Below, one piece after another: positions 1 to 64,000 of a stretch of 64,000 nt of DNA (position 1 is its first letter; every line of letters begins with the position of its first letter). The DNA comes from Nocardioides humi (lineage in GTDB: Bacteria; Actinomycetota; Actinomycetes; Propionibacteriales; Nocardioidaceae), in contig NZ_CP041146.1 of assembly GCF_006494775.1 (NCBI RefSeq), forward strand, positions 3,844,001-3,908,000. Reading direction: 5' to 3'. Made by a program: the position numbers and the translations under genes. The notes under the pieces are model-generated. The model saw only the letters and a program-made list of their open reading frames with translations. It ran no database searches and was not told the DNA's origin.

Positions 1-2
1 AC

Positions 3-290
3 GGGCGTCGTACCGTCTGGCGCACCACCGCCCGCCACACCGGCCGGCCGCTGACCCTGGAGGGCCCGCGCCTCGCCCGTGGCGCGTACGTCGCCCGCGC
101 ACGCTTCATCCCCGACAGCCCGGACCTGCTCGGCTGCCGCGACGAGACCGGCCTGGCGGTCGGCGCGGTCCCCGGCCCCGGCGGCGGCGCGCTGCCGGAC
201 ACGGGTGGCCCGCCCCTGCTGGCGCTCCTCGCCGGCGTCGGGCTGGTCGCCGCCGGCGGCGGCCTCGTCGGCCGCGGCCGGCCGAGCTAG
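3..290 (+). CDS. LPXTG-anchored surface protein, C-terminal fragment
   Basis: The frame is open from the window edge to a TAG at 288-290, so only the last 95 residues are visible. The end is a typical cell-wall sorting signal: an LPDTG motif, then a hydrophobic stretch rich in Leu, Ala, Gly and Val, then a short basic tail (RGRPS). Sortases cut such motifs between Thr and Gly and link the protein to peptidoglycan. The part before the motif (about 60 residues) has no domain I recognise. The next gene on the same strand ends in a sortase domain, so this protein may be its substrate; that link is inference from position only. Confidence 0.75.
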   Translation, partial: GRRTVWRTTARHTGRPLTLEGPRLARGAYVARARFIPDSPDLLGCRDETGLAVGAVPGPGGGALPDTGGPPLLALLAGVGLVAAGGGLVGRGRPS

Positions 291-323
291 GGACACTAGG
301 CCTGCGGCCCGTTCCGGATCCCC

Positions 324-342
324 CGGGTGAGAGTTCGGGGGA
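324..342 (+). promoter_or_regulatory. CGGGTGA-type direct repeat, possible MalT-like operator
   Basis: Two direct copies, CGGGTGA (324-330) and CGGGGGA (336-342), start exactly 12 bp apart, 128 bp upstream of the surface-protein/sortase gene. The same spacing recurs at 7052, 32878 and 45522. MalT-family regulators bind G-rich directly repeated boxes, and two such regulators are encoded in this window. Binding itself is inference. Confidence 0.35.
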
Positions 343-469
343 GGTTGTCCGGGTTCCCGTGTCCCCCGGGCGCCTTCCTCGATATCCGTTGGTGCAGGGC
401 AAGCTCCCCCTCTCTCCTCGGGAGGCGTCGCCGTGCCCTTTTCCAGCACCGAAAGCGGAAGGTCCCCCC

Positions 470-3400
470 GTGAAGAAACTGCTCCCCGGTCTCGCGCTGG
501 CGCTCGTCGCCGGCACCGCGGCCGTCGTACCCACCGTGGCGCTGGCTCCGCCGGCGACCGCGGCGCCCGGTGATCCGGGCACCCCCTCCGACCCTGTGGT
601 CCTCTTCGAGGAGGACTTCGAGAACGGCATGGCCGACGGCCAGGTCAAGGTCCTCGGCGACTACGTCGGCGCGAACGGCGAGACGTACACCGCCGAGGGT
701 CAGTGGGCCGACCCGGCCACCCAGAACGGCTTCGTGCTCGACGGCACCTCGACCGACGCCGACCAGCAGGCCGTCGGCAACACCGGCGGCTACGCCCAGC
801 TGCGCGGCCTGGCGGACTCGCTGGGTCAGTTCAACGGCAGCTCGCCGAGCAACCTGAACCACGCCGTCGCCGCCTACACCGCGGGCGACCCCGGCCCGGG
901 CCTGGTCGAGTTCCGCACCGCGGCGCCGCTGCCGCTGAACGTGGACAACCGGTTCCTCACCTTCTCGGTCAACGTCGGCGTCACCAACTGCCACGCGGCC
1001 CACCCGCTGCTGCGGTTCTACCTCGACGACGGCACCACCGAGATCCCGGTGACCAACAACGCGATGGACCCGTGCCCCAACGGCAGCCGGGCGCTGGTCT
1101 CGGACGGCTCGGTGCTCTTCACCGGCTCCGAGCTCGGCATCGTGCTCCGCAACCAGCAGGGCAGCGGCTCCGGCAACGACCACGCCTTCGACGACATCAA
1201 GGTCCTCGACGCGACGCCGCAGCTGGACAAGGCGTTCAGCCGCGCCTCCTCGGCGCCGGCCGCCACCACGACGCTGACCTTCACGGTCACCAACACCTCC
1301 GAGCTCGCGGCCAAGGAGGGCTGGGCGTTCACCGACAGCCTGCCCGCCGGCATGGAGATCGCCCCGACCCCGAACTTCGTCACCGACTGCGCCAACGGCG
1401 CGATCACCGGCGGCGGCGCCGCCGGCGACACCACCGTCGCGCTGACCGGTGACCTGACCGCGGGCCAGGAGTACTGCACGCTGTCGATCGACGTCGCCAC
1501 CCCGGGCGCCGCCGTCGGCGACACCTTCGCCAACGGTCCCGCGAACGTCGACCCCGCGGTCGGCATCAACCCGCCGGGCACCGCGACCCTCGAGATCGTC
1601 CCGCCGCAGCCGCTGATCCGCGACTGCGCCCAGCCGATCACCTTCGACACCGGCAACGAGGGCTGGCGCGTGGCGACCACCACCGGTGGCGTGACCGTCG
1701 TGACGCCCCCGGCCCCCTCCGGCTGGGATGCCACCGAGGGCAACCCCGGCGGTGCGCTGCGGACCAACGACCTCGACAGCAACTGGACCGAGTTCTGGTC
1801 CCCGGAGCTGCTGGCCAACGGCTACACCGATGACTACACCGACCTGATCGGCACGACGCTGCGGTTCGACTACCGCAACGACACCGGCATCGGCTACAAC
1901 CTCTACCTCGGCCTGCGCGGCACCAACGGCGATACCGTCTGGTTCAATTTCACCCCGCAGATCGTGAACTCCCAGGCGCCCAACCGGGTCCGGGTCCTGC
2001 TGGACGCCGCCCTCGGCTACACCGGCTTCTCCGGCGCGACCGGCGTGGACCTCTCCTCGCCGGCGCCGAGCGCCACGCAGCTCGAGGACATCCTCGCCAG
2101 CCTCGACCGGTTCATCATCTCCGCGGAGGGCCGCACCGGTCCCGACATCACGTTCGTCGACAACTTCGGCGCCTCCTGCGACGACCTCGGCGACGCCCCG
2201 GCGTCGTACGGCACCGAGGGCGGCGAGGCCGCGGCCCACGGCATCGTCGGGTACGACGCCGCCGCGGGTACCGCCGACCTGATGCTCGGCAGCAGGGTCG
2301 ACAGCGAGAGCGACGGCGCCCCGGGCGCCGCCGCCGACGGTGACGACCTGGCCGGCATCGACGACGAGGACGCCCTCACCGGAGCCGTCCTGGTGACGGC
2401 CGGCGAGGCGCCGAGCGTGGAGGTCGAGGTCACCAACGACACCAACGGGCCGGCGACGCTGGTCGGGTGGATCGACCTCGACGAGAACGGCACCTTCGAC
2501 GCGGGCGAGCGGTCCGGTGTCGTCACGATCCCGGCCAACGCGGGGACGGGGAGCCACACGCTCACCTTCCCGGTCGCGACGGCGCTGAACGACGACACCT
2601 ACCTGCGGCTGCGTCTCTTCGAGGGCGACGTGACCGGTCCGCAGCCGACGGGTGCGGCCGACGGCGGCGAGGTCGAGGACCACCTGGTCCAGGCGGAGCT
2701 GGCCGCGCTGGAGCTGGTGAAGACCAGCGCCCTCACCACGGACGGCGGTACGCCGGGCGTGGCCGACGTCGGCGACGTGATCACCTACACGTTCACCGTG
2801 TCGAACACCGGCAACGTGCCGGTCGACGACGTGTCGATCGACGACCCGCTGCCCGGCCTGAGCGCCGTCGCGCCGGCGTCGGCGGCCACCATCGCCCCGG
2901 GCGACGACGCCGTGTTCACGGCGACGTACACCGTCACCCAGGACGACGTCGACAACGGCGGCCAGATCGTCAACGCGGCCACCGCGAACGGCACCGGCCC
3001 GGACGGCCCGGTCACCTCGCCGGGCGGTCCGCCGACCACCACGACGACGCCGATCGTGGACGCGGACCCCGACGTACAGGTCGTGAAGTCGGCGGCCATC
3101 ACCACCGACGAGGTCCCGCTGGGCAAGGCCGACGACGGCGACGTCATCACCTACACCTTCACCGCGACCAACCACGGTGCGGCGACGGCCTTCAACGTGT
3201 CGGTGGAAGACCCGCTGCCGGGCCTCGGCACGATCACCCCGGCGTCGGTGGCCTCGCTCGCCCCGGGCGCCTCGCAGGAGTTCACCGCGACGTACACCGT
3301 CACGGCCGACGACGTGAAGGCTGGCAAGATCGAGAACACCGCCTCGGTGGAGTCGACAGGACCGACCCGCGGCGGCGTGACCCCGCCGCCGGTGACGGTG

Positions 3401-4321
3401 TCGTCGAACACGGTCAACACCCCGACCGGTCCGCTCGGTGCTCCGTCGATCCTGACCAAGGCCGAGAAGAAGGTGGAGCTGAAGGTCGGCAAGGCGGGCC
3501 AGGCCAAGGCGGTCGCGCTGCGCGACTCCGTGACCGTCACCGGCCTCGTCGCCGGCGGCAACGCCCAGGGCACCGCCCTGCTGTACGGACCGGTCGCGAG
3601 CCCCTCGGCCGCGATGTGCACGCCGGAGAACCTCGCCGGCTCGGTGACCTTCACCCCGGTCGACGGCACCGTCGACACCCCGGCGGTGAAGGTGACGAAG
3701 CCGGGCTACTACACCTGGGTGGTCTCCACCGGCGCGGACCGTCGCAACCTCGCGGCCTCCCACGCCTGCGGCCTGCCGTCGGAGACGACGCTGGTCCACC
3801 GGCCCGAGGTCGGCAAGGTGAAGATCGAGACCGGCTTCTCCGGCACCGCCTCGTCCGTCCAGGGCCGCAAGGTCCGTCCCGCCCGGATCGCGATCCCGGC
3901 GCTCGGCATGAAGGCGAAGCTCGACACGGTCGGCGTGCGCAAGGGCTCGATGGTGATCCCGAACAACGTCGCCAAGGGCGGCTGGCTGCGCCAGTCCGCG
4001 CTGCCGGGCGACCTGGTCGGCTCGACCGTCATCGCCGGTCACGTCTCCGACCGGCACGACCGGCCCGGCGCGTTCGGCAAGCTCCGGAAGGCCAAGAAGG
4101 GGCAGGTCGTCAAGGTCCGCGCCGCCGACGGCACCGTGCAGAAGTACCGCATCGACCGCGTCTACACCCAGCCGCGGAAGAACGGCTTCAGCGGAGCCGC
4201 GACCAGCACCACCGGCGCGCACCAGCTCACGCTGGTGACCTGCACCGGCAAGGTGACCTACCGCAACGGCCGCTTCCACTACACGAAGAACCTCGTGGTG
4301 GTCGCCAGCCCGATCGGCTGA
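470..4321 (+). CDS. DUF11/GEVED exoprotein with C-terminal class F sortase domain
   Basis: A secreted protein of 1283 residues. The GTG at 470 is chosen because a signal peptide follows at once (VKKLLPGLALALVAG, ending ATAAP) and a GGAAG ribosome site precedes it. Residues about 30-560 are beta-rich exoprotein sequence. A GEVED-type domain (DLGDAPASYG to GGEVEDH) spans about 569-735, and two DUF11 repeats span about 747-983. The last 150 residues (about 1134-1283) are a class F sortase domain with the catalytic His in AGHVSDRH and Cys in LVTCTG, and an Arg-containing strand after it. Sortases are normally small separate enzymes, so a sortase at the end of a long adhesin-like chain is unusual. 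No LPXTG motif of its own is visible. The enzyme would act outside the cell membrane, perhaps on the LPDTG protein just upstream. Confidence 0.85.
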   Translation: MKKLLPGLALALVAGTAAVVPTVALAPPATAAPGDPGTPSDPVVLFEEDFENGMADGQVKVLGDYVGANGETYTAEGQWADPATQNGFVLDGTSTDADQQAVGNTGGYAQLRGLADSLGQFNGSSPSNLNHAVAAYTAGDPGPGLVEFRTAAPLPLNVDNRFLTFSVNVGVTNCHAAHPLLRFYLDDGTTEIPVTNNAMDPCPNGSRALVSDGSVLFTGSELGIVLRNQQGSGSGNDHAFDDIKVLDATPQLDKAFSRASSAPAATTTLTFTVTNTSELAAKEGWAFTDSLPAGMEIAPTPNFVTDCANGAITGGGAAGDTTVALTGDLTAGQEYCTLSIDVATPGAAVGDTFANGPANVDPAVGINPPGTATLEIVPPQPLIRDCAQPITFDTGNEGWRVATTTGGVTVVTPPAPSGWDATEGNPGGALRTNDLDSNWTEFWSPELLANGYTDDYTDLIGTTLRFDYRNDTGIGYNLYLGLRGTNGDTVWFNFTPQIVNSQAPNRVRVLLDAALGYTGFSGATGVDLSSPAPSATQLEDILASLDRFIISAEGRTGPDITFVDNFGASCDDLGDAPASYGTEGGEAAAHGIVGYDAAAGTADLMLGSRVDSESDGAPGAAADGDDLAGIDDEDALTGAVLVTAGEAPSVEVEVTNDTNGPATLVGWIDLDENGTFDAGERSGVVTIPANAGTGSHTLTFPVATALNDDTYLRLRLFEGDVTGPQPTGAADGGEVEDHLVQAELAALELVKTSALTTDGGTPGVADVGDVITYTFTVSNTGNVPVDDVSIDDPLPGLSAVAPASAATIAPGDDAVFTATYTVTQDDVDNGGQIVNAATANGTGPDGPVTSPGGPPTTTTTPIVDADPDVQVVKSAAITTDEVPLGKADDGDVITYTFTATNHGAATAFNVSVEDPLPGLGTITPASVASLAPGASQEFTATYTVTADDVKAGKIENTASVESTGPTRGGVTPPPVTVSSNTVNTPTGPLGAPSILTKAEKKVELKVGKAGQAKAVALRDSVTVTGLVAGGNAQGTALLYGPVASPSAAMCTPENLAGSVTFTPVDGTVDTPAVKVTKPGYYTWVVSTGADRRNLAASHACGLPSETTLVHRPEVGKVKIETGFSGTASSVQGRKVRPARIAIPALGMKAKLDTVGVRKGSMVIPNNVAKGGWLRQSALPGDLVGSTVIAGHVSDRHDRPGAFGKLRKAKKGQVVKVRAADGTVQKYRIDRVYTQPRKNGFSGAATSTTGAHQLTLVTCTGKVTYRNGRFHYTKNLVVVASPIG

Positions 4322-4338
4322 TCCTGCGATGACGACGG

Positions 4339-4382
4339 AGCACCGGGGTGCCGGCAGCGATCCTGCCGGCCACCCCGGTGCT
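4339..4382 (+). terminator. Strong hairpin after the sortase-fusion gene
   Basis: A perfect 12-bp outer arm (AGCACCGGGGTG with CACCCCGGTGCT) encloses a 7-bp inner arm (CCGGCAG with CTGCCGG) around a CGAT loop. There is no T-run, as is common in high-G+C actinobacteria. It lies just after the TGA at 4321. Confidence 0.75.
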
Positions 4383-4428
4383 TCCCGTTTCCGCCCCGCG
4401 GCCGCGCCGGGTACGGCACGATGCGGTC

Positions 4429-7058
4429 ATGGCGCCCGTCCCCCTGAGCGGCTCCGTCCCCCAGAGCGGCCGTGCTGACATGCGCGCCGGTGCGATCGTG
4501 CGACCCCGCCTGCTCGACCTGCTCGAGGTCGACCCGGCACCGGTCACGGTGCTGCAGGCGCCGTCCGGCTACGGCAAGACGACCCTGGTCCGGCAGTGGG
4601 CCGCCGGCCCGCGACCTCCGGAGGAGCGGCTGGTCTGGGTCGCGCTGAGCGCGGAGGTCGAGTCCGACCGCGCCTTCTGGACCACCGTCGTCGCCGCCGG
4701 CTGCCGGCTCGGGCACCTCTCACCGGAGCGGGCGGGCGTGGTCGCCGACGACGTCGACGCGCTCGACGACCCGGTCCCGGTGCTGCGCGACCTGCTGGCC
4801 GGCCGGGCGCCGGTGGTGCTCGTCGTCGACGCCTACGAGCACGCGCGCGGCGCCACCGACCAGGTGGACCGCGACATCCTGCGGCTGACCGCGGAGCTGC
4901 CCAACCTGCGGGTCGTCGTCACCACGAGGGCCGCGACGACGCTGGCGGACCCGGTGCACCAGGTGCGCGACGCCGTCCGCCTGATCGGGGAGCAGGACCT
5001 CGGCTTCACCCCCGAGGAGACCGCGCTGCTGTTCGCCGAGCACCTGCCCGACGACCTGGGCGCCGCCGCGGCCGACGTCCACCGCGACACCCGCGGCTAC
5101 CCGCTGGCCATCCGGGCGGCCAGCCTGGCGCTGCGGGGGCGGTCGCGGCTGCCGGCCCGCGACTCCGCCGAGTGGCGGGCGATCGTCGCGCAGGACCTGA
5201 GCTCGCAGATGCACGACGCGGCGCTCTCCGAGTTCGTGCGCGACACCGCCGCCGCGCCGTACTTCGACCTCGAGCTCGCCCAGGCCCTCACCGGTCTCGA
5301 GGACGCCGGCCCGGTCGTGGACCGGCTGGAGTGGAACGGCTTCGGGCGCTGGGTCCCCTATCTCGCCGACCGTCCCGTCTTCCAGTACGTCGACTCGCTG
5401 CGGGAGGCCGTCCGGGGCGACCTGCGGGCCCACGACTCCGACCGGTACCGCCGCAGCGCCGGCACCGCCGCGACCTGGCTGCACGACCACGACGAGCACG
5501 AGCAGGCGCTCGAGCTGGCCGTCGACGCCGGACGCTACGAGCTGGCCAGCCGGATCTTCCGCAGCGTGCTGCTGAGCTCGCCGGAGAGCTACACGACCGA
5601 CCACCTCGACCGGCAGCTCGCCCGGATCCCGCGGACCGTGCTGATGCGGCAGCCGGCCCTGGCGTTCGCCCGGGGCCTGGCGCTGCTCAGCAACCCGGCC
5701 ACCCGCGGCGCGTCCGCGGAGTACTTCCTGCGCGCCGCGGAGCAGACCGGCGAGGACTGGCGCGGCCTCGACCGCGGCTCGTCCTTCTTCCAGCGCGTCG
5801 CCAAGTCGGCGAGCCTGCGGTTCATCGGCCGGTACGTCGAGGCCGCCGCCGCGGGCCGCTCGGCGCTCGACTTCTACGACGACATCGACATCGGCGACGA
5901 CGACCGGCTGCTCGAGCTGCGGGCGATGGGCCTGCGCCAGCTGGGCTACTCGCTCTTCCAGGCCGGCGAGCTGGAGGACGCGCACGCCGTCGTGATCCGG
6001 GCGATCACGACCGCGACCCGGCCCTGGGCGCGCAACTACACGCTCGTCTACGGCCTCGGCCTGTCGGCGATCAGCGGCTGGGGGCGCGAGGCCGCCTACA
6101 CCGCGCAGCTCATCGACCCCGCCGCCTGGCCCCGCGACCACGCCTACACCTACGTCAACGCGCTCGGCCGGATCGGCAACGCCATGCTGCGGCTCGACGC
6201 CTTCGACTTCGCCGGCGCCCTCGCGGAGTACGACGGCTGCGAGTCCTTCGTCCACACTGCCGAGTTCTGGCCGTTCCTCACCTGGACGCTGCTCCAGGCC
6301 CACCTCGGCCTCGGCGAGCCCGCGCCGGAGAGCCAGCGGATCGCCGACGCCCTGCAGGCCTCACCGCCACCGCCCGGCACGGGGGAGAACTTCGGCACCG
6401 CCGCCCTGCACGGCCTGCTCGCCATCGCCTGGCTCTCCCAGGGGCGCACCCGCGAGGCCGCCCAGCTGCTGCGCCGGCCGACCCGCTGGCCCGGCCAGCT
6501 CGCGCCCGCCCAGGTGCTGAGCCGGCTGACCGCCGGCGACGCGGCCGGCGCGCTCCACGTCGTCCCCCGTCTCGAGGCGGTGCCGGGCCACAGCATCCGC
6601 TCCCGCGCCAGCCTGCTGACCCTCGGTGCCGCGGCGGCGCTGCGGGCCGGGCACCCGGACGCGGCGGGGGCGCTGCTCGACCGCGCCGCATCCCTGTACG
6701 CCGAGCACGGCGCCCGGACCCACCTGCTGCACGTCCCGGGCAAGGACCTCGAGGCGCTGCGGGACCTCGCCCGGCACACCGGCCGCACCGCGGCGTCGGC
6801 GTACCTCGACGTCGACGTGGTCGGCACCATCGACCCCGGCGTCGAGGTGGTCCCGCTGACCGCGCAGGAGGTGACGGTGCTCCGCGCGTCGATCGACCAC
6901 CCGCGCCGCAGCGACCTCGCCGCGGCCCTCCACCTCTCCCCGGAGACGGTGAAGTCGCACATGCGCAGCATCTACCGCAAGTGGGGGTGAGCTCCCGCGA
7001 GGCCGCCCTCGAACGGGGCCTCCGGCTCGGCCTCCTCGGTGACGATCCGACCGGGTGA
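4429..7058 (+). pseudogene. MalT-like (LAL) LuxR-family regulator, frameshifted in the C-terminal HTH
   Basis: A large ATP-binding LuxR regulator: P-loop APSGYGKTTL at about residues 45-54, a long helical-repeat middle, and a C-terminal LuxR helix-turn-helix. The reading frame from the ATG at 4429 stops at 6990 inside the recognition-helix region, after SIYRKWG. If one C is restored after 6980 (AAGTGGG to AAGCTGGG), the protein reads SIYRKLGVSSREAAL and runs to the TGA at 7058, matching its paralogue at 45648-48326. The break therefore removes about the last 20 residues. Either the gene is inactive or the sequence has a one-base error. A later ATG at 4480 is a possible alternative start; neither has a strong ribosome site. 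The ligand is unknown. Confidence 0.8.
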
Positions 7059-7070
7059 ACTGCCGGGTGA
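7052..7070 (+). promoter_or_regulatory. CGGGTGA direct repeat at the end of the LuxR gene
   Basis: Two perfect CGGGTGA copies (7052-7058 and 7064-7070) start 12 bp apart, the same spacing as at 45522, where a pair precedes the paralogous regulator. The first copy covers the restored stop codon of the regulator. No clear gene starts until 7251, and a terminator lies at 7155-7183, so a short transcript between them is possible but not shown. Confidence 0.3.
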
Positions 7071-7154
7071 GAAGACCCCTCTGCGGCTGGTCTCCGACGC
7101 GGTGGCGCCAGCAGAATCGTCTCGGGCCTCCGGAGGGGGCCCATCCCCCCAGTG

Positions 7155-7183
7155 CGCGGCCCGGGCCCATCTCCCGGGCCGCG
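7155..7183 (+). terminator. Hairpin terminator after the LuxR gene
   Basis: A perfect 11-bp stem (CGCGGCCCGGG with CCCGGGCCGCG) has a 7-base loop and is followed by the T-rich TCGTGGTTTT. It separates the regulator from the SDR gene downstream. Confidence 0.75.
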
Positions 7184-7226
7184 TCGTGGTTTTCCCGGGA
7201 CGCGGGTCCCGCGCCGCGCGCCGGAC

Positions 7227-7240
7227 TAGAACACGTTCTA
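7227..7240 (+). promoter_or_regulatory. KstR-like operator TAGAACACGTTCTA
   Basis: A perfect 14-bp palindrome lies 10 bp upstream of the SDR start. It matches the TnnAACnnGTTnnA pattern known for KstR-type TetR repressors of steroid/lipid catabolism in actinobacteria. This suggests the SDR belongs to such a regulon; the regulator itself is not in the window. Confidence 0.6.
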
Positions 7241-7250
7241 TGGTGAGCCC

Positions 7251-8096
7251 GTGACCGCCCCGCCCGCTCCCCGTGCCCAGCGTCGCGCCATCGTGACCGG
7301 CGCCGGGCCGGGCTCGATCGGCCGGGCCGTCGCCGACGCGCTCGTCGCCGACCGATGGGATGTCGTCGTCACCACCCGCACGGAGCGCCCCGAGAGCCAT
7401 GCCTGGCATCCGCTCGATCTGGCCGACCGGTCCTCGGTCGCCGCGTTCGCCCAGTGGTACGCCGAGCGGTCGGACTGCTTCGACCTGCTGGTCAACAGCG
7501 CCGGCGTCCACCTCGACCTCGGCTCCCGCTGGAGGACCCCGCAGCTCGTCGACGGCCACGAGATCCACTGGCGCACCAACTACCTCGGCACAGTCCAGCT
7601 CACCGCCGCCCTGCTCCCTGCGCTGCTAAGGTCGCCGGCCCCCTGCGTCCTCCACGTCGTCTCGCAGCTGCACGAGCGCGGCACCACCGACCAGCTCCTC
7701 GGCCAGCCGGTGCGCTACGACTCCTGGGCGTCCTACGGGACCTCGAAGCTGGGTCTGGTCCATCATGCCGCTCTCCTCGCCCAGCGGTACGGCGACCGCG
7801 GGCTGCGTGCGCTCTCGGTGCATCCCGGTGCGGTGTCGACCAATATCGCGAACCGTGGCCTGGAGACCCGGCCGCTGCTGCGCCGGCTCCGCAACCTGGG
7901 CCGCCCGCTGGAGCGACGGATGCTCATGTCGCCCGCCGCCTCGGCCACGCACCTGGTCCGACTCGCCACCGATCCGGACGCGGAGTCGGGCTACTACCAC
8001 AAGGGCCGCCGCGCGGCCCCTTCGGCCGCTGCCGAGGACCTTCAGGCCCGCGCCACCCTGGCCGCGGTCACCGAGGAGTGGCTGGCTGCACGCTGA
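7251..8096 (+). CDS. SDR-family NAD(P)-dependent oxidoreductase
   Basis: A short-chain dehydrogenase of 281 residues. It has the cofactor-binding TGAGPGSIG at residues 16-24, an NSAG motif near 83, and the catalytic YxxxK as YGTSK near 162-166. The overall shape resembles retinol/steroid dehydrogenase-like SDRs. The substrate cannot be read from sequence, but the KstR-like operator just upstream points to sterol or lipid-related oxidation or reduction. The GTG at 7251 directly follows the operator. Its 3' end overlaps the convergent FAD/Fe-S gene by 29 bp. Confidence 0.85.
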   Translation: MTAPPAPRAQRRAIVTGAGPGSIGRAVADALVADRWDVVVTTRTERPESHAWHPLDLADRSSVAAFAQWYAERSDCFDLLVNSAGVHLDLGSRWRTPQLVDGHEIHWRTNYLGTVQLTAALLPALLRSPAPCVLHVVSQLHERGTTDQLLGQPVRYDSWASYGTSKLGLVHHAALLAQRYGDRGLRALSVHPGAVSTNIANRGLETRPLLRRLRNLGRPLERRMLMSPAASATHLVRLATDPDAESGYYHKGRRAAPSAAAEDLQARATLAAVTEEWLAAR

Positions 8097-10911
8097 CAGC
8101 CCGGGCGAGCAGCTCGGCCAGGTGCAGCGGCCGGGCGTCGGGGGCGAGCTCGTCGAGCTGGGTGCGGCAGGAGAAGCCGTCGGCGAGGACCACCCGGCTG
8201 TCGTCGCCGGCGGAGGCGCGTACGGCGGGGAGCAGGTTCTGCTCCGCGACGGCGAGCGACACCTCGTAGTGCCCCTGCTCCACGCCGAAGTTGCCGGCCA
8301 TGCCGCAGCAGCCGGCCAGCGCCTCGACCGTCGCGCCGGCCTGCTCCAGCAGCGCCTGGTCGGTGCGCCACCCCATCACGGCGTGGTGGTGGCAGTGCGG
8401 CTGCGCGACGACGCGCACCCCGGCCAGCGAGGGCGGCGTCCAGCCCGGGGTGCGGGAGAGCAGCTCGGCCAGCGTCGTCGTCGCCTCGGCCACGGCGGCG
8501 GCGTCCGGCCCGGGAACCAGCTCGCGCAGCTCGTGGCGCAGCACGGCGGTGCACGACGGCTCGACCCCGACGATCGGGACACCCGCCCGGGCGTCCCCGG
8601 CCAGCGCGTCGACCATCCCGCGCAGCCGGCGGGCGGCGCCGTCGAGCTGGCCGGTGCTGATCCACGGCAGGCCGCAGCACTCCTGCTGCCGGGTGATCCG
8701 CGGGTCGTACCCGGCCGACCGCAGCACCGCCACCGCCGCGTCGGCGACCTGGGGTGCGAAGTGGTTGGTGAACGAGTCGACGAAGAGCACGACCGGGGTG
8801 CCCGTCCCCACCGCTCCCGTGAAGGACCGCCGGAAGGTCCGCCGCGCGAACGCCGGCATCCGGCGCCGCGTGTCGACGCCCGCCGCCTTCAGCGCCATCT
8901 TCCGCAGGGGGCCGACGTCCATGGTGCGGTTCGCGAAGCCGGGCATCGCGGAGCCGAGCCGCGCCCACCGGGGCAGCCAGCCGACGGAGTAGTGCGAGCG
9001 CGGCCGCAGCTTGCGCCGGTAGGTCTGGTGCAGCACCTCGGCCTTGTACGACGCCATGTCGGTGCCGGTCGGGCAGTCCGACGCGCAGCCCTTGCAGGAC
9101 AGGCACAGGTCGAGCGCCTCGTGCACCTCGGGCGAGCTCCAGGTCGTCGTACTCGTGCCGTTGACGATCTCCTGCAGCAGCCGCGCGCGACCGCGGGTGG
9201 AGTGGATCTCCTCCTTCGTCGCCTGGTACGACGGGCACATCACGCCGCCCGAGCCGCTGTTGTCGGCGCGGCACTTGCCCACCCCGGTGCAGCGGTGCAC
9301 GGCCTGGCCGAAGTCGCCGCCGTCGGAGGAGTAGGCGAGCGCGAGACCCTTGGTCAGCCGGGCCGTCGAGGAGTAGCGCAGGTCGGCCGTGCTGGACGCG
9401 GGCTCGACCAGGATGCCGGGGTTGAGCAGGCCGGCCGGGTCGAAGACGTCCTTGACCGCGGCCATGAGCGAGAGCGCTGCGGGGGAGTACATCCGCGGCA
9501 GCAGGTCGCTGCGCGCCCGGCCGTCGCCGTGCTCGCCGGAGAGCGAGCCGCCGAGCGAGGTCACCAGGTCGGCGGCGTCGGTGAGGAACGCCCGGAACGC
9601 CTCCGGCCCGTCGGGCCGGTCGAACGGGAAGTCCATCCGCACGTGCAGGCAGCCCTCGCCGAAGTGCCCGAACGGCATCGCGGTCAGCTCGTGCGCGGCG
9701 AGCAGCTCCTCGAAGGAGGTGAGATAGGTGCCCAGCCGGTCCGGCGGTACGGCGGCGTCCTCCCAGCCCGCCCACGCCGGCCTCCCCGACGGCGCGCGCC
9801 CCGCGAGCCCGGCCCCGTCGGCCCGGATCTTCCAGAGCCGGTCGGCGGTGCCCGGGTCGTCGACCACCAGCGCCGAGACCCCGAGCCCGGCTCCGGCCAG
9901 CAGCTCCGCCCGGCGTCGTACGTCGTCGGGGTCGGCGCCCGACAGCTCGACGAACATCCAGGCGTCCCCCGCCGGCAGGTCCGGCACCGCCGAGGGCCCG
10001 CGCCGCTCCCGGATCACGTCGACGATGCGGCGGTCCAGGCCCTCGCACGCCGAGGGCTCGAAGGCGAGCACCTCCGGCGTCGCGAACCCGGCGGTCGGGA
10101 AGTCGGGGAAGCCGAGCACGACCATCACCGCGACCTCCGGCGCGCGGACCAGCCGGACTGTCGCCTCGGTGAGCACGGCGAGCGTGCCCTCGGAGCCGAC
10201 CAGCGTGCGGGTCAGGTCGAAGCCGCGCTCGGGCACGAGGTGCTCCAGCGCCATGCCCGAGACGTGGCGGCCGAAGGTGCCGAACTCGGTGCGCGCCGTC
10301 GCCAGGTCGCCCGCGACCACGGCCCGCAGCCGGTCGAGCAGGTCGGACCCCGGAGCCTCGGCTACCGGCCTGCCGTCGGCGCCGTAGCCCGTCGTCAGCG
10401 GCGAGCCGTCGGCCAGCAGCGCCCGCACGCCCCGCACGTTGTGCGAGGTCCGGCCGTACGCCAGCGACCGCGCCCCGCACGCGTCGTTGCCGATCATCCC
10501 GCCGATGGTGCAGCGCGTGCTGGTGGAGGGGTCCGGCCCGAACCTGAGCCCGTACGGCGCCGCCGCCTGCTGCAGTACCGCCTGGACCACGCCCGGCTGC
10601 ACCACCGCGCTCTCGGCCTCGGGATCCACCGACAGGACCCGGTCCATGTGCCGGCTGAAGTCGACGATCACGCCCCGCCCGATCGCGTTCCCCGCCACCG
10701 ACGTACCCGCTCCCCGCGCGGTGACGCTCAGCCCCAGCTCGCGCGCCGCGCCCAGGGTCGCGGCCACCTCGTCGACCGAGCGCGGGAACACCACGGCCGC
10801 CGGCGGCACGCGGTAGAGCGAAGCGTCGGAGGAGTAGGCGGCGAGGACGGCCGCGTCGTCGCTGACGTCGCCGGCCCCGTGCCGCTGGATCTCGAGGGCG
10901 AGGCCGGACAC
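8068..10911 (-). CDS. FAD-binding and (Fe-S)-binding 2-hydroxyacid dehydrogenase (D-lactate dehydrogenase/YdiJ-like)
   Basis: A protein of 947 residues that fuses a GlcD-like FAD half to a GlcF-like iron-sulfur half. The N-terminal FAD-linked oxidase domain has RGAGTSVAGNAIGRG, and an FAD-linked C-terminal domain follows. Ferredoxin cysteines appear as CTGVGKC (about 540) and CLSCKGCASDC (about 607), and two CCG-type motifs as CCGLPW (about 745) and CCGMAGNFG (about 868). Family members oxidise D-2-hydroxyacids such as D-lactate or D-2-hydroxyglutarate and pass electrons to quinone or another acceptor. The start is set at a GTG (10911), since upstream sequence shows no conserved residues and the paralogue at 24779 begins at a similar point; a GTG at 10953 is possible. 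It is transcribed alone, unlike the operon-borne paralogue. Confidence 0.85.
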   Translation of the reverse strand: MSGLALEIQRHGAGDVSDDAAVLAAYSSDASLYRVPPAAVVFPRSVDEVAATLGAARELGLSVTARGAGTSVAGNAIGRGVIVDFSRHMDRVLSVDPEAESAVVQPGVVQAVLQQAAAPYGLRFGPDPSTSTRCTIGGMIGNDACGARSLAYGRTSHNVRGVRALLADGSPLTTGYGADGRPVAEAPGSDLLDRLRAVVAGDLATARTEFGTFGRHVSGMALEHLVPERGFDLTRTLVGSEGTLAVLTEATVRLVRAPEVAVMVVLGFPDFPTAGFATPEVLAFEPSACEGLDRRIVDVIRERRGPSAVPDLPAGDAWMFVELSGADPDDVRRRAELLAGAGLGVSALVVDDPGTADRLWKIRADGAGLAGRAPSGRPAWAGWEDAAVPPDRLGTYLTSFEELLAAHELTAMPFGHFGEGCLHVRMDFPFDRPDGPEAFRAFLTDAADLVTSLGGSLSGEHGDGRARSDLLPRMYSPAALSLMAAVKDVFDPAGLLNPGILVEPASSTADLRYSSTARLTKGLALAYSSDGGDFGQAVHRCTGVGKCRADNSGSGGVMCPSYQATKEEIHSTRGRARLLQEIVNGTSTTTWSSPEVHEALDLCLSCKGCASDCPTGTDMASYKAEVLHQTYRRKLRPRSHYSVGWLPRWARLGSAMPGFANRTMDVGPLRKMALKAAGVDTRRRMPAFARRTFRRSFTGAVGTGTPVVLFVDSFTNHFAPQVADAAVAVLRSAGYDPRITRQQECCGLPWISTGQLDGAARRLRGMVDALAGDARAGVPIVGVEPSCTAVLRHELRELVPGPDAAAVAEATTTLAELLSRTPGWTPPSLAGVRVVAQPHCHHHAVMGWRTDQALLEQAGATVEALAGCCGMAGNFGVEQGHYEVSLAVAEQNLLPAVRASAGDDSRVVLADGFSCRTQLDELAPDARPLHLAELLARAVSVQPATPR

Positions 10912-11331
10912 GGGACGCAATCTATCGGGCGCGACGGGGAGCCGAGGCGGCACGGGTGGGGCTGGACACGCCCGGATGCGACGATCGTGACCTGGCAACG
11001 ATTCGGCGAGAGGCAGGGAGGTGTCCGCGCACGACTGATGGTGAGCCTGCCGCCCGGGTGCGCCTGGGCAGTCTCCTCGCGGACGTCGGGCGCGAGGTCA
11101 ACGCCGGATCAACCGGTTCTGACCTCGAGCTTGAGCGCGACCGGACGGCGTCCGAACCGATCCGCCTCGAGTGACCGCGCGACAAGCGGTCTGGAGGCTC
11201 CACCTGACGACAGACCGTTGCGGAGCTCGGCCACGGCGTCGTCGCGGCCGGGGTCGAGGTCGTCGACCCGTTCTCCTGAGCCTAGGCTCCTGAGACGTCA
11301 CGACAACCAGTACCACGACCCAGGGGGCGCC
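10912..11331. other. Intergenic region with a dyad at 11272-11295
   Basis: A 420-bp gap between the divergent FAD/Fe-S and LLM genes, with no credible gene. A 12-bp palindrome GAGCCTAGGCTC (11278-11289) is flanked by TCTC (11272-11275) and GAGA (11292-11295), giving a two-level dyad 37 bp before the LLM start. It could be an operator. A short open stretch before 11280 has no start codon or ribosome site and was not called. Confidence 0.4.
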
Positions 11332-12387
11332 ATGCGGCTCGGCATGATCATCGACTACTCCGGCGGCTTCGCCGAGACCGTGGAGCTGCTCCAGGAGTAC
11401 GAGCGCAACGGCCTCGACCTGATCGCGATGCCGGAGGCGTACTCCTTCGACGCGGTCAGCCAGCTGGGCTACATCGCCGCGAAGACCGAGCGGCTCGAGC
11501 TGATGTCGGCGATCTTCCAGATCTACACGCGCACCCCGTCGCTGACCGCGATGACCGCCGCGGGCCTGGACTTCGTCTCCGACGGCCGGTTCACGCTCGG
11601 CCTCGGCGCCAGCGGCCCCCAGGTCATCGAGGGCTTCCACGGCGTGAGGTACGACGCCCCGCTGGGCCGCACCCGCGAGGTGATCGAGATCTGCCGCCAG
11701 GTGTGGAAGCGGCAGCCGGTCGAGTTCGAGGGCAGGTACTACGACGTACCGCTCACGAAGGAGAAGGGCGGCTCCGGCCTCGGCAAGCCGCTCAAGCTCA
11801 TCAACCACCCGGTGCGCAGCGACATCCCGATCTCGGTCGCCGCGCTGGGCCCGAAGAACGTCGCGCTCGTGGCCGAGCTCGCCAACGGCTGGCAGCCCCT
11901 GTTCTTCCACCCCGGCAAGGTCGACCTCGCGTGGGGACCCTCGCTGGAGGAGGGGTTCGCGAAGCGCGACGCGTCGCTCGGCGAGCTCGACATCCAGCTC
12001 CAGATCGCCTACCACCTCGGCGAGCCCTCGCCCGAGGCGCTGCAGGCGATCCGCAACCAGCTCGCCCTGTACGTCGGCGGGATGGGCGCGCGCGACAAGA
12101 ACTTCTACAACCAGCTGGCCTGCCGCTACGGCTACGAGGCCGAGGCCGAGGAGATCCAGGACCTCTACCTCTCGGGAGCGAAGGCGGAGGCGGCTGCCGC
12201 CGTACCGCAGGAGCTGGTCGACGCCGTCACGCTGCTCGGCGACGAGGACGCGATCCGCCGCCAGGTCGGTGAGTTCCACGCCGCCGGCGTGCGCACCTTC
12301 CTGCTCAACCCGCTGGCCGCGACCGACGAGGAGAAGGTCGCGCAGGTACGCCGGCTCTCCGAGATCGTCGCGGAGGTCACGGCATGA
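11332..12387 (+). CDS. LLM-class F420-dependent oxidoreductase
   Basis: A luciferase-like monooxygenase fold protein of 351 residues. The start shows the fold's first strand (MRLGMIIDYSGG), then MPEAYSFDAVS, ELMSAIFQIYTRTP and a GLGASGPQVIEGFHG segment typical of the F420-dependent subgroup related to mycobacterial Rv3520c-like proteins. Such enzymes use reduced F420 (sometimes FMN) to reduce or oxidise small organic substrates; the substrate here is unknown. The ATG is preceded by a GGGGG ribosome site. The stop overlaps the next ATG by 4 bp (ATGA), so it is translationally coupled to the crotonase. Confidence 0.85.
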   Translation: MRLGMIIDYSGGFAETVELLQEYERNGLDLIAMPEAYSFDAVSQLGYIAAKTERLELMSAIFQIYTRTPSLTAMTAAGLDFVSDGRFTLGLGASGPQVIEGFHGVRYDAPLGRTREVIEICRQVWKRQPVEFEGRYYDVPLTKEKGGSGLGKPLKLINHPVRSDIPISVAALGPKNVALVAELANGWQPLFFHPGKVDLAWGPSLEEGFAKRDASLGELDIQLQIAYHLGEPSPEALQAIRNQLALYVGGMGARDKNFYNQLACRYGYEAEAEEIQDLYLSGAKAEAAAAVPQELVDAVTLLGDEDAIRRQVGEFHAAGVRTFLLNPLAATDEEKVAQVRRLSEIVAEVTA

Positions 12388-13199
12388 CGGAGCGACGGTT
12401 CACCGTCGGCCGCGACGGCGCCGTCGCCACGGTCGGCTTGGCCGGTCCCGGTGGCAAGGCGGTGATGGACGAGGCGTTCTTCGCCGAGCTGGCGCAGACC
12501 TTCGCCGAGCTCGACGCCGACGACGCCGTCCGGGCGGTCGTGCTCGCCGGCGCGGGCAAGCACTTCTCCTACGGACTCGACCTGGCCGCCGCCGCGCAGA
12601 CCTTCGCCCCGCTGCGGGCCGCCACCCACGCCGGCGCCCGCCAGGAGCTGCTGGCGCTGATCCGGCGCTGGCAGGCCGCCCTCGACGTCGTCGCGAGCCT
12701 CCGCAAGCCCACGGTCGCCGCCGTCACCGGCTGGTGCATCGGCGGCGGCGTCGACCTCGCGGTCGCCTGCGACGTCCGGATCGCCTCCGCCGACGCGGTC
12801 TTCAGCGTCCGCGAGGCCAAGGTCGGGATCGTCGCCGACCTCGGCAGCCTCCAGCGCCTCGTCGGCGTCATCGGCGACGGCCACCTCCGCGAGCTCGCCC
12901 TCACCGGCGACGACGTCGACGCCGCCCGCGCCGCGCAGATCGGCCTGGTCAACCACGTCCACCCCACCGCCGAGGAGGCGCGCGCCGCCGCGGCCGAGCT
13001 CGCCGCCCGGATGGCCGCCAACTCCCCGCTGGTGCTGCGCGGCATCAAGGACGTCCTCGACGCCGAGCGCGGCCCTCGCGTCGAGGCCGGGCTGCGCTAC
13101 ACCGCCGTGTGGAACTCGGCCTTCCTGCTCAGCGACGACCTCGACGAGGCGATGCTGGCGTTCCTCGAGCGACGCCCGCCGGAGTTCACCGGCCGCTAG
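12384..13199 (+). CDS. Crotonase-fold enoyl-CoA hydratase/isomerase
   Basis: A crotonase-fold protein of 271 residues with the oxyanion-hole elements GKHFSYGLDL (near 55-64) and GGGVDLAVACDVRIAS (near 116-131). At the catalytic positions it shows REAKVGIVADLG, with Glu and Asp placed as in dienoyl-CoA isomerase-like (ECH1-like) members. It therefore acts on an acyl-CoA, probably in beta-oxidation, as a hydratase or double-bond isomerase. It is coupled by a 4-bp overlap to the LLM gene, which suggests a shared acyl-CoA pathway. Its 3' end overlaps the convergent DUF4031 gene by 14 bp. Confidence 0.85.
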   Translation: MTERRFTVGRDGAVATVGLAGPGGKAVMDEAFFAELAQTFAELDADDAVRAVVLAGAGKHFSYGLDLAAAAQTFAPLRAATHAGARQELLALIRRWQAALDVVASLRKPTVAAVTGWCIGGGVDLAVACDVRIASADAVFSVREAKVGIVADLGSLQRLVGVIGDGHLRELALTGDDVDAARAAQIGLVNHVHPTAEEARAAAAELAARMAANSPLVLRGIKDVLDAERGPRVEAGLRYTAVWNSAFLLSDDLDEAMLAFLERRPPEFTGR

Positions 13200-13494
13200 C
13201 GCCGGGTCGGGAGGCCCGCTTGGCGCGGGTGATCGCCGCGACCGCCCGGCCGTAGCGGATCGGTACGGCGCCGAGCGCGAGCGCGCGCTGCCGGGTCGGC
13301 TCGGTGACGTCGAAGTGCTCGGTCGCCGTACCGGCGTTCTGGATCCAGCGGGCCTCGATGCCGAGCCGCGCCGCGAAGTCCAGCAGCTCGCGGCGCCCGG
13401 CCTCGCCGGGCAGATCGGAGAGCAGGTGCGACCAGACGCCGTCGACCGGGCCGACCACGGCCTCCAGCTGCATGTCGTCGACGTACACGGTCAC
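13186..13494 (-). CDS. DUF4031 domain-containing protein
   Basis: A small protein of 102 residues that starts at a GTG and fits the DUF4031 pattern from end to end. It opens with VTVYVDDMQ, has WSHLLSDLPGEAGRRELLDFA, then GIEARWIQNAGT, and ends in an EHFDVTEPTRQRALALGAVPI segment. Many actinobacteria carry it as a single gene. The function is unknown; conserved Asp, Trp and His residues suggest a small enzyme or nucleic-acid-related protein, but nothing more can be said. A gap of 41 bp separates it from the amidohydrolase upstream, so it could be read from that transcript. Confidence 0.75.
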   Translation of the reverse strand: MTVYVDDMQLEAVVGPVDGVWSHLLSDLPGEAGRRELLDFAARLGIEARWIQNAGTATEHFDVTEPTRQRALALGAVPIRYGRAVAAITRAKRASRPGASGR

Positions 13495-13535
13495 GGGGAC
13501 AGCATGGCGCACCGCCGAGCGGGTGCGGCGACAGA

Positions 13536-14426
13536 TCACGTGGCAGAGCGGTACAGGCGCCGCGGAGCCTCGACGAGGACGTCGTGGAAGGTGGCCGGGT
13601 CGAGCGCCTCGGCGAGAAGGTCCAGCAGCGTTCCGTCGTCGACCATCCGGTCCTTCTTGTAGAAGACGTGTGGCCAGTCGGTGCCCCACACGGACCGGCC
13701 GGGTGCCATCTCGGCGAAGCGACGGATGATCGGTACCATGTCCAGATAGGCCGTGCTCTCGTCCGAGCCGCGGTCGGCGTTCGACAGCCGGATCCACCAG
13801 TTCTCCTTCGACAGGAGATCGTCCAACACGTCCCAGGCCGGGTGGTCCTCCTCGATGGACGCGCTGAAGTGCCCGAGGTGGTCGATGCAGACGTCGACGT
13901 CGTCGATCGAGCGGAGCAGCGCGGCACGCTCGACGAGGACCGTGGCGTCGACGTGCAGGGCCACGTTCCACCCCAGGACGCGGATGCGCTCGATCCGCCG
14001 CAGGACCTGCTCGTCGGTCGGGGGCGTGTTGAGCCAGCCGGGCAGGTTGATCCTGCAGCCCACGACCCCCGCGGCGGTCAGCTCGCGAGCCGTGTCGTCG
14101 CTGACGTCGTCGGAGAGGACGGCGACGCCGACGTAGCGGCCCTCGCCCAGGGCGAGGGCCTCGCGCAGGAGGCCGTGGTCCGCGCCGTAGCTGGTCGCCT
14201 GCACCAGTACGCCGCGCTCGATCCCGAGGGTCGCGTGGATCCGCATCAGCTCTGCCATGGTCGAGTCCGGGTCCGGCAGGAACGGCTTGGGCCCGGATGC
14301 GAAGGGAAAGCGGGCCGGGTCCCCGTACACGTGGGCCGCCGTGTCCCAGGCGCCGTGCGGAACCTCGACGGCCGGTCGGGAGACCTCACGCCGGTGGCTG
14401 GGAAAGGTCGGGGTGGAGTCGGTCAT
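13536..14426 (-). CDS. Amidohydrolase-2 family hydrolase (2-pyrone-4,6-dicarboxylate hydrolase-like)
   Basis: A TIM-barrel amidohydrolase of 296 residues related to the LigI-like group. It shows AWDTAAHVYGDPARFPF near the start (the AHV position replaces a classical HxH), DSTMAELMRIHATLGIERGVLVQ, CRINLPGW, IDHLGHF, and a C-terminal WGTDWPHVF with the conserved Asp. Members hydrolyse lactones or decarboxylate products of aromatic ring cleavage. The ATG lies within the stop of the FAD monooxygenase (4-bp overlap), so the two are coupled and likely act on the same aromatic compound. The precise reaction is inference. Confidence 0.8.
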   Translation of the reverse strand: MTDSTPTFPSHRREVSRPAVEVPHGAWDTAAHVYGDPARFPFASGPKPFLPDPDSTMAELMRIHATLGIERGVLVQATSYGADHGLLREALALGEGRYVGVAVLSDDVSDDTARELTAAGVVGCRINLPGWLNTPPTDEQVLRRIERIRVLGWNVALHVDATVLVERAALLRSIDDVDVCIDHLGHFSASIEEDHPAWDVLDDLLSKENWWIRLSNADRGSDESTAYLDMVPIIRRFAEMAPGRSVWGTDWPHVFYKKDRMVDDGTLLDLLAEALDPATFHDVLVEAPRRLYRSAT

Positions 14427-16102
14427 GCGATGGCCTCCGATCGGGAACCGAACAAGGGGGTGTCGTCGCGACCGTAGCCGCGCAGCCCGTCGAGCAGTGC
14501 CCGCGGGTCGTCCGGCAGCTCGTCGCCGGACCAGGCGATGTACATGTCGGGCCGGACCAGCAGGAGGTGACGGTCGTACGTGGCACTCGCCGAGGCGGGG
14601 AGATCGACGACCGTCACCGGGACACCGCAGGCCCGTGCGGCATCCGTCAGGGGACCCACGTCGGGCGCGTCGCCGATGCGCAGGATGCTGAAGCCCTGTC
14701 CGAGCAGGTCGAACACCGCCTCCTCGCCCTCGACGATCCAGTGGTGGGGCAGTCGAGCCCCGGGCTCCGACGACGGCTGGTACTGGTCGATGCGTCCGAT
14801 GGCCTCCTCCGAGGGCGCGTCGGTCGGCGCGGCCGTCCCGGCGGATCCGACGTAGCGTGCGCCGAACTGGACGCCCTGGCTGTACCACTGCTTGCGGTCC
14901 ACCTCGACCAGCAGCTGGCCGACCTTGGCCCGGATCTCCCGTCCCTGCGGTGAGTCCTCGTGCAGACGGGGATCCGACGCGAGGTTCTCGATGTCGTCAC
15001 CGATCTGCTGGGCGGCCCTCGAGGTCGCCTCGCCCACCGCGCGCCGTTCCTGCTCGAAGTCGTCGAGGACATGGTCCGTGGCCCAGCCCCGGTGGATGGC
15101 GGAGAGCCGCCATCCGAGTCCCATCGCGTCGCCGATCCCGGTGTTCATCCCGAACCCGCCCATGGGCAGCCAGACGTGCGCTGCGTCGCCCGCCAGCAGC
15201 ACTCGCCCGACACGGAAGCGGTCGGCGACGAGCCGCCGGGGGGTCCACCGGACGACGTCGATCTTCTCGTGGGCGATGTCCTTGCCGAGGGCCTCGCGCA
15301 GCGCGACATCGGGGTCGGCGGTGTCCAGGTCCTCACCCTCGGGAACACGGGCGTGGCACAGGTACAGGGACTTTCCGTCCAGCTGGATGAAGGCGCCGTG
15401 GTAACGGGCTCCGTGCCACCAGTACCACCAGCCCGGCCGGCCGGGCAGGGGCACCTCGTCGGACCGGAAGTACACCGACAGCCGCCGCTCGCCGACACGG
15501 GAGTCCCCGTGGAGCTGGACGCCGATCGAGCGTCGTACCGCGCTCGAGCCGCCGTCGCAGCCGACGACATGTCCGGCGGTGAAGGACCGGGCCCGCCCCG
15601 ACTGCAGGTCGGTGGTGTGGACGACCACGTGGTCCCGGTGCTGCTCCACCGACTCCACGCGCGTGCCGCGGCGTACCGTGACGCTCTCGTAGCGGTCGAG
15701 CTCGTCGGCCAGGATCGGCTCGAGGAAGATCTGCGAGACGCGGTGCTGGAGCTCCGGCGTGGGCCATTCGTCGATCTCGGCGGCCGTCCGGTCGAACACC
15801 TCGTTCGTCGACGCGAAGGGGAAGCGTGCGAGCTCGTACCCGCTGAGGTTCGTCGTGTAGACGATGTCCGTCGGATGGTCGTGGGGGAGGCCGGCGCGGC
15901 GGATCCTCCTGGCCAGCCCCAGGCGGCGGAAGTACTCCATGGAGCGGGCGTTGGTGGTGTTGCACCGTGGATTCGTCGTCGTGTCGAGGCTCTGCTCCAG
16001 GAGGAGGACCGGTATTCCTCGCGATCCGAGGTCGAGTGCCAAGGTCATGCCCACCGGCCCGGATCCGACGATGATGAACGGCGCGTCGAGGGGGGTCGTC
16101 AT
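14423..16102 (-). CDS. FAD-dependent aromatic monooxygenase (MhpA/PheA-like hydroxylase)
   Basis: A class A flavoprotein hydroxylase of 559 residues. The N-terminal FAD-binding Rossmann motif is IIVGSGPVGMTLALDLGSRG. A second FAD motif reads GDAAHVWLPMGGFGMNTGIGD, and a thioredoxin-like C-terminal region ends in PDMYIAWSGDELPDD, as in 3-(3-hydroxyphenyl)propionate hydroxylases. It would add a hydroxyl to a phenolic acid using NAD(P)H and O2, making a catechol for the extradiol dioxygenase encoded across the LysR gene. The ATG at 16102 has no ribosome site, and a TACGGT -10 hexamer ends 7 bp upstream, so the transcript is probably leaderless. A composite LysR operator lies just upstream. Confidence 0.85.
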   Translation of the reverse strand: MTTPLDAPFIIVGSGPVGMTLALDLGSRGIPVLLLEQSLDTTTNPRCNTTNARSMEYFRRLGLARRIRRAGLPHDHPTDIVYTTNLSGYELARFPFASTNEVFDRTAAEIDEWPTPELQHRVSQIFLEPILADELDRYESVTVRRGTRVESVEQHRDHVVVHTTDLQSGRARSFTAGHVVGCDGGSSAVRRSIGVQLHGDSRVGERRLSVYFRSDEVPLPGRPGWWYWWHGARYHGAFIQLDGKSLYLCHARVPEGEDLDTADPDVALREALGKDIAHEKIDVVRWTPRRLVADRFRVGRVLLAGDAAHVWLPMGGFGMNTGIGDAMGLGWRLSAIHRGWATDHVLDDFEQERRAVGEATSRAAQQIGDDIENLASDPRLHEDSPQGREIRAKVGQLLVEVDRKQWYSQGVQFGARYVGSAGTAAPTDAPSEEAIGRIDQYQPSSEPGARLPHHWIVEGEEAVFDLLGQGFSILRIGDAPDVGPLTDAARACGVPVTVVDLPASASATYDRHLLLVRPDMYIAWSGDELPDDPRALLDGLRGYGRDDTPLFGSRSEAIA

Positions 16103-16109
16103 GGGGCCG

Positions 16110-16176
16110 ACCGTAGTTTTCCGACATCTCCGCGTCTAAGCGATAGATCGGTCGCAAATGATAGTCAAATGCCTAT
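16110..16176 (-). promoter_or_regulatory. LysR-type composite operator and promoter of the monooxygenase
   Basis: On the plus strand, a 16-bp palindromic box ATAGTCAAATGCCTAT (16161-16176) sits 14 bp from an AAGCGATAG element (16138-16146). Read in the direction of the monooxygenase, the order is box, 14 bp, CTATCGCTT, 22 bp, then a TACGGT -10 hexamer (16115-16110). The copy at 17120-17187 has the same order, 14-bp gap and nearly the same distance to its -10. The box also covers the stop codon of the lysR gene. Confidence 0.75.
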
Positions 16177-17099
16177 GACCTGCCGGTTCGTGCGTGCGGG
16201 ATCCGGTCGCCGACGGCCGCCATCAGCCGCTGCTGGAGCCGCGTCAGATGACGGTTGCGCCGGCGGACGAGGAGGATCGGCTGGGTCAGCTCGACACCGC
16301 GGATGTGCACCTCGCGCAGCACGCCGCGCGTCAGCTCGTCGGCGACCGCGCGCCGGGAGAGGAAGGCGCATCCGATGCCTGCGGCGACCGCCTGCTTGAT
16401 CGCGTCGACCGAGCCCAGCTCCATCACCATGGGCCGTGAGTGCACGCCGATCGAGCTGAGCGCGGCGTCCTGGAGGCGTCGGACGGCGAGACTGCTCGGC
16501 GGGACGATGCAGGGGAGGGTGGAGACCGTCTCGGCCTCGATCTCGTCCGGCAGCGCATCCCGGGCCCGGACGATGAGGACGAGGTCGTCCTCGCCGGTCG
16601 AGGTGAGCTCGAAGAGCTCCGGATCGATCGCGACATCCGTCATGACCACGCAGAAGTCCGCCTCTCCCGCCTCGGTCCGCCGCAGGGCGGTCTCGGGGTC
16701 GGAGACCAGCAGGGTCAGGTGGGCGTCCGGGTGCTCCCGCTGGAAGTCGACGAGGACCGGCGGCAGGTAGTAGTTGCCCAACGACATGCTCGCCGCCACC
16801 ACCGCGCGTCCGGAGGTGCCTGCGGCGATGTCCTCGAGCTCTCGTGCCAACGACGTTCGCCTGCTCAGCACCTCCTGTGCCCACACGTACACGGCCTGGC
16901 CGGACTCCGTCAGCACCATGCGCCGCCCCTCCCTGGCGAAGAGCTTGGTGTCGAGACGCTGCTGCAGCGACTTCAGGTGCGCGGAGACGACCGGCTGCGA
17001 GACGAACAGGTGGTCGGCCGCGCGATGGACGCCGCCCAGCTCGACGACAGCGCAGAAGACCTCCAGCTTCTGCAACGACATGCGGTGGTCGATCGCCAT
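16173..17099 (-). CDS. LysR-family transcriptional regulator
   Basis: A LysR regulator of 308 residues with the N-terminal winged helix (residues about 8-67: SLQKLEVFCAVVELGGVHRAADHLFVSQPVVSAHLKSLQ, read in parts) and a C-terminal inducer-binding domain. The ATG follows an AGGAGG ribosome site. It lies between the monooxygenase arm and the dioxygenase/ABC operon and is divergent from the latter. Both promoters carry the same composite operator, so it is very likely the activator of the whole aromatic locus, induced by a pathway substrate or intermediate, and it probably controls its own expression from the shared divergent region. Confidence 0.9.
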   Translation of the reverse strand: MAIDHRMSLQKLEVFCAVVELGGVHRAADHLFVSQPVVSAHLKSLQQRLDTKLFAREGRRMVLTESGQAVYVWAQEVLSRRTSLARELEDIAAGTSGRAVVAASMSLGNYYLPPVLVDFQREHPDAHLTLLVSDPETALRRTEAGEADFCVVMTDVAIDPELFELTSTGEDDLVLIVRARDALPDEIEAETVSTLPCIVPPSSLAVRRLQDAALSSIGVHSRPMVMELGSVDAIKQAVAAGIGCAFLSRRAVADELTRGVLREVHIRGVELTQPILLVRRRNRHLTRLQQRLMAAVGDRIPHARTGRS

Positions 17100-17119
17100 G
17101 GTCCAGCCTCCTGGAACGA

Positions 17120-17187
17120 ATAGTCACCTGGCTATCGGATGAGGTCAAACTATCGCTTGGACCCATGGCGGCGGTCACACGTAGCGT
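17120..17187 (+). promoter_or_regulatory. LysR-type composite operator and promoter of the dioxygenase operon
   Basis: The palindromic box ATAGTCACCTGGCTAT (17120-17135) is followed after exactly 14 bp by CTATCGCTT (17150-17158), then after 23 bp by a TAGCGT -10 hexamer (17182-17187). This fits the usual LysR pattern: a palindromic recognition site upstream and an activation site next to the -35 region. It also lies 20 bp upstream of the divergent lysR start, which suits autoregulation. Confidence 0.75.
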
Positions 17188-17235
17188 CTGGGACGTCCCA
17201 GCACCTCACGGGGCACGATCGAAAGGACGCGCACG

Positions 17236-18192
17236 ATGACGCTTGCGCTGTGCACGCTGTCGCATTCCCCGCTGATCGGCGTGAACCAGCCCGCACCGGA
17301 CGTGGTGGCGGAGGTCGACGGTGCGCTCGCCCGAGCACGGGAGCATGTTCGTGCCTTCTCGCCCGACCTGGCGGTCATCTTCGGGCCGGACCACTTCAAC
17401 GGCGTCTTCTACGACATGCTGCCTCCCTTCTGCGTCGGCGCCGGTGCGGAGTCGATCGGGGACTGGAGGACGTCGGCAGGCCCGCTCGCGGTCGACACCG
17501 AGGCTGCGCGCACGATCCACCGCCAGGCGCTCGCCGCCGGCCTCGACCTGGCCGTGTCCGAGCGGATGCAGGTCGACCACGGGATCGCGCAGCCGCTGGA
17601 GTTCCTGTTCGGATCCATCGACGCCGTCCCGGTCGTCCCGGTCTTCGTCAACTGTGCGGCGCCGCCACTGGGCCCGACCGAGCGGATCCGCCTGCTCGGG
17701 GAGGCGGTGGGCCGAGCGGTGTCGGTGTCGGGTCGCCGGGTGCTGTTGATCGGGTCGGGGGGCCTGTCCCACGATCCGCCCATCCCCGCGCTGGAGGGCG
17801 CGAGCCCGGAGGTGGCCGAGCGGCTTATCGCCGGCAGGAACCCCGACGAGGATACGGTCGCGACGCGCGTGGCGCGTGTGGTCGCGACGGCCCAGGAGCT
17901 GGCGGCCGGCACATCCGACCGGGCCCCGCTCGCGCCCGAATGGGACGCTGAGGTGATGGAGACGCTCGCCCGAGGCAGGCTCTCGGAGTTCGACTCCTGG
18001 TCCCCGGAGGACTTCGCCGCCGAGGCGGGAAACGCGGCGCACGAGGTGCGGACATGGATCGCGGCCTTCGCCGCACTCGGCACGGCGGGCGCCTATCGCG
18101 TCACCTCGACCTACTACCGACCCATCCCCGAATGGATCGCGGGCTTCGCCATCATGACCGCGGTCGTCGACGAGCAGAAGGTGACCCGATGA
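17236..18192 (+). CDS. mhpB: Extradiol catechol 2,3-dioxygenase, MhpB-like (class III)
   Basis: A class III ring-cleaving dioxygenase of 318 residues. It shows the family opening LALCTLSHSPLIGVN with the iron-ligand His, FGPDHFNGVFYDM with a second His, DHGIAQPLEFLF, and GSGGLSHDPPIP. It should cleave a 2,3-dihydroxyphenyl-alkanoate next to the hydroxyls, using Fe(II) and O2. It heads a nine-gene operon in which every neighbour overlaps or nearly touches the next. A GAAAGGA ribosome site precedes the ATG. The side chain of the true substrate is not set by sequence; see the finding on hydroxyacid enzymes in the operon. Confidence 0.88.
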   Translation: MTLALCTLSHSPLIGVNQPAPDVVAEVDGALARAREHVRAFSPDLAVIFGPDHFNGVFYDMLPPFCVGAGAESIGDWRTSAGPLAVDTEAARTIHRQALAAGLDLAVSERMQVDHGIAQPLEFLFGSIDAVPVVPVFVNCAAPPLGPTERIRLLGEAVGRAVSVSGRRVLLIGSGGLSHDPPIPALEGASPEVAERLIAGRNPDEDTVATRVARVVATAQELAAGTSDRAPLAPEWDAEVMETLARGRLSEFDSWSPEDFAAEAGNAAHEVRTWIAAFAALGTAGAYRVTSTYYRPIPEWIAGFAIMTAVVDEQKVTR

Positions 18193-18998
18193 ACAGCACG
18201 ACGCATCTCGTCCGAGGCCAGGACCTGTCACTGCAGGTGACGGAGGTCGGGCAGGGGGAGCCGATCGTGTGGCTGCACGGAAGCGGCCCGGGCGCGACGG
18301 GGATGAGTAACTTCGGCGGCAACCTCCCCGCGTTCGACGGCTATCGCCACCTGGTCTTCGACCTGCCCCGGTACGGCGGTTCGGACCGCGTCACGATCGA
18401 CGAGCCGTTGGTGCCCTTCGCGGCGCGCAATGTCGTGGCCGTGCTCGAGGCGATGGCTGTCGAGCGCTTCCACGTCGTCGGCAACTCCTTCGGCGGATCG
18501 GTCGGCATCAAGATCGCGGCCGACCACCCCGATCGGGTCCGCCGGCTGGTGGTCAACGCGGGTGGCGCCCGACCGCAGGACGCGTCGGGGCGGTCCCCGG
18601 GACTGGCGCTCCTCTGGGGCTATATGGAGAAGCAGCAGCCCACCCGGGACGACATGGCCGAGTTCATCGACGCGATGGTGGTGGACAAGAGCCTGGTGAC
18701 CGACCGGCTCGTCGACGAGCGTTACGAGGCGAGCCTGAGGACCCATCCCGAGCTCGAGACGCTTCCGCCGGTCTTCGGCGACCTCCTGCCGGACCTCCCG
18801 CGGGTGGAGGCGCCGACCCTGCTGCTGTGGGGGCGTGAGGACGTCTTCCTTCCGATCGAGCGCGCGCTGGTCAACGTCCGGGGAATCCCGAACGCCGAGC
18901 TGCGCGTCATCCCCGGGTGCGGCCACTGGGTGCAGGTCGAGGCGCGGGAGTACTTCGACGCGGCCGTACGGCGGTTCCTGGACGAGGCGGCTCCGTGA
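18189..18998 (+). CDS. mhpC: Alpha/beta hydrolase, MhpC-like ring-fission product hydrolase
   Basis: A C-C bond hydrolase of 269 residues that acts after the dioxygenase. It has the oxyanion motif WLHGSGPGATGMSNF typical of meta-cleavage hydrolases, nucleophile Ser in GNSFGG (near residue 101), acidic residue in WGREDVF, and catalytic His in GCGHW near the C-terminus. It would split the ring-opened product into 2-hydroxypentadienoate and the side-chain acid. The ATG overlaps the dioxygenase stop by 4 bp. The next pathway steps (MhpD, E, F types) are not in the window and must lie elsewhere if the pathway is complete. Confidence 0.88.
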   Translation: MNSTTHLVRGQDLSLQVTEVGQGEPIVWLHGSGPGATGMSNFGGNLPAFDGYRHLVFDLPRYGGSDRVTIDEPLVPFAARNVVAVLEAMAVERFHVVGNSFGGSVGIKIAADHPDRVRRLVVNAGGARPQDASGRSPGLALLWGYMEKQQPTRDDMAEFIDAMVVDKSLVTDRLVDERYEASLRTHPELETLPPVFGDLLPDLPRVEAPTLLLWGREDVFLPIERALVNVRGIPNAELRVIPGCGHWVQVEAREYFDAAVRRFLDEAAP

Positions 18999-19759
18999 GC
19001 GCCCTGCTGTCGGTGGAGAGCCTCACCGTGCGTTTCGGGGGTCTGGCGGCGGTCGACGACGTCAGCATCCTCGTCGAGGAGGGCGAGATCGCGGGTCTCG
19101 TCGGCCCGAACGGCGCCGGCAAGACCACGCTGTTCAACGCGATCACCCGCAATGTCGACCCGGAACGCGGGACCGTGCGGATCGACGGCCACGACATCAG
19201 CGGCCGCCGGCCCGAGGACCTGGCGGCGCTGGGCCTGCGTCGTACCTTCCAGAACCTCGCTCTCTTCGAGAGCCAGGACGTTCGTACGAACGTGCTGATC
19301 GGCGCCCACACCGGAGCCCGGACCGGATGGCTCCGAGCAGCACTCGGCTGGGGCGTGCGGGCCGAGGAGCGGGCGCTCGGCGCGCGTGCCGACCATCTGC
19401 TCGAGGTCCTCGACCTTGAGCAGATGGGCGGCGCGGTCGTCGCCGACCTGCCGTTCGGCACGATGAAGCGCGTCGAGCTCGCTCGGGCGCTGGCCTCCCG
19501 GCCGCGCGTGCTGCTCCTGGACGAGCCGGCGAACGGACTGCGGGAGGCGGAGGTTCTCGAGCTGGAAGCGCTGCTGCGGCGCATCCGTGACGAGTTCGGA
19601 GTGACGATCGTGATGGTCGACCATCACGTCCGCCTGGTGATGTCGCTGTGCGACCACGTGGTGGCGCTCGCTGCCGGTCGGGTCATCGCCGACGGCACGG
19701 CACGCGAGACCCGGAGCGATCCGGCGGTGCGCCGGGTCTTCCTCGGTGAGTCGGCATGA
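18995..19759 (+). CDS. Branched-chain-type ABC transporter ATP-binding protein (LivG-like)
   Basis: An ABC ATPase of 254 residues with Walker A GPNGAGKTT (near residues 38-46), Q-loop RRTFQNLALF, Walker B VLLLDEPANGL and H-loop MVDHHV. The signature motif is unusual, LPFGTMKR where LSxGQ is expected, as seen in some LivG proteins. The GTG at 18995 overlaps the hydrolase stop. It forms, with the next four genes, a HAAT-type importer; the genetic setting suggests aromatic acid rather than amino acid uptake. Confidence 0.88.
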   Translation: MSALLSVESLTVRFGGLAAVDDVSILVEEGEIAGLVGPNGAGKTTLFNAITRNVDPERGTVRIDGHDISGRRPEDLAALGLRRTFQNLALFESQDVRTNVLIGAHTGARTGWLRAALGWGVRAEERALGARADHLLEVLDLEQMGGAVVADLPFGTMKRVELARALASRPRVLLLDEPANGLREAEVLELEALLRRIRDEFGVTIVMVDHHVRLVMSLCDHVVALAAGRVIADGTARETRSDPAVRRVFLGESA

Positions 19760-20505
19760 GACCCGCGACGGACCCCCCGGTCGCGGAGCCTCTCCTCAGC
19801 GTGCAGGGACTCCACGCGGGGTACGGGCACGGTGAGGTGCTGCACGGCATCGACGTCACGGTGCCGCGCGGCCAGGTCGTCGTCCTCCTCGGTGCCAACG
19901 GGGCAGGCAAGACGACGCTGATGAGGTGTATCTCGGGCGAGCTCCGGGCCACGGGGCGGATCGAGCTCGATGGCGACGCTCTCGGCGGCCTCCCGGCGCA
20001 CCAGATCAGCCGGCGGGGAGTGGCGCTGGTGCCCCAGGGCCGGGGCACGTTCGCCGACCTGTCGGTCCGGGACAACCTCGCCGTCGCCGCTTTGCAGCTG
20101 CCGCGGGCGGAGCGGGACGTCGAGATGGAGCGCTGGCTCGACCGTTTCCCCCGACTGGCCGAGCGGTCGAAGGTCGCGGCCGGCATGCTCTCCGGCGGAG
20201 AGCAGCAGATGCTGGCCATCGCCCGGGCGTGCATCGGCCGTCCCCGCGTCCTGATGTGCGACGAGCCGAGCCTCGGTCTGTCGCCGGCGATGAGCAAGGA
20301 GGTCTTCGAGGTCTTCGAGCAGCTGCACGACGAGAGCGGACTGGCGATGCTCATCGTCGAGCAGAACGCCGGCCTGGCGCTCGGCGTCGCCGACCTGGCC
20401 CTGGTGATCGAAGGCGGGCGCATCGTGTGGCGGGGCACGCCACGGGACCTGCACGACGACGACGCGCTGGTCAGCGCCTACATCGGCGACCTGGAGGAGA
20501 TCTGA
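19756..20505 (+). CDS. Branched-chain-type ABC transporter ATP-binding protein (LivF-like)
   Basis: The second ATPase of the importer, 249 residues, with Walker A GANGAGKTT, Q-loop VPQGRGTF, a full signature LSGGEQQM, Walker B VLMCDEPSLGL and H-loop IVEQN. The short form and the LSPAM segment are typical of LivF. The ATG overlaps the LivG-like stop by 4 bp. It pairs with the LivG-like ATPase on the cytoplasmic face of the two permeases. Confidence 0.88.
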   Translation: MRPATDPPVAEPLLSVQGLHAGYGHGEVLHGIDVTVPRGQVVVLLGANGAGKTTLMRCISGELRATGRIELDGDALGGLPAHQISRRGVALVPQGRGTFADLSVRDNLAVAALQLPRAERDVEMERWLDRFPRLAERSKVAAGMLSGGEQQMLAIARACIGRPRVLMCDEPSLGLSPAMSKEVFEVFEQLHDESGLAMLIVEQNAGLALGVADLALVIEGGRIVWRGTPRDLHDDDALVSAYIGDLEEI

Positions 20506-21395
20506 TGACCGACGTCGTCCAGACGATCGTCAACTCGGCGACGATCGGGTGCAGCTATGCGCTGCTCGCCATCGGCCTCGTGCTGGTGTACCGGGCGAGC
20601 CAGAGCGTCAACTTCGGCCAGGGCGAGCTCGGCACCCTCACGGCCTTCTTCGTCCTGTTCCTGATCGGTCGGTCGGTGCCCCTGGCGGTGGCACTGGTCA
20701 TCGCCGTGGTCTGCGGGTTCGCGATCTGTGCCGGCATCTACCTCCTCGTGGTGCGCCGGGCGCCGTCGCGCTCGGAGTCGACGACCGTTCTGGTCGGGAC
20801 CGCGCTGTTCCTGGGCGTCAACTCGATCTGCGCCGTCGTCTGGGACACCAACTCGCACGCGGTCCCCAGCCTGTTCCCGGACGGCGTCCACGACTTCGTC
20901 GCCGTGGGAGGCGTGCGTCTGTACTACGAGTCGCTGGGCAATGTCGGCGTCCTGGCACTCACGGTGGCCCTGCTCTCGCTCCTGCTCACCCGTACCTCGA
21001 TCGGTCTCCAGATGCGGGCGGTCGCCTCCAATCCGGGATCGGCGGCCCTGGCCGGTGTGTCCGTGGGCTCGGTGCTGGTGCTGTCCTGGGGGCTGGCCGG
21101 TGTGGCCGGCTCGCTGGCCGGGGCGACCACGGCGCCGTCGAGCTCGCTGTCGACCAACATGATGTTCGACGTCCTGCTCTACGGCCTGGCCGGCGCGACG
21201 CTCGGCGGCCTGAACAGCCTCAAGGGCGCCGTCGTCGGGGGGATCGGGGTGGCGGTGGTCGCCGACCTCATCGCGACCTATGTCCCCGGCGTGGAGCAGG
21301 AGCTCAAGCAGGCGGTGGCGATGGCACTCATCATCGCCGTCCTGGTCCTCAGGCCCGCCGGGCTGTTCGGAACCGTGGAGGCCCGCCGTGTCTGA
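20505..21395 (+). CDS. Branched-chain-type ABC transporter permease (LivH-like)
   Basis: An integral membrane permease of 296 residues with about eight hydrophobic segments. The family hallmarks include ALLAIGLVLVYRASQSVNFGQGELG near the start (read in parts) and LYGLAGATLGGLNSLKGAVVGG near the end, with the EAA-type loop between segments. The ATG shares one base with the LivF-like stop (TGATG). It forms the membrane channel with the LivM-like protein. Confidence 0.88.
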   Translation: MTDVVQTIVNSATIGCSYALLAIGLVLVYRASQSVNFGQGELGTLTAFFVLFLIGRSVPLAVALVIAVVCGFAICAGIYLLVVRRAPSRSESTTVLVGTALFLGVNSICAVVWDTNSHAVPSLFPDGVHDFVAVGGVRLYYESLGNVGVLALTVALLSLLLTRTSIGLQMRAVASNPGSAALAGVSVGSVLVLSWGLAGVAGSLAGATTAPSSSLSTNMMFDVLLYGLAGATLGGLNSLKGAVVGGIGVAVVADLIATYVPGVEQELKQAVAMALIIAVLVLRPAGLFGTVEARRV

Positions 21396-22488
21396 CCGGA
21401 GCGTCGTCGAGAACGAGACGGCCATGTCACCCATCGAGGTCCGCGGCGAGGACCAGGCCCATTCCCGAGGCAGCCTGCGCCGTGTCCCCGTGGGCACCGT
21501 GCTCGCGGTCGTCGCCGGGCTCGCGGCCGTCTACTTCGTCCCCTATGTCGTCAGCGGGTCGATGCTGGCCCTGATGCTCAGCGCGGTCATCGCCGCCATC
21601 GCCATCCTGGGCCTGAACCTGCTGTTCGGCTACTGCGGACAGATCTCCATCGGGCACGCGGCCTTCCTCGGGATCGGGGCCTATGTGTCGGCCGTCCTGG
21701 TGATCGAGTCGGGCTGGTCCTATCCCGTGGCGGTCCCGGTGTCGATGCTCGTCGCCTTCGCGGTGGGAGCGACGGTCAGCATCCCTGCGCTGCGTCTCAA
21801 GGGCCTCTATCTCGCCCTGCTGACCCTGGCGGTCGGCGTGACCTTCCCGAGCGTCGTCCGGCGGCTGGAGGGCATCACCCAGGGTGACCGCGGCATGTTC
21901 GGTGTCCAGTGGCGGGCGCCGTCGTGGACGGGGCTGGTCGGGTTCGAGGGTCAGATCATCTGGATGTTCTGGACGGCCGGCGCGTGCTTGGTGCTGTCCT
22001 GCCTGGTCGTGCACAACATCGTGTCGTCGCGCATCGGACGGTCCCTCGTGGCGATCCGTGACCACGAGGTCGCGGCGGCCTCGGCGGGCGTGCCCATCGC
22101 CCGGACCAAGGCGATGGCGTTCGGCACGGCGGGTGCGTTCGGCGCCCTGGCGGGCGGGCTGACCGCGGCGTCGGTCGGTGTCATCACGCCGAGCCAGTTC
22201 GGACTGCTGCAGTCCATCGAACTCCTCGTGGCCGTGGTCGTGGGCGGTGCCGCGTCGATCCGCGGATCCCTGTACGGCGGCGCCTTCTACGTCTTCATTC
22301 CCTACTACGCGTCGGAGGTCGCGTCCGGCGAGCTGGCACAGGCAGTGTTCGCGGTCTCGATCCTCATCGCGCTCTTCGTCGCGCCACGCGGAGTCGACGG
22401 GCTCGCCGTCGACCTCCTCCGCCGTGTGCGTGGCCGTCGTCGGTCCCGTCCGGGGCTGCCCGACATTCCGTCCTCGGGCCACCACTGA
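21388..22488 (+). CDS. Branched-chain-type ABC transporter permease (LivM-like)
   Basis: The second permease, 366 residues, with an N-terminal cytoplasmic tail of about 30 residues and about nine to ten membrane segments. LivM marks are LNLLFGYCGQISIGHAAFLGIGAY (read in parts), ALRLKGLYLALLTLA and VVVGGAASIRGSLYG. The GTG at 21388 overlaps the LivH-like stop by 8 bp. An in-frame ATG lies 12 codons downstream and could also serve. Confidence 0.87.
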   Translation: MSDRSVVENETAMSPIEVRGEDQAHSRGSLRRVPVGTVLAVVAGLAAVYFVPYVVSGSMLALMLSAVIAAIAILGLNLLFGYCGQISIGHAAFLGIGAYVSAVLVIESGWSYPVAVPVSMLVAFAVGATVSIPALRLKGLYLALLTLAVGVTFPSVVRRLEGITQGDRGMFGVQWRAPSWTGLVGFEGQIIWMFWTAGACLVLSCLVVHNIVSSRIGRSLVAIRDHEVAAASAGVPIARTKAMAFGTAGAFGALAGGLTAASVGVITPSQFGLLQSIELLVAVVVGGAASIRGSLYGGAFYVFIPYYASEVASGELAQAVFAVSILIALFVAPRGVDGLAVDLLRRVRGRRRSRPGLPDIPSSGHH

Positions 22489-22498
22489 AAGGAAAACC

Positions 22499-23734
22499 AT
22501 GAGAAATCGTCCGTGGCGGCTCAGCGCCGTGGCGGTGCTGACCGTCGGCGCCCTGGCAGCCTGCGGAAGCCCGCAGGGTAGCGAGTCCTCCTCGTCGTCG
22601 GGCTGTCCCGCGAACGCGTCGGAGCCGATCGGTGACACGATCAAGCTCGGCTCGACCATGCCCCTGTCGGGACAGCTGGCCTCGGTGGGCCAGAACCGGG
22701 CCGGCGTGGAGGCCCTGGTCGAGTCCGTCAACGCCGAGGGCGGTATCGACGGCAAGAAGCTGGAGTTGACCGTGCTGGACGACAAGGGCGACCCGGCGCG
22801 TGCCGTGTCGAACGTCCAGCGGCTCATCTCCCAGGAGGACGTCGACGCCCTGATCGCCGTCACCACGACGCCGGTCAACCTGGCCATCGGCGAGTTCGCG
22901 GTCGAGCAGTGCGTCCCCAACCTGTTCGCGCTGACCGGCGATGCCCGGTTCACGGCCGCCCAGTTCAAGGGCATGATCCCGGCCTCTGACCCGTACGACA
23001 CGCAGGCGAAGGCACTGGTCGAGGACATCCGCGCCGAGGCCGGCGAGGACGCCACCATCGGGGTGCTGCAGGTAGAGAGCGACTCCGGGGCCGGTCTGAC
23101 CGACAGCCTCAAGCGGGTCGCGGAGGAGGCCGGGATGACCGTCCTGCCGCCGCAGACGGTGGCGCCTACCGACTCGGCGCCCCCGACGTCGCAGATCCAG
23201 GCCCTCAAGGACGAGGCCGACGTGCTGGCGATGTTCCTCTCGCCGTTCCAGTGCCCGCCGGCGCTGCAGGCCCTGGGCCGCTCGGGGTGGGAGACGCAGG
23301 TCTACGTCGGAGACTTCTGCGCTTACCCCAGCGTCCTCGAGCCGGCAGGTGACCTGGCCAACGGAGTGCGGAGCGTCAACTGGATTGTCGATCCCAACGA
23401 CGGCGCCAGCGCCGAGCGACAGGACGTCAAGGACTATCTCGCGGCGGTCGAGGGGAAGGCGCCGCCGGCGGCGGTGACCTCCTTCGCCGAGACCGGTTAC
23501 GTCAGCGCCGCCGGCGCGATCGCCTACATCCGCTCGATCGCGGAGGACGGGGAGCTGACCCGTCTCGAGCTCTTCGAGGGCGTCGAGGCGATCGAAGACC
23601 TCCAGGTGCCGCTGCTGTTCGACGGGATCAAGGTGCGCACGTCCGAGGGAGATGTCAGCCCGTGGAGCGCGGTTAACATCATCGAGTACCAGGACGGCAC
23701 CTACGCCTCGATCCGACAGGTTGCGGTTGACTGA
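22499..23734 (+). CDS. ABC transporter substrate-binding lipoprotein (LivJ/PBP type 1)
   Basis: A 411-residue periplasmic-binding-type lipoprotein. The signal peptide ends in a lipobox LAACG, so the mature protein is anchored by an N-terminal lipid outside the membrane. The fold marks are DTIKLGSTMPLSGQLASVG and VNAEGGIDGKKLELTVLDD (read in parts), typical of Peripla_BP_6 members that bind branched-chain amino acids or aromatic acids. The ATG has a strong AAAGGA site. It lies after the permeases, unlike many Liv operons. Confidence 0.88.
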   Translation: MRNRPWRLSAVAVLTVGALAACGSPQGSESSSSSGCPANASEPIGDTIKLGSTMPLSGQLASVGQNRAGVEALVESVNAEGGIDGKKLELTVLDDKGDPARAVSNVQRLISQEDVDALIAVTTTPVNLAIGEFAVEQCVPNLFALTGDARFTAAQFKGMIPASDPYDTQAKALVEDIRAEAGEDATIGVLQVESDSGAGLTDSLKRVAEEAGMTVLPPQTVAPTDSAPPTSQIQALKDEADVLAMFLSPFQCPPALQALGRSGWETQVYVGDFCAYPSVLEPAGDLANGVRSVNWIVDPNDGASAERQDVKDYLAAVEGKAPPAAVTSFAETGYVSAAGAIAYIRSIAEDGELTRLELFEGVEAIEDLQVPLLFDGIKVRTSEGDVSPWSAVNIIEYQDGTYASIRQVAVD

Positions 23735-24782
23735 CAGCGGTGGGGCGGGGCGCGAGCCCCGCCCCACCGACACCGTCACGCTGCCCGTCGTCGAGCTCGT
23801 CGACCTGGTGCGACGAGCGCTGGAGCACGCCGGGCTCCCTCCGGAGGAGGCCGCGGGCTCGGCCCGGGTCTGCGTCGCCGCCGAGGTCCGCGGCAAGCGG
23901 ACGCACGGCCTCACCTTGCTGCCGCAGCTCATCGATCAGTACCAGGAGGGCGAGAAGCGTCGTCGACCGGTCTCGGTGGTCGCCCGGAGCGTCGTCTCCG
24001 AGCAGCTCGACGGCGGCTTCAACGCCTCGCTCCACCTGCATGCGCAGGCGGCCTCGCGGGCAGCGAGTCTGGCGTCGGAGGTCGGAGTCGGACTGGTCTC
24101 GATCGTCAACGCCGGGGTCAGCGGAGCGTTGGGCGTGCACGTCGAGGAGATGGCGCGGCGTGGCGTGGTGGCGATCGCGATCAACAGCACGCCTGCGGTG
24201 GTCGTGCCGCTGGGAGGATCGGAGCCGCTGCTGGGAACCAACCCGATGGCGTGGGCGGTGCCCCGGCGCGACGGACATCCCGTCGTACTCGACATGGCCA
24301 CCTCCTCGATCGCTTACCACGCGCTGCGACGAGCCGTCGCGGAGGGCAGGCCCGTGCCCCGGGGCGTGGTGGTGGATGCCCAGGGGGCGGTCACCACGGA
24401 CCTGGACGAGGCGGTCCGCCCCGACGGACGACCGCGGATCCTGCCGTTTGGCGGGCACCGCGGGTCGGCGCTGTCGATCCTCATCGAGCTCACCGTCGCA
24501 GCCGGTCTCGGACAGGCGGTCGGCTCCGCGAAGGCCCAGGCGCCGCTGGGCGCCGCGGTCGACTTCCCCGGCGTGTACCTCGCCTGGCGGCCGGACGTGA
24601 TCGGGTCCGAGTCGGACTACCACGCCGCCACCGAGCAGCTGCTCGCCGACCTCGTCGCGGGGGGAGCGACCTATCCGGGACGCTCCGCCGAGGCGCGCCT
24701 CGACCTGGCCGCCGCCGAAGGGCGGGTGGAGGTGGTGCGGCGGTCGGTGCAGGACGTGACCGACCTGCTCGCGCAGTCGTGA
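23727..24782 (+). CDS. Ldh2/malate-L-lactate-type NAD(P)-dependent dehydrogenase
   Basis: A 351-residue member of the Ldh_2 family, a fold distinct from classical lactate dehydrogenase. Marks are EVRGKRTHGLTLLPQLIDQY near residue 55 (read in parts) with the catalytic His, INSTPAVVVPLGGSEPLLGTNPMAWAVPR, and FGGHRGSALSILIELTVAAG. Members oxidise malate, sulfolactate, ureidoglycolate or similar 2-hydroxyacids, or reduce imines. The likely start is the TTG at 23727, overlapping the previous stop by 8 bp; no better in-frame start precedes the conserved region. In this operon it could process a hydroxyacid set free by the hydrolase. Confidence 0.83.
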   Translation: MTDSGGAGREPRPTDTVTLPVVELVDLVRRALEHAGLPPEEAAGSARVCVAAEVRGKRTHGLTLLPQLIDQYQEGEKRRRPVSVVARSVVSEQLDGGFNASLHLHAQAASRAASLASEVGVGLVSIVNAGVSGALGVHVEEMARRGVVAIAINSTPAVVVPLGGSEPLLGTNPMAWAVPRRDGHPVVLDMATSSIAYHALRRAVAEGRPVPRGVVVDAQGAVTTDLDEAVRPDGRPRILPFGGHRGSALSILIELTVAAGLGQAVGSAKAQAPLGAAVDFPGVYLAWRPDVIGSESDYHAATEQLLADLVAGGATYPGRSAEARLDLAAAEGRVEVVRRSVQDVTDLLAQS

Positions 24783-27661
24783 GCCGAGGGAGCGGGAGGC
24801 GAGCCGACCGCCCGCCCGGCGTCGAGGGCGTCGAGACGCGCTCCGACGGCGCCACGGTGGCGGCCTACTCGTACGATGCGAGCAGCTACCGGGTGACCCC
24901 TCGTCTGGTCGCCTTCCCCGCCGGGGTCGACGATGTCCGCGCCGTTCTGGAGACGGCGCGACGTCACGACCTCCCGGTCACCGCGCGAGGCGGGGGGACC
25001 AGCATGGCCGGCAATGCCGTGGGCGAGGGGATCGTCATCGACCTCTCGCGACGGATGAACCGGGTGCTGGAGGTCGACGTCGCGGGCCGAAGCGTCCGGC
25101 TGGAGCCGGGGGTGGTGCTCGACGACCTGAACCGCCGGCTGGCGGATCACGGGCTGGAGTTCGCCCCGGATCCCTCCTCGCACAGTCGGGCGACCGTCGG
25201 CGGCATGGTCGGGAACGATGCCTGCGGCAACCACTCCGTCGCGCACGGAAGAACGTCCGACCACATCCTCGAGCTCGACCTGGTACTCGCGGACGGCGCC
25301 TACGTGCGGGCCACGCGCGGCGGCGTGGTTGCGCTCGACGACCGGGACGTGTCGGTCGGGGCCGCCGAGCATCTCGAGCGCGAGCTCCGGAGCATCGCGA
25401 GCGATCACCTGGCCACCCTGCGGACCGAGCTCGGGCGGATTCCGCGGCAGGTGTCGGGGTTCCAGTTGCATCGGCTGCTGCCGGAGAACGGCTTCGACGT
25501 CGCCCGAGCCCTGGTCGGCTCCGAGGGCACGTGTGCGGTGATCGTCGCGGCGAAGGTCTCCCTGGTCGCGCGGACCCGCGCCGAGGCGACCCTGGTGCTC
25601 GGCTATCGCGACCTGATCGCCGCGGCGGACGACGTTCCGCGGATCCTCGAGGCGGCCCCCTCGGCCGTCGAGGCCCTCGACGAGCGCATCGTCACGACCC
25701 TGCGTGAGCGACGCGGTGACGACTCCGTGGCCGGGCTGCCGCAGGGCACGGCATGGCTGATCGTGGAGATCCAAGACGACGACGCCGGGCGCGACGACGG
25801 GCATGACCGCCTGTACGCCCTCGCCTCCGACCTCCGGGCCCGAGGACGCCTGGTCGACTTCGCGGTCGTGACCGACGGGAGCGAGCGGTCACGACTCTGG
25901 CGGGTTCGGGAGGACGGGGCCGGCCTGACGGCTCGGCCCTCGGACGGGCGGATCACGTGGGCCGGCTGGGAGGACGCCGCCGTCGCGCCGGACCGTCTCG
26001 GGTCCTATCTGCGGGACTTCTGCGAGCTGATGGGGAGTCGGCAGATCACGGGCGTGATGTACGGCCACTTCGGGGCCGGCTGCGTGCACGTGCGTCTCGA
26101 CTTCGACCTCGAGACGGCCGAGGGGCGCAGGAGGATGGCCGTGTTCGTGCGCGAGGCGGCCACGATCGTCGCCTCCCATGGTGGCACCGTCTCCGGTGAG
26201 CACGGCGACGGCAGGGCGCGCAGCGAGCTTCTGCCGCTGATGTACAGCGCGGACGCGCTGGAGGCCTTCCGGAGGTTCAAGCGCGCCTTCGACCCCTCGG
26301 CCCGTCTCAACCCGGGCATCGTCGTCGACCCTGTGGCCTTGGACCGGGATGTCCTGGCTCCCGGTGGGCGGGGTGCCGCACCGCCGGGCCGGACGGTACT
26401 GGCACTGCACCAGGACGGCGGGTCCTTCGCCCGTGCCGTCGGCCGGTGCATCGGGGTCGGGAGGTGCCGGGCAGACGCCGGGGGCTTCATGTGTCCCAGC
26501 TTCCGCGCGAGTGGCGAGGAGCTCGACTCGACGAGGGGCCGCGCTCGGGTCCTCCAGGAGATGGTGGACGGACGCGTGGTCACCGACGGGTGGCGGTCCA
26601 CGGAGGTTCGTGAGGCACTCGATCTCTGCCTGTCCTGCAAGGCGTGCTCGACGGACTGTCCGGTCGGCGTCGACATCGCGGCGTACAAGTCCGAGTTCAG
26701 CCACCACCACTATCGACGCCGTCTCCGCCCGCGCTCCCACTACTCCCTCGGTTGGCTTCCCGTCTGGCTGCGGCTGGCGGGGATGCTACCGGCGGTCTCG
26801 AACTGGGTCCTCCGCAGCCGGGTGGTGGGGCGCCTGATGCGGTGGGCGGGTGGTGTGACGCAGCGTCGGGAGCTGCCGACGGTCCACTCCTGGCGGTCGT
26901 CGCGCCCACCCTCAGGGCAGAGGCGTCGGGCCGGGCACGGCGAGCCGGTGGTGCTGTTCCGCGACACCTTCACCCGCGCCTTCCGCCCGGGGCTCGTCGG
27001 GGACGCCCTGGAGGTGCTGGACAGCACCGGCAGGGTGGCGACGCCGGCCCCCGACCTGTGCTGCGGCCTGACCTGGATCACCACCGGTCAGCTCGGAGTC
27101 GCGAGGAGGATCCTCCGGCGCACCGTCCGGGTCCTGGACGAGTCCGGGGACGCCGACATCGTCGTCCTCGAGCCCAGTTGTGCGAGCGCCCTCCGCGCCG
27201 ACGTACCCGAGCTCCTGGCCTCCGACGCGGCGCGACGGGTGGCCGGGCGCGTGCGGACGCTGAGCGAGGTCATCGGACAGGCCGTCGAGTCCGGGTGGGT
27301 GCCTCCAGCGCTGGACGGGGAGGCGCTGCTGCAGACCCACTGCCACGAGCACGCGACGTTCGGGTCGGGCACGTCGAGGGCCGTGGCCCAGGCTCTGGGG
27401 CTTCGGGTCGAGCAGGTCGAGGGATGCTGCGGTCTCGCCGGCAACTTCGGCTTCGAGGCATCCCACTACGACACCTCGATGGCGGTCGCCGAGCAGGGAC
27501 TCGGGCCTCGTCTGCGCGCGATGTCCCGAGGGAGCGCCGTGATCGCGGACGGGTTCAGCTGCGGCACCCAGATCGACCACGTGCTCGGGCAGAGCGGGCG
27601 GGCGAGCCACATCGCCACCGTGGTCGCCCGTGCCCTGCCTGCTCAGCGCACCCGGCCGTAG
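24779..27661 (+). CDS. FAD-binding and (Fe-S)-binding 2-hydroxyacid dehydrogenase, operon copy
   Basis: A 960-residue paralogue of the protein at 8068-10911, with the same order: FAD-linked oxidase domain (RGGGTSMAGNAVGEG), C-terminal FAD domain, ferredoxin cysteines CIGVGRC (about 557) and CLSCKACSTDC (about 617), and CCG motifs CCGLTW (about 761) and CCGLAGNFG (about 883). It should oxidise a D-2-hydroxyacid and feed electrons to the respiratory chain. The GTG overlaps the Ldh2 stop by 4 bp, so it is the last gene of the LysR-controlled operon. Its 3' end overlaps the convergent NlpC/P60 gene by 19 bp. Confidence 0.86.
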   Translation: MSRGSGRRADRPPGVEGVETRSDGATVAAYSYDASSYRVTPRLVAFPAGVDDVRAVLETARRHDLPVTARGGGTSMAGNAVGEGIVIDLSRRMNRVLEVDVAGRSVRLEPGVVLDDLNRRLADHGLEFAPDPSSHSRATVGGMVGNDACGNHSVAHGRTSDHILELDLVLADGAYVRATRGGVVALDDRDVSVGAAEHLERELRSIASDHLATLRTELGRIPRQVSGFQLHRLLPENGFDVARALVGSEGTCAVIVAAKVSLVARTRAEATLVLGYRDLIAAADDVPRILEAAPSAVEALDERIVTTLRERRGDDSVAGLPQGTAWLIVEIQDDDAGRDDGHDRLYALASDLRARGRLVDFAVVTDGSERSRLWRVREDGAGLTARPSDGRITWAGWEDAAVAPDRLGSYLRDFCELMGSRQITGVMYGHFGAGCVHVRLDFDLETAEGRRRMAVFVREAATIVASHGGTVSGEHGDGRARSELLPLMYSADALEAFRRFKRAFDPSARLNPGIVVDPVALDRDVLAPGGRGAAPPGRTVLALHQDGGSFARAVGRCIGVGRCRADAGGFMCPSFRASGEELDSTRGRARVLQEMVDGRVVTDGWRSTEVREALDLCLSCKACSTDCPVGVDIAAYKSEFSHHHYRRRLRPRSHYSLGWLPVWLRLAGMLPAVSNWVLRSRVVGRLMRWAGGVTQRRELPTVHSWRSSRPPSGQRRRAGHGEPVVLFRDTFTRAFRPGLVGDALEVLDSTGRVATPAPDLCCGLTWITTGQLGVARRILRRTVRVLDESGDADIVVLEPSCASALRADVPELLASDAARRVAGRVRTLSEVIGQAVESGWVPPALDGEALLQTHCHEHATFGSGTSRAVAQALGLRVEQVEGCCGLAGNFGFEASHYDTSMAVAEQGLGPRLRAMSRGSAVIADGFSCGTQIDHVLGQSGRASHIATVVARALPAQRTRP

Positions 27662-28182
27662 AAGACCGAGCTCGTCCAGATCCGCTCCTTGCGGACGGGC
27701 ACGCCGGGCCGCGACGCGTGCCAGAGGGTGTGGGCGCCGGCGTAGATGCCGACGTGGTAGACGCGGCTGCCGCTGGTGAAGAACACCAGGTCGCCGACCC
27801 GCGGGCTGCGGACCCGCTGGGTGGCGCCGGCCTGGGCGCCGGAGGTGCGGGGCAGTCGCTTCCCGACGTGGCGGTACACCCACTGCACCAGGCCCGAGCA
27901 GTCGAACGCGTTCGGGCCGGCGGCGCCGTACCGGTAGGGCTTGCCGGCCCGCGAGCGGACCGTGGCCATGACCTTGTCGATGCGCTTCTCGGCCTTCTTC
28001 GCCGCCTTGCTCTTGCCGTCCTGGTGGCCGGCCGCCTCCTCCTTGGCCTGCTCGGCCGGCAGGACGAGCGAGGAGGCGTCGTCGTCGGCGTGGGCCGACG
28101 GGGTCGGGGCGACGAGGAACACCGCCGCGAGGACGGGTACGACGAGCAGGCGCGCGGCAGCGCGCGACACGATGGTGGACAT
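27643..28182 (-). CDS. Secreted NlpC/P60 family peptidoglycan hydrolase
   Basis: A 179-residue secreted protein. The signal peptide (to about residue 32, ending SAHAD) is followed by a charged linker and a C-terminal NlpC/P60 domain (about 75-179). The catalytic Cys is in FDCSGLVQWVY, the His in YHVGIYAG, and a further polar residue in LWHASRPG. It would cut peptide stems in the cell wall (D,L-endopeptidase type). A c-di-AMP riboswitch lies 18 bp upstream of the start, the common arrangement for actinobacterial wall hydrolases. The ATG is at 28182 with a GGAG site. Confidence 0.88.
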   Translation of the reverse strand: MSTIVSRAAARLLVVPVLAAVFLVAPTPSAHADDDASSLVLPAEQAKEEAAGHQDGKSKAAKKAEKRIDKVMATVRSRAGKPYRYGAAGPNAFDCSGLVQWVYRHVGKRLPRTSGAQAGATQRVRSPRVGDLVFFTSGSRVYHVGIYAGAHTLWHASRPGVPVRKERIWTSSVFYGRVR

Positions 28183-28200
28183 CAGAGGAACTCCGTCAGC

Positions 28201-28372
28201 GGCGCCTGCGAGAGATGACCTGTCGGGCTGGGGCTGCTGATGCCCCGGAGCGTGTGTCCTTCGCCCCGAGCCGGCTCCGTGCGGTGCCGGCGTAGTGCTG
28301 GGTCTCCCGTGCTCGCGCTTACTTCATCGTTCTCGATGTCTCCCCAGGACGAGCGCGAGCCTCGGCGCGACC
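28201..28372 (-). promoter_or_regulatory. c-di-AMP riboswitch (ydaO-yuaA class) upstream of NlpC/P60
   Basis: On the minus strand the leader follows the ydaO plan in order: a P1 5' strand GCGCCGAGG, an 8-bp stem CTCGCGCT/AGCGCGAG, the conserved CACGGGAGACCCAG, a GCCGGC/GCCGGC hairpin, GGGGCGAAGGA (matching the conserved GGGGUGAAUC), a GGGGC/GCCCC hairpin, then CCCGACAGGTCA and TCTCGCAGGCGCC, which closes P1. In this class ligand binding usually turns expression off. The match is by eye; a covariance-model search would settle it. Confidence 0.75.
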
Positions 28373-28514
28373 GTGGGCGGCCCCTCCGGTCGGAGAGGTC
28401 TCTCCTCCATTCGACCCGCTTGCAATAGTTAGCGCAGTGGTCGCGGTCACGTTCGCGGGGTGTCGATCCTCACCCCGGACCGATGTAACGCAGGGGGCCG
28501 GCAGGCGCCGCCGA

Positions 28515-29186
28515 TCACTCCGGCAGGTGCGGATCCGCCAGCAGGTACCGGGCCACCCGGCCGTCGCGGGTTCGTCGCGGGCGCACCGGCTCGGGGACCA
28601 TCCGGCCCTCGGCGGTGTCCCAGAACCGGTCCACCCGCAGGGCGACGCCCCGGGCCAGCCGGCCGGGCACGCCGCGGTGCGGGAGATAGGGGTGCGGCCG
28701 GGTCGGCACCCGCCGCTCGGTGCGGTAGAGCCGCTGCGCGAGGTGGCCGCACTCGTCCGCGGACGCCGCTCCGGCCAGGTCGTCGACCAGCCGGAGCTCG
28801 AGGGAGCGGATGCCGGCCAGCTCGCGCTCGACCTCCTCCCAGATCGAGGACCAGGGCCGTCGTACGACGAACGTGGAGCCGTAGAGCTTGGCCTTGAGCT
28901 GCACCAGGGCGACCTCGAGCCGGCGGCTCTGCCGGGCGAGCTCGTGGGCGCGCCGGTGACCGTGGTCGAGGTGACGGCGGGCGGCCGGGGCGAGCACGGC
29001 GTTGGCCGCCGCGACGTGGCGGCTCGTGCTCGCCAGGAACGGGTCGGCGGCGCTGAGCGCGGCGCGCGGCCGGTCCCGTGTCGGCCGGCAGGTCTCGGCG
29101 CTGCGCATCCGGGCGTGCAGGACGGCGTGGGTCTGCGTGACGGTGTCGGCCAGGGTGTCGACGCCGGTCTCCGGGCTGTCGTTCAT
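28515..29186 (-). CDS. Hypothetical protein, 223 residues
   Basis: An Arg-, Ala- and Leu-rich soluble protein of 223 residues with no signal peptide or membrane segment. The N-terminal half is predicted helical with scattered His residues (THAVLHARMRSAETC, HLDHGHRRAHELARQ). The C-terminal half has KAKLYGSTFVVRRPW and a Pro/Arg-rich end. The ATG has a clear AGGAGG site, and coding bias is normal, so it is a real gene. I do not recognise the family. It lies between the riboswitch-controlled hydrolase gene and GAPDH, separated from the latter by a strong terminator. Confidence 0.65.
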   Translation of the reverse strand: MNDSPETGVDTLADTVTQTHAVLHARMRSAETCRPTRDRPRAALSAADPFLASTSRHVAAANAVLAPAARRHLDHGHRRAHELARQSRRLEVALVQLKAKLYGSTFVVRRPWSSIWEEVERELAGIRSLELRLVDDLAGAASADECGHLAQRLYRTERRVPTRPHPYLPHRGVPGRLARGVALRVDRFWDTAEGRMVPEPVRPRRTRDGRVARYLLADPHLPE

Positions 29187-29221
29187 GGCTCCTCCTTCAG
29201 GAGACCCCCCTCAAATGCAGT

Positions 29222-29266
29222 GTGCGCCGGTCCCGGGCCCCTCGCAAGGGGGCGGGACCGGCGCAC
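29222..29266 (-). terminator. Hairpin terminator after GAPDH
   Basis: A perfect 13-bp stem (GTGCGCCGGTCCC with GGGACCGGCGCAC) holds a nested C/G-run hairpin. On the minus strand it is followed by TGCATTTGA. It lies 15 bp after the GAPDH stop. Confidence 0.8.
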
Positions 29267-29281
29267 GGCAGGCGCCCGGCG

Positions 29282-30721
29282 TCAGACGCGCGGCAGGGTG
29301 GGGTACTCCACGCCGGAGATGTGCTGCACGGTGCGCACCACCTGGCAGGAGTAGCCGAACTCGTTGTCGTACCAGACGTAGAGGATCGCGCTGTCGCCGT
29401 CGACGATCGCCGCGTTGCCGTCGACGATCGAGGCCGCCCGCGAGCCGATGAAGTCGCTGGAGACGGCGTCGGTGGCCTCGGTGTAGTCGAGCTGGCGGCT
29501 CAGCGGGCCGGTCAGCGAGACCTTGCGCAGGTGCTCGAGGACCTCGTCACGGCTGGTCTCCCGCTGGAGCTGCAGCGACAGGATCGCGATCGACACGTCG
29601 GGCGTGGGGACCCGGATCGAGTTGCCGGTGATCTTGGCGTCGAGGCCGGGCAGCACCTTCGCGACGGCCGAGGCGGCGCCGGTCTCGGTGATGACCAGGT
29701 TGAGCGGAGCGGAGCGGCCGCGGCGGTCGGCCTTGTGGTAGTTGTCGAGCAGGTTCTGGTCGTTGGTGAACGAGTGGACCGTCTCGACGTGGCCCCGGGT
29801 GATGCCGAACTCCTCGTCCATCGCCTTCAGGGGCGGCACGATCGCGTTGGTGGTGCACGACGCGCAGGAGAGCACCCGCTCGGCCGGGTCGACCTCGAGG
29901 TGGTTGATGCCGTGCACGATGTTCGGGACGTCGCCCTTGCCCGGCGCGGTCAGCAGCACCTTCGCGATGCCGGGCCGCAGGTGGCTGGACAGGCCCGCCC
30001 GGTCGCGCCAGATGCCGGTGTTGTCGATCAGGATGGCGTCGGCGATGCCGTACGCCGTGTAGTCGACCTCCTCGGGGGAGTTGGAGTAGATCACCTGGAT
30101 CACGTTGCCGTTGGCGATGATCTGGCTCCTCTCCTCGTCGACCGTGATCGACCCGTTGAAGGCGCCGTGGATCGAGTCGCGGCGCAGCAGCGAGGCGCGC
30201 TTCTTGAGGTCCTCGCCCTTGCCCTTGCGGACGACGACCGCGCGCAGCCGCAGGCCGTTGCCGGAGCCGGACTTCTCGACGAGCAGGCGGGCGACGAGCC
30301 GGCCGATGCGCCCGAAGCCGTAGAGCACGACGTCCTGCGGGCCCGGGGCCGCGGACTTGTGGTCACCGATCGCGTCGGCGAGCACCGTCGCGGTGAAGGC
30401 GGCGACGTCCTGGCCGGCGCCGTTCTCCTTGTAGGCCTTGAGCAGCAGCGCGAGGTCGATCTTGGCGGCGGCGATGTCGAGGCCGGCGATCGCCTGCAGG
30501 AAGGGGAAGGTGTCGGTCACCGAGAGCTCCTCGCCCTCGATCATCCGGGCGAAGCGGTGGGTCTTGAGGATGCTGACCACCGACTTGTTCACCAGCGAGC
30601 GGCTGTGGAGGAGGATCGTCACGTCCTTCTCGCGGTGGAGCTTGCCGACGATCGGGATCATCGCCTCCGCCAGCTCCTCGTGGTGCTTCCAGCGGGTGAA
30701 CTTGTCCTCGATGACGCTCAA
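29282..30721 (-). CDS. gap: Glyceraldehyde-3-phosphate dehydrogenase, long form
   Basis: A GAPDH of 479 residues, about 140 longer than the classical enzyme because of an N-terminal helical extension (about residues 1-125). The NAD-binding motif YGFGRIGRLVARLL begins near 130. The catalytic Cys lies in SCASCTTNAIVPP (near 286), and the C-terminal substrate loop ends with WYDNEFGYSCQVV. It interconverts glyceraldehyde-3-phosphate and 1,3-bisphosphoglycerate. Long forms of this kind occur beside a classical Gap in several actinobacteria and may have a different cofactor or direction preference. The likely start is a TTG at 30721, preceded by AGGGGAT; no ATG or GTG fits better. Confidence 0.87.
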   Translation of the reverse strand: MSVIEDKFTRWKHHEELAEAMIPIVGKLHREKDVTILLHSRSLVNKSVVSILKTHRFARMIEGEELSVTDTFPFLQAIAGLDIAAAKIDLALLLKAYKENGAGQDVAAFTATVLADAIGDHKSAAPGPQDVVLYGFGRIGRLVARLLVEKSGSGNGLRLRAVVVRKGKGEDLKKRASLLRRDSIHGAFNGSITVDEERSQIIANGNVIQVIYSNSPEEVDYTAYGIADAILIDNTGIWRDRAGLSSHLRPGIAKVLLTAPGKGDVPNIVHGINHLEVDPAERVLSCASCTTNAIVPPLKAMDEEFGITRGHVETVHSFTNDQNLLDNYHKADRRGRSAPLNLVITETGAASAVAKVLPGLDAKITGNSIRVPTPDVSIAILSLQLQRETSRDEVLEHLRKVSLTGPLSRQLDYTEATDAVSSDFIGSRAASIVDGNAAIVDGDSAILYVWYDNEFGYSCQVVRTVQHISGVEYPTLPRV

Positions 30722-30892
30722 CGAAATCCCCTAGGGCAGTGCGACAAAACCGCTCGATCGTAGGACGCCGGGCGTAGGGGGTGGCTAATCGAGCCTGCGT
30801 CCGGAGGGCGTGGGATGCGTCACAGCGCACGGGCGCCGTCCCGTGCCCCCGGGGGCCGCCGCCGAGATCGTGGATATGTCAACAATCGCGGC

Positions 30893-30898
30893 TAGAAT
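30893..30898 (+). promoter_or_regulatory. TAGAAT -10 element of a leaderless marR transcript
   Basis: TAGAAT ends 6 bp before the GTG start of the MarR gene and no ribosome site is present, so transcription would begin at or next to the start codon. No clear -35 hexamer is seen. Confidence 0.5.
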
Positions 30899-30904
30899 GG
30901 ACCC

Positions 30905-31369
30905 GTGAGTACGACGACGCGGTGGCTCGACGACGAGGAGCAGCAGGCCTGGCGGGCCTGGGTCGACCTCAACGCGCAGCTGTCCGCGCGCCTCAACCGC
31001 GAGCTCCAGGCCGTCAGCGGGCTCTCGCTGTCCGACTACGAGATCCTGGTCGCCCTCACCGACCCCGACGTCCCGGACCGTGCGCTGCGGATGTACGAGC
31101 TCGGCGAGCGGCTGCAGTGGGAGAAGAGCCGGGTGTCCAAGCAGGTCTCCCGGATGGAGGCCCGCGGCCTCGTCGAGCGCCGCCACTGCCCCGACGACCG
31201 GCGCGGCGCCTTCGTCGACCTGACCGACGCCGGCCAGGCCGCGATCGCCGCCGCCGCCCCCGGGCACGTCGCGCTCGTGCGCGAGCTGTTCTTCGAGGGG
31301 CTCAGCGCCGAGCAGGTGCGCAGTCTCGGCCGGTTCGCGGCCACCGTGCTGGACCGCCTGGCCGACTGA
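30905..31369 (+). CDS. MarR-family transcriptional regulator
   Basis: A winged-helix regulator of 154 residues: helices around LSLSDYEILVALTD, recognition region RLQWEKSRVSKQVSRME, and the wing RRHCPDDRRGAFVDLTDAG with the conserved DxR pair. The C-terminal helix serves dimerisation. The GTG start follows a -10 element directly, which suggests a leaderless mRNA and possible autoregulation. It is divergent from GAPDH (gap 183 bp) and may control it; that is inference. Confidence 0.88.
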   Translation: MSTTTRWLDDEEQQAWRAWVDLNAQLSARLNRELQAVSGLSLSDYEILVALTDPDVPDRALRMYELGERLQWEKSRVSKQVSRMEARGLVERRHCPDDRRGAFVDLTDAGQAAIAAAAPGHVALVRELFFEGLSAEQVRSLGRFAATVLDRLAD

Positions 31370-31389
31370 GGGCTGACGTCGCGCGAACG

Positions 31390-31424
31390 CACCGAGGCCC
31401 GCCCCAGGGGGACGGGCCTCGGTG
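31390..31424. terminator. Bidirectional hairpin between marR and a secreted-protein gene
   Basis: A perfect 12-bp stem (CACCGAGGCCCG with CGGGCCTCGGTG) with an 11-base loop lies between the two convergent genes and can serve both. Confidence 0.75.
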
Positions 31425-31454
31425 TGTGGTGCTGCTCGGTGCGGGTGCTCCGGG

Positions 31455-32792
31455 TCAGCAGTCGACGCCGGCGATCGCGCTGCCGATGGTGACGTCGAGG
31501 AGCTGGCCGGGGAGGTCGATGGCGACCGCGTTGGTGACCACCGTGCTGCCGGTCTTGACGACCTGGTTGAGGTAGACGCCGCCCAGCAGCGGCAGGGGGA
31601 TGCTCACCGGCTTGTTCTGCTGGTTGTGGACGACGCCGTTCTGGGTGAACTGGCCGATCTCGGCGACGCCGTTCAGCTCGTTGCCCGCGGCGCAGTTGAC
31701 CGGCGTGGAGGCGGAGGCCTCCGACCACAGGTCCTTGAGCTCGAGGACGTAGCCGTTCAGCGGGAACGCGATCTTCACGTAGTCGACCTTCGCGTCGGCC
31801 CGGTGGGTGCTGCCGGCCTTCTCGCTGGTCGCGTCGACGGCCTTCACGGTCACCGACGGGGACAGTGCGGTCAGCGGGAACGGCAGCGCGCCGAGGGAGA
31901 CGGTGGCGTCGAGGAGCGTGCCGCTGTCGGTCGCGCAGGGGACGCCGCCGGCGTTGGCGGTGCCGAGGTTGATGTTCAGCGGCAGGCCGACGGCGATCCC
32001 GGCGCACAGACCCGCCTGGTCCGTGACGGTGTAGCTGACCGTCTGGGTCGAGCTGGCGCCGTGCTCGTCGGTGGCGGTGACGGTGAACGTCTTGGTGCCG
32101 GTCGTCGAGGTGTCGATCGGCTCGCCCACCGCGACGTCCCCGACGCAGTCGACCGCGTCGACGTGGCCGGTGTCGCCGTCGGCGCAGCTGTAGTCGGCGG
32201 CCACCGTCTGGCCCTGCGTGAACTCGCCGCCGTCGACCGGCGCGGCGATGGTCGCGGTCGGGGTCTGGTTGTCGAAGTAGCCGACCTCGAAGGACGACAC
32301 GCCGCGGCCGCAGCTGCCGGCGCCGACCGGGGTCAGGGTGAACGACGTGACCGGTGCGGTGCTGGTGAACGTCGTGACGTCGCCGGTGCTGGCTCCGCTG
32401 CCGGTGAGGAGGTTGTCATCGCCGTCCCACACGTGGTGGGCGTTGACGTCGACCGGCTCGATGCCGTCCTGCAGCCGGACGGCCTCGCCGGCGCAGTTGA
32501 GGCCGGAGATGCCGAAGGCCAGGGAGACCGGCTCGGAGAAGGTGTAGGTCTGCACACCGTCGGAGGGATAGACGTAGTAGCCCTGGTCGCTGGGCCCGGC
32601 GCCCTTGTCGACGCTCCACTCCACGCCGTTGGGCAGGGTGCCGCTCTGGGGGCCGGAGCCCGACAGGGTGGTCGTGTCGAAGGTGCTGGTGTTCATCTGG
32701 CCGGCGGTGGCCGGTGCTGCGATCGCGAGGCCGGAGAGACTGAGGCCGAGCGACGCGACGGCGGCGAGCTTGACCCTTCGGGAATGACGCAT
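31455..32792 (-). CDS. Secreted Ig-like domain protein of unknown function
   Basis: A secreted protein of 445 residues. The signal peptide (MRHSRRVKLAAVASLGLSL, cleavage near ATAG) is followed by a region with paired cysteines (about 30-165), an HYR/Ig-like domain with GQTVAADYSCADGDTGHVDAV (about 170-250), and a C-terminal beta-rich region resembling choice-of-anchor P-type sequence. It has no LPXTG motif or membrane anchor at the end. The ATG has a GAAAGG site. The C-terminus GVDC keeps a cysteine, perhaps for a disulphide. The binding partner is unknown. It is divergent from a lipoprotein gene, with a possible MalT-like direct repeat between them. Confidence 0.75.
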   Translation of the reverse strand: MRHSRRVKLAAVASLGLSLSGLAIAAPATAGQMNTSTFDTTTLSGSGPQSGTLPNGVEWSVDKGAGPSDQGYYVYPSDGVQTYTFSEPVSLAFGISGLNCAGEAVRLQDGIEPVDVNAHHVWDGDDNLLTGSGASTGDVTTFTSTAPVTSFTLTPVGAGSCGRGVSSFEVGYFDNQTPTATIAAPVDGGEFTQGQTVAADYSCADGDTGHVDAVDCVGDVAVGEPIDTSTTGTKTFTVTATDEHGASSTQTVSYTVTDQAGLCAGIAVGLPLNINLGTANAGGVPCATDSGTLLDATVSLGALPFPLTALSPSVTVKAVDATSEKAGSTHRADAKVDYVKIAFPLNGYVLELKDLWSEASASTPVNCAAGNELNGVAEIGQFTQNGVVHNQQNKPVSIPLPLLGGVYLNQVVKTGSTVVTNAVAIDLPGQLLDVTIGSAIAGVDC

Positions 32793-32877
32793 GGCGTTGA
32801 CCTTTCGGGAGGATGCGTGCGCCCGAGCGCGTTGGGGGGTGCCACTGCTGCCAACCAGGGCCGAGGAGAGCCCGTTA

Positions 32878-32897
32878 CGGGGGGAATTGCGGGTGAG
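32878..32897 (+). promoter_or_regulatory. CGGG(T/G)GA direct repeat between divergent genes
   Basis: CGGGGGGA (32878-32885) and CGGGTGAG (32890-32897) start 12 bp apart on the plus strand, 52 bp before the lipoprotein start. It resembles the pairs at 324, 7052 and 45522 but the first copy is degenerate, so it is the weakest of the four. Confidence 0.25.
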
Positions 32898-32948
32898 AGG
32901 GCCCGGTACGCCGCACCGGCGGGGGCAGGGTGTTGCTACCCAAGGACC

Positions 32949-33668
32949 GTGGCCCCGCTCCCCAGGATCGCCCTCGCTGCCGCCGCCCTGCTGCTCCTCG
33001 CCGGGTGCGGCGGAGCCGACGACCCGGGCGAGCCGCCCGGCTCCGCCGGCACCGCCTCGGCCCCGCCGTCCGCCGGCCCGTCCACCACGGCCTCCACGTC
33101 CGACGGGCCCGCCTCCACCGGGGGGAGCGCTGCGACCGGCGCGGCCGAGGACGACGGGTCGACGACCGTGGCGCGCGCGAGGTTCTGCCAGGGCATCGAC
33201 CCCGCGGACGTCGCCGACGTCCTCGGGACCGACCGGCTGGAGGTCATGGCCGATCACGCCCCGGGGGACGCGGCGAGCGCGCAGCCGGGCGCTCCGAGCG
33301 TGTCGCCGGCCTGGACCTGCACCATCGGCACGACCGCGGACGGCGGCATCGGGGTCACCTGGAGCATCGCCCAGGCGGAGGTGAAGGCCGCCGAGGCGCG
33401 CGCGACGGTCGGCAACCTGGCCGGGATCCTCGGCGAGGAGCACTGCGCCGACGTCGCCGACGACGCGCTCGGCGCCCGCACCCGGGGCGTCGACTGCGCG
33501 GGGTCGGTCGGCGGCACGTCCTTCGCCCTGGCGGCCCGCAGCGTGGTCGTGGACCGGACCCTGCTGGACTGCCAGCTCGCCTCGGCGCGGGAGGGCGACA
33601 TCGAGCGGCTGTCCGCCGCGGCCCCGCGCGTGTGCGCGCTGTTCCGCGACCTCGTGGTGCGGGAGTAG
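32949..33668 (+). CDS. Putative lipoprotein (DUF3558-like), 239 residues
   Basis: A lipoprotein with signal peptide VAPLPRIALAAAALLL and lipobox LAGCG, followed by a Pro/Ser/Thr/Ala-rich linker (about 25-75) and a compact domain with five to six cysteines (FCQGIDP, WTCTIG, EHCADV, DCAGS, LDCQLA, VCALF). The arrangement resembles DUF3558-type mycobacterial lipoproteins, but I cannot confirm it. The GTG at 32949 is preceded by AAGGA. The function is unknown; it should lie on the outer face of the membrane. Confidence 0.7.
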   Translation: MAPLPRIALAAAALLLLAGCGGADDPGEPPGSAGTASAPPSAGPSTTASTSDGPASTGGSAATGAAEDDGSTTVARARFCQGIDPADVADVLGTDRLEVMADHAPGDAASAQPGAPSVSPAWTCTIGTTADGGIGVTWSIAQAEVKAAEARATVGNLAGILGEEHCADVADDALGARTRGVDCAGSVGGTSFALAARSVVVDRTLLDCQLASAREGDIERLSAAAPRVCALFRDLVVRE

Positions 33669-33681
33669 GGCTCCGCCTGGT

Positions 33682-35223
33682 TCAGCCCTGCATGTCCGCC
33701 ACCGCCAGGGACGCGAACGTCATCGCCGCACCGAGCGGCGCCCCGGGGCCGGGGTAGGCGGACCCGAACACCGAGGCGGTGGAGTTGCTGGCGGCGTACA
33801 GGCCGGGGATCGGGCGGCCGTCCGTGTCGAGCACGCGGGCGCTCGCGTCGGTGACGAGGCCGCCCTTCGTGCCGAGGTCGGAGAGCACGAAGCGGGCCGC
33901 GGTGTACGGCGGCCGGTCGACCGGCACGAGTGCGGCCGACGCTCCGCCGCCCCCGGCGAAGAAGGTGTCGTACTCGTCCTCGCCGCGGCCGAAGTCCTCG
34001 TCCTTGCCGGCCGCCGCGAACGCGTTGTAGCGCTCGACCGTCGCGACCAGTGCGTCCGGGTCGAGGCCGGTCGCGACGGCGAGGTCCTCGAGGGTGTCGG
34101 CCTCCATCCAGGTGCCGGCGGCGAGGTGCTCGGCGCGCTCGCCCTCGGGCATCGCGATCGCGGGCAGCCGCCCGTCCTCGCGCGCGTCGAAGACGAACCA
34201 CGACGGTGTCCGCTCGGGAGCCTGGGCCATGATCCGGCCGAACCGGTCGTAGGGCAGGCACTCGTTGCCGTAGCGCCGGGCCGAGCCGTCCACCATCAGG
34301 CCGCCGCGGAAGCCGAGGGTGAACGCGCCGCCGCCGTCCGGCTGCTGCAGACCGGGGCAGAACCAGCCCTCGCCGGACCAGTCGGTCGCCGCGCCGATCT
34401 CCGCGGCCGCGTCGATCACCTCGCCGGTGTTGGTGCCCCGCGGCGCCATCGTCCACGCGGCGTCGCCGGGCGTGCCGTGCGCGGTACGACGCTCGGGGCT
34501 GCCCTCGAAGCCGCCGGCCGCGATCAGGATGCCCCGCCGGGCAGTGACCTCTGCCGGCCCGTCCGGGCCGTCATATCGGACCGTGGTGGCGCGGCCGTCG
34601 GCGTCCCGGCCGAAGCCGGTCGCCTGCCGGCCGGTCGCGATCGTGCCGCCCTCGCGCACGGTCATCGCCGCCAGTCGCGCGATCAGCGCCTGCCCGCCGG
34701 ACAGCGTGGACCGGCCGGGCCGGCCGGCGCGGTCGCGCTCGACCGGCGGCCGCACCAGCGCCGCGACGGCAGGGTCGAGATCCTCCCGCCGGATGCTCCT
34801 CGGCTGGATCGAGCGGCCCATCGGCACCCGCCCGGGGGCGTCGTAGTACTCCGAGAACGGGATCCACTCGAACTCCAGGAGCGGGTCCGCCTCGAGGCGC
34901 GCGACCAGCCGCGGCGCCTGCGTGAGCAGCGCCTCCACCCGCGCGGGGTCCGGGTCGTCGAGCACGGCGGCCAGGTAGGCGCGCGCCCCCTCGGTCGAGT
35001 CCGGCAGCCCGGCCCGCTGCTGCACGTCGGTCCCGGGCAGCCAGCACGCGCCGCCGGAGTACGCCGACGTCCCGCCGATCAGCGGCGTCCGCTCCAGCAC
35101 CAGGGTGCTGAGCCCGGCCGACGCCGCGAGGGCGGCGCCGGTCAGCGCGCCCCCGCCCGAGCCGACCACCACGACGTCGTACTCCTGCTGCAGGGGCGCC
35201 GCCCCGACCACCGTGCCACTCAT
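33682..35223 (-). CDS. FAD-dependent oxidoreductase, 3-ketosteroid delta-1-dehydrogenase-like
   Basis: A flavoprotein of 513 residues from the KstD/fumarate-reductase-flavoprotein family. The FAD-binding motif VVVVGSGGGALTGAALAASAG lies near residues 17-37, followed by TSAYSGGACWLPG, and the C-terminal FAD signature LGTKGGLVTDASARVLD with GLYAASNSTASVFG and YPGPGAPLG. Family members take hydrogens from ring A of ketosteroids or act on related enones. A putative operator of the AGAACG type lies directly upstream. Divergent from the ArsR gene. The substrate is inferred only at family level. Confidence 0.82.
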   Translation of the reverse strand: MSGTVVGAAPLQQEYDVVVVGSGGGALTGAALAASAGLSTLVLERTPLIGGTSAYSGGACWLPGTDVQQRAGLPDSTEGARAYLAAVLDDPDPARVEALLTQAPRLVARLEADPLLEFEWIPFSEYYDAPGRVPMGRSIQPRSIRREDLDPAVAALVRPPVERDRAGRPGRSTLSGGQALIARLAAMTVREGGTIATGRQATGFGRDADGRATTVRYDGPDGPAEVTARRGILIAAGGFEGSPERRTAHGTPGDAAWTMAPRGTNTGEVIDAAAEIGAATDWSGEGWFCPGLQQPDGGGAFTLGFRGGLMVDGSARRYGNECLPYDRFGRIMAQAPERTPSWFVFDAREDGRLPAIAMPEGERAEHLAAGTWMEADTLEDLAVATGLDPDALVATVERYNAFAAAGKDEDFGRGEDEYDTFFAGGGGASAALVPVDRPPYTAARFVLSDLGTKGGLVTDASARVLDTDGRPIPGLYAASNSTASVFGSAYPGPGAPLGAAMTFASLAVADMQG

Positions 35224-35227
35224 GGGC

Positions 35228-35245
35228 AGAACGATAATGCGTTCT
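35228..35245 (-). promoter_or_regulatory. Inverted repeat AGAACG-N6-CGTTCT upstream of the KstD-like gene
   Basis: A perfect 6-bp inverted repeat spaced by 6 bp lies 4 bp before the start of the KstD-like gene. The half sites resemble those in the KstR-like palindrome at 7227, but the spacing differs, so a different TetR-family protein is more likely. Confidence 0.35.
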
Positions 35246-35256
35246 AGTTTTCCGAG

Positions 35257-35294
35257 TTGACATGCGGAAAACTTTATATAAAGATCTCCGCATG
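35257..35294 (+). promoter_or_regulatory. ArsR operator: 34-bp palindrome overlapping a TTGACA promoter
   Basis: A near-perfect palindrome spans 35261-35294: CATGCGGA at one end, TCCGCATG at the other and the perfect core CTTTATATAAAG (35272-35283). Only two base pairs of the 17 per half mismatch. The left end overlaps a consensus -35 TTGACA (35257-35262); an AAAGAT -10 lies 17 bp on (35280-35285). A start site near 35292 would make the mRNA begin at the ArsR ATG. Repressor bound here would cover the whole core promoter. Confidence 0.75.
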
Positions 35295-35591
35295 AGTTTG
35301 GTGGGCGACGACTACGGTCCGGTCACCGAGTTCTTCGGCGCCCTCGCCTCCCCGGTGCGGGCCGCCGTGATCCACCTGCTCACCGAACGACCCCACACCG
35401 TCTCGGAGATCGGCGCCGCGCTCGGCGCGTCGCAGCCCCTCGTCTCCCAGCACCTGCGCGTGCTCCGGGAGACCGGGCTGGTGACGACCGAGCGGTCCGG
35501 TCGGTCCACCGTCTACTCGCTGGCCGACGACCACGTGGCGCACGTCTTCCTCGACGCCCTCGTCCACACCCAGGAGAACACCGATGACTGA
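35292..35591 (+). CDS. ArsR/SmtB-family zinc-sensing repressor
   Basis: A winged-helix repressor of 99 residues from the ATG at 35292: ASPVRAAVIHLLTERPHTVSEI, recognition helix region ASQPLVSQHLRVLRETGLV, wing RSGRSTVYSLAD. The last helix carries D-x-H-x10-H-x2-E (ADDHV to HTQE), the full alpha-5 metal site of SmtB/CzrA-type sensors, which release DNA when Zn(II) (or Co(II)) binds. It overlaps the His/Cys-rich gene by 8 bp, and its promoter is covered by a 34-bp palindrome, so it very likely represses itself and the metal-binding protein until metal is in excess. An earlier in-frame ATG at 35262 lies inside the palindrome and is less likely. Confidence 0.88.
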   Translation: MSLVGDDYGPVTEFFGALASPVRAAVIHLLTERPHTVSEIGAALGASQPLVSQHLRVLRETGLVTTERSGRSTVYSLADDHVAHVFLDALVHTQENTDD

Positions 35592-35907
35592 GTCCCAGCA
35601 CACCGCCGCCGAGGCCCACCACCACACCCACGGTCCGGGCTGCGGCCACCTCGCCGTGATCCACGGCGACCATGTCGACTACCTGCACGACGGCCACGTG
35701 CACCGCGAGCACGACGGCCACTACGACGAGTGCGCCCGCTGCTCGTGCCCCGACTGCACCGACAGCTGCGCCGTGTGCACGTGCGAGGGCTGCACCTGCC
35801 CGACCTGCAACCACAGCGTGTGCAGCTGCGAACACTGCGGCGGCGAGCCGTGCAGCTCGTGCGTGTGCAGCGACTGCACCTGCGCGACCTGCGCCCACGC
35901 CGCCTGA
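35584..35907 (+). CDS. His/Cys-rich metallothionein-like protein
   Basis: A 107-residue protein with 20 Cys and 16 His. The N-terminal third is His-rich (AHHHTHGPGCGH, then HGDHVDYLHDGHVHREHDGH), and the rest is an almost continuous run of CxC and CxxC units (ECARCSCPDC, CAVCTCEGCTCPTC, CSSCVCSDCTCATC). It has no signal peptide or membrane segment, so it should be cytoplasmic. It is coupled to the SmtB-type sensor by an 8-bp overlap, the classic logic of smtB-smtA, but I do not recognise it as SmtA/BmtA. The two-part design (His-rich loop region plus Cys cluster) suggests storage or buffering of several zinc ions. Function is inference from composition and context. Confidence 0.8.
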   Translation: MTESQHTAAEAHHHTHGPGCGHLAVIHGDHVDYLHDGHVHREHDGHYDECARCSCPDCTDSCAVCTCEGCTCPTCNHSVCSCEHCGGEPCSSCVCSDCTCATCAHAA

Positions 35908-35952
35908 TCTCGGGCTGGGCAGGCTGAGGGCGCTGGCTGCCGGCGCGGCCTG

Positions 35953-36226
35953 GCGGGCCTGCGTGGTTGGTGATGCGCGTGGTCGGTCGGGTGCTGTAAC
36001 ACGTGGTTGGCGGCTGCGGCAGCCCGTTGTCCGCTGTAACACGTTGTCCGCATCTCTACCAGCCCGATGACTTCGCGCATCGGCCGTTGTGGGCGGCTGG
36101 TACCGCAGTCATCGGGCGGGTAGGCGGGCGAACCACGTGTTACAGCCGATGCTCGGCGGCCAGGTGCGCGAACGACGTGTTACAGCAGGCATGCGGCGGC
36201 CAGGTGGGCGAACAGCGTGTTACAGC
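35953..36226. repeat. Symmetric array of 40-bp-spaced 19-mer repeats in inverted orientation
   Basis: The 413-bp gap 35908-36320 holds no gene but a striking array. The 19-mer GCTGTAACACGTGGTTGGC occurs forward at 35993 and 36033 and inverted at 36128, 36168 and 36208; a degenerate forward copy is at 35953. All steps are exactly 40 bp. The two arms are mirror images around 36089.5, and the centre has a perfect arm pair CCCGATGACT (36063-36072) and AGTCATCGGG (36107-36116). The 21-bp spacers are poorly conserved, which suggests protein-binding sites rather than one copied block. Confidence 0.75.
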
Positions 36227-36320
36227 ACGCAGGGGCACGACGGGCTCGCCCTCGCCAGCCGCATCGCCACGCCGGTGCCATGACGTCACGGGATGCCGGG
36301 TGGCGCCGCGGCCGCGACGG

Positions 36321-37103
36321 TCAGGGCACCCGCTGCGCGCGGACCAGCCGGAACTCGGCCGCCACCTCGACCCGCCCGAACCGGTCGGCGTACCCGGCCA
36401 GGTGCTCCTCGACCGCGTCCATCATCTCCTCGGCGTGCTCGCCGGCGAGCGCCATCGCGCCGAGGTGCGCCGGCGACGTCCGCTCGAGCCAGCGCCGCCC
36501 GGCCGCGGCCGAGGGGAAGGTCCACGGGAGCGTGTGCGTGTCGATCCGTACGTCGAGGAAGCGCGGCGCGAGGAGCTCCTCGAGGAAGGACGGCGATCCC
36601 CAGCGCCGCGGCCGGTGCGCGCCGCCGGGTGCGGGCAGGTACGCCGCCATCGCCTCGGTCATCCCCGCCATGTGCCCGTCGTCGGTCCACGAGGTGAGCG
36701 CCAGCCGCCCGGCCGGCGTCAGCACGCGGGCGACCTCGGCCATGGCGGCGACCGGGTCGGCGGCGAAGATGAGCCCGAAGGACGAGGTCACCAGGTCCTG
36801 GGAGGCGTCCGGGCACGGCTGGGCGGCCAGGTCCGCGCGCAGCCACTCGACCTCCTGGATCTCGTGGTCGGTCGCCTGCTCGCCGAGCGCGACCAGGTGC
36901 GCCGATCCGTCGGTCGCCGTGACCCGCCAGCCCGCGTCGGCGAGGCGCAGCGCCACGCTGCCCGTCCCGGCGGCGACGTCCAGTGCGAAGCGGCCCCGCC
37001 CGGGGCCGGCCCCGCCCGCCACCAGCGCGGCGGCCGGCTCCAGCCGCCGCGCCATCGCCGGGTAGTCGCCCCGGCCCCAGAGGTCGTCGGCCGGGTCCGT
37101 CAT
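36321..37103 (-). CDS. Class I SAM-dependent methyltransferase
   Basis: A methyltransferase of 260 residues. Motif I is ALDVAAGTGSVALRLADAG (near residues 40-58), motif II-like region TATDGSAHLVALGEQ follows, and post-motif segments DLVTSSFGLIFAADP and RVLTPAGRLALTSW fit the UbiE/Methyltransf_11 group. The substrate is unknown. The ATG overlaps the stop of the HU gene by 4 bp, so the two are co-transcribed, and this pair faces away from the zinc operon. Confidence 0.83.
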   Translation of the reverse strand: MTDPADDLWGRGDYPAMARRLEPAAALVAGGAGPGRGRFALDVAAGTGSVALRLADAGWRVTATDGSAHLVALGEQATDHEIQEVEWLRADLAAQPCPDASQDLVTSSFGLIFAADPVAAMAEVARVLTPAGRLALTSWTDDGHMAGMTEAMAAYLPAPGGAHRPRRWGSPSFLEELLAPRFLDVRIDTHTLPWTFPSAAAGRRWLERTSPAHLGAMALAGEHAEEMMDAVEEHLAGYADRFGRVEVAAEFRLVRAQRVP

Positions 37104-37387
37104 GCGGTCCGGCCCTCCGCCACCTGCCGCCGGAAGGCCGCCGCCGGCTTGAAGGCCGGCGCGACGGTCGCCGGGATCTCCATCGGCTCGCCCGTCTGCG
37201 GGTTGCGGCCGCTGCGGGCCGCGCGGTCACGCCGCTCGAAGGTCCCGAAGCCCGGGAGGGCGACGCTGCCGTGCTCGGCCACGCCGCGGGCGATGCCGTC
37301 GAGGGTCGCCGCGACGGCCTCGGCCGCCTGGTGGGTGGTCAGGCCGGTCGCCTCGGCGACGGCGGCGGTCAGGTCGGTGCGGTTCAT
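37100..37387 (-). CDS. HU-family nucleoid DNA-binding protein
   Basis: A short HU protein of 95 residues: MNRTDLTAAVAEATGLTTHQAAEAV helices (read in parts), then GSVALPGFGTFERRDRAARSGRNPQTGEPMEIPA, which forms the beta arm and contains the family GFGTF and GRNPQTG motifs. It lacks the long Lys/Ala-rich tail of the main mycobacterial/nocardioform HU, so it is probably a secondary copy. A GGAGGG site precedes the ATG. Its promoter region is shared with the Zur box at 37439, 51 bp upstream, so Zur might affect it too. Confidence 0.87.
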   Translation of the reverse strand: MNRTDLTAAVAEATGLTTHQAAEAVAATLDGIARGVAEHGSVALPGFGTFERRDRAARSGRNPQTGEPMEIPATVAPAFKPAAAFRRQVAEGRTA

Positions 37388-37438
37388 CTGGCCCTCCTGG
37401 GGTCCGTCCGGTGCTGTCGGGCAACACCCTAGTGCAAA

Positions 37439-37453
37439 TGATAATCGTTCTCA
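37439..37453 (+). promoter_or_regulatory. Zur box TGATAATCGTTCTCA
   Basis: A 15-bp imperfect palindrome fitting the Zur pattern TGAnAAnnnTTnTCA. It lies 52 bp before the first gene of the surface zinc-capture operon, with a TAGAGT -10 candidate just after it (37456-37461). It is almost the same as the box at 52721. Confidence 0.8.
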
Positions 37454-37505
37454 TGTAGAGTCCCGACCTCCGACGGAGCCGCCGTCGGTGGAGAGGGACA
37501 ATCCC

Positions 37506-39119
37506 ATGAGAAGCATCAGCTCACTGACCGCGCTGGCCCTGGCCAGTGGCGCCGTGGCCGTCGGCCTGGCCGCTCCCGCGGCCGCCGCCGACCGGCCGGT
37601 GGTCCTCGACCGGGGCCACATCGACCTGTTCGAGGTCACCTACGACGCGTCCAGTGCCGGCCTGAGACTCCAGGTGAAGGACGACACGCAGCTGCACGAC
37701 CCGGGGGCGACCTACCGCGACCCCGAGGACGTGACCATCGCGGTCGACGAGGAGCTCGCGGCCCTGACCATCCCCGAGGGCCTGCCCCCGTCCTTCGCCT
37801 TCCTCGGCGAGCCCGGGGACGTCGTCTACGACCTGCCGCAGACCCAGGACCCGCAGCTGCCCTGGCCCGGCTGGAGCACCGAGCGGCTCAACGGCACGCT
37901 GCCCGCCGGCACCACGCTCGCCTCGGGCGCGCCGGTGCAGCTGGCCGTCGAGGTGGAGGGGCCCGGCGACGTCCACACGTTCATGAACAGCCCGACGGGC
38001 GAGGTCATCAACCACTACGTCGACAGCAGCGACGGCGGGCCCGACATCATCCCCGTCAGTGCGAACGCCCACGTGCACACCGAGTGGATCTTCACCGAGC
38101 TCGGCGACTACACGCTCGAGGTCACCCCGACCGCGCAGGTGCAGGGCGGCGGCACGATCACGGGTACGCCGGCCAGCTACCACATCCGCGTCGGCGACCC
38201 GGCCCCCGCGGACCTCGGCGTCGAGGTCACGGCCAACAAGCCGGACGCGACCTACCTCTACGGCCAGGGCATCACGCTCACCGCGGCCCCGACCGCGGAG
38301 ACCGACCTCGACCACTACCACTGGTTCATCAAGCGGGCCGGCGGTGCCGACTACGTGATCAGCAGCCTGTCCAGCACGGCCGAGCTCAAGCTGCCGACCT
38401 CGCTGGCCTGGGACGGCGCGCAGGTCTACGCCAACCTCTACGACCACGCCCACAACGTGGTGGCGTCCTCCGAGCCGCTGACCCTGCACGTCTCCCAGCT
38501 GCCACAGGTCACCACGCTCACCGCGCAGGCCGACAAGGCGTCGTACGCCGTGGGGGAGACGGCGCACTTCACGTCCACGCAGAGCCCGGCGACGGGTGAG
38601 GACCACTTCCACTGGTACGTCCGCAAGCCCGGCGAGGAGTTCTCCACCTACATCCCGGACTCCAACCAGGCCACCGCGGACCTGCCGATCACCGCGGACC
38701 TGCAGGGCGCCGAGGTCATCGCCCGGCTCTTCGACCACGACCACGCGGTCATCGCCGAGTCCGCCCCCGTCGTCGTGAGCCTCGCCGGTGCCGCCGCCCC
38801 CACGCCGCCGCCGGCCGCGGGCAAGGCGGTCAGCCAGGTCGGCGTGAAGGTGAAGCCGAAGCGGATCACGCCCGGCAAGCGCGCCAAGGTCAAGGTCGCG
38901 GTCACCGTCCCGTCGGCGCCGGGCACCCCGGTCACCGGCAAGGTCGTGATCCGCGACGGCAAGCGGAAGATCGCCACCGGGAAGGTGAAGGCGAACGGCA
39001 AGGTCGTCGTACGGCTGCCCCGGCTCAAGGCCGGCAAGCACACGATCACGGTCGTCTACAAGGGCGACGCCGGCACCGAGGGCTCGGTCGCGACCCAGGT
39101 CGTGAAGGTGCGTCGCTGA
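37506..39119 (+). CDS. Secreted choice-of-anchor M domain protein with Ig-like domains
   Basis: A secreted protein of 537 residues and the first gene of the Zur-type operon. The signal peptide ends near residue 29 (APAAAADRP). A surface-anchored repeat domain (about 30-240) carries GHIDLFEVTYD at the start and the HVHTEW(I/F) signature at the end. Two Ig-like units follow (about 245-425), each with a DH(Y/F)HW motif and a DH(A/D)H motif. A Lys/Val-rich Ig-like repeat with basic character forms the C-terminus; there is no sorting signal, so it may bind the wall non-covalently. The many paired His residues suggest zinc binding. GAGAGGGA precedes the ATG. Confidence 0.82.
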   Translation: MRSISSLTALALASGAVAVGLAAPAAAADRPVVLDRGHIDLFEVTYDASSAGLRLQVKDDTQLHDPGATYRDPEDVTIAVDEELAALTIPEGLPPSFAFLGEPGDVVYDLPQTQDPQLPWPGWSTERLNGTLPAGTTLASGAPVQLAVEVEGPGDVHTFMNSPTGEVINHYVDSSDGGPDIIPVSANAHVHTEWIFTELGDYTLEVTPTAQVQGGGTITGTPASYHIRVGDPAPADLGVEVTANKPDATYLYGQGITLTAAPTAETDLDHYHWFIKRAGGADYVISSLSSTAELKLPTSLAWDGAQVYANLYDHAHNVVASSEPLTLHVSQLPQVTTLTAQADKASYAVGETAHFTSTQSPATGEDHFHWYVRKPGEEFSTYIPDSNQATADLPITADLQGAEVIARLFDHDHAVIAESAPVVVSLAGAAAPTPPPAAGKAVSQVGVKVKPKRITPGKRAKVKVAVTVPSAPGTPVTGKVVIRDGKRKIATGKVKANGKVVVRLPRLKAGKHTITVVYKGDAGTEGSVATQVVKVRR

Positions 39120-39122
39120 CCC

Positions 39123-41339
39123 ATGAAGGCACTCCTGCGCGTGTTCCTGCCCCTCCTGCTCCTGCTCGTCGCGAGCGGACTCGTCGTAGCGCCGGCCGAG
39201 GCCGAGGCCGATCCGGTGACGGTGCTGAGCACCTCCGACGGGCCCGTCATCGTGTTCGACGTCGCGACCGCACCCGACGGTACGCCGCGGCTGGCGCTGG
39301 TCCAGGACGAGCAGGCGCATGCGCCGGCCGAGGTCCTCCTCGCGCTCGGGGAGGCCCTCGGCAACGGGGTGCCGCTCGGATGGAGCACGCACCGGGCGCC
39401 CGACGCGGCGCCCGGTGCGGCCCTCACCATCGACCTGGCGGTCACCGGACCCGGCGCGGTGGTCGTCCAGGACGCCGACCCCGACGGGAGACTGACCCTC
39501 GCGCCGGACAGCGAGGGCTGGCCGCTGTGGTCGTTCTCCGAGCCCGGCCGGTACGTCGTGGACGCGACCCTCGCCGGCGTGACGACGCGCTACCTGCTCG
39601 ACGTACCGGCACCTGCGGAGGAGCCCGTCGAGCCCCCGCCCGTCGAGCCCCCGCCCGTCGAGCCGGAGCCGGTCGAGCCGGAGCCCACCGACGTGCCGCC
39701 CGCACCTCCGGTGACTCTGGCGGTGCAGGAGGACGACTGCGCGGTCCCGGGCCTGCCCGCGGGCGCGGTGCGGGTCAGCGCGGGCCACTTCGACTACGGC
39801 GTCCAGGTCGCCGGCGGCCAGGCCGTCTCCCGGGTCAAGGACGACCGCACCTCGCCCGCGACCTGGCGGGACCCGGCGACGATGCTGTTCGAGGTCGGCG
39901 AGCCGGCCCGCCAGCAGGTGCCGGACAATCCCGCCCTCGCGTTCCTGGGGACCGCCGGCAGCACCATCTGGACCATCGGCCAGGTCCAGGCCGACGGCGT
40001 GCCGTGGCTCGGCTGGAACACCCAGCACGAGAGCGCGATCGCGAACATCCAGGGCGGTACGACCTGGCGCCTGGACTCCGTCGAGGGTCCCGGCCGGCTG
40101 TTCGTCTACCAGACCGGCTCGTTCGGCTCGATCTCGCCGGTGCTGGGCACCGCCGACGGCTGGCCGCGCAGCACCGTCATCCCCGCCAACACCCACGCCC
40201 ACGGCAACTGGTCCTTCACCGAGCCGGGGGTGTACCGGGTACGGACGACCCACCTGGCCCGGCTGACCTCCGGGCAGGACGTGACCAGCACCGGCACGCT
40301 GACCTTCCGGGTCGGGCCCTGCGCACAGCAGGCGCCGGGACCGGCGGACGGCGCCGGCGCCGGCGACAGCGGCAGCGGCGGCAAGGGCGGCGGCAAGACC
40401 AAGGGGGAGAAGCAGGAGAAGCAGACCGCGGAGACAGGCGCCGACGCGCCGGCACCTGTTCCCGCCCGCGAGCCCTCGGCCTGCGTCCCGGCTCCCCGCG
40501 GCCAGGGCGGCGCGAGCCCGTCCGGCTCCTCCGGCTCGGCCGACCCCGCCACACCGACCACGCCCCAGGCCGCGCAGACCGCGGTCAGCGACGGCCATTT
40601 CGACTTCGGCTCGGTCATCGAGGGCACCGCCCTGCAGGCCCGGGTGAAGGACGACCGCACCCAGCCGCCGAGCTGGGTGGAGCCGGAGTCGCTGAGGTTC
40701 GTGCTCGGGAAGGCCGCCGAGCAGCAGGTCCCCGCCGGCTCGGCGTACTCCTTCCTCGGTGAGCCGGGCGCCCCGATCTGGCTGATCCCGCAGACCCAGG
40801 TCAGCGGCGTGCCCTGGCTGGGCTGGAACACCCAGCACGAGACCGTCCGGCAGCAGGTCAGCGGCTCGGTGCGCTACCGGCTCGACGGCGTCAGCGGGCC
40901 CGGCGAGCTGGCGGTCTACCTCACCGACTCCTTCGGTGGGGTCGGGCAGAAGGTGTTCGGCAACGCGACCGGCTTCCCGCGCTCCTTCGACGTCCCGCTC
41001 AACGTGCACGCCCACGGCAACTGGGTCTTCACCGCGCCGGGCACCTACCAGGTCACCATCACCCAGTCCGCCACGCTCACCGGCGGGAGATCCGTCTCCG
41101 ACCAGGCCACGCTGACCTTCGTCGTCGGCGGATCGGGCAGCGGCGGCGGGGGCCGGAGCGTCGGCCTGACCGTCCCCCTCGCCCTGCCGGTGGCGACGAC
41201 CCGCGACTGCGTCATCCCCGCCACCGGCGCCGACGACAGCCTCACCCTGCTGCTGCCGCTCGGCGTCACGCTGGTGGCGGCCGGCGCGGCCGTGCTCGGC
41301 GTACGCCGCCGGGCGATCCGCCGCCTCACCCATGTCTAG
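39123..41339 (+). CDS. Surface-anchored protein with three anchored-repeat (TIGR03769-type) domains
   Basis: A 738-residue protein starting 3 bp after the previous stop. It has a signal peptide, a divergent first domain (about 25-160), a Pro/Glu-rich linker with repeated VEPPPVEP, and two full repeat domains (about 215-398 and 489-669). Each full domain runs from a GHFD(Y/F)G motif to an H-A-H-GNW signature, with VKDDRT and WLGWNTQHE between. A Gly/Lys/Ala-rich linker separates them. The C-terminus has IPATG, then a hydrophobic stretch and RRRAIRR, a variant sorting signal with Ile for Leu. It should sit at the cell wall and probably binds zinc. It fits the TIGR03773 type of the 'anchored repeat ABC transporter' system. 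Confidence 0.85.
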   Translation: MKALLRVFLPLLLLLVASGLVVAPAEAEADPVTVLSTSDGPVIVFDVATAPDGTPRLALVQDEQAHAPAEVLLALGEALGNGVPLGWSTHRAPDAAPGAALTIDLAVTGPGAVVVQDADPDGRLTLAPDSEGWPLWSFSEPGRYVVDATLAGVTTRYLLDVPAPAEEPVEPPPVEPPPVEPEPVEPEPTDVPPAPPVTLAVQEDDCAVPGLPAGAVRVSAGHFDYGVQVAGGQAVSRVKDDRTSPATWRDPATMLFEVGEPARQQVPDNPALAFLGTAGSTIWTIGQVQADGVPWLGWNTQHESAIANIQGGTTWRLDSVEGPGRLFVYQTGSFGSISPVLGTADGWPRSTVIPANTHAHGNWSFTEPGVYRVRTTHLARLTSGQDVTSTGTLTFRVGPCAQQAPGPADGAGAGDSGSGGKGGGKTKGEKQEKQTAETGADAPAPVPAREPSACVPAPRGQGGASPSGSSGSADPATPTTPQAAQTAVSDGHFDFGSVIEGTALQARVKDDRTQPPSWVEPESLRFVLGKAAEQQVPAGSAYSFLGEPGAPIWLIPQTQVSGVPWLGWNTQHETVRQQVSGSVRYRLDGVSGPGELAVYLTDSFGGVGQKVFGNATGFPRSFDVPLNVHAHGNWVFTAPGTYQVTITQSATLTGGRSVSDQATLTFVVGGSGSGGGGRSVGLTVPLALPVATTRDCVIPATGADDSLTLLLPLGVTLVAAGAAVLGVRRRAIRRLTHV

Positions 41340-42891
41340 GGCGTGTCTCCCTAGGCGGATCGCGGGCGGCGCGGCGCTGGCGGTGCTCCTGACCGCCTGC
41401 GCCGCGCCGCCCACCCTCTCGGAGCACGACGGCCGGCTCCAGGTGATCACCACCACCGGGCTGATCGCCGACCTGGTCCGCAATGTCGGCGGCGACGACG
41501 TGAACGTCGTGTCGCTGGTGCCGGACGGCGCGGACCCGCACAGCTACGAGCCGAGCCTGCGCCGCGCGCGCGACGTGGTCTACGCCGACGTCGCCTTCAG
41601 CAACTACCTGCTGCTGGAGGAGCACAGCGTGATCAAGGTGCTCGACGCCAACCTGCCCGACGACGCCGTGAGCATCTCGCTCGCCGAGGACGCGGTGAAG
41701 TACGCCGCCGAGATCATCCCGCTCGTCGAGAAGGTCAACCTCGACACGATCTGGCTGGGGCTGCGGGTCCACGGCCGCGGCGAGCAGTACGGCGCCACCC
41801 GGACCTCCGACGTCCTCCTCTCCGCGACCGGCATGACCGGCCCGGGCCGGATGGTCGGCTACCTGACCGGCTCCTTCGGCGACCCGGAGGTCTACTTCGA
41901 CAGCGAGGACGGCTTCGAGGCCACCGACGGCTACCGCGACGACACCGCCGTCCTCCCCGCGGACGCGCACACCCACATGTCCTGGTCCTTCTCCGAGCCC
42001 GGCGTCTACACGGTCGACTTCGCCGCACGGCTGCAGGTGGACAGCGCGTCGAGGTCGGTGCCGATCGGGACCACGACGGTGACCTTCGCCGTCGGCGTGC
42101 CGCCCGCCGAGGCGGGCGAGGGCCGGCCGCTGGACCGCGGCCACGCGGACGTCACCGTCGACCTCGACGGCGGCGACCTCGACATCCGCTACGACCCCGA
42201 GGGCGGCGGCGAGCACAGCCAGGAGGAGCTCGACCCGGCGGCGGTCGTGGTCGACGTACCCGCGAAGGCGCTGGTCGAGATCCCCGGCGACGAGCGGCTC
42301 GGCTTCCTCGGCCGGCCCGGGACGCCGGTCTACCAGCTGCCGCAGGCCGTGCTCGGCAAGCACGTGCACGGCGAGATCGACCCGCACCTGTGGCAGGACG
42401 TCGGCAACGTGATGGCCTACGCCGAGCTGATCCGCGACACCCTGATCGACGCCGACCCCGAGCACGCGCTGGCCTACCGGAAGCGGGCCGACGCCTATCT
42501 CGCGGAGCTGGAGCGGCTCGACGCCTACGTCCGCGACACCCTCGCCGAGGTGCCGGAGAGCCGCCGCTACCTGGTGACCACCCACGACGCGTTCGGCTAT
42601 CTCGCCCACGCCTACGGCCTCCAGGTCGCCGGGTTCGTCACCCCCAACCCGGCCACGGAGCCGTCGCTCGCCGACCGCCGCAAGCTCGTCGGGACCATCC
42701 GCACCCTCGGGGTGCCGGCGGTCTTCCTCGAGCCGAACCTGCGGGCCCGGTCGTCGGTGCTCACCCAGGTCGCCGAGGAGGAGGGCGTCGAGGTCTGCGC
42801 GATCTACGGCGACGCCTTCGACGACCGGGTGCACAGCTATGTCCAGATGATGCGCTTCAACGCAGAGGAGATCCGCACGTGCTTGTCCTGA
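41332..42891 (+). CDS. Anchored-repeat-type ABC transporter zinc-binding lipoprotein (chimeric)
   Basis: A substrate-binding lipoprotein of 519 residues with lipobox LLTACA. The outer parts are a ZnuA-type (cluster A-I) metal-binding protein: residues about 35-125 include TTTGLIADLVRNVGGDDV and DGADPHSYEPS with a ligand His; residues about 340-519 include EIDPHLWQD, TTHDAFGYLAHAYGLQ and FLEPNL with further ligands. Between them (about 130-335) an entire surface-repeat domain is inserted, ending in HTHMSWSF. This matches TIGR03772. The inserted domain may receive zinc from the wall proteins. The ATG overlaps the previous stop by 8 bp. Confidence 0.88.
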   Translation: MSRACLPRRIAGGAALAVLLTACAAPPTLSEHDGRLQVITTTGLIADLVRNVGGDDVNVVSLVPDGADPHSYEPSLRRARDVVYADVAFSNYLLLEEHSVIKVLDANLPDDAVSISLAEDAVKYAAEIIPLVEKVNLDTIWLGLRVHGRGEQYGATRTSDVLLSATGMTGPGRMVGYLTGSFGDPEVYFDSEDGFEATDGYRDDTAVLPADAHTHMSWSFSEPGVYTVDFAARLQVDSASRSVPIGTTTVTFAVGVPPAEAGEGRPLDRGHADVTVDLDGGDLDIRYDPEGGGEHSQEELDPAAVVVDVPAKALVEIPGDERLGFLGRPGTPVYQLPQAVLGKHVHGEIDPHLWQDVGNVMAYAELIRDTLIDADPEHALAYRKRADAYLAELERLDAYVRDTLAEVPESRRYLVTTHDAFGYLAHAYGLQVAGFVTPNPATEPSLADRRKLVGTIRTLGVPAVFLEPNLRARSSVLTQVAEEEGVEVCAIYGDAFDDRVHSYVQMMRFNAEEIRTCLS

Positions 42892-43877
42892 AGAGGCCCG
42901 TCCTGAACCGGTGGCGGGCCGTCGCGCTGGCCGCGCTGCCCCTGCTGCTCGTCCCGGCCGCCGCGGCCGCCCCCGGCGACCCCACCCCGACCGTGCCACC
43001 GGGCGACGGCGCCCTGCAGCAGACGATCGACCCCGACCAGGAGGTCGCGACCGACGACGTCGTGCTGGAGCAGGGCCACGTCGACCTCGGCCCACGCGAT
43101 GTGGACGGCGAGTGGGTGCTGATGGTCCACGACGACACGCAGCTGGCCGGGTCCGTGTGGCGTCCCCTCGAGCACGCGGTGATCCGGGTGCGCGACGCCG
43201 GCATCCAGCAGGTGCCTGACGACCCGGCGTACTCCTTCCTGGGCGTCGACCCCGGCACCGGCGTGCACGTCGTGCCACAGACCCAGAACCCCGACGTGGT
43301 CTGGCTCGGCTGGAACACCCAGGACCCGTCGGTGCTGGAGAGCGTGGACCGCGGCGTCACCCTGACCCTGCGCGGCGTGGACGGTCCCGGCCACCTCGTC
43401 GTCTACCTCCAGGACGGCGGCTTCGGCGAGCCCGACGTGCTCTGGGACTCAAGAGATCTTGTGGCGCGCGACAGCACGGGCCAGCGGCTGTGGGTCGACG
43501 TCAACACCCACACCCACGCCAACTGGGTGTTCAGTGCGCCCGGCACCTACCTCGTGTCGATCGCCGCCACCGCGACCCTCGTCGACGGCACCGAGCAGAC
43601 CACCGCCGGCACCCTCCGGCTGGCCGTCGGCGACGCCGCCGACCCGGAGCAGGCCCGCCACGCCGAGGCGAGCGCCCCGGCCACGCCGGACGCGGGCGCC
43701 GCGGAGGACGCCGGGGAGGACCCCGAGGCGGCCGAGTCCGCCGAGGACGGTACGCCGGCCTGGCTGTGGGCCGTCGGGGCGGGCGCGGTCGTCCTGGCCG
43801 GCGTGCTGCTGGCCGTGGTCGCGCGCGGTCGTCGTACCCGGGCCCGGGCGCTGGTGGACGAGGGGACCGAGGTATGA
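42879..43877 (+). CDS. Membrane-anchored choice-of-anchor M domain protein
   Basis: A 332-residue protein with an N-terminal signal segment, one surface-repeat domain (about 60-250; GHVDLGPRD, then VVWLGWNTQDP and HTHANWVF), an acidic Ala/Glu-rich linker, and one C-terminal membrane segment followed by RGRRTRARA. The GTG at 42879 overlaps the previous stop by 13 bp and has a GAGGAG site 9 bp upstream, which decides the start. It would stay in the membrane next to the transporter and may pass zinc from wall proteins to the binding protein; that relay is inference. Confidence 0.8.
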   Translation: MLVLKRPVLNRWRAVALAALPLLLVPAAAAAPGDPTPTVPPGDGALQQTIDPDQEVATDDVVLEQGHVDLGPRDVDGEWVLMVHDDTQLAGSVWRPLEHAVIRVRDAGIQQVPDDPAYSFLGVDPGTGVHVVPQTQNPDVVWLGWNTQDPSVLESVDRGVTLTLRGVDGPGHLVVYLQDGGFGEPDVLWDSRDLVARDSTGQRLWVDVNTHTHANWVFSAPGTYLVSIAATATLVDGTEQTTAGTLRLAVGDAADPEQARHAEASAPATPDAGAAEDAGEDPEAAESAEDGTPAWLWAVGAGAVVLAGVLLAVVARGRRTRARALVDEGTEV

Positions 43878-44644
43878 GCGCCGGCCTGCAGGTGCGCGGC
43901 CTCGATGTCGATCTCGGCGGCCGGCCGGTGCTGCGCGGCGTCGACCTCGACCTCGCACCCGGCGAGCTGGTCGGCCTGATCGGCCCCAACGGCGCGGGGA
44001 AGACCACCCTGCTGCGGAGCATCCTCGGCCTGACCCGGGTCCGGTCGGGACAGGTCGCGGTCGGCGGCCGGCCGGTGCGCCGCAGGCGCGGCGACATCGG
44101 CTACGTCCCCCAGCGCCACGAGTTCGCCTGGGACTTCCCGATCTCGGTCGAGCAGGTCGTGCTCACCGGCCGGGTCGGCGGGCTGCGCCCCGGCCGCGGG
44201 CCCCGCGTCGACGACTGGAGGGCGGTCGACCGGGCGCTGGGACTGGTCGCCATGGCCGACCTCCGCCGCCGCCCGGTCGGTGAGCTCTCCGGGGGGCAGC
44301 GGCAGCGGGTGCTGGTGGCCCGGGCGCTCGCGCTCGACCCCTCGGTGCTGCTGCTCGACGAGCCGTTCACCGGCCTGGACCTGCCGACCCAGGAGTCGCT
44401 GCTCGCGATGTTCACCGACCTCGCCGACGGAGCGAGCGGGGAGGCCCGCGCGGTACTGATGACGACCCACGACATCGCCTCCGCCCTCTTCGCCTGCGGC
44501 CGCGTCGTCCTGCTCAACCGGACGGTCGTCGCGACCGGCACCGCCGGCGAGCTGCGCGCCCGGCCCGAGGCGTGGACGGAGACCTTCGGCGTCGGGATCG
44601 ACAGCCCGTTCCTGCGGGTGCTCGACGCGGGGGTGCTGACGTGA
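43874..44644 (+). CDS. Anchored-repeat-type (zinc) ABC transporter ATP-binding protein
   Basis: A 256-residue ABC ATPase of the metal (ZnuC/MntB) group, TIGR03771 type. Walker A is GPNGAGKTT (near 38-46), Q-loop YVPQRHEFAWDFP, signature LSGGQRQR, Walker B VLLLDEPFTGLD, H-loop MTTHDI. The FAWDFPISVEQVVLTGR segment is typical of metal importers. The ATG overlaps the previous stop by 4 bp. It powers the permease encoded next. Confidence 0.9.
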   Translation: MSAGLQVRGLDVDLGGRPVLRGVDLDLAPGELVGLIGPNGAGKTTLLRSILGLTRVRSGQVAVGGRPVRRRRGDIGYVPQRHEFAWDFPISVEQVVLTGRVGGLRPGRGPRVDDWRAVDRALGLVAMADLRRRPVGELSGGQRQRVLVARALALDPSVLLLDEPFTGLDLPTQESLLAMFTDLADGASGEARAVLMTTHDIASALFACGRVVLLNRTVVATGTAGELRARPEAWTETFGVGIDSPFLRVLDAGVLT

Positions 44645-45528
44645 GCCCGCTCGACTTCCTCGCCGACCTGACCAACCCCGACCTGCGGTTCCTCCCCAAG
44701 GCGCTGGCCGTCGCCGTGATGTCGTCGCTCGTGTGCGGCGTCGTCGGCTGCTATGTCGTCCTGCGCGGCATGGCGTTCATCGGCGACGCCGTCGCCCACG
44801 CGGTCTTCCCCGGCCTCGCCGTCGCGTTCGTGGTCTCGGGCAACCTGATCGTCGGCGGGACCGTCGCCGGCGTCCTCACCGCCGTGCTGATCGCGGTGTT
44901 CAGCCAGGGCCGGCGGCTCAAGGAGGACTCCGTGATCGGCATCTTCTTCGTCGCCGCCTTCGCGCTCGGCGTCGTGATCATCTCCCGCGCGCCCGGGTAC
45001 GCCGGCTCGCTCCAGCAGTTCCTGTTCGGCTCCATCGCCGGGGTGCCCGACCGCGACCTCGCCGTGATCGCGGTGACGGGCCTGGTGGTCCTGACCGTGC
45101 TGTTCCTGCTCCACCACGGGCTGGTCGCGGTCACGCTCGACCGGGAGATGGCCCGCGCGCTCGGCCTGCGCGTCTTCCTCCACGACCTGGTCCTCTACGT
45201 CCTGGTCACCCTGGCCGTGGTGATCTCGGTGCAGACCATCGGCAACGTCCTGGTCCTCGCCCTGCTGGTGGCGCCGGCCGCGACCGCCCGGCTGCTGACC
45301 GACCGGCTGGGGGTGATGATGGCGCTCGCGCCGCTGATCGGGACCACCGGCGCGGTGCTCGGCCTCTACGTGTCGTGGTCGTGGGACCTGCCGGTCGGCG
45401 GCACCGTCGTGCTGGTCCTGGCGGCCTGCTTCCTCCTCGCCTGGCTCGCGGCTCCGCGGCACGGCGTCCTGGCCGCCCTCCGGCGGATCGGGGCCTCCGG
45501 GGGTGAGGCCGCGGCGTACCCCGGGTGA
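44641..45528 (+). CDS. Anchored-repeat-type (zinc) ABC transporter permease
   Basis: A 295-residue permease of the ABC-3 (ZnuB-like) family, TIGR03770 type, with about eight to nine membrane segments. Marks are FLPKALAVAVMSSLVCGVVGCYVVLRGMAFIGDAVAHAVFPGLA (read in parts) and IGNVLVLALLVAPAATARLL, both conserved in metal permeases. The GTG overlaps the ATPase stop by 4 bp. It is the last gene of the Zur-type operon; a 22-bp palindrome follows at 45585 and may end the transcript. Confidence 0.9.
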   Translation: MSPLDFLADLTNPDLRFLPKALAVAVMSSLVCGVVGCYVVLRGMAFIGDAVAHAVFPGLAVAFVVSGNLIVGGTVAGVLTAVLIAVFSQGRRLKEDSVIGIFFVAAFALGVVIISRAPGYAGSLQQFLFGSIAGVPDRDLAVIAVTGLVVLTVLFLLHHGLVAVTLDREMARALGLRVFLHDLVLYVLVTLAVVISVQTIGNVLVLALLVAPAATARLLTDRLGVMMALAPLIGTTGAVLGLYVSWSWDLPVGGTVVLVLAACFLLAWLAAPRHGVLAALRRIGASGGEAAAYPG

Positions 45529-45540
45529 AATCTCGGGTGA
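45522..45540 (+). promoter_or_regulatory. CGGGTGA direct repeat upstream of the second MalT-like regulator
   Basis: Two perfect CGGGTGA copies (45522-45528 and 45534-45540) start 12 bp apart, 108 bp before the regulator's ATG; the first covers the stop codon of the permease gene. It is the best match to the pair at 7052, beside the paralogous regulator. Confidence 0.4.
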
Positions 45541-45584
45541 AGCGTCCGGGCCTCGAGGTCAGGATCGGGGCTGACGACGCTCGG

Positions 45585-45606
45585 GTGCCCTCGCGCGCGA
45601 GGGCAC
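45585..45606. other. 22-bp perfect palindrome between the zinc operon and the LuxR gene
   Basis: GTGCCCTCGCG followed by its exact complement CGCGAGGGCAC. With no loop it is more like a protein-binding site than a good hairpin, but it could also act as a terminator for the zinc operon. It lies 41 bp before the regulator start. Confidence 0.5.
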
Positions 45607-45647
45607 AATGAGCCGACGAGACGACCACTCGGAGGGGGCGGGCGACG

Positions 45648-48326
45648 ATGAGCAGCGAGCAGGTGACGGCCGCGGCCCGGATCCCGGGTGTCGTCGACCG
45701 GCCCCGGCTGCACCGCCTCCTCGACGCGCCGGATCCGCAGATCTGCGTGCTGCTCGGCCCGAGCGGGATCGGCAAGACGACGCTGCTGCGCAGCTGGGCG
45801 CTGCAGCGGGAGTCCGACGAGCCGTTGATCTGGATCAGCCTGGAGTCCGGCATCGCCAGCAGGTCGGCGTTCTGGCAGCAGGTCGTCAGCAGCGCCCGGC
45901 GGCTCGCCGACCTCTCGGCGGACGAGGCGAGCCGGCTCGGTACGGCGCCCGACCCGGCCGCGGTCGCCGTCCGGATCCTCGCCGCGGCGGGCCCGGTGAC
46001 GGTCGTGCTGGACGCCTACGAGCACCTCGGCGACATCGCCGCCGAGGTCGACGCGGACGTGCTCCGGGTCGTCAGCCAGGCCCCGCGGCTGCGGGTGCTG
46101 GTCGCGACGCGCGGCAACACCACCCTCGCCGCAGACGCCCACCAGCTGCGCGGGCTCGCGCACGTCGTCGACAGCCGGGCGCTCGCGCTGACGACCGACG
46201 AGATCGCCGAGCTCGTCGTCACCCATCTCGGCCGGGAGGACCGGGGCCTCGCCGCGTCGATCGGCCGCGGCACGCGCGGCTACGCGCTGGCGGTGCGGGC
46301 GGCGGTGCTGGCGCTCGCGCGCCTCGGCGAGGCGCCCCGCATCGGCTCGGTCGAGTGGGAGACGGCCGTTGCCTCGGACCTGGCCTCGCTGCTGCCCGAC
46401 GAGGCGGCGGCCGAGTTCCTGGTGGCGACCAGCGTGGCGCCGTACTTCGACGCTCCCCTCGCCGAGCGGCTGACCCGGCACCCGGACGTCCCGGGCCTGC
46501 TCTCCTTCCTGGAGCGCAACGGGTTCGGGCGGTGGGTGCCCTACGCCCGCGGCCGGTCGGTCTTCCAGTACGTCGAGTCGATCCGCGACTCCTTCCGCGC
46601 CCGGGCCGCGGCCGACGGGAGCGCCCTCCGGGCGGCCTCGGCCACCGTGGCCGCCTGGCTGTTCGACAACGAGGACTACGACCACTCGCTGCGCTACGCC
46701 ATCGACGCCGAGGACTACGCCTTCGCCGAGCGGGTCTTCCTGCACCTCCTCGTCACGGACCCCTCGAGCTACATCTCCGACCGCTTCCTCGGCTCGCTCC
46801 ACGGCCTCTCCGCGGCGACCCAGGAGGAGCATCCGCTGCTGGCGTTCGCCCTCGGTCTGGCCCTCGCGTGCAGCCCGGTGCTGAGGTCCGACGCGGTGGG
46901 TCCGTTCCGGCGCGTGCTGGACTCGCCGGTGCAGCCGTCGTACTTCGAGCCGGCGTTCGACCGCTTCGCCGACGAGAGCCTGCGGGCGGTGGCGTGGCGG
47001 CTGGTCTTCCGCTTCCGCGAGTCGGCCGAGGCCAGCGCGAAGGCCGTGCAGCTCGCCGAGGAGCTCGACCCGGACCTGCGCACGCAGCTCGGTGACTTCG
47101 TCGCGACCATCCTGCGCCAGCTCAGCTACTCGCTGCTCCAGGGCGGCCGGTACGACGAGGCGCTGAGCACGATGACCCGCTCGGCGTCGCTGTGCACGAG
47201 CCAGACGTCGCGCAACTACTCGGTCGCCTACGCCGCCGGCACCTTCGCCTTCCTGGGCGACGTCGCGAAGGCGCGGGCCACGCAGGTCACCATCGACTAC
47301 GGCGTGTGGCCCGACGTGTTCCGGCAGTCCTACATGAACGCCTTCGGCCTGCTCGCCGAGGGCTACGCCCTCCTCGACGACCTCGACTTCGCCGGCGCGG
47401 TGGGGCTCTTCGGCGAGACGGCGTCGTACACCCAGACCGCGGAGTTCTGGCCCTTCCTGACCGCGATCCCGATGGCGGCGCGGCTGGGCCTCGGGCAGGC
47501 GCGGGCCGAGGCGGAGCGGATCGCGCGGGAGCTGGCCGCGCCCTTCCCGCCGCCCGGCTTCGGCGACAACGTCGCCAGCGAGCACCTCTGCGGGGTGCTG
47601 GCCCTGCTGTGGCTCGCCGCCGGCGACCTCGCCGCCGCCCGCGCGGTGATCGAGAGCCAGCCGGCGGACAGCCCGCACCTGTCGCCCGCGCGCCTCGCCG
47701 CGCTGCTCCACGCCGGGCACTACCGCGAGGCCCTGCGCTGCGCCGCCACCGAGCTCGCGCTGCCGGGGCACACGGTCCGCACGCGCGCGGCGACGCAGAC
47801 GCTGGCCGCGGCCGCCGCGCTGCGCCAGGGCGACGAGGCCGAGGCGCTCGTCCTGCTGCAGGGCGCCGCCATCGCCTACGAGACCTACGGCGTGCGCTCG
47901 CACCTGACCTACCTCTCCGACCACGACCACCAGGCGCTGGTCCGCTTCGCCGGCCGGGTCGGGCCGGCCGGCCTGGCGGCGTACGTCGACGTCGGCCTGC
48001 CGCGGACGGCCGCCACCACGACCCGGACGCCGACCCTCACCTCCCGCGAGCGGGCGGTGCTGCAGGCCCTGGCCGTGCACGGGTCGACCCGGGCGGCGGC
48101 GGAGGTCCTCTACGTGTCCCCGAACACGGTGAAGACCCAGCTCCGCTCGGTCTACCGCAAGCTGGGCGTCTCCTCGCGCGAGGCGGCGCTGAGCATCGCC
48201 GGTCAGATGGGTCTGCTCGATCCGAGCGGCTCCGGCCCCGGCCCGGGAACCGGTCCCGGCGCCGGCCCGGGCGCCGGCCCGGGCACCGGCCCGGGCAGCG
48301 GCCCGGGCACCGGCTCCGGGCAGTGA
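45648..48326 (+). CDS. MalT-like (LAL) LuxR-family transcriptional regulator
   Basis: A regulator of 892 residues, full-length paralogue of the broken gene at 4429. The N-terminal ATPase has P-loop LGPSGIGKTTL (near residues 35-45) and VVLDAYEHLGD as Walker B region. A long helical-repeat middle follows, and the C-terminal LuxR HTH reads SRERAVLQALAVHGSTRAAAEVLYVSPNTVKTQLRSVYRKLGVSSREAAL (in parts; about 795-855). The protein ends in a 30-residue Gly/Pro tail with GPGTGPGAGPG units. GGAGGGGG precedes the ATG. It sits inside the zinc island but has its own promoter space; whether it reads metal stress is unknown. Its 3' end overlaps the second Zur box. Confidence 0.88.
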   Translation: MSSEQVTAAARIPGVVDRPRLHRLLDAPDPQICVLLGPSGIGKTTLLRSWALQRESDEPLIWISLESGIASRSAFWQQVVSSARRLADLSADEASRLGTAPDPAAVAVRILAAAGPVTVVLDAYEHLGDIAAEVDADVLRVVSQAPRLRVLVATRGNTTLAADAHQLRGLAHVVDSRALALTTDEIAELVVTHLGREDRGLAASIGRGTRGYALAVRAAVLALARLGEAPRIGSVEWETAVASDLASLLPDEAAAEFLVATSVAPYFDAPLAERLTRHPDVPGLLSFLERNGFGRWVPYARGRSVFQYVESIRDSFRARAAADGSALRAASATVAAWLFDNEDYDHSLRYAIDAEDYAFAERVFLHLLVTDPSSYISDRFLGSLHGLSAATQEEHPLLAFALGLALACSPVLRSDAVGPFRRVLDSPVQPSYFEPAFDRFADESLRAVAWRLVFRFRESAEASAKAVQLAEELDPDLRTQLGDFVATILRQLSYSLLQGGRYDEALSTMTRSASLCTSQTSRNYSVAYAAGTFAFLGDVAKARATQVTIDYGVWPDVFRQSYMNAFGLLAEGYALLDDLDFAGAVGLFGETASYTQTAEFWPFLTAIPMAARLGLGQARAEAERIARELAAPFPPPGFGDNVASEHLCGVLALLWLAAGDLAAARAVIESQPADSPHLSPARLAALLHAGHYREALRCAATELALPGHTVRTRAATQTLAAAAALRQGDEAEALVLLQGAAIAYETYGVRSHLTYLSDHDHQALVRFAGRVGPAGLAAYVDVGLPRTAATTTRTPTLTSRERAVLQALAVHGSTRAAAEVLYVSPNTVKTQLRSVYRKLGVSSREAALSIAGQMGLLDPSGSGPGPGTGPGAGPGAGPGTGPGSGPGTGSGQ

Positions 48327-48338
48327 GAATGATGTTCA
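48324..48338 (+). promoter_or_regulatory. Zur box TGAGAATGATGTTCA with leaderless promoter
   Basis: A 15-bp Zur-like palindrome whose first three bases are the stop codon of the LuxR gene. A TAGTCT -10 hexamer (48356-48361) ends 7 bp before the permease ATG, with no ribosome site between, so the permease mRNA is probably leaderless and Zur-controlled. Confidence 0.7.
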
Positions 48339-48368
48339 TTTCTGGGGATCCGGGCTAGTCTTCCCGCG

Positions 48369-49381
48369 ATGACGACGCCGACCTCGCCGCCCACGTCGCC
48401 CCGGGCCGGCGCCGATCTGCAGGTGTGGCTGGTCCTGGGCGTGCTGGTGGCGGCGGTCCCCGTCCAGCGCCTGCTCGGCGACCACCTCGGGGGCGCGGCG
48501 TTCCAGACCTGGTCCACCGTCTTCCTCGCCATCGTCGTCCAGTCGATCCCGTTCCTCGTGCTCGGGGTGGCGCTGTCCGGGCTGATCTCGGCGCTGCTGT
48601 CGGAGAAGCTGGTGTCGCGGGTGCTGCCGCGGAACCCGGCGCTGGCGGTCCCGGTGGCCGGCCTGGCCGGGATCGGGCTGCCCACGTGCGAGTGCGCCGC
48701 CGTCCCCGTCGCCTCGGGGCTCGCCCGGCGCGGCGTACCGGCGCCGATCGCGCTGACCTTCCTGCTCGCCGCCCCGCGATCAACCCGGCCGTGATCATCT
48801 CGACGGCCGTCGCCTTCCAGGGCCGCACCGACATGGTCCTCGCCCGTTTCGTCGCCTCGCTGCTGGTGGCCGTCGTCATCGGCTGGATCTACGTCTTCGT
48901 CGCCGGGCGGCTGCCCGGTCGGCTGCCGGCCCTGCGCCTGCCCCGGATCAGCGAGATCCAGCACACCCACGGCGGCGACACCCGGTGGGGCCGCTTCGTC
49001 GGCGCGGCCTGGCACGACCTGCTGCCGGCCGGCGGCTTCCTGGTCATCGGCGCCGTCGTCGCGGCCACCGTCAACGTGCTGGTCCCGGTGCACGTCGTCG
49101 AGTCCGTCGCGGGGAACTGGCTGCTCGGCATCCTGGTGCTCGCCGCCTTCGCCTTCCTGGTCGCGCTGTGCTCCGAGGCGGACGCCTTCGTGGCGGTGAG
49201 CCTCACGGCGTTCTCCGACACCGCCAAGCTGGTCTTCCTCGTCGTGGGGCCGGTCATGGACATCAAGCTCGCCGCGATGGAGGCGGGACAGTTCGGCCGC
49301 CGCTTCGCCGTCCAGTTCGTGCCGCTGGTGCTCGTGGTCGCGACTGTCATCGCGGTCGTGGTGGGAGGGGTGCTGCTGTGA
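48369..49381 (+). pseudogene. YraQ/ArsP_1-family permease, frameshifted
   Basis: A membrane permease of about 337 residues if intact (UPF0718/DUF318 type). The first frame (48369-48794) reads to GLPTCECAAVPVASGLARRG and FLLAAP, then leaves frame. The second frame picks up at INPAVIISTAVAF and continues through about six more membrane segments to GVVLL-like sequence and the TGA at 49379-49381. Restoring one C in the run at 48772-48775 gives the conserved LLAAPAINPAVI. The GLPTCEC motif is a family hallmark. A Zur box and leaderless promoter lie upstream, and the TIGR03943 partner overlaps the end by 4 bp. The transported ion is unknown; zinc is likely from context. Confidence 0.82.
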
Positions 49382-50061
49382 ACCGCAACGCCCAGTCCGT
49401 CGTCCTCGCCGCGCTCGGCGCCGTCGCCCTCCGGGTGGGGGTCACCGACGAGTACGCCCGCTACGTCAACGACTGGATGAAGTGGCCCCTCGTCGTCAGC
49501 GGCGTCGCCATGGTCGGCCTGGCCTTCCTCGCCGTCTTCAGCCGCCGCCACGACGAGCACGAGTCGTCCCCCGCGGTGTGGGCGCTGCTGCTGCCGATCG
49601 TCATCGCCTTCGTCGTCCAGCCGCCCGCGCTCGGCGCCTATGTCGCGGAGCGCCGCGCCAACGACGTCACCGCGGTGAAGTACGACAAGGCGGCGGTCGC
49701 GCCGCTGCCCGAGGGCCAGGTCAGCGACGTGCTGGTCTCGGAGTTCGTCGCCTACGCCTCGGCGTACGGCGAGGTGCTGACCGGTCACCAGGTGCGACTG
49801 CTCGGCTTCGTCACCCACGACGAGGACGGCTGGTACGTCACCCGGCTCTCCATCAGCTGCTGTGCCGCGGACGCGCTCGCCTTCCGGGTCCGGGTCGACG
49901 ACGCCGCCGTGTCTGCCGACGCTCCCGCCGACGAGCAGTGGGTCGAGGTGGTCGGCAGCTGGGTGGAGGGCACCGGCGAGGGCCTCGGCGCCGAGGACGC
50001 GCCGATCATCGCCGCCACCGAGGTCACGCCGACGAGCCCGCCGAAGCGGCCCTATGAGTGA
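49378..50061 (+). CDS. TIGR03943/DUF1980-family membrane protein
   Basis: A 227-residue protein with three N-terminal membrane segments (within about residues 1-95) and an extracellular C-terminal domain containing LLGFVTHDEDGWYVTRLSISCCAADALAFRV, where the CCAADA segment is the family hallmark. Proteins of this family are typically encoded with a YraQ-type permease, as here, where the GTG overlaps the permease stop by 4 bp. The paired cysteines could bind a metal. The exact role is unknown; it probably acts as a permease partner in the Zur response. Confidence 0.83.
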   Translation: MNRNAQSVVLAALGAVALRVGVTDEYARYVNDWMKWPLVVSGVAMVGLAFLAVFSRRHDEHESSPAVWALLLPIVIAFVVQPPALGAYVAERRANDVTAVKYDKAAVAPLPEGQVSDVLVSEFVAYASAYGEVLTGHQVRLLGFVTHDEDGWYVTRLSISCCAADALAFRVRVDDAAVSADAPADEQWVEVVGSWVEGTGEGLGAEDAPIIAATEVTPTSPPKRPYE

Positions 50062-50545
50062 GCGGTCCCCGCTGCTCCCGCGCCTCGGTCTCGGGCTGGT
50101 CCTGGTCGTGGTGCTCGTGGTGACCCTCTTCCTCGGCCGGGGCGGCGACGACCCTGCGGACGGCGGGCCCGCCGGTCCGCCCGATCAGTCGGGTTCTCCC
50201 GGTCCGTCCGCCCCGACCACCGTGCCGAGCGACGAGGAGTTCTGCGACGCCTACCGCGTCCTGGCGGCCGCCCAGAGCCAGTACGCCGCCCAGCCCGACT
50301 CCGCCGCCGAGGCGCTGCGCCGGGCCGCCGACGACCTGATCGACGGCGGCGTCCCCGACTCGATGAGCGCCCTCGTGCGCACGGGCTACTACGTCGAGAT
50401 CTCCGGCGTCTACGGCTCGCTCGGCGACGAGCTCGACCGGAGCGCCGTACCCGGTGCCCTCGAGGACGACGGCACCGGCACCTCCATCTCGGGCACGGTC
50501 GGCGCCTTCGGCGGCTGGCTCGCTCAGTACTGCCCCGCGCGCTGA
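50054..50545 (+). CDS. Hypothetical membrane-anchored protein, 163 residues
   Basis: A protein with one N-terminal membrane segment (about 10-28, LGLGLVLVVVLVVTLFLG), a Gly/Pro/Ser-rich linker and an extracellular domain of about 105 residues with two cysteines (EEFCDAY and AQYCPAR) that may form a disulphide. The C-terminal part is mostly helical. The ATG overlaps the TIGR03943 stop by 8 bp, so it belongs to the same Zur-type unit. I do not recognise a family. Its 3' end overlaps the VanZ gene on the other strand by 22 bp. Confidence 0.65.
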   Translation: MSERSPLLPRLGLGLVLVVVLVVTLFLGRGGDDPADGGPAGPPDQSGSPGPSAPTTVPSDEEFCDAYRVLAAAQSQYAAQPDSAAEALRRAADDLIDGGVPDSMSALVRTGYYVEISGVYGSLGDELDRSAVPGALEDDGTGTSISGTVGAFGGWLAQYCPAR

Positions 50546-50952
50546 GGGCGCCCGACGGTCGAGCGCTGGACCCGGCTGAACGGCGCGGCCAGTACGGCGC
50601 CCAGCAGGCCGCCGAGACCGTTGTGCACGACGTCCGCCAGCGACGGCACCCGGGTGGGGAGGAACTGCTGCTGCGCCAGCTCGATGCACGCCGACGCGAG
50701 CACGGCCAGCACCGCCGCGAGCAGCGGCCGGCCGAGGACGACGGCGAGCAGGAAGCCCGCCGGCACGAACAGCGCGACATTGGCCAGCACCTCCGTCTCG
50801 CTCCACTCCAGCCGCCCGTCGCTCGCCCGACGGGCCAGCACGTCGGCGACGTGGAATGCCCACCGCCCGGCCGACGGGTCGGCCAGGGTGAGCCGGGCGA
50901 CGAAGACGGAGTAGCAGGCCAGGAGGACGGCGGCGACGGGACGGCGGATCAT
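50524..50952 (-). CDS. VanZ-family membrane protein
   Basis: A 142-residue protein with four hydrophobic segments. The VanZ pattern is visible in NVALFVPAGFLLAVVLGRP, ASACIELAQQQFLPTRVPSLADVVHNGLGGLLGA (read in parts), with the conserved E-x2-Q and D-x2-HNGLG residues. VanZ proteins raise resistance to glycopeptides of the teicoplanin type in some hosts, but most actinobacterial members have no proven role. It is 75 bp downstream of the rpmJ stop on the same strand and could be read with the ribosomal genes. Confidence 0.78.
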   Translation of the reverse strand: MIRRPVAAVLLACYSVFVARLTLADPSAGRWAFHVADVLARRASDGRLEWSETEVLANVALFVPAGFLLAVVLGRPLLAAVLAVLASACIELAQQQFLPTRVPSLADVVHNGLGGLLGAVLAAPFSRVQRSTVGRPQRAGQY

Positions 50953-51027
50953 GCTCTCGACGCTAGGTCGCGCCGCGCCGCCACCCCTCCTCCTCGGGTG
51001 CCGACGTGCGGTACCCGAGGACCGGGC

Positions 51028-51150
51028 TCAGCCCTGGCGGCCCTTCATCCGCGGGTTCTGCTTGTTGATCACGTAGATCCGCCCACGGCGGCGGACCACC
51101 TGGGCGCCCGGCTGGTTCTTCAGCGAGCGGATCGAGTTGCGGACCTTCAT
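51028..51150 (-). CDS. rpmJ: Ribosomal protein bL36, zinc-free form
   Basis: A 40-residue bL36: [15 protein letters not shown], then [23 protein letters not shown]. The usual C-x2-C-x12-C-x4-H zinc ribbon is gone; there is no cysteine at all. Such C-minus copies replace the zinc form during zinc starvation. The ATG has a GGAGGAG site and overlaps the rpmF stop. It is the last ribosomal gene of the leftward unit that starts at the Zur box at 52721. Confidence 0.9.
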
Positions 51151-51344
51151 CGGCTCCTCCCTCCCGTGGGTCGTCCGGTCGCGGGGTCGACGAGGCCGGC
51201 CCGGACGGCGGCGACCAGCCGGCGCGGCACCCGGAACCGCTCGCCGGCGACCGTCACCGGCACCAGGTCGGGCGCGGCGGCCTTCCACTGGGACCGGCGG
51301 TGCCGGGTGTTGCTGCGCGAGGTACGACGCTTCGGGACCGCCAT
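51147..51344 (-). CDS. rpmF: Ribosomal protein bL32, zinc-free form
   Basis: A 65-residue bL32 with the family opening [21 protein letters not shown]. The C-terminal zinc-binding CxxC pairs of the normal protein are absent and replaced by [19 protein letters not shown]. It overlaps the CobW-like gene by 1 bp and the rpmJ start by 4 bp. It should be made under zinc starvation in place of the zinc-containing L32. Confidence 0.88.
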
Positions 51345-52408
51345 CAGGCCACCTCCCGGATCGGGCCCAGCCAGGGCTCGAAGCCGTCCTCGGCGACCGA
51401 CCAGGAGCCGCGCTCGTCCTCGGCGACCAGCAGGCCCGCGAAGGCCTCGCGCAGGTGGGCGGGCGCGACGCCGACGCCGGTCAGCACGATCCGGGTGAAC
51501 GGCGTACGACGGGCCCAGCCGGCGTGGTCGCCGATGCTGAGCTGGCCGCCGGCGCCGTCCCACTCCAGGGCCCGGCCGGGGCGGCTGGGCAGCCAGAAGC
51601 AGCCGCGGGAGCGGTGCGCTCCGGCGCCGAGCGACTCCAGCGAGTCCAGCAGCCGGTCGGGGTGGAACGGCCGGAGCGACTGCAGGTCCAGCCGCCAGAC
51701 GCCCTCGGCGCGGACGTCGGGCAGCGCGTCGGTGCGGACCGGGCTGGTCCACGCGTCGGTCCGGGTGTGCTGGTGCAGCCGCCCGGTCAGGACGTCGCCC
51801 CCGAGCCCGTGACCGCCCTCGACCACGGTGGCGTCGGGCCGGGCCAGCGCCGTCACCAGGCCGCGGGCGACCGGGTCGACGGTGTCGTCGAAGGCCACCA
51901 CGTCGGCGTACTCCACCATCGCGGCGAGCACCTCCCCGACTCCGCGGCGGTCGTCCTGGGCGCAGTGGTGGCCGCGGTCGGCGAGCAGGTCGTCGCCGAG
52001 CAGGTCGCGCACGGGATGCCGGGCGCCGACGGCGGTGACGACCGCCGAGACCCGCAGGAACCGGGCCAGCCGGGTGTCCCAGGTCAGCACCGAGCACAGG
52101 TGCGCGGCCTCGGCGCCGACCGGCAGGTGCGCGACGATGCTCTGCCAGCGGCCGTCGCGGGCCAGCCGCTCGAGCGTCGGGAGGATGTCCTCGCGGATCG
52201 CGCAGCTCACGCAGGCGTGCTCGAGCAGCGTCTCGTGGGTCTCGACGACGCCGGTGAGATCGCTGACCGTCCGGGTGAGCAGGCCGCGCTCGGGGTCGAT
52301 GGCGTGCCGGACGGCGACCGCGCCGGGGAGGTCGAACTGCAGCCCGACCATGGTCGCGGCCATCGCGTCGGGGTCGACGCCGGAGAGCAGGACGACGGGC
52401 ACCCTCAT
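51344..52408 (-). CDS. CobW/COG0523-type protein with degenerate P-loop (Mrf-like)
   Basis: A 354-residue protein of the CobW/COG0523 family placed between rpmE and rpmF. Where canonical members have GxxGxGKTT, it has [16 protein letters not shown], so the Lys-Thr/Ser of Walker A is missing. The family GCxCC site is reduced to [10 protein letters not shown]. The CobW C-terminal domain is present (about 240-350: [10 protein letters not shown], then [11 protein letters not shown]). In mycobacteria, Mrf, a COG0523-like protein encoded with the zinc-free ribosomal genes under Zur, is needed to recruit the hibernation factor. Position and features fit that group; the role here is inference. The ATG overlaps the rpmE stop by 4 bp. 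Confidence 0.8.
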
Positions 52409-52695
52409 CGCGCGCCCTCCTCGCCGCTCTTCTCGCCGCTCGGCCGGCCGGGCCGGCCGTAGCGCCGCTCGAACGCCTCGACCCGGCCCTCGCTGTCGAG
52501 GACCCGGCCTCGGCCGGTCCAGAACGGGTGGCTGTGCACGCTGACGTCGACGTCCACCACCGGGTAGGAGCGACCGTCGATCTCGACGGTCGCCTCGGCG
52601 CGCGCCACGAGCGTCGACCGGGTGAGCACGACATCGCCGGTCGCGCGGTCGCGGAACGCGACCGGTCCGTAGTCGGGATGGATTCCTGGCTTCAC
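52405..52695 (-). CDS. rpmE: Ribosomal protein bL31 type B (zinc-free)
   Basis: A 96-residue type B bL31: [23 protein letters not shown], then [28 protein letters not shown]. It lacks the CxxC zinc site of type A. The start is the GTG at 52695, preceded by GAAGGGC and placed 26 bp downstream of the Zur box on this strand; an in-frame ATG at 52740 falls beyond the box and is not plausible. It heads the leftward operon rpmE, CobW-like, rpmF, rpmJ. Its C-terminal tail is Glu/Gly/Arg-rich. Confidence 0.92.
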
Positions 52696-52720
52696 GGTGT
52701 TGCCCTTCGCATGATTAGAA

Positions 52721-52735
52721 TGAGAATCGTTCTCA
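52721..52735. promoter_or_regulatory. Zur box TGAGAATCGTTCTCA between divergent ribosomal operons
   Basis: A perfect 15-bp Zur palindrome, set within a larger dyad (GCATGATT at 52710 and AATCATGC after the box). It lies 25 bp from the rpmE start and 34 bp from the rpmB start, so one bound Zur could shut off both directions. Confidence 0.9.
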
Positions 52736-52769
52736 ATCATGCCACATCATCCACCGGAAGGAGAAGGCG

Positions 52770-53006
52770 ATGTCACGCGTCTGCCAGGTGACCGGCACCG
52801 CGCCGGCCTTCGGCAACAACGTCTCGCACTCGCACCGTCGTACCCGACGGCGCTTCGACGTCAACATCCAGCGCAAGAGGTACTGGGTGCCGTCGCTGGG
52901 GCGGCACGTCACGCTGCGGGTCTCCGCCCGCGGCATCAAGACCATCGACCAGCGGGGCATCGAGTCGGTCGTGGCCGAGCTCCGCGCACGAGGAGAGAGG
53001 CTCTGA
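52770..53006 (+). CDS. rpmB: Ribosomal protein bL28, zinc-free form
   Basis: A 78-residue bL28: [29 protein letters not shown], then [24 protein letters not shown] (read in parts). Only one Cys is left where the zinc form has CxxC pairs. The ATG follows GGAAGGAGAAGG. It is the first gene of the rightward arm controlled by the Zur box at 52721. Confidence 0.92.
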
Positions 53007-53176
53007 TGGCCAAGAAGGGCTCCGACGTCCGGCCGATCATCAAGCTCCGCTCGACGGCGGGCACCGGCTACACCTACGTGACCAGGAAGAACCGCCGCAA
53101 CGACCCCGACCGGATGACGCTGCGCAAGTACGACCCTGTCGTCCGCCGCCACGTCGACTTCCGCGAAGAGCGCTGA
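53006..53176 (+). CDS. rpmG: Ribosomal protein bL33, zinc-free form
   Basis: A 56-residue bL33: [53 protein letters not shown]. No cysteines are present, so it is the C-minus form. The ATG shares a base with the rpmB stop (TGATG). Confidence 0.92.
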
Positions 53177-53188
53177 GGAGGCGCGGAC

Positions 53189-53494
53189 ATGGCGAAGCAG
53201 AGCAAGATCGCGGCCGAGGCCAAGCGCCGCGCCGTCGTCGAGCGGTACGCCGAGCGGCGGGCCGCGCTCAAGGAGCAGGTCCGCCGCGCCGAGCCCGGCT
53301 CGGCCGAGCTGGCCGAGGCGGTGCGGGCGCTGTCCCGGCTGCCGCGGGACGCCTCGCCGACCCGGCTGCGCAACCGCGACCAGGTCGACGGCCGGCCGCG
53401 CGGCTACCTGCGCAAGGCCGGGCTCTCGCGGATCCGGTTCCGCGAGATGGCGCACCGCGGCGAGCTGCCGGGGATCACCAAGTCCAGCTGGTGA
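53189..53494 (+). CDS. rpsN: Ribosomal protein uS14, long zinc-free form
   Basis: A 101-residue uS14 with [19 protein letters not shown] at the start and [27 protein letters not shown] at the end. It lacks the CxxC-x12-CxxC zinc motif found in the short 61-residue form. The ATG lies 12 bp after the rpmG stop with a GAGGAGGCG site. The usual fourth partner, a C-minus S18, is not present in this operon. Confidence 0.92.
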
Positions 53495-53510
53495 TCCCGG
53501 CCCGCTCGGG

Positions 53511-54097
53511 TCAGGGCTGCCACTGCGGGTCGCGGCCGGTCCAGGCGACCAGCCGGTCGTAGGCCGGCGCGTCGTCGGCGACCGGCACCACCGGGCCGAA
53601 CGGGATCTCGCCGCCGCGCGGCTCGGCGGGCACCTTGTCGACGTACGCCGGCAGCGACCGCTCCGCCAGCGCCGGTCGAGCCGGTCGAGCCGACCGGTGG
53701 CGACGGCGAGATCCCAGGCGTGCACGGTCAGCTCGCCGACGTACGACGCCAGCGCGGCCGCACCGCTGACCTCGCCCCACGGCACCTGCACGGTCCGGGC
53801 GAGGACGATGTCGTCGGCGAGCACCTGCTCGGTGGCGGCGCGGCCCTCGGCCCAGCTGTCCGCCCAGGCGCCGGGCTCGACCTCGATCTCGCGGGGGACG
53901 GAGGAGAACGGCCGGCCGTCCAGCACCGCGCCGATCCGCCGGACGACGGCCTGGAGGTGGGCGACGAGCCGGGCGACGTCGTACTCCTCGCAGGGGGTGG
54001 GGAGCCCGATCTGCTCGGGCGTGACTCCGTTGATGAGGCTCTCGGCCTGGTCCAGCGCGTGGCCGAGCAGCGGGCGGGGGTCGAAGGTCGTGGACAT
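53511..54097 (-). pseudogene. TIGR03086/maleylpyruvate isomerase-type DinB-like protein, frameshifted
   Basis: A DinB/MDMPI-like protein of about 195 residues if intact. The first frame from the ATG at 54097 (GGAGGAG site) reads MSTTFDPRPLLGHAL, PTPCEEYDVARLVAHLQAV (the metal-site His region) and ELTVHAWDLAVATGRLDRLD, then shifts. The remainder, AERSLPAYVDKVPAEPRG to GRDPQWQP, is in the next frame and ends at 53511. Adding one base near 53672 joins them. Family members are mycothiol-dependent or metal-binding enzymes; the substrate is unknown. It is divergent from the WYL regulator. Confidence 0.75.
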
Positions 54098-54184
54098 GTG
54101 GCTCCTCCGTCGGTGGTGTGTGTGGCACCAGTCCAGCGCGTGAACCTGACGTCCTCTGTCAGGTTCACCTGCGATGCTCGTCCC

Positions 54185-55179
54185 ATGCGCGCCGACCGCC
54201 TGCTCCGCCTGCTCGCGCTGCTGCAGCGGCACCGGCGGCTCACGGCGGCCCGGCTGGCGGCGGAGCTGGAGGTCAGCGAGCGCACCGTGCTGCGCGACAT
54301 GGAGGCGCTGTCCGCGGCCGGGGTGCCGGTCTACACCGAGCAGGGCCGGGGCGGCGGCTGCGTGCTGCTGGAGGACTTCACCACCCGCGCCGCAGGCCTC
54401 ACTCCGGTCGAGGCGCAGGCGCTGTTCGCCTGGTCGGCCCGCGAGTCGGTCGCCGAGCTGGGCCTGTCCGGCCCGCTCGCCTCGGGGCTGGCGAAGATCG
54501 CCGCCAGCGCCCCCACCACGGCGGTGGAGCGTGCCGAGGCGATGGGCACGGTCGTCCACTCCGACCGGCGGCGCTGGTTCTCGCCGGCCGACGACGTCCC
54601 ATTGCTGCCGGTGCTGCGCGAGGCGACCACGCAGCGCCGGCGGCTGCGGGCGCGGTACACCTCGGCGGGCGCGGCCGCCCCGGCCACCCGGACGCTGCAC
54701 CCGATCGGCCTGGTCGACCACTCCGGCCGCTGGTACCTCGTGGCCGAGCACCGCCGGCAGGTGCGCACCTACCGGGTCTCCCGGTTCGCCGCCGCCACCG
54801 TGCTGCCCACCCCGGTCGATCTCGCCGACCCCCGTCCCGTCGCCGAGATCTGGGCCGACCTGCGCGGCGGCTTCGAGCAGGAGAGCGCGCAGGTCACGGC
54901 CGTCGTCACCGCCCGCCGCGCGGCCGCGCCCCTGCTGCGCCGGCTGCTGCGGATGGGACTGGCTCCCGGCACCGACATCGAGGTCGTCGGTGACCCCGCC
55001 CCGACGGCACCGAGACCTGGCGGCTGCGGACCACCAAGCCGGACGTGCTCACCGCGATGGCGGTCGTCTACACGCCCGACCTCACCCTGCTCGAGCCGGT
55101 GGCGCTGCGGGAGGGACTGCGGCGGCAGGCGGAGCGGGCGCTGGCGCACTACCCGCCGGACTCGGGCGTCAGGCGCTGA
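54185..55179 (+). pseudogene. YafY/WYL-domain transcriptional regulator, frameshifted
   Basis: A regulator of about 331 residues if intact: N-terminal HTH_11 (RADRLLRLLALLQRHRRLTAARLAAELEVSERTVLRDMEALS, read in parts), a WYL domain with GLVDHSGRWYLVAEHR, and a WCX C-terminal part. The first frame is lost near 55000; with one base added in GCCCCGACGG it continues as DGTETWRLRTTKPDVLTAM to HYPPDSGVRR and the TGA at 55177-55179. It is divergent from the DinB-like gene (87 bp apart), and a repeat with TGTCAGGTTCACC half sites lies between them, so it may control that gene. Confidence 0.78.
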
Positions 55180-56194
55180 GCCGGCGCAGGCGCTCCAGCC
55201 GCCGCAGCCCGACGCCGTCGGGTCCGGACGACGGCGCCAGGGCCGCCTCCAGCCGGGCCTGCGCGGCGCCGGCGTCCAGGCCGACCCCGATCGCGACCAG
55301 CTCGCTGCCGTCCGGGGCGGTGCGCAGGCCGGCGACGTGGACCTGCCCACCGACCAGGTTCACGACGTACCCCTTGACGGTCCGGCCGGTGTCGACCGCG
55401 ACCGTGCCCTTCATCCGGTAGGCGCCGGCGGGCGGGTCGAGGAGCAGCTCGACGACCGCCCCGGGCGCGACCGGGCCCTCGGCGCGCACCGATGCGGAGG
55501 CGGCATGGGGGCCGTGGTCGTGGTGGTCCTGCGCCGCGCGCTCGGCCCGCAGCAGCGAGGCGAGGGGCAGCTGGTCGGGCGGGTCCTCGGCCATCGCGAC
55601 GTCGTGGACCAGCGCCGGGTCGATCCGGCCGCGGGACGTGCGGACGACGTGGGCCGCCGGGTTGACCTCGCGCACCCGGGCCTCGATCGCGGCGAGGGTC
55701 GCCTCGCGGGAGTCCTCCGGCAGCAGGTCGACCTTGTTGAGGACGACCAGGGTCGCGACCGAGAACCGCGCGGGCGGCAGACCGCCGTCGTCGACGGTGC
55801 GGAAGTACTCCACGGCATCGACCACGTCGACCACCCCGCCCGGACGCACCCGCGGCGCGCCGCTGGCCGCGATCAGCTGCGCGAGCGCGCCCGGCTCCGC
55901 CAGCCCACTCGCCTCGACGACGACCGCGTCGAGCGCGAGCCGTGGCCGGGTCAACCGCTCCAGCGCGGCGTCCAGCCCCGACACGTCCTCGATGCAGCAC
56001 AGGCACCCGCCCGCGATCGACACCGGCTCGTCGACCTGGCCGGCGACCAGGCCCGCGTCGACGTTGATCGCGCCGAAGTCGTTGACGATGACCCCGATCC
56101 GCGCGCCGGGCTGGCGCAGCAGCCGGTTGAGCAAGGTGGTCTTGCCGGCCCCCAGGTGCCCGGTCAGGGCGGTCACCGGCACGTGGGAGCTCAC
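55169..56194 (-). CDS. CobW/COG0523-family GTP-binding protein (canonical)
   Basis: A 341-residue G3E GTPase: Walker A TGHLGAGKTTLLNRLL (near residues 10-25), the metal-binding GGCLCC (near 63-68), Walker B VVVEASGLAEP, and base-specificity NKVDLL. A His-rich stretch QDHHDHGPHAAS precedes the CobW C-terminal domain (about 235-330). Such proteins are zinc (or other metal) chaperones; one is often induced by Zur to supply zinc to key enzymes. No Zur box is seen in front of it, but the promoter side is occupied by an inverted-repeat element at 56204. The GTG start at 56194 opens directly into the P-loop strand. Confidence 0.88.
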   Translation of the reverse strand: MSSHVPVTALTGHLGAGKTTLLNRLLRQPGARIGVIVNDFGAINVDAGLVAGQVDEPVSIAGGCLCCIEDVSGLDAALERLTRPRLALDAVVVEASGLAEPGALAQLIAASGAPRVRPGGVVDVVDAVEYFRTVDDGGLPPARFSVATLVVLNKVDLLPEDSREATLAAIEARVREVNPAAHVVRTSRGRIDPALVHDVAMAEDPPDQLPLASLLRAERAAQDHHDHGPHAASASVRAEGPVAPGAVVELLLDPPAGAYRMKGTVAVDTGRTVKGYVVNLVGGQVHVAGLRTAPDGSELVAIGVGLDAGAAQARLEAALAPSSGPDGVGLRRLERLRRLSA

Positions 56195-56203
56195 GACGCC
56201 CAG

Positions 56204-56373
56204 CCTAGTGTCCTGTCCGGTTGAAGCGCTGACATAGTCGGTGGTCCTGGTGCGTGTATCGCAAGGCGGCCGTGCGAGGGCATACCGGGTCGTCTGTCGA
56301 GCGCGGCCAACGCCGCGAGGTGCGTGCCAGGGCTGCCGAATATGGCGGCGAATCAGCCGGACAGGACACTAGG
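56204..56373. mobile_element. MITE-like element, 170 bp, with 17-bp terminal inverted repeats
   Basis: Perfect 17-bp ends: CCTAGTGTCCTGTCCGG (56204-56220) and its complement (56357-56373). If the CTAG at each end is a target duplication, the element is 12-bp-TIR type. The inside has no gene. It fills the gap between the CobW and YibE/F genes. It could be a non-autonomous derivative of an insertion sequence; no transposase is present in the window. Confidence 0.7.
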
Positions 56374-56409
56374 CGGAGTCTCCCTCGGGGCGCGTGGCAA
56401 GGTGTGCGC

Positions 56410-57660
56410 GTGAACAGCCACCGCGGGGCCGGACACGGTCACTCCCACCGGGCCGATCGCGACGTCGACGACCAGATCCGGATCGGTACGACGGCACGCA
56501 TGCTGCTGCTCGCCGCACTCGCCCTCGCGCTGCTCGGCACCCTGGCCGGCCTCGCCATCTGGTGGCCGCCCGGCGACGCCGCCGCCCGCAGCGCCGAGGC
56601 CGGCGGCCCGGCCGCCCAGTTCGCGGCGCCCGGCGTGACCTTCCCCTCCGGCGAGGTGGTCGGCGTGGCCGAGCGGTGCGGCGGCATCGGCCTGCCCGAC
56701 GGTTCGGGCTGCAGCACCCTCACCGTGAAGGTCGAGGGGGAGGGCGAGGTGGTCCGGCTCGACGTGCCCCCGGAGGTGATCGACTCCGGCATCAGCGCGG
56801 GCGACCGGGTCGAGCTGCTGCGCACCCCCGCCCCCGAGGACGCGCCGGAGCAGGGCGCGTCGTACTCCTACTTCGCCACCGAGCGCTACGGCACGCTGGT
56901 CTGGCTCGGGGTGCTCTTCGTCGCCGTCGTGCTCGCCGTGGCCCGCCTGCGCGGCCTGCTGGGACTGATCGGCCTGGCGTTCGGCGGCGTGGTCGTGTGG
57001 TGGTGGCTGCTGCCGGCGCTGCTGGACGGCGCACCCGGCGTCGGCGTCGCGCTCACGAGCGCCTCGGCGATCATGTTCGTCGTCCTCTACACGACCCACG
57101 GCTTCTCGCTGCGCACGAGCACCGCGCTCGCCGGGACGCTGCTCGGCATCGTGCTGACCGCCGGCATCGGCGTGCTCGCCATCGGGGACGCCCGGCTGAC
57201 CGGCATCAGCGACGAGGGCGGCGCGATCCTCGCCTCCTTCGGCACCCTCGACTTCCAGGCGCTGCTCGGCTGCGCGCTCGTCATCGCCGGGCTCGGCGTA
57301 CTCAACGACGTCACCATCACCCAGGCCTCCGCCGTCTGGGAGCTGCGCGCCGCCACCCCCGCCGCCTCCCGCACGGCCGTCTTCACCAGCGCCATGCGGA
57401 TCGGCCGCGACCACATCGCCTCGACGATCTACACCATCGTGTTCGCGTACGTCGGCACCGCGCTGATCCTGCTCATGCTGCTGCGCGTCTACGATCGCCC
57501 GCTGCTCGAGCTGATCTCCACCGAGCAGCTCGCCGAGGAGGTCGTGCGCACCCTGGTCACCTCGGTCGGCCTGGTCCTCGCCGTCCCCGTCACCACCGCT
57601 CTCGCCGCCCTCATCGCCGCGCCGCGACCGGATGCCTCCCCTGCAGGAATCACCACTTAA
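56410..57660 (+). CDS. YibE/F family membrane protein
   Basis: A 416-residue membrane protein. A His-rich N-terminal tail (HRGAGHGHSHRADRD) precedes the first membrane segment (about 30-52). An extracellular region of about 100 residues with two Cys (ERCGGIG and GSGCSTL) follows, then about seven membrane segments with ALVIAGLGVLNDVTITQASAVWELR, the hallmark of the YibE/F group. The function is not established; members are predicted transporters. The His-rich tail and position next to a CobW protein suggest a metal link. The start is taken at GTG 56410, after AAGGTG; GTG 56404 is also in frame. The stop codon lies within a 30-bp palindrome. Confidence 0.82.
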   Translation: MNSHRGAGHGHSHRADRDVDDQIRIGTTARMLLLAALALALLGTLAGLAIWWPPGDAAARSAEAGGPAAQFAAPGVTFPSGEVVGVAERCGGIGLPDGSGCSTLTVKVEGEGEVVRLDVPPEVIDSGISAGDRVELLRTPAPEDAPEQGASYSYFATERYGTLVWLGVLFVAVVLAVARLRGLLGLIGLAFGGVVVWWWLLPALLDGAPGVGVALTSASAIMFVVLYTTHGFSLRTSTALAGTLLGIVLTAGIGVLAIGDARLTGISDEGGAILASFGTLDFQALLGCALVIAGLGVLNDVTITQASAVWELRAATPAASRTAVFTSAMRIGRDHIASTIYTIVFAYVGTALILLMLLRVYDRPLLELISTEQLAEEVVRTLVTSVGLVLAVPVTTALAALIAAPRPDASPAGITT

Positions 57661-57738
57661 GTGGTGATTCCTGCGCTTCTTGCCCGTTGCAACGGGCAAG
57701 AAGCGCCAGTTTCACCGCTGAAGCGGCGATTCCTGCGC
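57644..57738. repeat. Palindromic repeat cluster at the YibE/F 3' end
   Basis: A perfect 30-bp palindrome (57644-57673) centred on CTTAAG includes the YibE/F stop codon. Next comes a perfect 16-bp hairpin (GCGCTTCTTGCCCGTT at 57673-57688 with its complement at 57691-57706). A second copy of the first unit follows at 57715: CCACTTAAGTGG becomes CCGCTGAAGCGG, both followed by (T/C)GATTCCTGCGC. Two of the changes are paired and keep the stem. It is REP-like and may serve as a two-way terminator between YibE/F and eccC. Confidence 0.7.
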
Positions 57739-57749
57739 ACCCCCAGCCG

Positions 57750-60700
57750 TCACAACGACGGATCGGTCCACGCGAGCTGGACCACCTCGGCGCCACGGTC
57801 GCGGGTGAGCATCTTGCCGCGGCCAGGCTGGGCGGGGCCGGGGCGGAGGTTGCCGATCAGCGCGCCCTCGTCGCGACTGCCGGCCAGCAGGATGCCCGGC
57901 ATCGCCAGGTCCCGCATGGACTGGATGACCGGCTCGTAGAGCGCCCGCGACGCGCCACCGGAGCGGCGGGCGACGGCGATGTGCAGGCCGACGTCGCGGG
58001 CCTGGGCCATCAGCGGCTGGAGCAGCGCGACGGGTGAGCTCTGCTGGGTGGCGACGAGGTCGTAGTCGTCGACCACGACGAACACCTCGGCGCCGGTCCA
58101 CCACGACCGGTTGCGCAGCTGCTCGGGCGTCACGTCCGGTCCCGGGATCCGGTTCTGGAGGTACGTCGTCAGGTCGTTGAGCGCCGGCTGCGCCTGGGTC
58201 GCGGAGGTGAGGTAGTTGAGGAGGTACTCCTCCGGCACCTCGCCCAGCAGCGACCGGCGGTAGTCGACGAGGATGATCTGGGCCTCGGCCGGCGTGCGGG
58301 TGCGCATGATCTCGTGGCAGTAGGTGCGCAGCAGGTTGGACTTCCCGGACTTGCCGTCGCCGAACAGCAGCAGGTGGGGCTCGGCGTCGACGTCGAGGGA
58401 GACCGGCGCGAGCTCCTTCTCGTTGATCGCCAGCAGCAGTTGCCGCTGCGGCGGCGTACCGGCCAGCGAGCGGACCTCGTCGAGGGTGATCCGGTCGGGC
58501 AGCAGCCGCAGCTTGGGGCCGGCCGGGCCGCGCCAGGCGGCGGTGACGGCGGCGATCATGGCGTCCACGCCGTCGCCGAGGGTCTCGGCGGAGCCGTCGC
58601 CGTCGACGCGGGGGAGGGCGCCGAGGAAGTGCAGCTTGCCGGGCACCAGGCCGCGGCCGGGCCGGTTGCCCGGGACGAGAGCGGCGACCTTGCGGTCGAT
58701 CTCGGAGTCGATCGGGTCGCCGAGCCGCAGCTCGAGGCGGGTGCCGAGCAGGTCGCGCATCGCCGCGCGGAAGTCGGGCCAGCGGGTCGACGCGGTGACG
58801 ATGTGCAGACCGAAGGTGAGGCCGCGGCCGGCGAGCTGCTGGATCTCCAGCTCGAGGTCGTCGAAGTCGGAGCGGAGCGTGCCCCAGCCGTCGATGACGA
58901 GGAACACGTCGCCGTACCCGTCGTCGGCGCGACCCTGCGCACGGCGCGTGCGGTAGGTCTCGATCGAGTCGATGCCGTGGGTGCGGAAGTAGCGCTCGCG
59001 ACGGTCGACGATGCCCTTGACCTCGGCGACGATCCGGCGGACCACCTCCGGCTCCGACCGGGTGCCGACGCCGGACACGTGCGGCAGCGCGGTGAGGGGC
59101 GCGAAGGTGCCGCCGCCGAAGTCGAGGACGTAGAACTGCGACTCCAGCGGGGTCGTGGTCAGCGACAGGCTGGTCACGATCGTGCGCAGCAGCGTGCTCT
59201 TGCCGCTGCGCGGCCCGCCGACGACCGCGACGTGGCCGGCGGCGCCGCTGAGACTGACGGTGAGGGTGTCGCGCCGCTGCTCGCGTGGCCGGTCGACGGT
59301 GCCGAGGGGGACCGTCAGGCCGCCGGCGCCGCGCCACTGGAGGGAGACCAGGCCCAGCTCGGGGTGCGGGGCGAGGTCGGGCATGAGCTGGTCGAGGGTG
59401 TCGGGCAGGTCCAGCGGCGGCAGCCACACCTGGTGGGCGGCCGGGCCGCGGCCGTCCATCCGGGCCACGGCGATGTCGAGCAGCGACGCGCTGCCCTCCG
59501 GTACGGCGGCCGGGGCCGCGGAGTCGTCGGTCTCCTCGGGCTCCGGCTCGTCGAAGGTCTGCACCTCCGAGATCGTGAACGGCAGGATGCCGCGCAACTT
59601 GCCGCCGCTGTCGCGGACCACCCGGCGCCGGCTGGTCTCCGGCGGACCCGAGACGTACGCCGCCTTGAACCGGGTCATCGTCGTCGGGTCGGGCTTGAGG
59701 TAGCCCAGGCCGGGCACGGCCGGCAGCTCGTAGGCGTCCGGCACGCCGAGCACCGCCCGGGACTCCTGCGCGCTGAACGTGCGCAGGCCGATCCGGTACG
59801 ACAGGTGCGACTCCAGCCCGCGCAGCCGGCCCTCCTCCAGCCGCTGCGAGGCGAGCAGCAGGTGCAGGCCGAGCGAGCGGCCGAGCCGGCCGATCGCGAC
59901 GAACAGGTCGATGAACTCGGGCTTCGCCGACAGCATCTCGGAGAACTCGTCGACCACGATGAACAGCGACGGCAGCGGGGCGAGGCCGGCGCTGGCCGGC
60001 TCGCCCGACGTACGGGCCTTCTCGTAGTCGCGGATCGAGGCGAAGTTGCCGGCCTCGCGCAGCAGCTCCTGGCGGCGCACCATCTCGCCGGACAGCGCGT
60101 CCTGCATGCGGTCGACGAGCGTGAGCTCCTGGGCGAGGTTGGTGATGACCGCGGAGACATGGGGCATCTCGGCCATGCCGGCGAAGGTCGCGCCGCCCTT
60201 GAAGTCGACGAGCACCATGTTGAGCTGCTCGGGGGAGTGGGTCATCGCCAGGCCGAGGACCAGCGTCCGCAGGAACTCCGACTTGCCGGACCCGGTCGCG
60301 CCGATCACCAGGCCGTGCGGGCCCATGCCCTGCTGGGCGGACTCCTTGATGTCGAGGTGGATCGGCCCGGCGCCGTCGCCGACGCCGATCGGGACCCGCA
60401 GCCGGTCGCGCGCCGGCCGCGGCCGCCACACGGCTCCGGGGTCGAAGCTGTGGACGTCGCCGAGGCCCAGCAGGTCCATGAAGTCGGTCGGGCCGGTGAG
60501 GTCGGCCGCCTCCTCGCCGACGGCCGCGCCGGCGGTGGGCGTGAACAGCGGGGTCAGCCGGCGGGCGAGCGCCTCGGCCGTGGCCGCGCCGCACTGGTCG
60601 CCCTTGGCCCGGACCGGCTCCGTCCGCAGTCGTACGGCGACCAGGGGCACCGTCTCCGGAGCCTGGCCCGGTGTCGCCGACCGGGCGTCGTCCTCGATCT

Positions 60701-61880
60701 CCAGGCGCAGCGCCGTCGGGCTGTCCAGCTCGCCCCAGCGGGCGGGCAGGTCGATCACGGTGACGCCGTGCAGGCCGTCGGAGGGCACCAGGTGGTTGCC
60801 CGGCGGCAGCTCCGCGCCGTCGGTGACCAGGATGATGTGAGGGATCGCCGGCCGCTCGTCGGCGCCGAACCGCGGCCGCTCGGTCAGGTCCGGCGGCAGC
60901 ATCGTGGCGAGGTCGCTGAGCGAGGTCGTCACCATCCGGGCCGGGCCGACCGCGTCGTTGTGGTGCTGGCTGTGGGCGTGGGGCAGCCACTTCACCCAGT
61001 CCCAGTGGGCGAGGGTGGCGTCGCTGGCGAGGACCGCGACCTGCAGGTTCTCCGGCGACTGGAAGGCCGCCGCCGAGCACAGCAGCGCCCGGGCCAGGGA
61101 GCGGGCCTCCTCCTCGTCGCCGCAGACCTCGATCCGGTCGAAGGCGCGCAGGTCGATGGACGCGGGCAGGTCCGGCTGCAGGCGGTGGACGACGAGCAGA
61201 CGGTGCAGGGCGGACGCCGACGCCGGGTCGACCTCGTCGATGGGCGCGCTCTCCGGCGGCAGGAGCTCGAGCGCGAGCGGCTGCGCGCACACGCCGTACC
61301 GCACCTGCAGGAAGGCGGGGTCGGCCGACGACCGCTCCCACACCCGGGTCCGGTCCTCGGCCAGCGACGGCAGCGCGGTGGGCGCGGGGTGCAGCCAGGT
61401 CAGCGCCCGGCGCTGCTGGTCGGCGGCCTCGCGGGCGACCTTGCGGACGGTGGCGAGATAGCGGAGGTACTCCGTGCGCGAGCCGGTGACCTGCTGCTGG
61501 CGCTGCTTCCGCTGCCGATCGATCTGGACGACGATGAAGCCGAGGGTCGCGAACAGGAACATGCCGGCCGCGATGAACCGCAGCGCCTGGTTGCCGCCCG
61601 CGCCGCCGAGGCCCGCGACGAGAACGATCGAGCCGAGGCTGCCGAGCATCGGGATGGCGTTCATCGCCACGCCCGCCGCCCCCTCGCTCGGCTGGAGCTG
61701 GGGCGGCGGCTGCAGCTGGAGCTGGCCGCTGGGCAGCTCGGGCCGCTCGCCGCGGCTGCCGCGCTGGGTCAGGCTGCCCGGAGCGGACGCGGACGCCGGC
61801 GCGGCCCGCCGGCCCGCCGGTCCCGGCGGCGCGCTCCGGGACACGCTCGGAACGCCGCCTGGAGTGATGCCCACCGTCAC
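57750..61880 (-). CDS. eccC: Type VII secretion FtsK/SpoIIIE-type ATPase EccC
   Basis: A 1376-residue EccC with the Ca and Cb parts fused. The N-terminal linker is Pro/Gln-rich (to about 65), then two membrane segments (about 70-115). Three ATPase domains follow, with P-loops GATGSGKSE (about 527), GGPRSGKST (about 896) and GDGKSGKSN (about 1178). Walker B of the first is LFIVVDEFSEML (about 642). It powers export of WXG100 and related substrates through the membrane and recognises their C-terminal signals with domain 3. The start is taken as GTG 61880. It is divergent from eccD and Esx genes, with an inverted-repeat element in the shared promoter region. Confidence 0.92.
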   Translation of the reverse strand: MTVGITPGGVPSVSRSAPPGPAGRRAAPASASAPGSLTQRGSRGERPELPSGQLQLQPPPQLQPSEGAAGVAMNAIPMLGSLGSIVLVAGLGGAGGNQALRFIAAGMFLFATLGFIVVQIDRQRKQRQQQVTGSRTEYLRYLATVRKVAREAADQQRRALTWLHPAPTALPSLAEDRTRVWERSSADPAFLQVRYGVCAQPLALELLPPESAPIDEVDPASASALHRLLVVHRLQPDLPASIDLRAFDRIEVCGDEEEARSLARALLCSAAAFQSPENLQVAVLASDATLAHWDWVKWLPHAHSQHHNDAVGPARMVTTSLSDLATMLPPDLTERPRFGADERPAIPHIILVTDGAELPPGNHLVPSDGLHGVTVIDLPARWGELDSPTALRLEIEDDARSATPGQAPETVPLVAVRLRTEPVRAKGDQCGAATAEALARRLTPLFTPTAGAAVGEEAADLTGPTDFMDLLGLGDVHSFDPGAVWRPRPARDRLRVPIGVGDGAGPIHLDIKESAQQGMGPHGLVIGATGSGKSEFLRTLVLGLAMTHSPEQLNMVLVDFKGGATFAGMAEMPHVSAVITNLAQELTLVDRMQDALSGEMVRRQELLREAGNFASIRDYEKARTSGEPASAGLAPLPSLFIVVDEFSEMLSAKPEFIDLFVAIGRLGRSLGLHLLLASQRLEEGRLRGLESHLSYRIGLRTFSAQESRAVLGVPDAYELPAVPGLGYLKPDPTTMTRFKAAYVSGPPETSRRRVVRDSGGKLRGILPFTISEVQTFDEPEPEETDDSAAPAAVPEGSASLLDIAVARMDGRGPAAHQVWLPPLDLPDTLDQLMPDLAPHPELGLVSLQWRGAGGLTVPLGTVDRPREQRRDTLTVSLSGAAGHVAVVGGPRSGKSTLLRTIVTSLSLTTTPLESQFYVLDFGGGTFAPLTALPHVSGVGTRSEPEVVRRIVAEVKGIVDRRERYFRTHGIDSIETYRTRRAQGRADDGYGDVFLVIDGWGTLRSDFDDLELEIQQLAGRGLTFGLHIVTASTRWPDFRAAMRDLLGTRLELRLGDPIDSEIDRKVAALVPGNRPGRGLVPGKLHFLGALPRVDGDGSAETLGDGVDAMIAAVTAAWRGPAGPKLRLLPDRITLDEVRSLAGTPPQRQLLLAINEKELAPVSLDVDAEPHLLLFGDGKSGKSNLLRTYCHEIMRTRTPAEAQIILVDYRRSLLGEVPEEYLLNYLTSATQAQPALNDLTTYLQNRIPGPDVTPEQLRNRSWWTGAEVFVVVDDYDLVATQQSSPVALLQPLMAQARDVGLHIAVARRSGGASRALYEPVIQSMRDLAMPGILLAGSRDEGALIGNLRPGPAQPGRGKMLTRDRGAEVVQLAWTDPSL

Positions 61881-61935
61881 GCTGCCGTCCCCTGTCGTCG
61901 ATGCCCGTTCATGCGACCTGGTCGATGATAGGAGA

Positions 61936-62096
61936 GAGATTCCCTCCGGGGAGGACGGCGTCGCGAGCGCTGCGAGGCGCGTGCGATGGCAAGGCGCCGG
62001 AGCGAAGGCATGCTGGATCGCACGTTGAGCGACGGCAACGCCGCCAGCGCGCGTGCGTCGCATCGCGCAGCAGCCGGGCTCCCCGGAGGGAATCTC
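61936..62096. mobile_element. MITE-like inverted-repeat element in the eccC/eccD promoter region
   Basis: Perfect 18-bp ends: GAGATTCCCTCCGGGGAG (61936-61953) and its complement (62079-62096). The 125-bp inside has no gene but many short CG-rich dyads. It takes up half of the 328-bp gap between eccC and eccD, so it may supply or disturb promoters there. Whether it is mobile is inferred from the ends only. Confidence 0.65.
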
Positions 62097-62208
62097 TTGG
62101 GGCCGACGGGGTAGGGAGCCTCGGAACGCACGGTGGAGAGGACTACCCTGCGAGCCAGGCCGTGAACCCCGGCCCGGTACGACCACTCGATCTCGGGAGG
62201 CAGCAGCC

Positions 62209-63603
62209 TTGAACGGGACGTCCCGCCCGCCGGCGCCCGGCACGGTCACCGCCGTGACGGTGCACGGGCCGCGGGGCGTGCTCGACCTGACCGTGCCGGT
62301 CGACGCCACGCTCGAGGACGTCTCGCGGGCCTACTCCGCCGAGGCCCGCCTTCCGGTCGTGCTGCCGCTGGTGTCCCGGTCCGGGGAGCCGCTCCAGCTC
62401 ACCGCCGTCGTGGGGGAAGCGGGACTCGTCGCCGGGTCGGTGGTGGTCGCGGTGGACCCGTCCTCGCGACCGGCGCCGCCGCGCAGCAGGTTCCGCTCCG
62501 GCGACGCGGGGGAGACGGCGCTGGTGGCCGGCCGGGCCTCCGCGGCCTGGATCGCGCTGGCGGTGGGTGTCGCGGCCGTTGCGGGGTGGTGTGCGGCGCA
62601 GCTGCCGTCCGACGAGCGGTGGCCCGTGGTGGCCGTGCTCCTCGCCGCCGCCCTCGTGAGCTGCCTGCCCGTCGGCGTGCTGCGGTCGCAGCGGGTGCTC
62701 GCCGCCCCGGCGTTCGCCGCGGCCGCGGGCTTCGCGCTCGCCTGGGACCCGCTGCCCGAGCGGCTGCCGACGGTCTGCGGCGTCGCCGCCCTCTGTGCCG
62801 CCGTCACGGCCGGTGTCGGCCGCGCCCTCGCCGCCACCGACGACGGGGCGGTCGACGGGCTCCGGGTCTGGATCGTGGTCGGCTCCGGCTGGTTCGCGGT
62901 CGCCGGCCTCGGTGCGCTGACCGGCGTCGCCCCCCAGGTGGTCTGGGCCGTGCTCTTCCTCGCCGCGGTGCTGGCCGCCCGGTTCGTGCCGGAGCTCGCG
63001 GTCGACGTACCCGACCAGTATCTCCTCGACCTCGAGCGCCTCGCGGTCACCGCGTGGTCCGCCCGCGAGCGGCCCACGGGACGACGGGGCCGGATCGTCG
63101 TGCCCGAGCAGGCCGTCCAGGCCGTCGCGGCCCGGGGAGCCCGGGTCGTGACCGCCGCCTCGGCCGCGGTCCTCGTGGTCGTGATCGTCACCGCGCCCCT
63201 GCTGCTGGCCACCGCCTCCCTGCCGCTGGACCGCACGGGCGCCCGCTGCCTCGTCGGGTTCGGCGGTGCGGCGCTGCTGCTGGCGGCGCGCAGCTACCGC
63301 CATGCCGGTGCCTGCCGGCTGCTGCGCCTGGCCGGCGTCGGCGCGCTGGCCGCGCTGGCCGTCGTACTGCTGGGCCTGGCGCCGGGCCGGGACCCGGTCG
63401 CGGCCCCCGCCGCGGTCGCCGCGGTCGCTGTCGCGCTGGCGGGGATCCTGGTGCTCACGGCCGTGTTCGTCGGCCGCGGCTGGCGCTCGGCGTGGTGGTC
63501 CCGCCGGGCCGAGATCGCGGAGGCGCTGTGCGGCGCGTTCACCGTCGGCTCGCTGGTCGTGGCGGTCGGCTTCTTCCGTCATCTGTGGGAAGTCACGGGC
63601 TGA
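62209..63603 (+). CDS. eccD: Type VII secretion integral membrane protein EccD
   Basis: A 464-residue EccD. Residues about 10-95 form the ubiquitin-like YukD domain (VTAVTVHGPRGVLDLTVP, then EDVSRAYSAEARLPVVLP). Eleven or so membrane segments follow from about residue 105. It forms the main membrane channel ring of the ESX complex with EccC. The likely start is TTG 62209, since GGGAGG lies 8 bp upstream and no ATG or GTG fits before the YukD fold. The fold's usual order (EccD near Esx genes) is kept; other components are outside the window. Confidence 0.87.
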   Translation: MNGTSRPPAPGTVTAVTVHGPRGVLDLTVPVDATLEDVSRAYSAEARLPVVLPLVSRSGEPLQLTAVVGEAGLVAGSVVVAVDPSSRPAPPRSRFRSGDAGETALVAGRASAAWIALAVGVAAVAGWCAAQLPSDERWPVVAVLLAAALVSCLPVGVLRSQRVLAAPAFAAAAGFALAWDPLPERLPTVCGVAALCAAVTAGVGRALAATDDGAVDGLRVWIVVGSGWFAVAGLGALTGVAPQVVWAVLFLAAVLAARFVPELAVDVPDQYLLDLERLAVTAWSARERPTGRRGRIVVPEQAVQAVAARGARVVTAASAAVLVVVIVTAPLLLATASLPLDRTGARCLVGFGGAALLLAARSYRHAGACRLLRLAGVGALAALAVVLLGLAPGRDPVAAPAAVAAVAVALAGILVLTAVFVGRGWRSAWWSRRAEIAEALCGAFTVGSLVVAVGFFRHLWEVTG

Positions 63604-63737
63604 GGTTTAGCCCCTCCGAGGCCGCGGGTAGCACCTGACGCGTCGGCTCTTTGGCAGTGCTCGGGGAGCCAGATCGAAGGAAGTGCACGTGCACGGGGCG
63701 GGTCTCGCCGCCCGCAACCAGCAATCAAGGAGCAGAC

Positions 63738-64000
63738 ATGGCAGTGGAGTTCGGACAGGCAGAAGGCGCCCTCAAGCGGGTCGCCGAGCGTGTTGTCCAG
63801 GCCAAGGAGGAGTTCGGCGGGCACGCGTCCACGATGGACGGACAGCTCGAGCGGCTGCGTCTCGAGTGGCAGGGGTCCGGTGGACTCTCCTTCAACAACC
63901 TCAAGCAGGCGTGGCTCGAGAAGCACAAGGTCGTCATCACGGCCCTCGACCGCTTCCACGCGTCGCTCACCGAGACCGAGGCCGACAACCGGGCCGTGGA
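63738..64000 (+). CDS. WXG100-family type VII secretion substrate, cut by the window end
   Basis: The first 87 residues of an EsxA/EsxB-like protein: MAVEFGQAEGALKRVAERV, a helical hairpin with the WxG turn as EWQGSGG (near residue 43), then LSFNNLKQAWLEKHKVVITALDRFHASL. AAGGAG precedes the ATG at 63738. Such proteins are exported as helical dimers by the EccC/EccD machine. The C-terminal secretion signal is beyond the edge. Confidence 0.88.
   Translation, partial: MAVEFGQAEGALKRVAERVVQAKEEFGGHASTMDGQLERLRLEWQGSGGLSFNNLKQAWLEKHKVVITALDRFHASLTETEADNRAV

Follow-up and report, generated by a model that had tools for sequence, protein, structure and literature searches.

A predicted self-regulating zinc-excess operon encoding a sensor of the SmtB type and a two-module, metallothionein-like His/Cys protein

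What is the role of a 107-residue protein, rich in histidine and cysteine, that is encoded immediately behind an ArsR-type regulator and matches no Pfam or NCBIfam family? The question is raised by positions 35257 to 35907 of a 64-kb stretch (below, the window) of a 6.22-Mb single-contig genome. The pair is probably a self-regulating zinc-excess operon with a two-module metallothionein as its storage protein, a reading held here with some reserve. The alternatives are a part acting on zinc importers, a protein for another metal and a zinc donor for times of starvation; each is taken up below with the evidence that bears on it.

The first gene (arsR, 35292..35591, plus strand) encodes a sensor of the ArsR/SmtB type with 99 amino acids. 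Its product exceeds the curated cut-offs of NF033788 (87.5 bits, cut-off 55) and PF01022 (53.9 bits, cut-off 22), winged-helix profiles that place it among the ArsR/SmtB metalloregulators. Residues 79-95 hold the ligand set of the alpha-5 zinc subgroup (SmtB/CzrA type; D-x-H-x10-H-x2-E/H), here D79-x-H81-x10-H92-x2-E95. The complete alpha-5 site proposed in the initial annotation was thereby found again, starting at residue 79. In a PDB comparison the protein aligns with SmtB (1r22), and its relatives include both NmtR and SmtB. Of 61 cassette-type ArsR proteins (two loci with a doubled His module included), 60 keep the whole alpha-5 set, and the remaining one (L066) is an ORF that ends before alpha-5. 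Cassette ArsRs (60 rows) and 11 paralogues from the window's own genome were split by one branch in 92% of 200 bootstrap trees, which were built on few columns. These comparisons support the assignment to the SmtB type, with all of the alpha-5 site present. Among the 11 paralogues examined, only one keeps the alpha-5 set (L142, G000:C1:2760000-2769000); the gene of this second alpha-5 ArsR is divergent from a cation-efflux (CDF) gene.

The second gene (35584..35907, plus strand) overlaps arsR by 8 bp and encodes the 107-residue protein with 20 Cys and 16 His; overlap, length and residue counts all agree with the initial annotation. Residues 1-49 form a His module (35584..35730, plus strand) that is homologous to the C-terminal tails of ZnuB-type permeases. 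It is followed by Cys block A (residues 50-77, 35731..35814, plus strand) with 10 Cys and Cys block B (residues 80-105, 35821..35898, plus strand) with 9 Cys, each ending in C-x-H. Block B is a weak internal repeat of block A. The similarity score of the two was reached by 37 of 1000 nulls in which the Cys positions were kept fixed, and an origin of the blocks by internal duplication is weakly supported.

For the 107-residue protein, Pfam and NCBIfam contain no family at E ≤ 1. In the PDB the matches of the whole protein were ryanodine receptor chains (12, none better than E 0.42), a profile of its relatives (alignment A1, below) matched three other chains (none better than E 0.27), and the Cys half alone had no match at E ≤ 10; no metallothionein was among these matches. 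Homology to the characterised bacterial metallothioneins of the SmtA/BmtA family was thus not detected in Pfam, NCBIfam or the PDB, in line with the earlier remark that the partner is unlike SmtA. The close match to a characterised metallothionein family that the initial annotation had named as the result to speak against it did not turn up in these three resources. In the broad sense of a short protein rich in CxC/CxxC motifs with conserved cysteines (20 Cys in 107 residues), the protein is metallothionein-like, and it looks like an undescribed actinobacterial metallothionein. The AlphaFold model is poor (mean pLDDT 58, pTM 0.42), and its low confidence lends no fold support to the proposed clusters.

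A search of genome contigs yielded 108 relatives of the His/Cys protein, which rules out a unique orphan; the best 80 were kept. Among these best 80 of the 108, the closest named relative is that of Nocardioides limicola (L040, 80% identity), and the family occurs in records of Nocardioides, Aeromicrobium, Cutibacterium, Arachnia, Actinomyces, Rothia, Dietzia and Pseudonocardia. Together with loci from kin genomes they gave 77 loci with both His and Cys parts. Seventy-two of these fit a strict ladder pattern (48 with ArsR upstream, 17 with none, four convergent, three with ArsR on the same strand, close to a FUR-family gene), and five with an altered ladder were added by hand (L074, L084, L087 and L109 with ArsR upstream, L085 without). 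Permease-tail loci (L002, L008, L016-L024, L026-L039), loci with His modules only, single or multiple (L025, L111-L119), and loci repeating the window (L005, L007, L010) were excluded. The 77 loci are a related, uneven sample and are not independent, since the window itself and near-identical genomes (L011/L058; L012/L068, identical ArsR) are among them.

ArsR is encoded directly upstream of the His/Cys gene at 52 of the 77 loci. The remaining 25, which count against the preferred reading, comprise 18 with no ArsR in the DNA examined around the locus, four with a convergent ArsR gene and three with ArsR on the same strand further along, before a FUR-family gene. In alignment A1, made from 45 of the 77 loci picked as full length, all 20 Cys (block A included) and 10 His are invariant; outside this set the ladder varies, for example in L084, L085 and L104. 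A single Cys block is present at three of the 77 loci (L104, L106, L108) and also in L145 (genome G096), with ArsR upstream. Judged from these genomes, the ArsR and His/Cys genes are a conserved cassette, and the partner belongs to a conserved family of actinobacterial proteins for which Pfam and NCBIfam have no model.

The promoter ahead of arsR (35257..35291, plus strand) is predicted to be leaderless. TTGACA at 35257-35262 is followed by 16 nt, TAAAGA at 35279-35284, 7 nt and the ATG at 35292, with TTGACA 29 nt ahead of this start codon. TAAAGA is the best -10 element by eye and is weak, and a mechanical promoter scan called no site at 35257-35291. The form TTGACA-N29-ATG/GTG recurs at 29 of the 77 loci (window included) against 0.24 expected from shuffles, which here, as for the palindrome and for the Zur-like boxes at the 77 loci (below), preserved base composition only. 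It is found at 23 of the 52 loci with ArsR upstream, at four of the 18 without ArsR and at two of the seven others; the 48 loci without it count against the preferred reading. Because of this recurrence, the leaderless start predicted in the initial annotation is regarded as well founded. A longer ArsR ORF is possible from an ATG at 35262, and the start at 35292 is preferred since the promoter spacing is conserved in relatives.

A 34-bp imperfect palindrome (CATGCGGAAAACTTTATATAAAGATCTCCGCATG, 35261..35294, no strand assigned) takes in the arsR start codon and is the likely ArsR operator. Fifteen of 17 positions pair, and when the 77-nt region was shuffled 2000 times by mononucleotide, no shuffle reached the palindrome's score; the palindrome that had been reported over the TTGACA promoter is therefore retained. 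It is unusually good relative to the other loci, a further point against the preferred reading. By an uncontrolled count in the same 34-nt frame over the 77 loci, pairing is best in L040 (16/17), followed by the window (15/17) and L090 (13/17); only these three loci reach at least 13 pairs and only 22 at least 10 of 17, with 19 at 10-12 pairs and the other 55 at fewer or without TTGACA. The low-GC relatives L053, L054 and L057 have a good palindrome and no TTGACA, and the Dietzia loci L072 and L078 as well as L086 keep an operator-like promoter with no ArsR found beside it. A 38-nt promoter/operator pattern has a single site in the genome at ≤3 mismatches (reversed control, 0), with no second operator at this threshold. 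The cassette may consequently be the sole target of its sensor.

The two halves, which the initial annotation proposed to search separately, differ in their distribution: in this and kin genomes the His half is usually a permease tail, and the Cys half was found only in fusions. The window's own genome encodes a permease of family PF00950, with znuA and an ABC ATPase gene as neighbours, whose tail is 64% identical to the His module over 45 residues (E 5.3e-11). By this homology the module belongs to the C-terminal His tails of PF00950 permeases. This genome and its kin contain matches in 56 of 58 genomes, only six of them full length, the window's own included. Inspection of 25 other His-only loci in this set revealed 24 permeases (the own genome's and 23 of kin) and one protein with a doubled His module (L025). 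All 24 tailed permeases have the module at the C-terminus or no more than about 30 residues from it; PF00950 was assigned by Pfam on two of them and to the rest by sequence match to the ABC-3 permeases of this set. As the tailed proteins are PF00950 permeases, the tail of a CDF exporter is ruled out as the source of the module.

Outside the permeases the module occurs free, as in a 51-residue protein that is encoded on a plasmid of Citricoccus and carries the annotation "zinc transporter permease", doubled (L025, L111, L112, L115-L119) and tripled (L113). Further matches (E 1e-7 to 3e-3) are on plasmids of Rhodococcus, Streptomyces, Pantoea, Cupriavidus, Paraburkholderia, Vibrio and Enterococcus. 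The ZnuB-type (PF00950) tails and small "zinc transporter permease" proteins are homologous to residues ~5-51, at about 48-69% identity. Unlike the window protein they have no Cys ladder, and their flanks (mostly ~1.5 kb) contain no SmtB-type ArsR gene, except at the double-His loci L025 and L115. The tripled form (L113, 5001-5444) comes from Actinoplanes and has its three His modules in tandem.

Among 396 genomes of the phylum, the Cys half alone matched only the window's genome (G000) and G255, both times fused to the His module, and a free-standing Cys-ladder family is ruled out on this count. The whole profile matched 41 of 296 genomes; only G000 and G255 are full length, G096 extends to position 89, and the others end by position 65, as judged by the profile match alone. 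Since the His half is a widespread module, the novelty lies in the fusion of the His module with the Cys ladder and not in the His segment; as far as these genomes tell, this fusion is the new part. The "new metallothionein class" of the initial annotation accordingly stands in part: no Pfam or NCBIfam family matches the protein and the ladder was found only in the fusion, but the His half was already a widespread module. Four His-motif strings were absent from the open-licence literature searched. None of the titles and abstract openings on bacterial and actinobacterial metallothioneins and on ZnuB tails describes the protein, in an open-licence collection that leaves subscription papers mostly outside.

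In some relatives the gene stands among zinc genes. The order is znuA, znuC, znuB, arsR, His/Cys gene and FUR-family gene in L061 and L064; L087 has the same order from znuC, where its contig begins. L102 has znuA, znuC, znuB, His/Cys gene and FUR-family gene without ArsR, and in L073 znuACB is followed by the His/Cys gene at the contig end. The His/Cys gene thus follows znuC-znuB in line at five loci, and in all of these except L073, four in number, a gene of the FUR family comes after it. Adjacent znu-like genes in the opposite direction occur at L050, L060 and the double-His locus L115. These assignments rest on Pfam for five L061 genes and the FUR genes of L087 and L102, and on sequence clustering for the rest. 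In the Pseudonocardiaceae loci L075-L077, ArsR is followed by a FUR-family gene (Pfam on L075).

The main rival to the storage reading starts from these observations. The protein would be a trans-acting importer tail that docks at ZnuB-type permeases via its His module and receives zinc or stops transport in excess, with the Cys ladder as its zinc reservoir or sensor. This is considered unlikely. In the same spirit, and with equally modest chances, a detachable importer tail may be imagined, in which a freed His module joined to a metallothionein ladder under an excess sensor docks at the importer mouth, takes the entering zinc and throttles uptake; if true, one small protein would join import control and storage. 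The position directly behind znuB or znuB-arsR at the five loci favours the trans-acting importer tail. So is a fused/split pattern: the module tails permeases at 24 of 25 His-only loci, whereas the tail is absent from all 11 ABC-3 permeases found at eight loci of the cassette type (Pfam on two of L061). This comparison of 24 tailed with 11 untailed permeases is, however, one of raw counts that ignore phylogeny. Moreover, the window's genome has both a tailed permease and the free protein, and free His or multi-His proteins occur with no annotated znu gene in view, for example on two plasmids. Finally, the double-His proteins of Nocardia (L111, L112, L117, L118, near 4833-5300) stand behind a transporter set of the amino-acid ABC type and not a zinc transporter, as seen by Pfam for L111 (SBP_bac_3/BPD_transp_1 and an ATPase) and by clustering for the other three.

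The window's surroundings bear on the metal. Behind the cassette lies a metal-uptake island (36003..45528, plus strand) of choice-of-anchor M surface proteins and an anchored-repeat ABC transporter (binding protein, ATPase, permease). For each of NF038134, TIGR03770, TIGR03771, TIGR03772 and TIGR03773, one or more of the six ORFs scanned exceeded the cut-off; the first ORF of the island is overlong at its 5' end. Four ORFs of the island have choice-of-anchor M domains over cut-off, one of them being the ABC binding protein (41332-42891), in which the anchor M domain (136-254) precedes an AztC/ZnuA-like part (344-518). Three Zur-like boxes, against 0.04 expected, are present on the plus strand of the window: TGATAATCGTTCTCA at 37439..37453, TGAGAATGATGTTCA at 48324..48338 with one mismatch, and TGAGAATCGTTCTCA at 52721..52735. 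The actinobacterial Zur consensus is quoted in the available text of PMC5472717. Of the Zur-controlled zinc-uptake island claimed earlier, profiles and boxes support a neighbouring metal-uptake island with Zur-like boxes. The cassette itself was not placed in a Zur regulon, as none of the window boxes (37439, 48324, 52721) stands beside 35257. Two CobW-type GTPases are encoded on the minus strand (51344-52408 and 55169-56194), both below the equivalog cut-offs; one of them is nearest to the ribosome-hibernation-recruiting GTPase MRF, and the third Zur-like box lies at 52721.

Zur-like boxes also occur upstream of four of the 18 ArsR-less loci, all in Actinomyces, against 0.035 expected. They have at most one mismatch and lie 150-230 nt before the conserved HG..CGH codons. 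At the same threshold of ≤1 mismatch, boxes were found at two of the 52 ArsR loci (0.4 expected) and at none of the seven others. In Actinomyces the boxes stand between divergently oriented genes, so that the neighbouring gene may be the one they control, which counts against the preferred reading. Zur is also an activator: according to the available portions of the respective papers, it activates the exporter gene zitB at high zinc in S. coelicolor (PMC5472717) and the metallothionein gene bmtA in the cyanobacterium Synechococcus WH8102 (PMC9337993). Zur-like boxes may therefore mean activation or repression and are no proof of starvation.

A metallothionein mainly for a metal other than zinc (Cd, Ni/Co or Cu) is somewhat less probable again than the importer tail. 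To our knowledge few actinobacterial metallothioneins are known, among them MymT, the known metallothionein of mycobacteria, which is a copper protein. The PDB relatives of the window ArsR include NmtR beside SmtB. Alpha-5 sensors differ in their metal, and the case for zinc is weakened by the ability of such sensors to answer others: AzuR is released in vitro by Zn, Cd, Cu, Co, Ni, Pb and Mn (PMC8790569, in part). Against another metal stand the Znu/FUR neighbourhood at relatives and the Zur-like boxes. By alignment, moreover, the D-x-H-x10-H-x2-E set is that of SmtB. A zinc-sparing donor, which some lineages would make in starvation and which would hand stored zinc to apo-proteins, is very improbable: the boxes at the four ArsR-less loci and the adjoining island with its Zur-like boxes and CobW/MRF-like GTPases would suit it, but an excess-type sensor stands upstream in 52 of 77 loci, only two of those 52 have a Zur-like box, and Zur also activates at high zinc (zitB, PMC5472717; bmtA, PMC9337993; both in part).

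For the preferred zinc-excess operon, the following course may be proposed. When zinc is scarce, an apo-ArsR dimer would sit on the palindrome over its own promoter and start codon and keep the operon silent. In zinc excess the alpha-5 sites would be filled and the dimer would leave the DNA, and a leaderless mRNA would then yield sensor and storage protein together via overlapping, coupled translation. The N-terminal His module would catch incoming zinc with moderate affinity, and the two CxC/CxxC blocks, with 10 and 9 Cys and a His at the end of each, would hold it in thiolate clusters until falling zinc lets the sensor shut the promoter again. Gene order, overlap, operator-like palindrome, conservation, shared module and the zinc-gene neighbourhood in relatives are read from the sequences themselves. 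That the metal is zinc, that zinc derepresses the operon and that the protein captures and stores it is inferred, the steps beyond the DNA anatomy being drawn by analogy from SmtB, AzuR/NmtA and mycobacterial SmtB. The proposal builds on the nearly universal alpha-5 set, the invariant Cys and His residues, the upstream ArsR in most loci, the conserved promoter spacing and the single genome operator. It also draws on the znu and FUR neighbours at relatives, the use of the His module as a permease tail in kin genomes, the Zur-like boxes at ArsR-less Actinomyces loci, and the precedents of AzuR/NmtA (PMC8790569) and M. smegmatis SmtB/zitA (PMC7174638), as far as the available text of these papers goes.

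The locus is like SmtB/SmtA and AzuR/NmtA in pairing an alpha-5 ArsR/SmtB repressor with a Cys/His storage protein, which is here a predicted one. It differs from both in its separate His module, its two Cys blocks, the absence of a family match, and the overlapping co-directional operon with a predicted leaderless promoter. SmtA is, in addition, far shorter than the 107-residue protein. SmtA of Synechococcus binds about 4 Zn per molecule (PMC10612145, in part). In Anabaena, AzuR is an alpha-5 repressor of the SmtB type that is encoded within znuABC and controls the metallothionein NmtA (PMC8790569, in part); nmtA lies apart from azuR, unlike the overlapping pair here. The mycobacterial SmtB-Zur arrangement shares the SmtB-type ArsR and, with L075-L077, the succession of ArsR and FUR-family gene. 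Its target in M. smegmatis, however, is the zinc exporter zitA (PMC7174638), as opposed to a storage-like protein, and the word metallothionein is absent from the main text of that paper. Zur-activated bmtA (Synechococcus WH8102; PMC9337993, in part) is alike in that a zinc sensor switches on a metallothionein; the sensor is a different one, and the parallel extends only to the ArsR-less Actinomyces loci with Zur-like boxes.

The family spans genera that include human commensals, usually with a sensor of its own. The importer-fused, free, doubled and tripled forms of the module, and its fusions with one or two Cys blocks, offer a comparison by which its role could be tested. The cassette is thereby also a clue to the His tails that zinc importers carry. 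Being small, with overlapping genes and one operator, it should be convenient for studying how zinc entry, sensing and storage are coupled.

At 35993-36226, 40-bp repeats with the core CGTGTTACAGC were observed, two copies being inverted relative to three. At ≤1 mismatch GAACNNCGTGTTACAGC has 62 sites in the genome (30 forward, 32 reverse), with none for the reversed-pattern control; they frequently form minus/plus pairs spaced by 97 or 137 bp. The CGTGTTACAGC/GAACNNCGTGTTACAGC element is a dispersed palindromic intergenic repeat.
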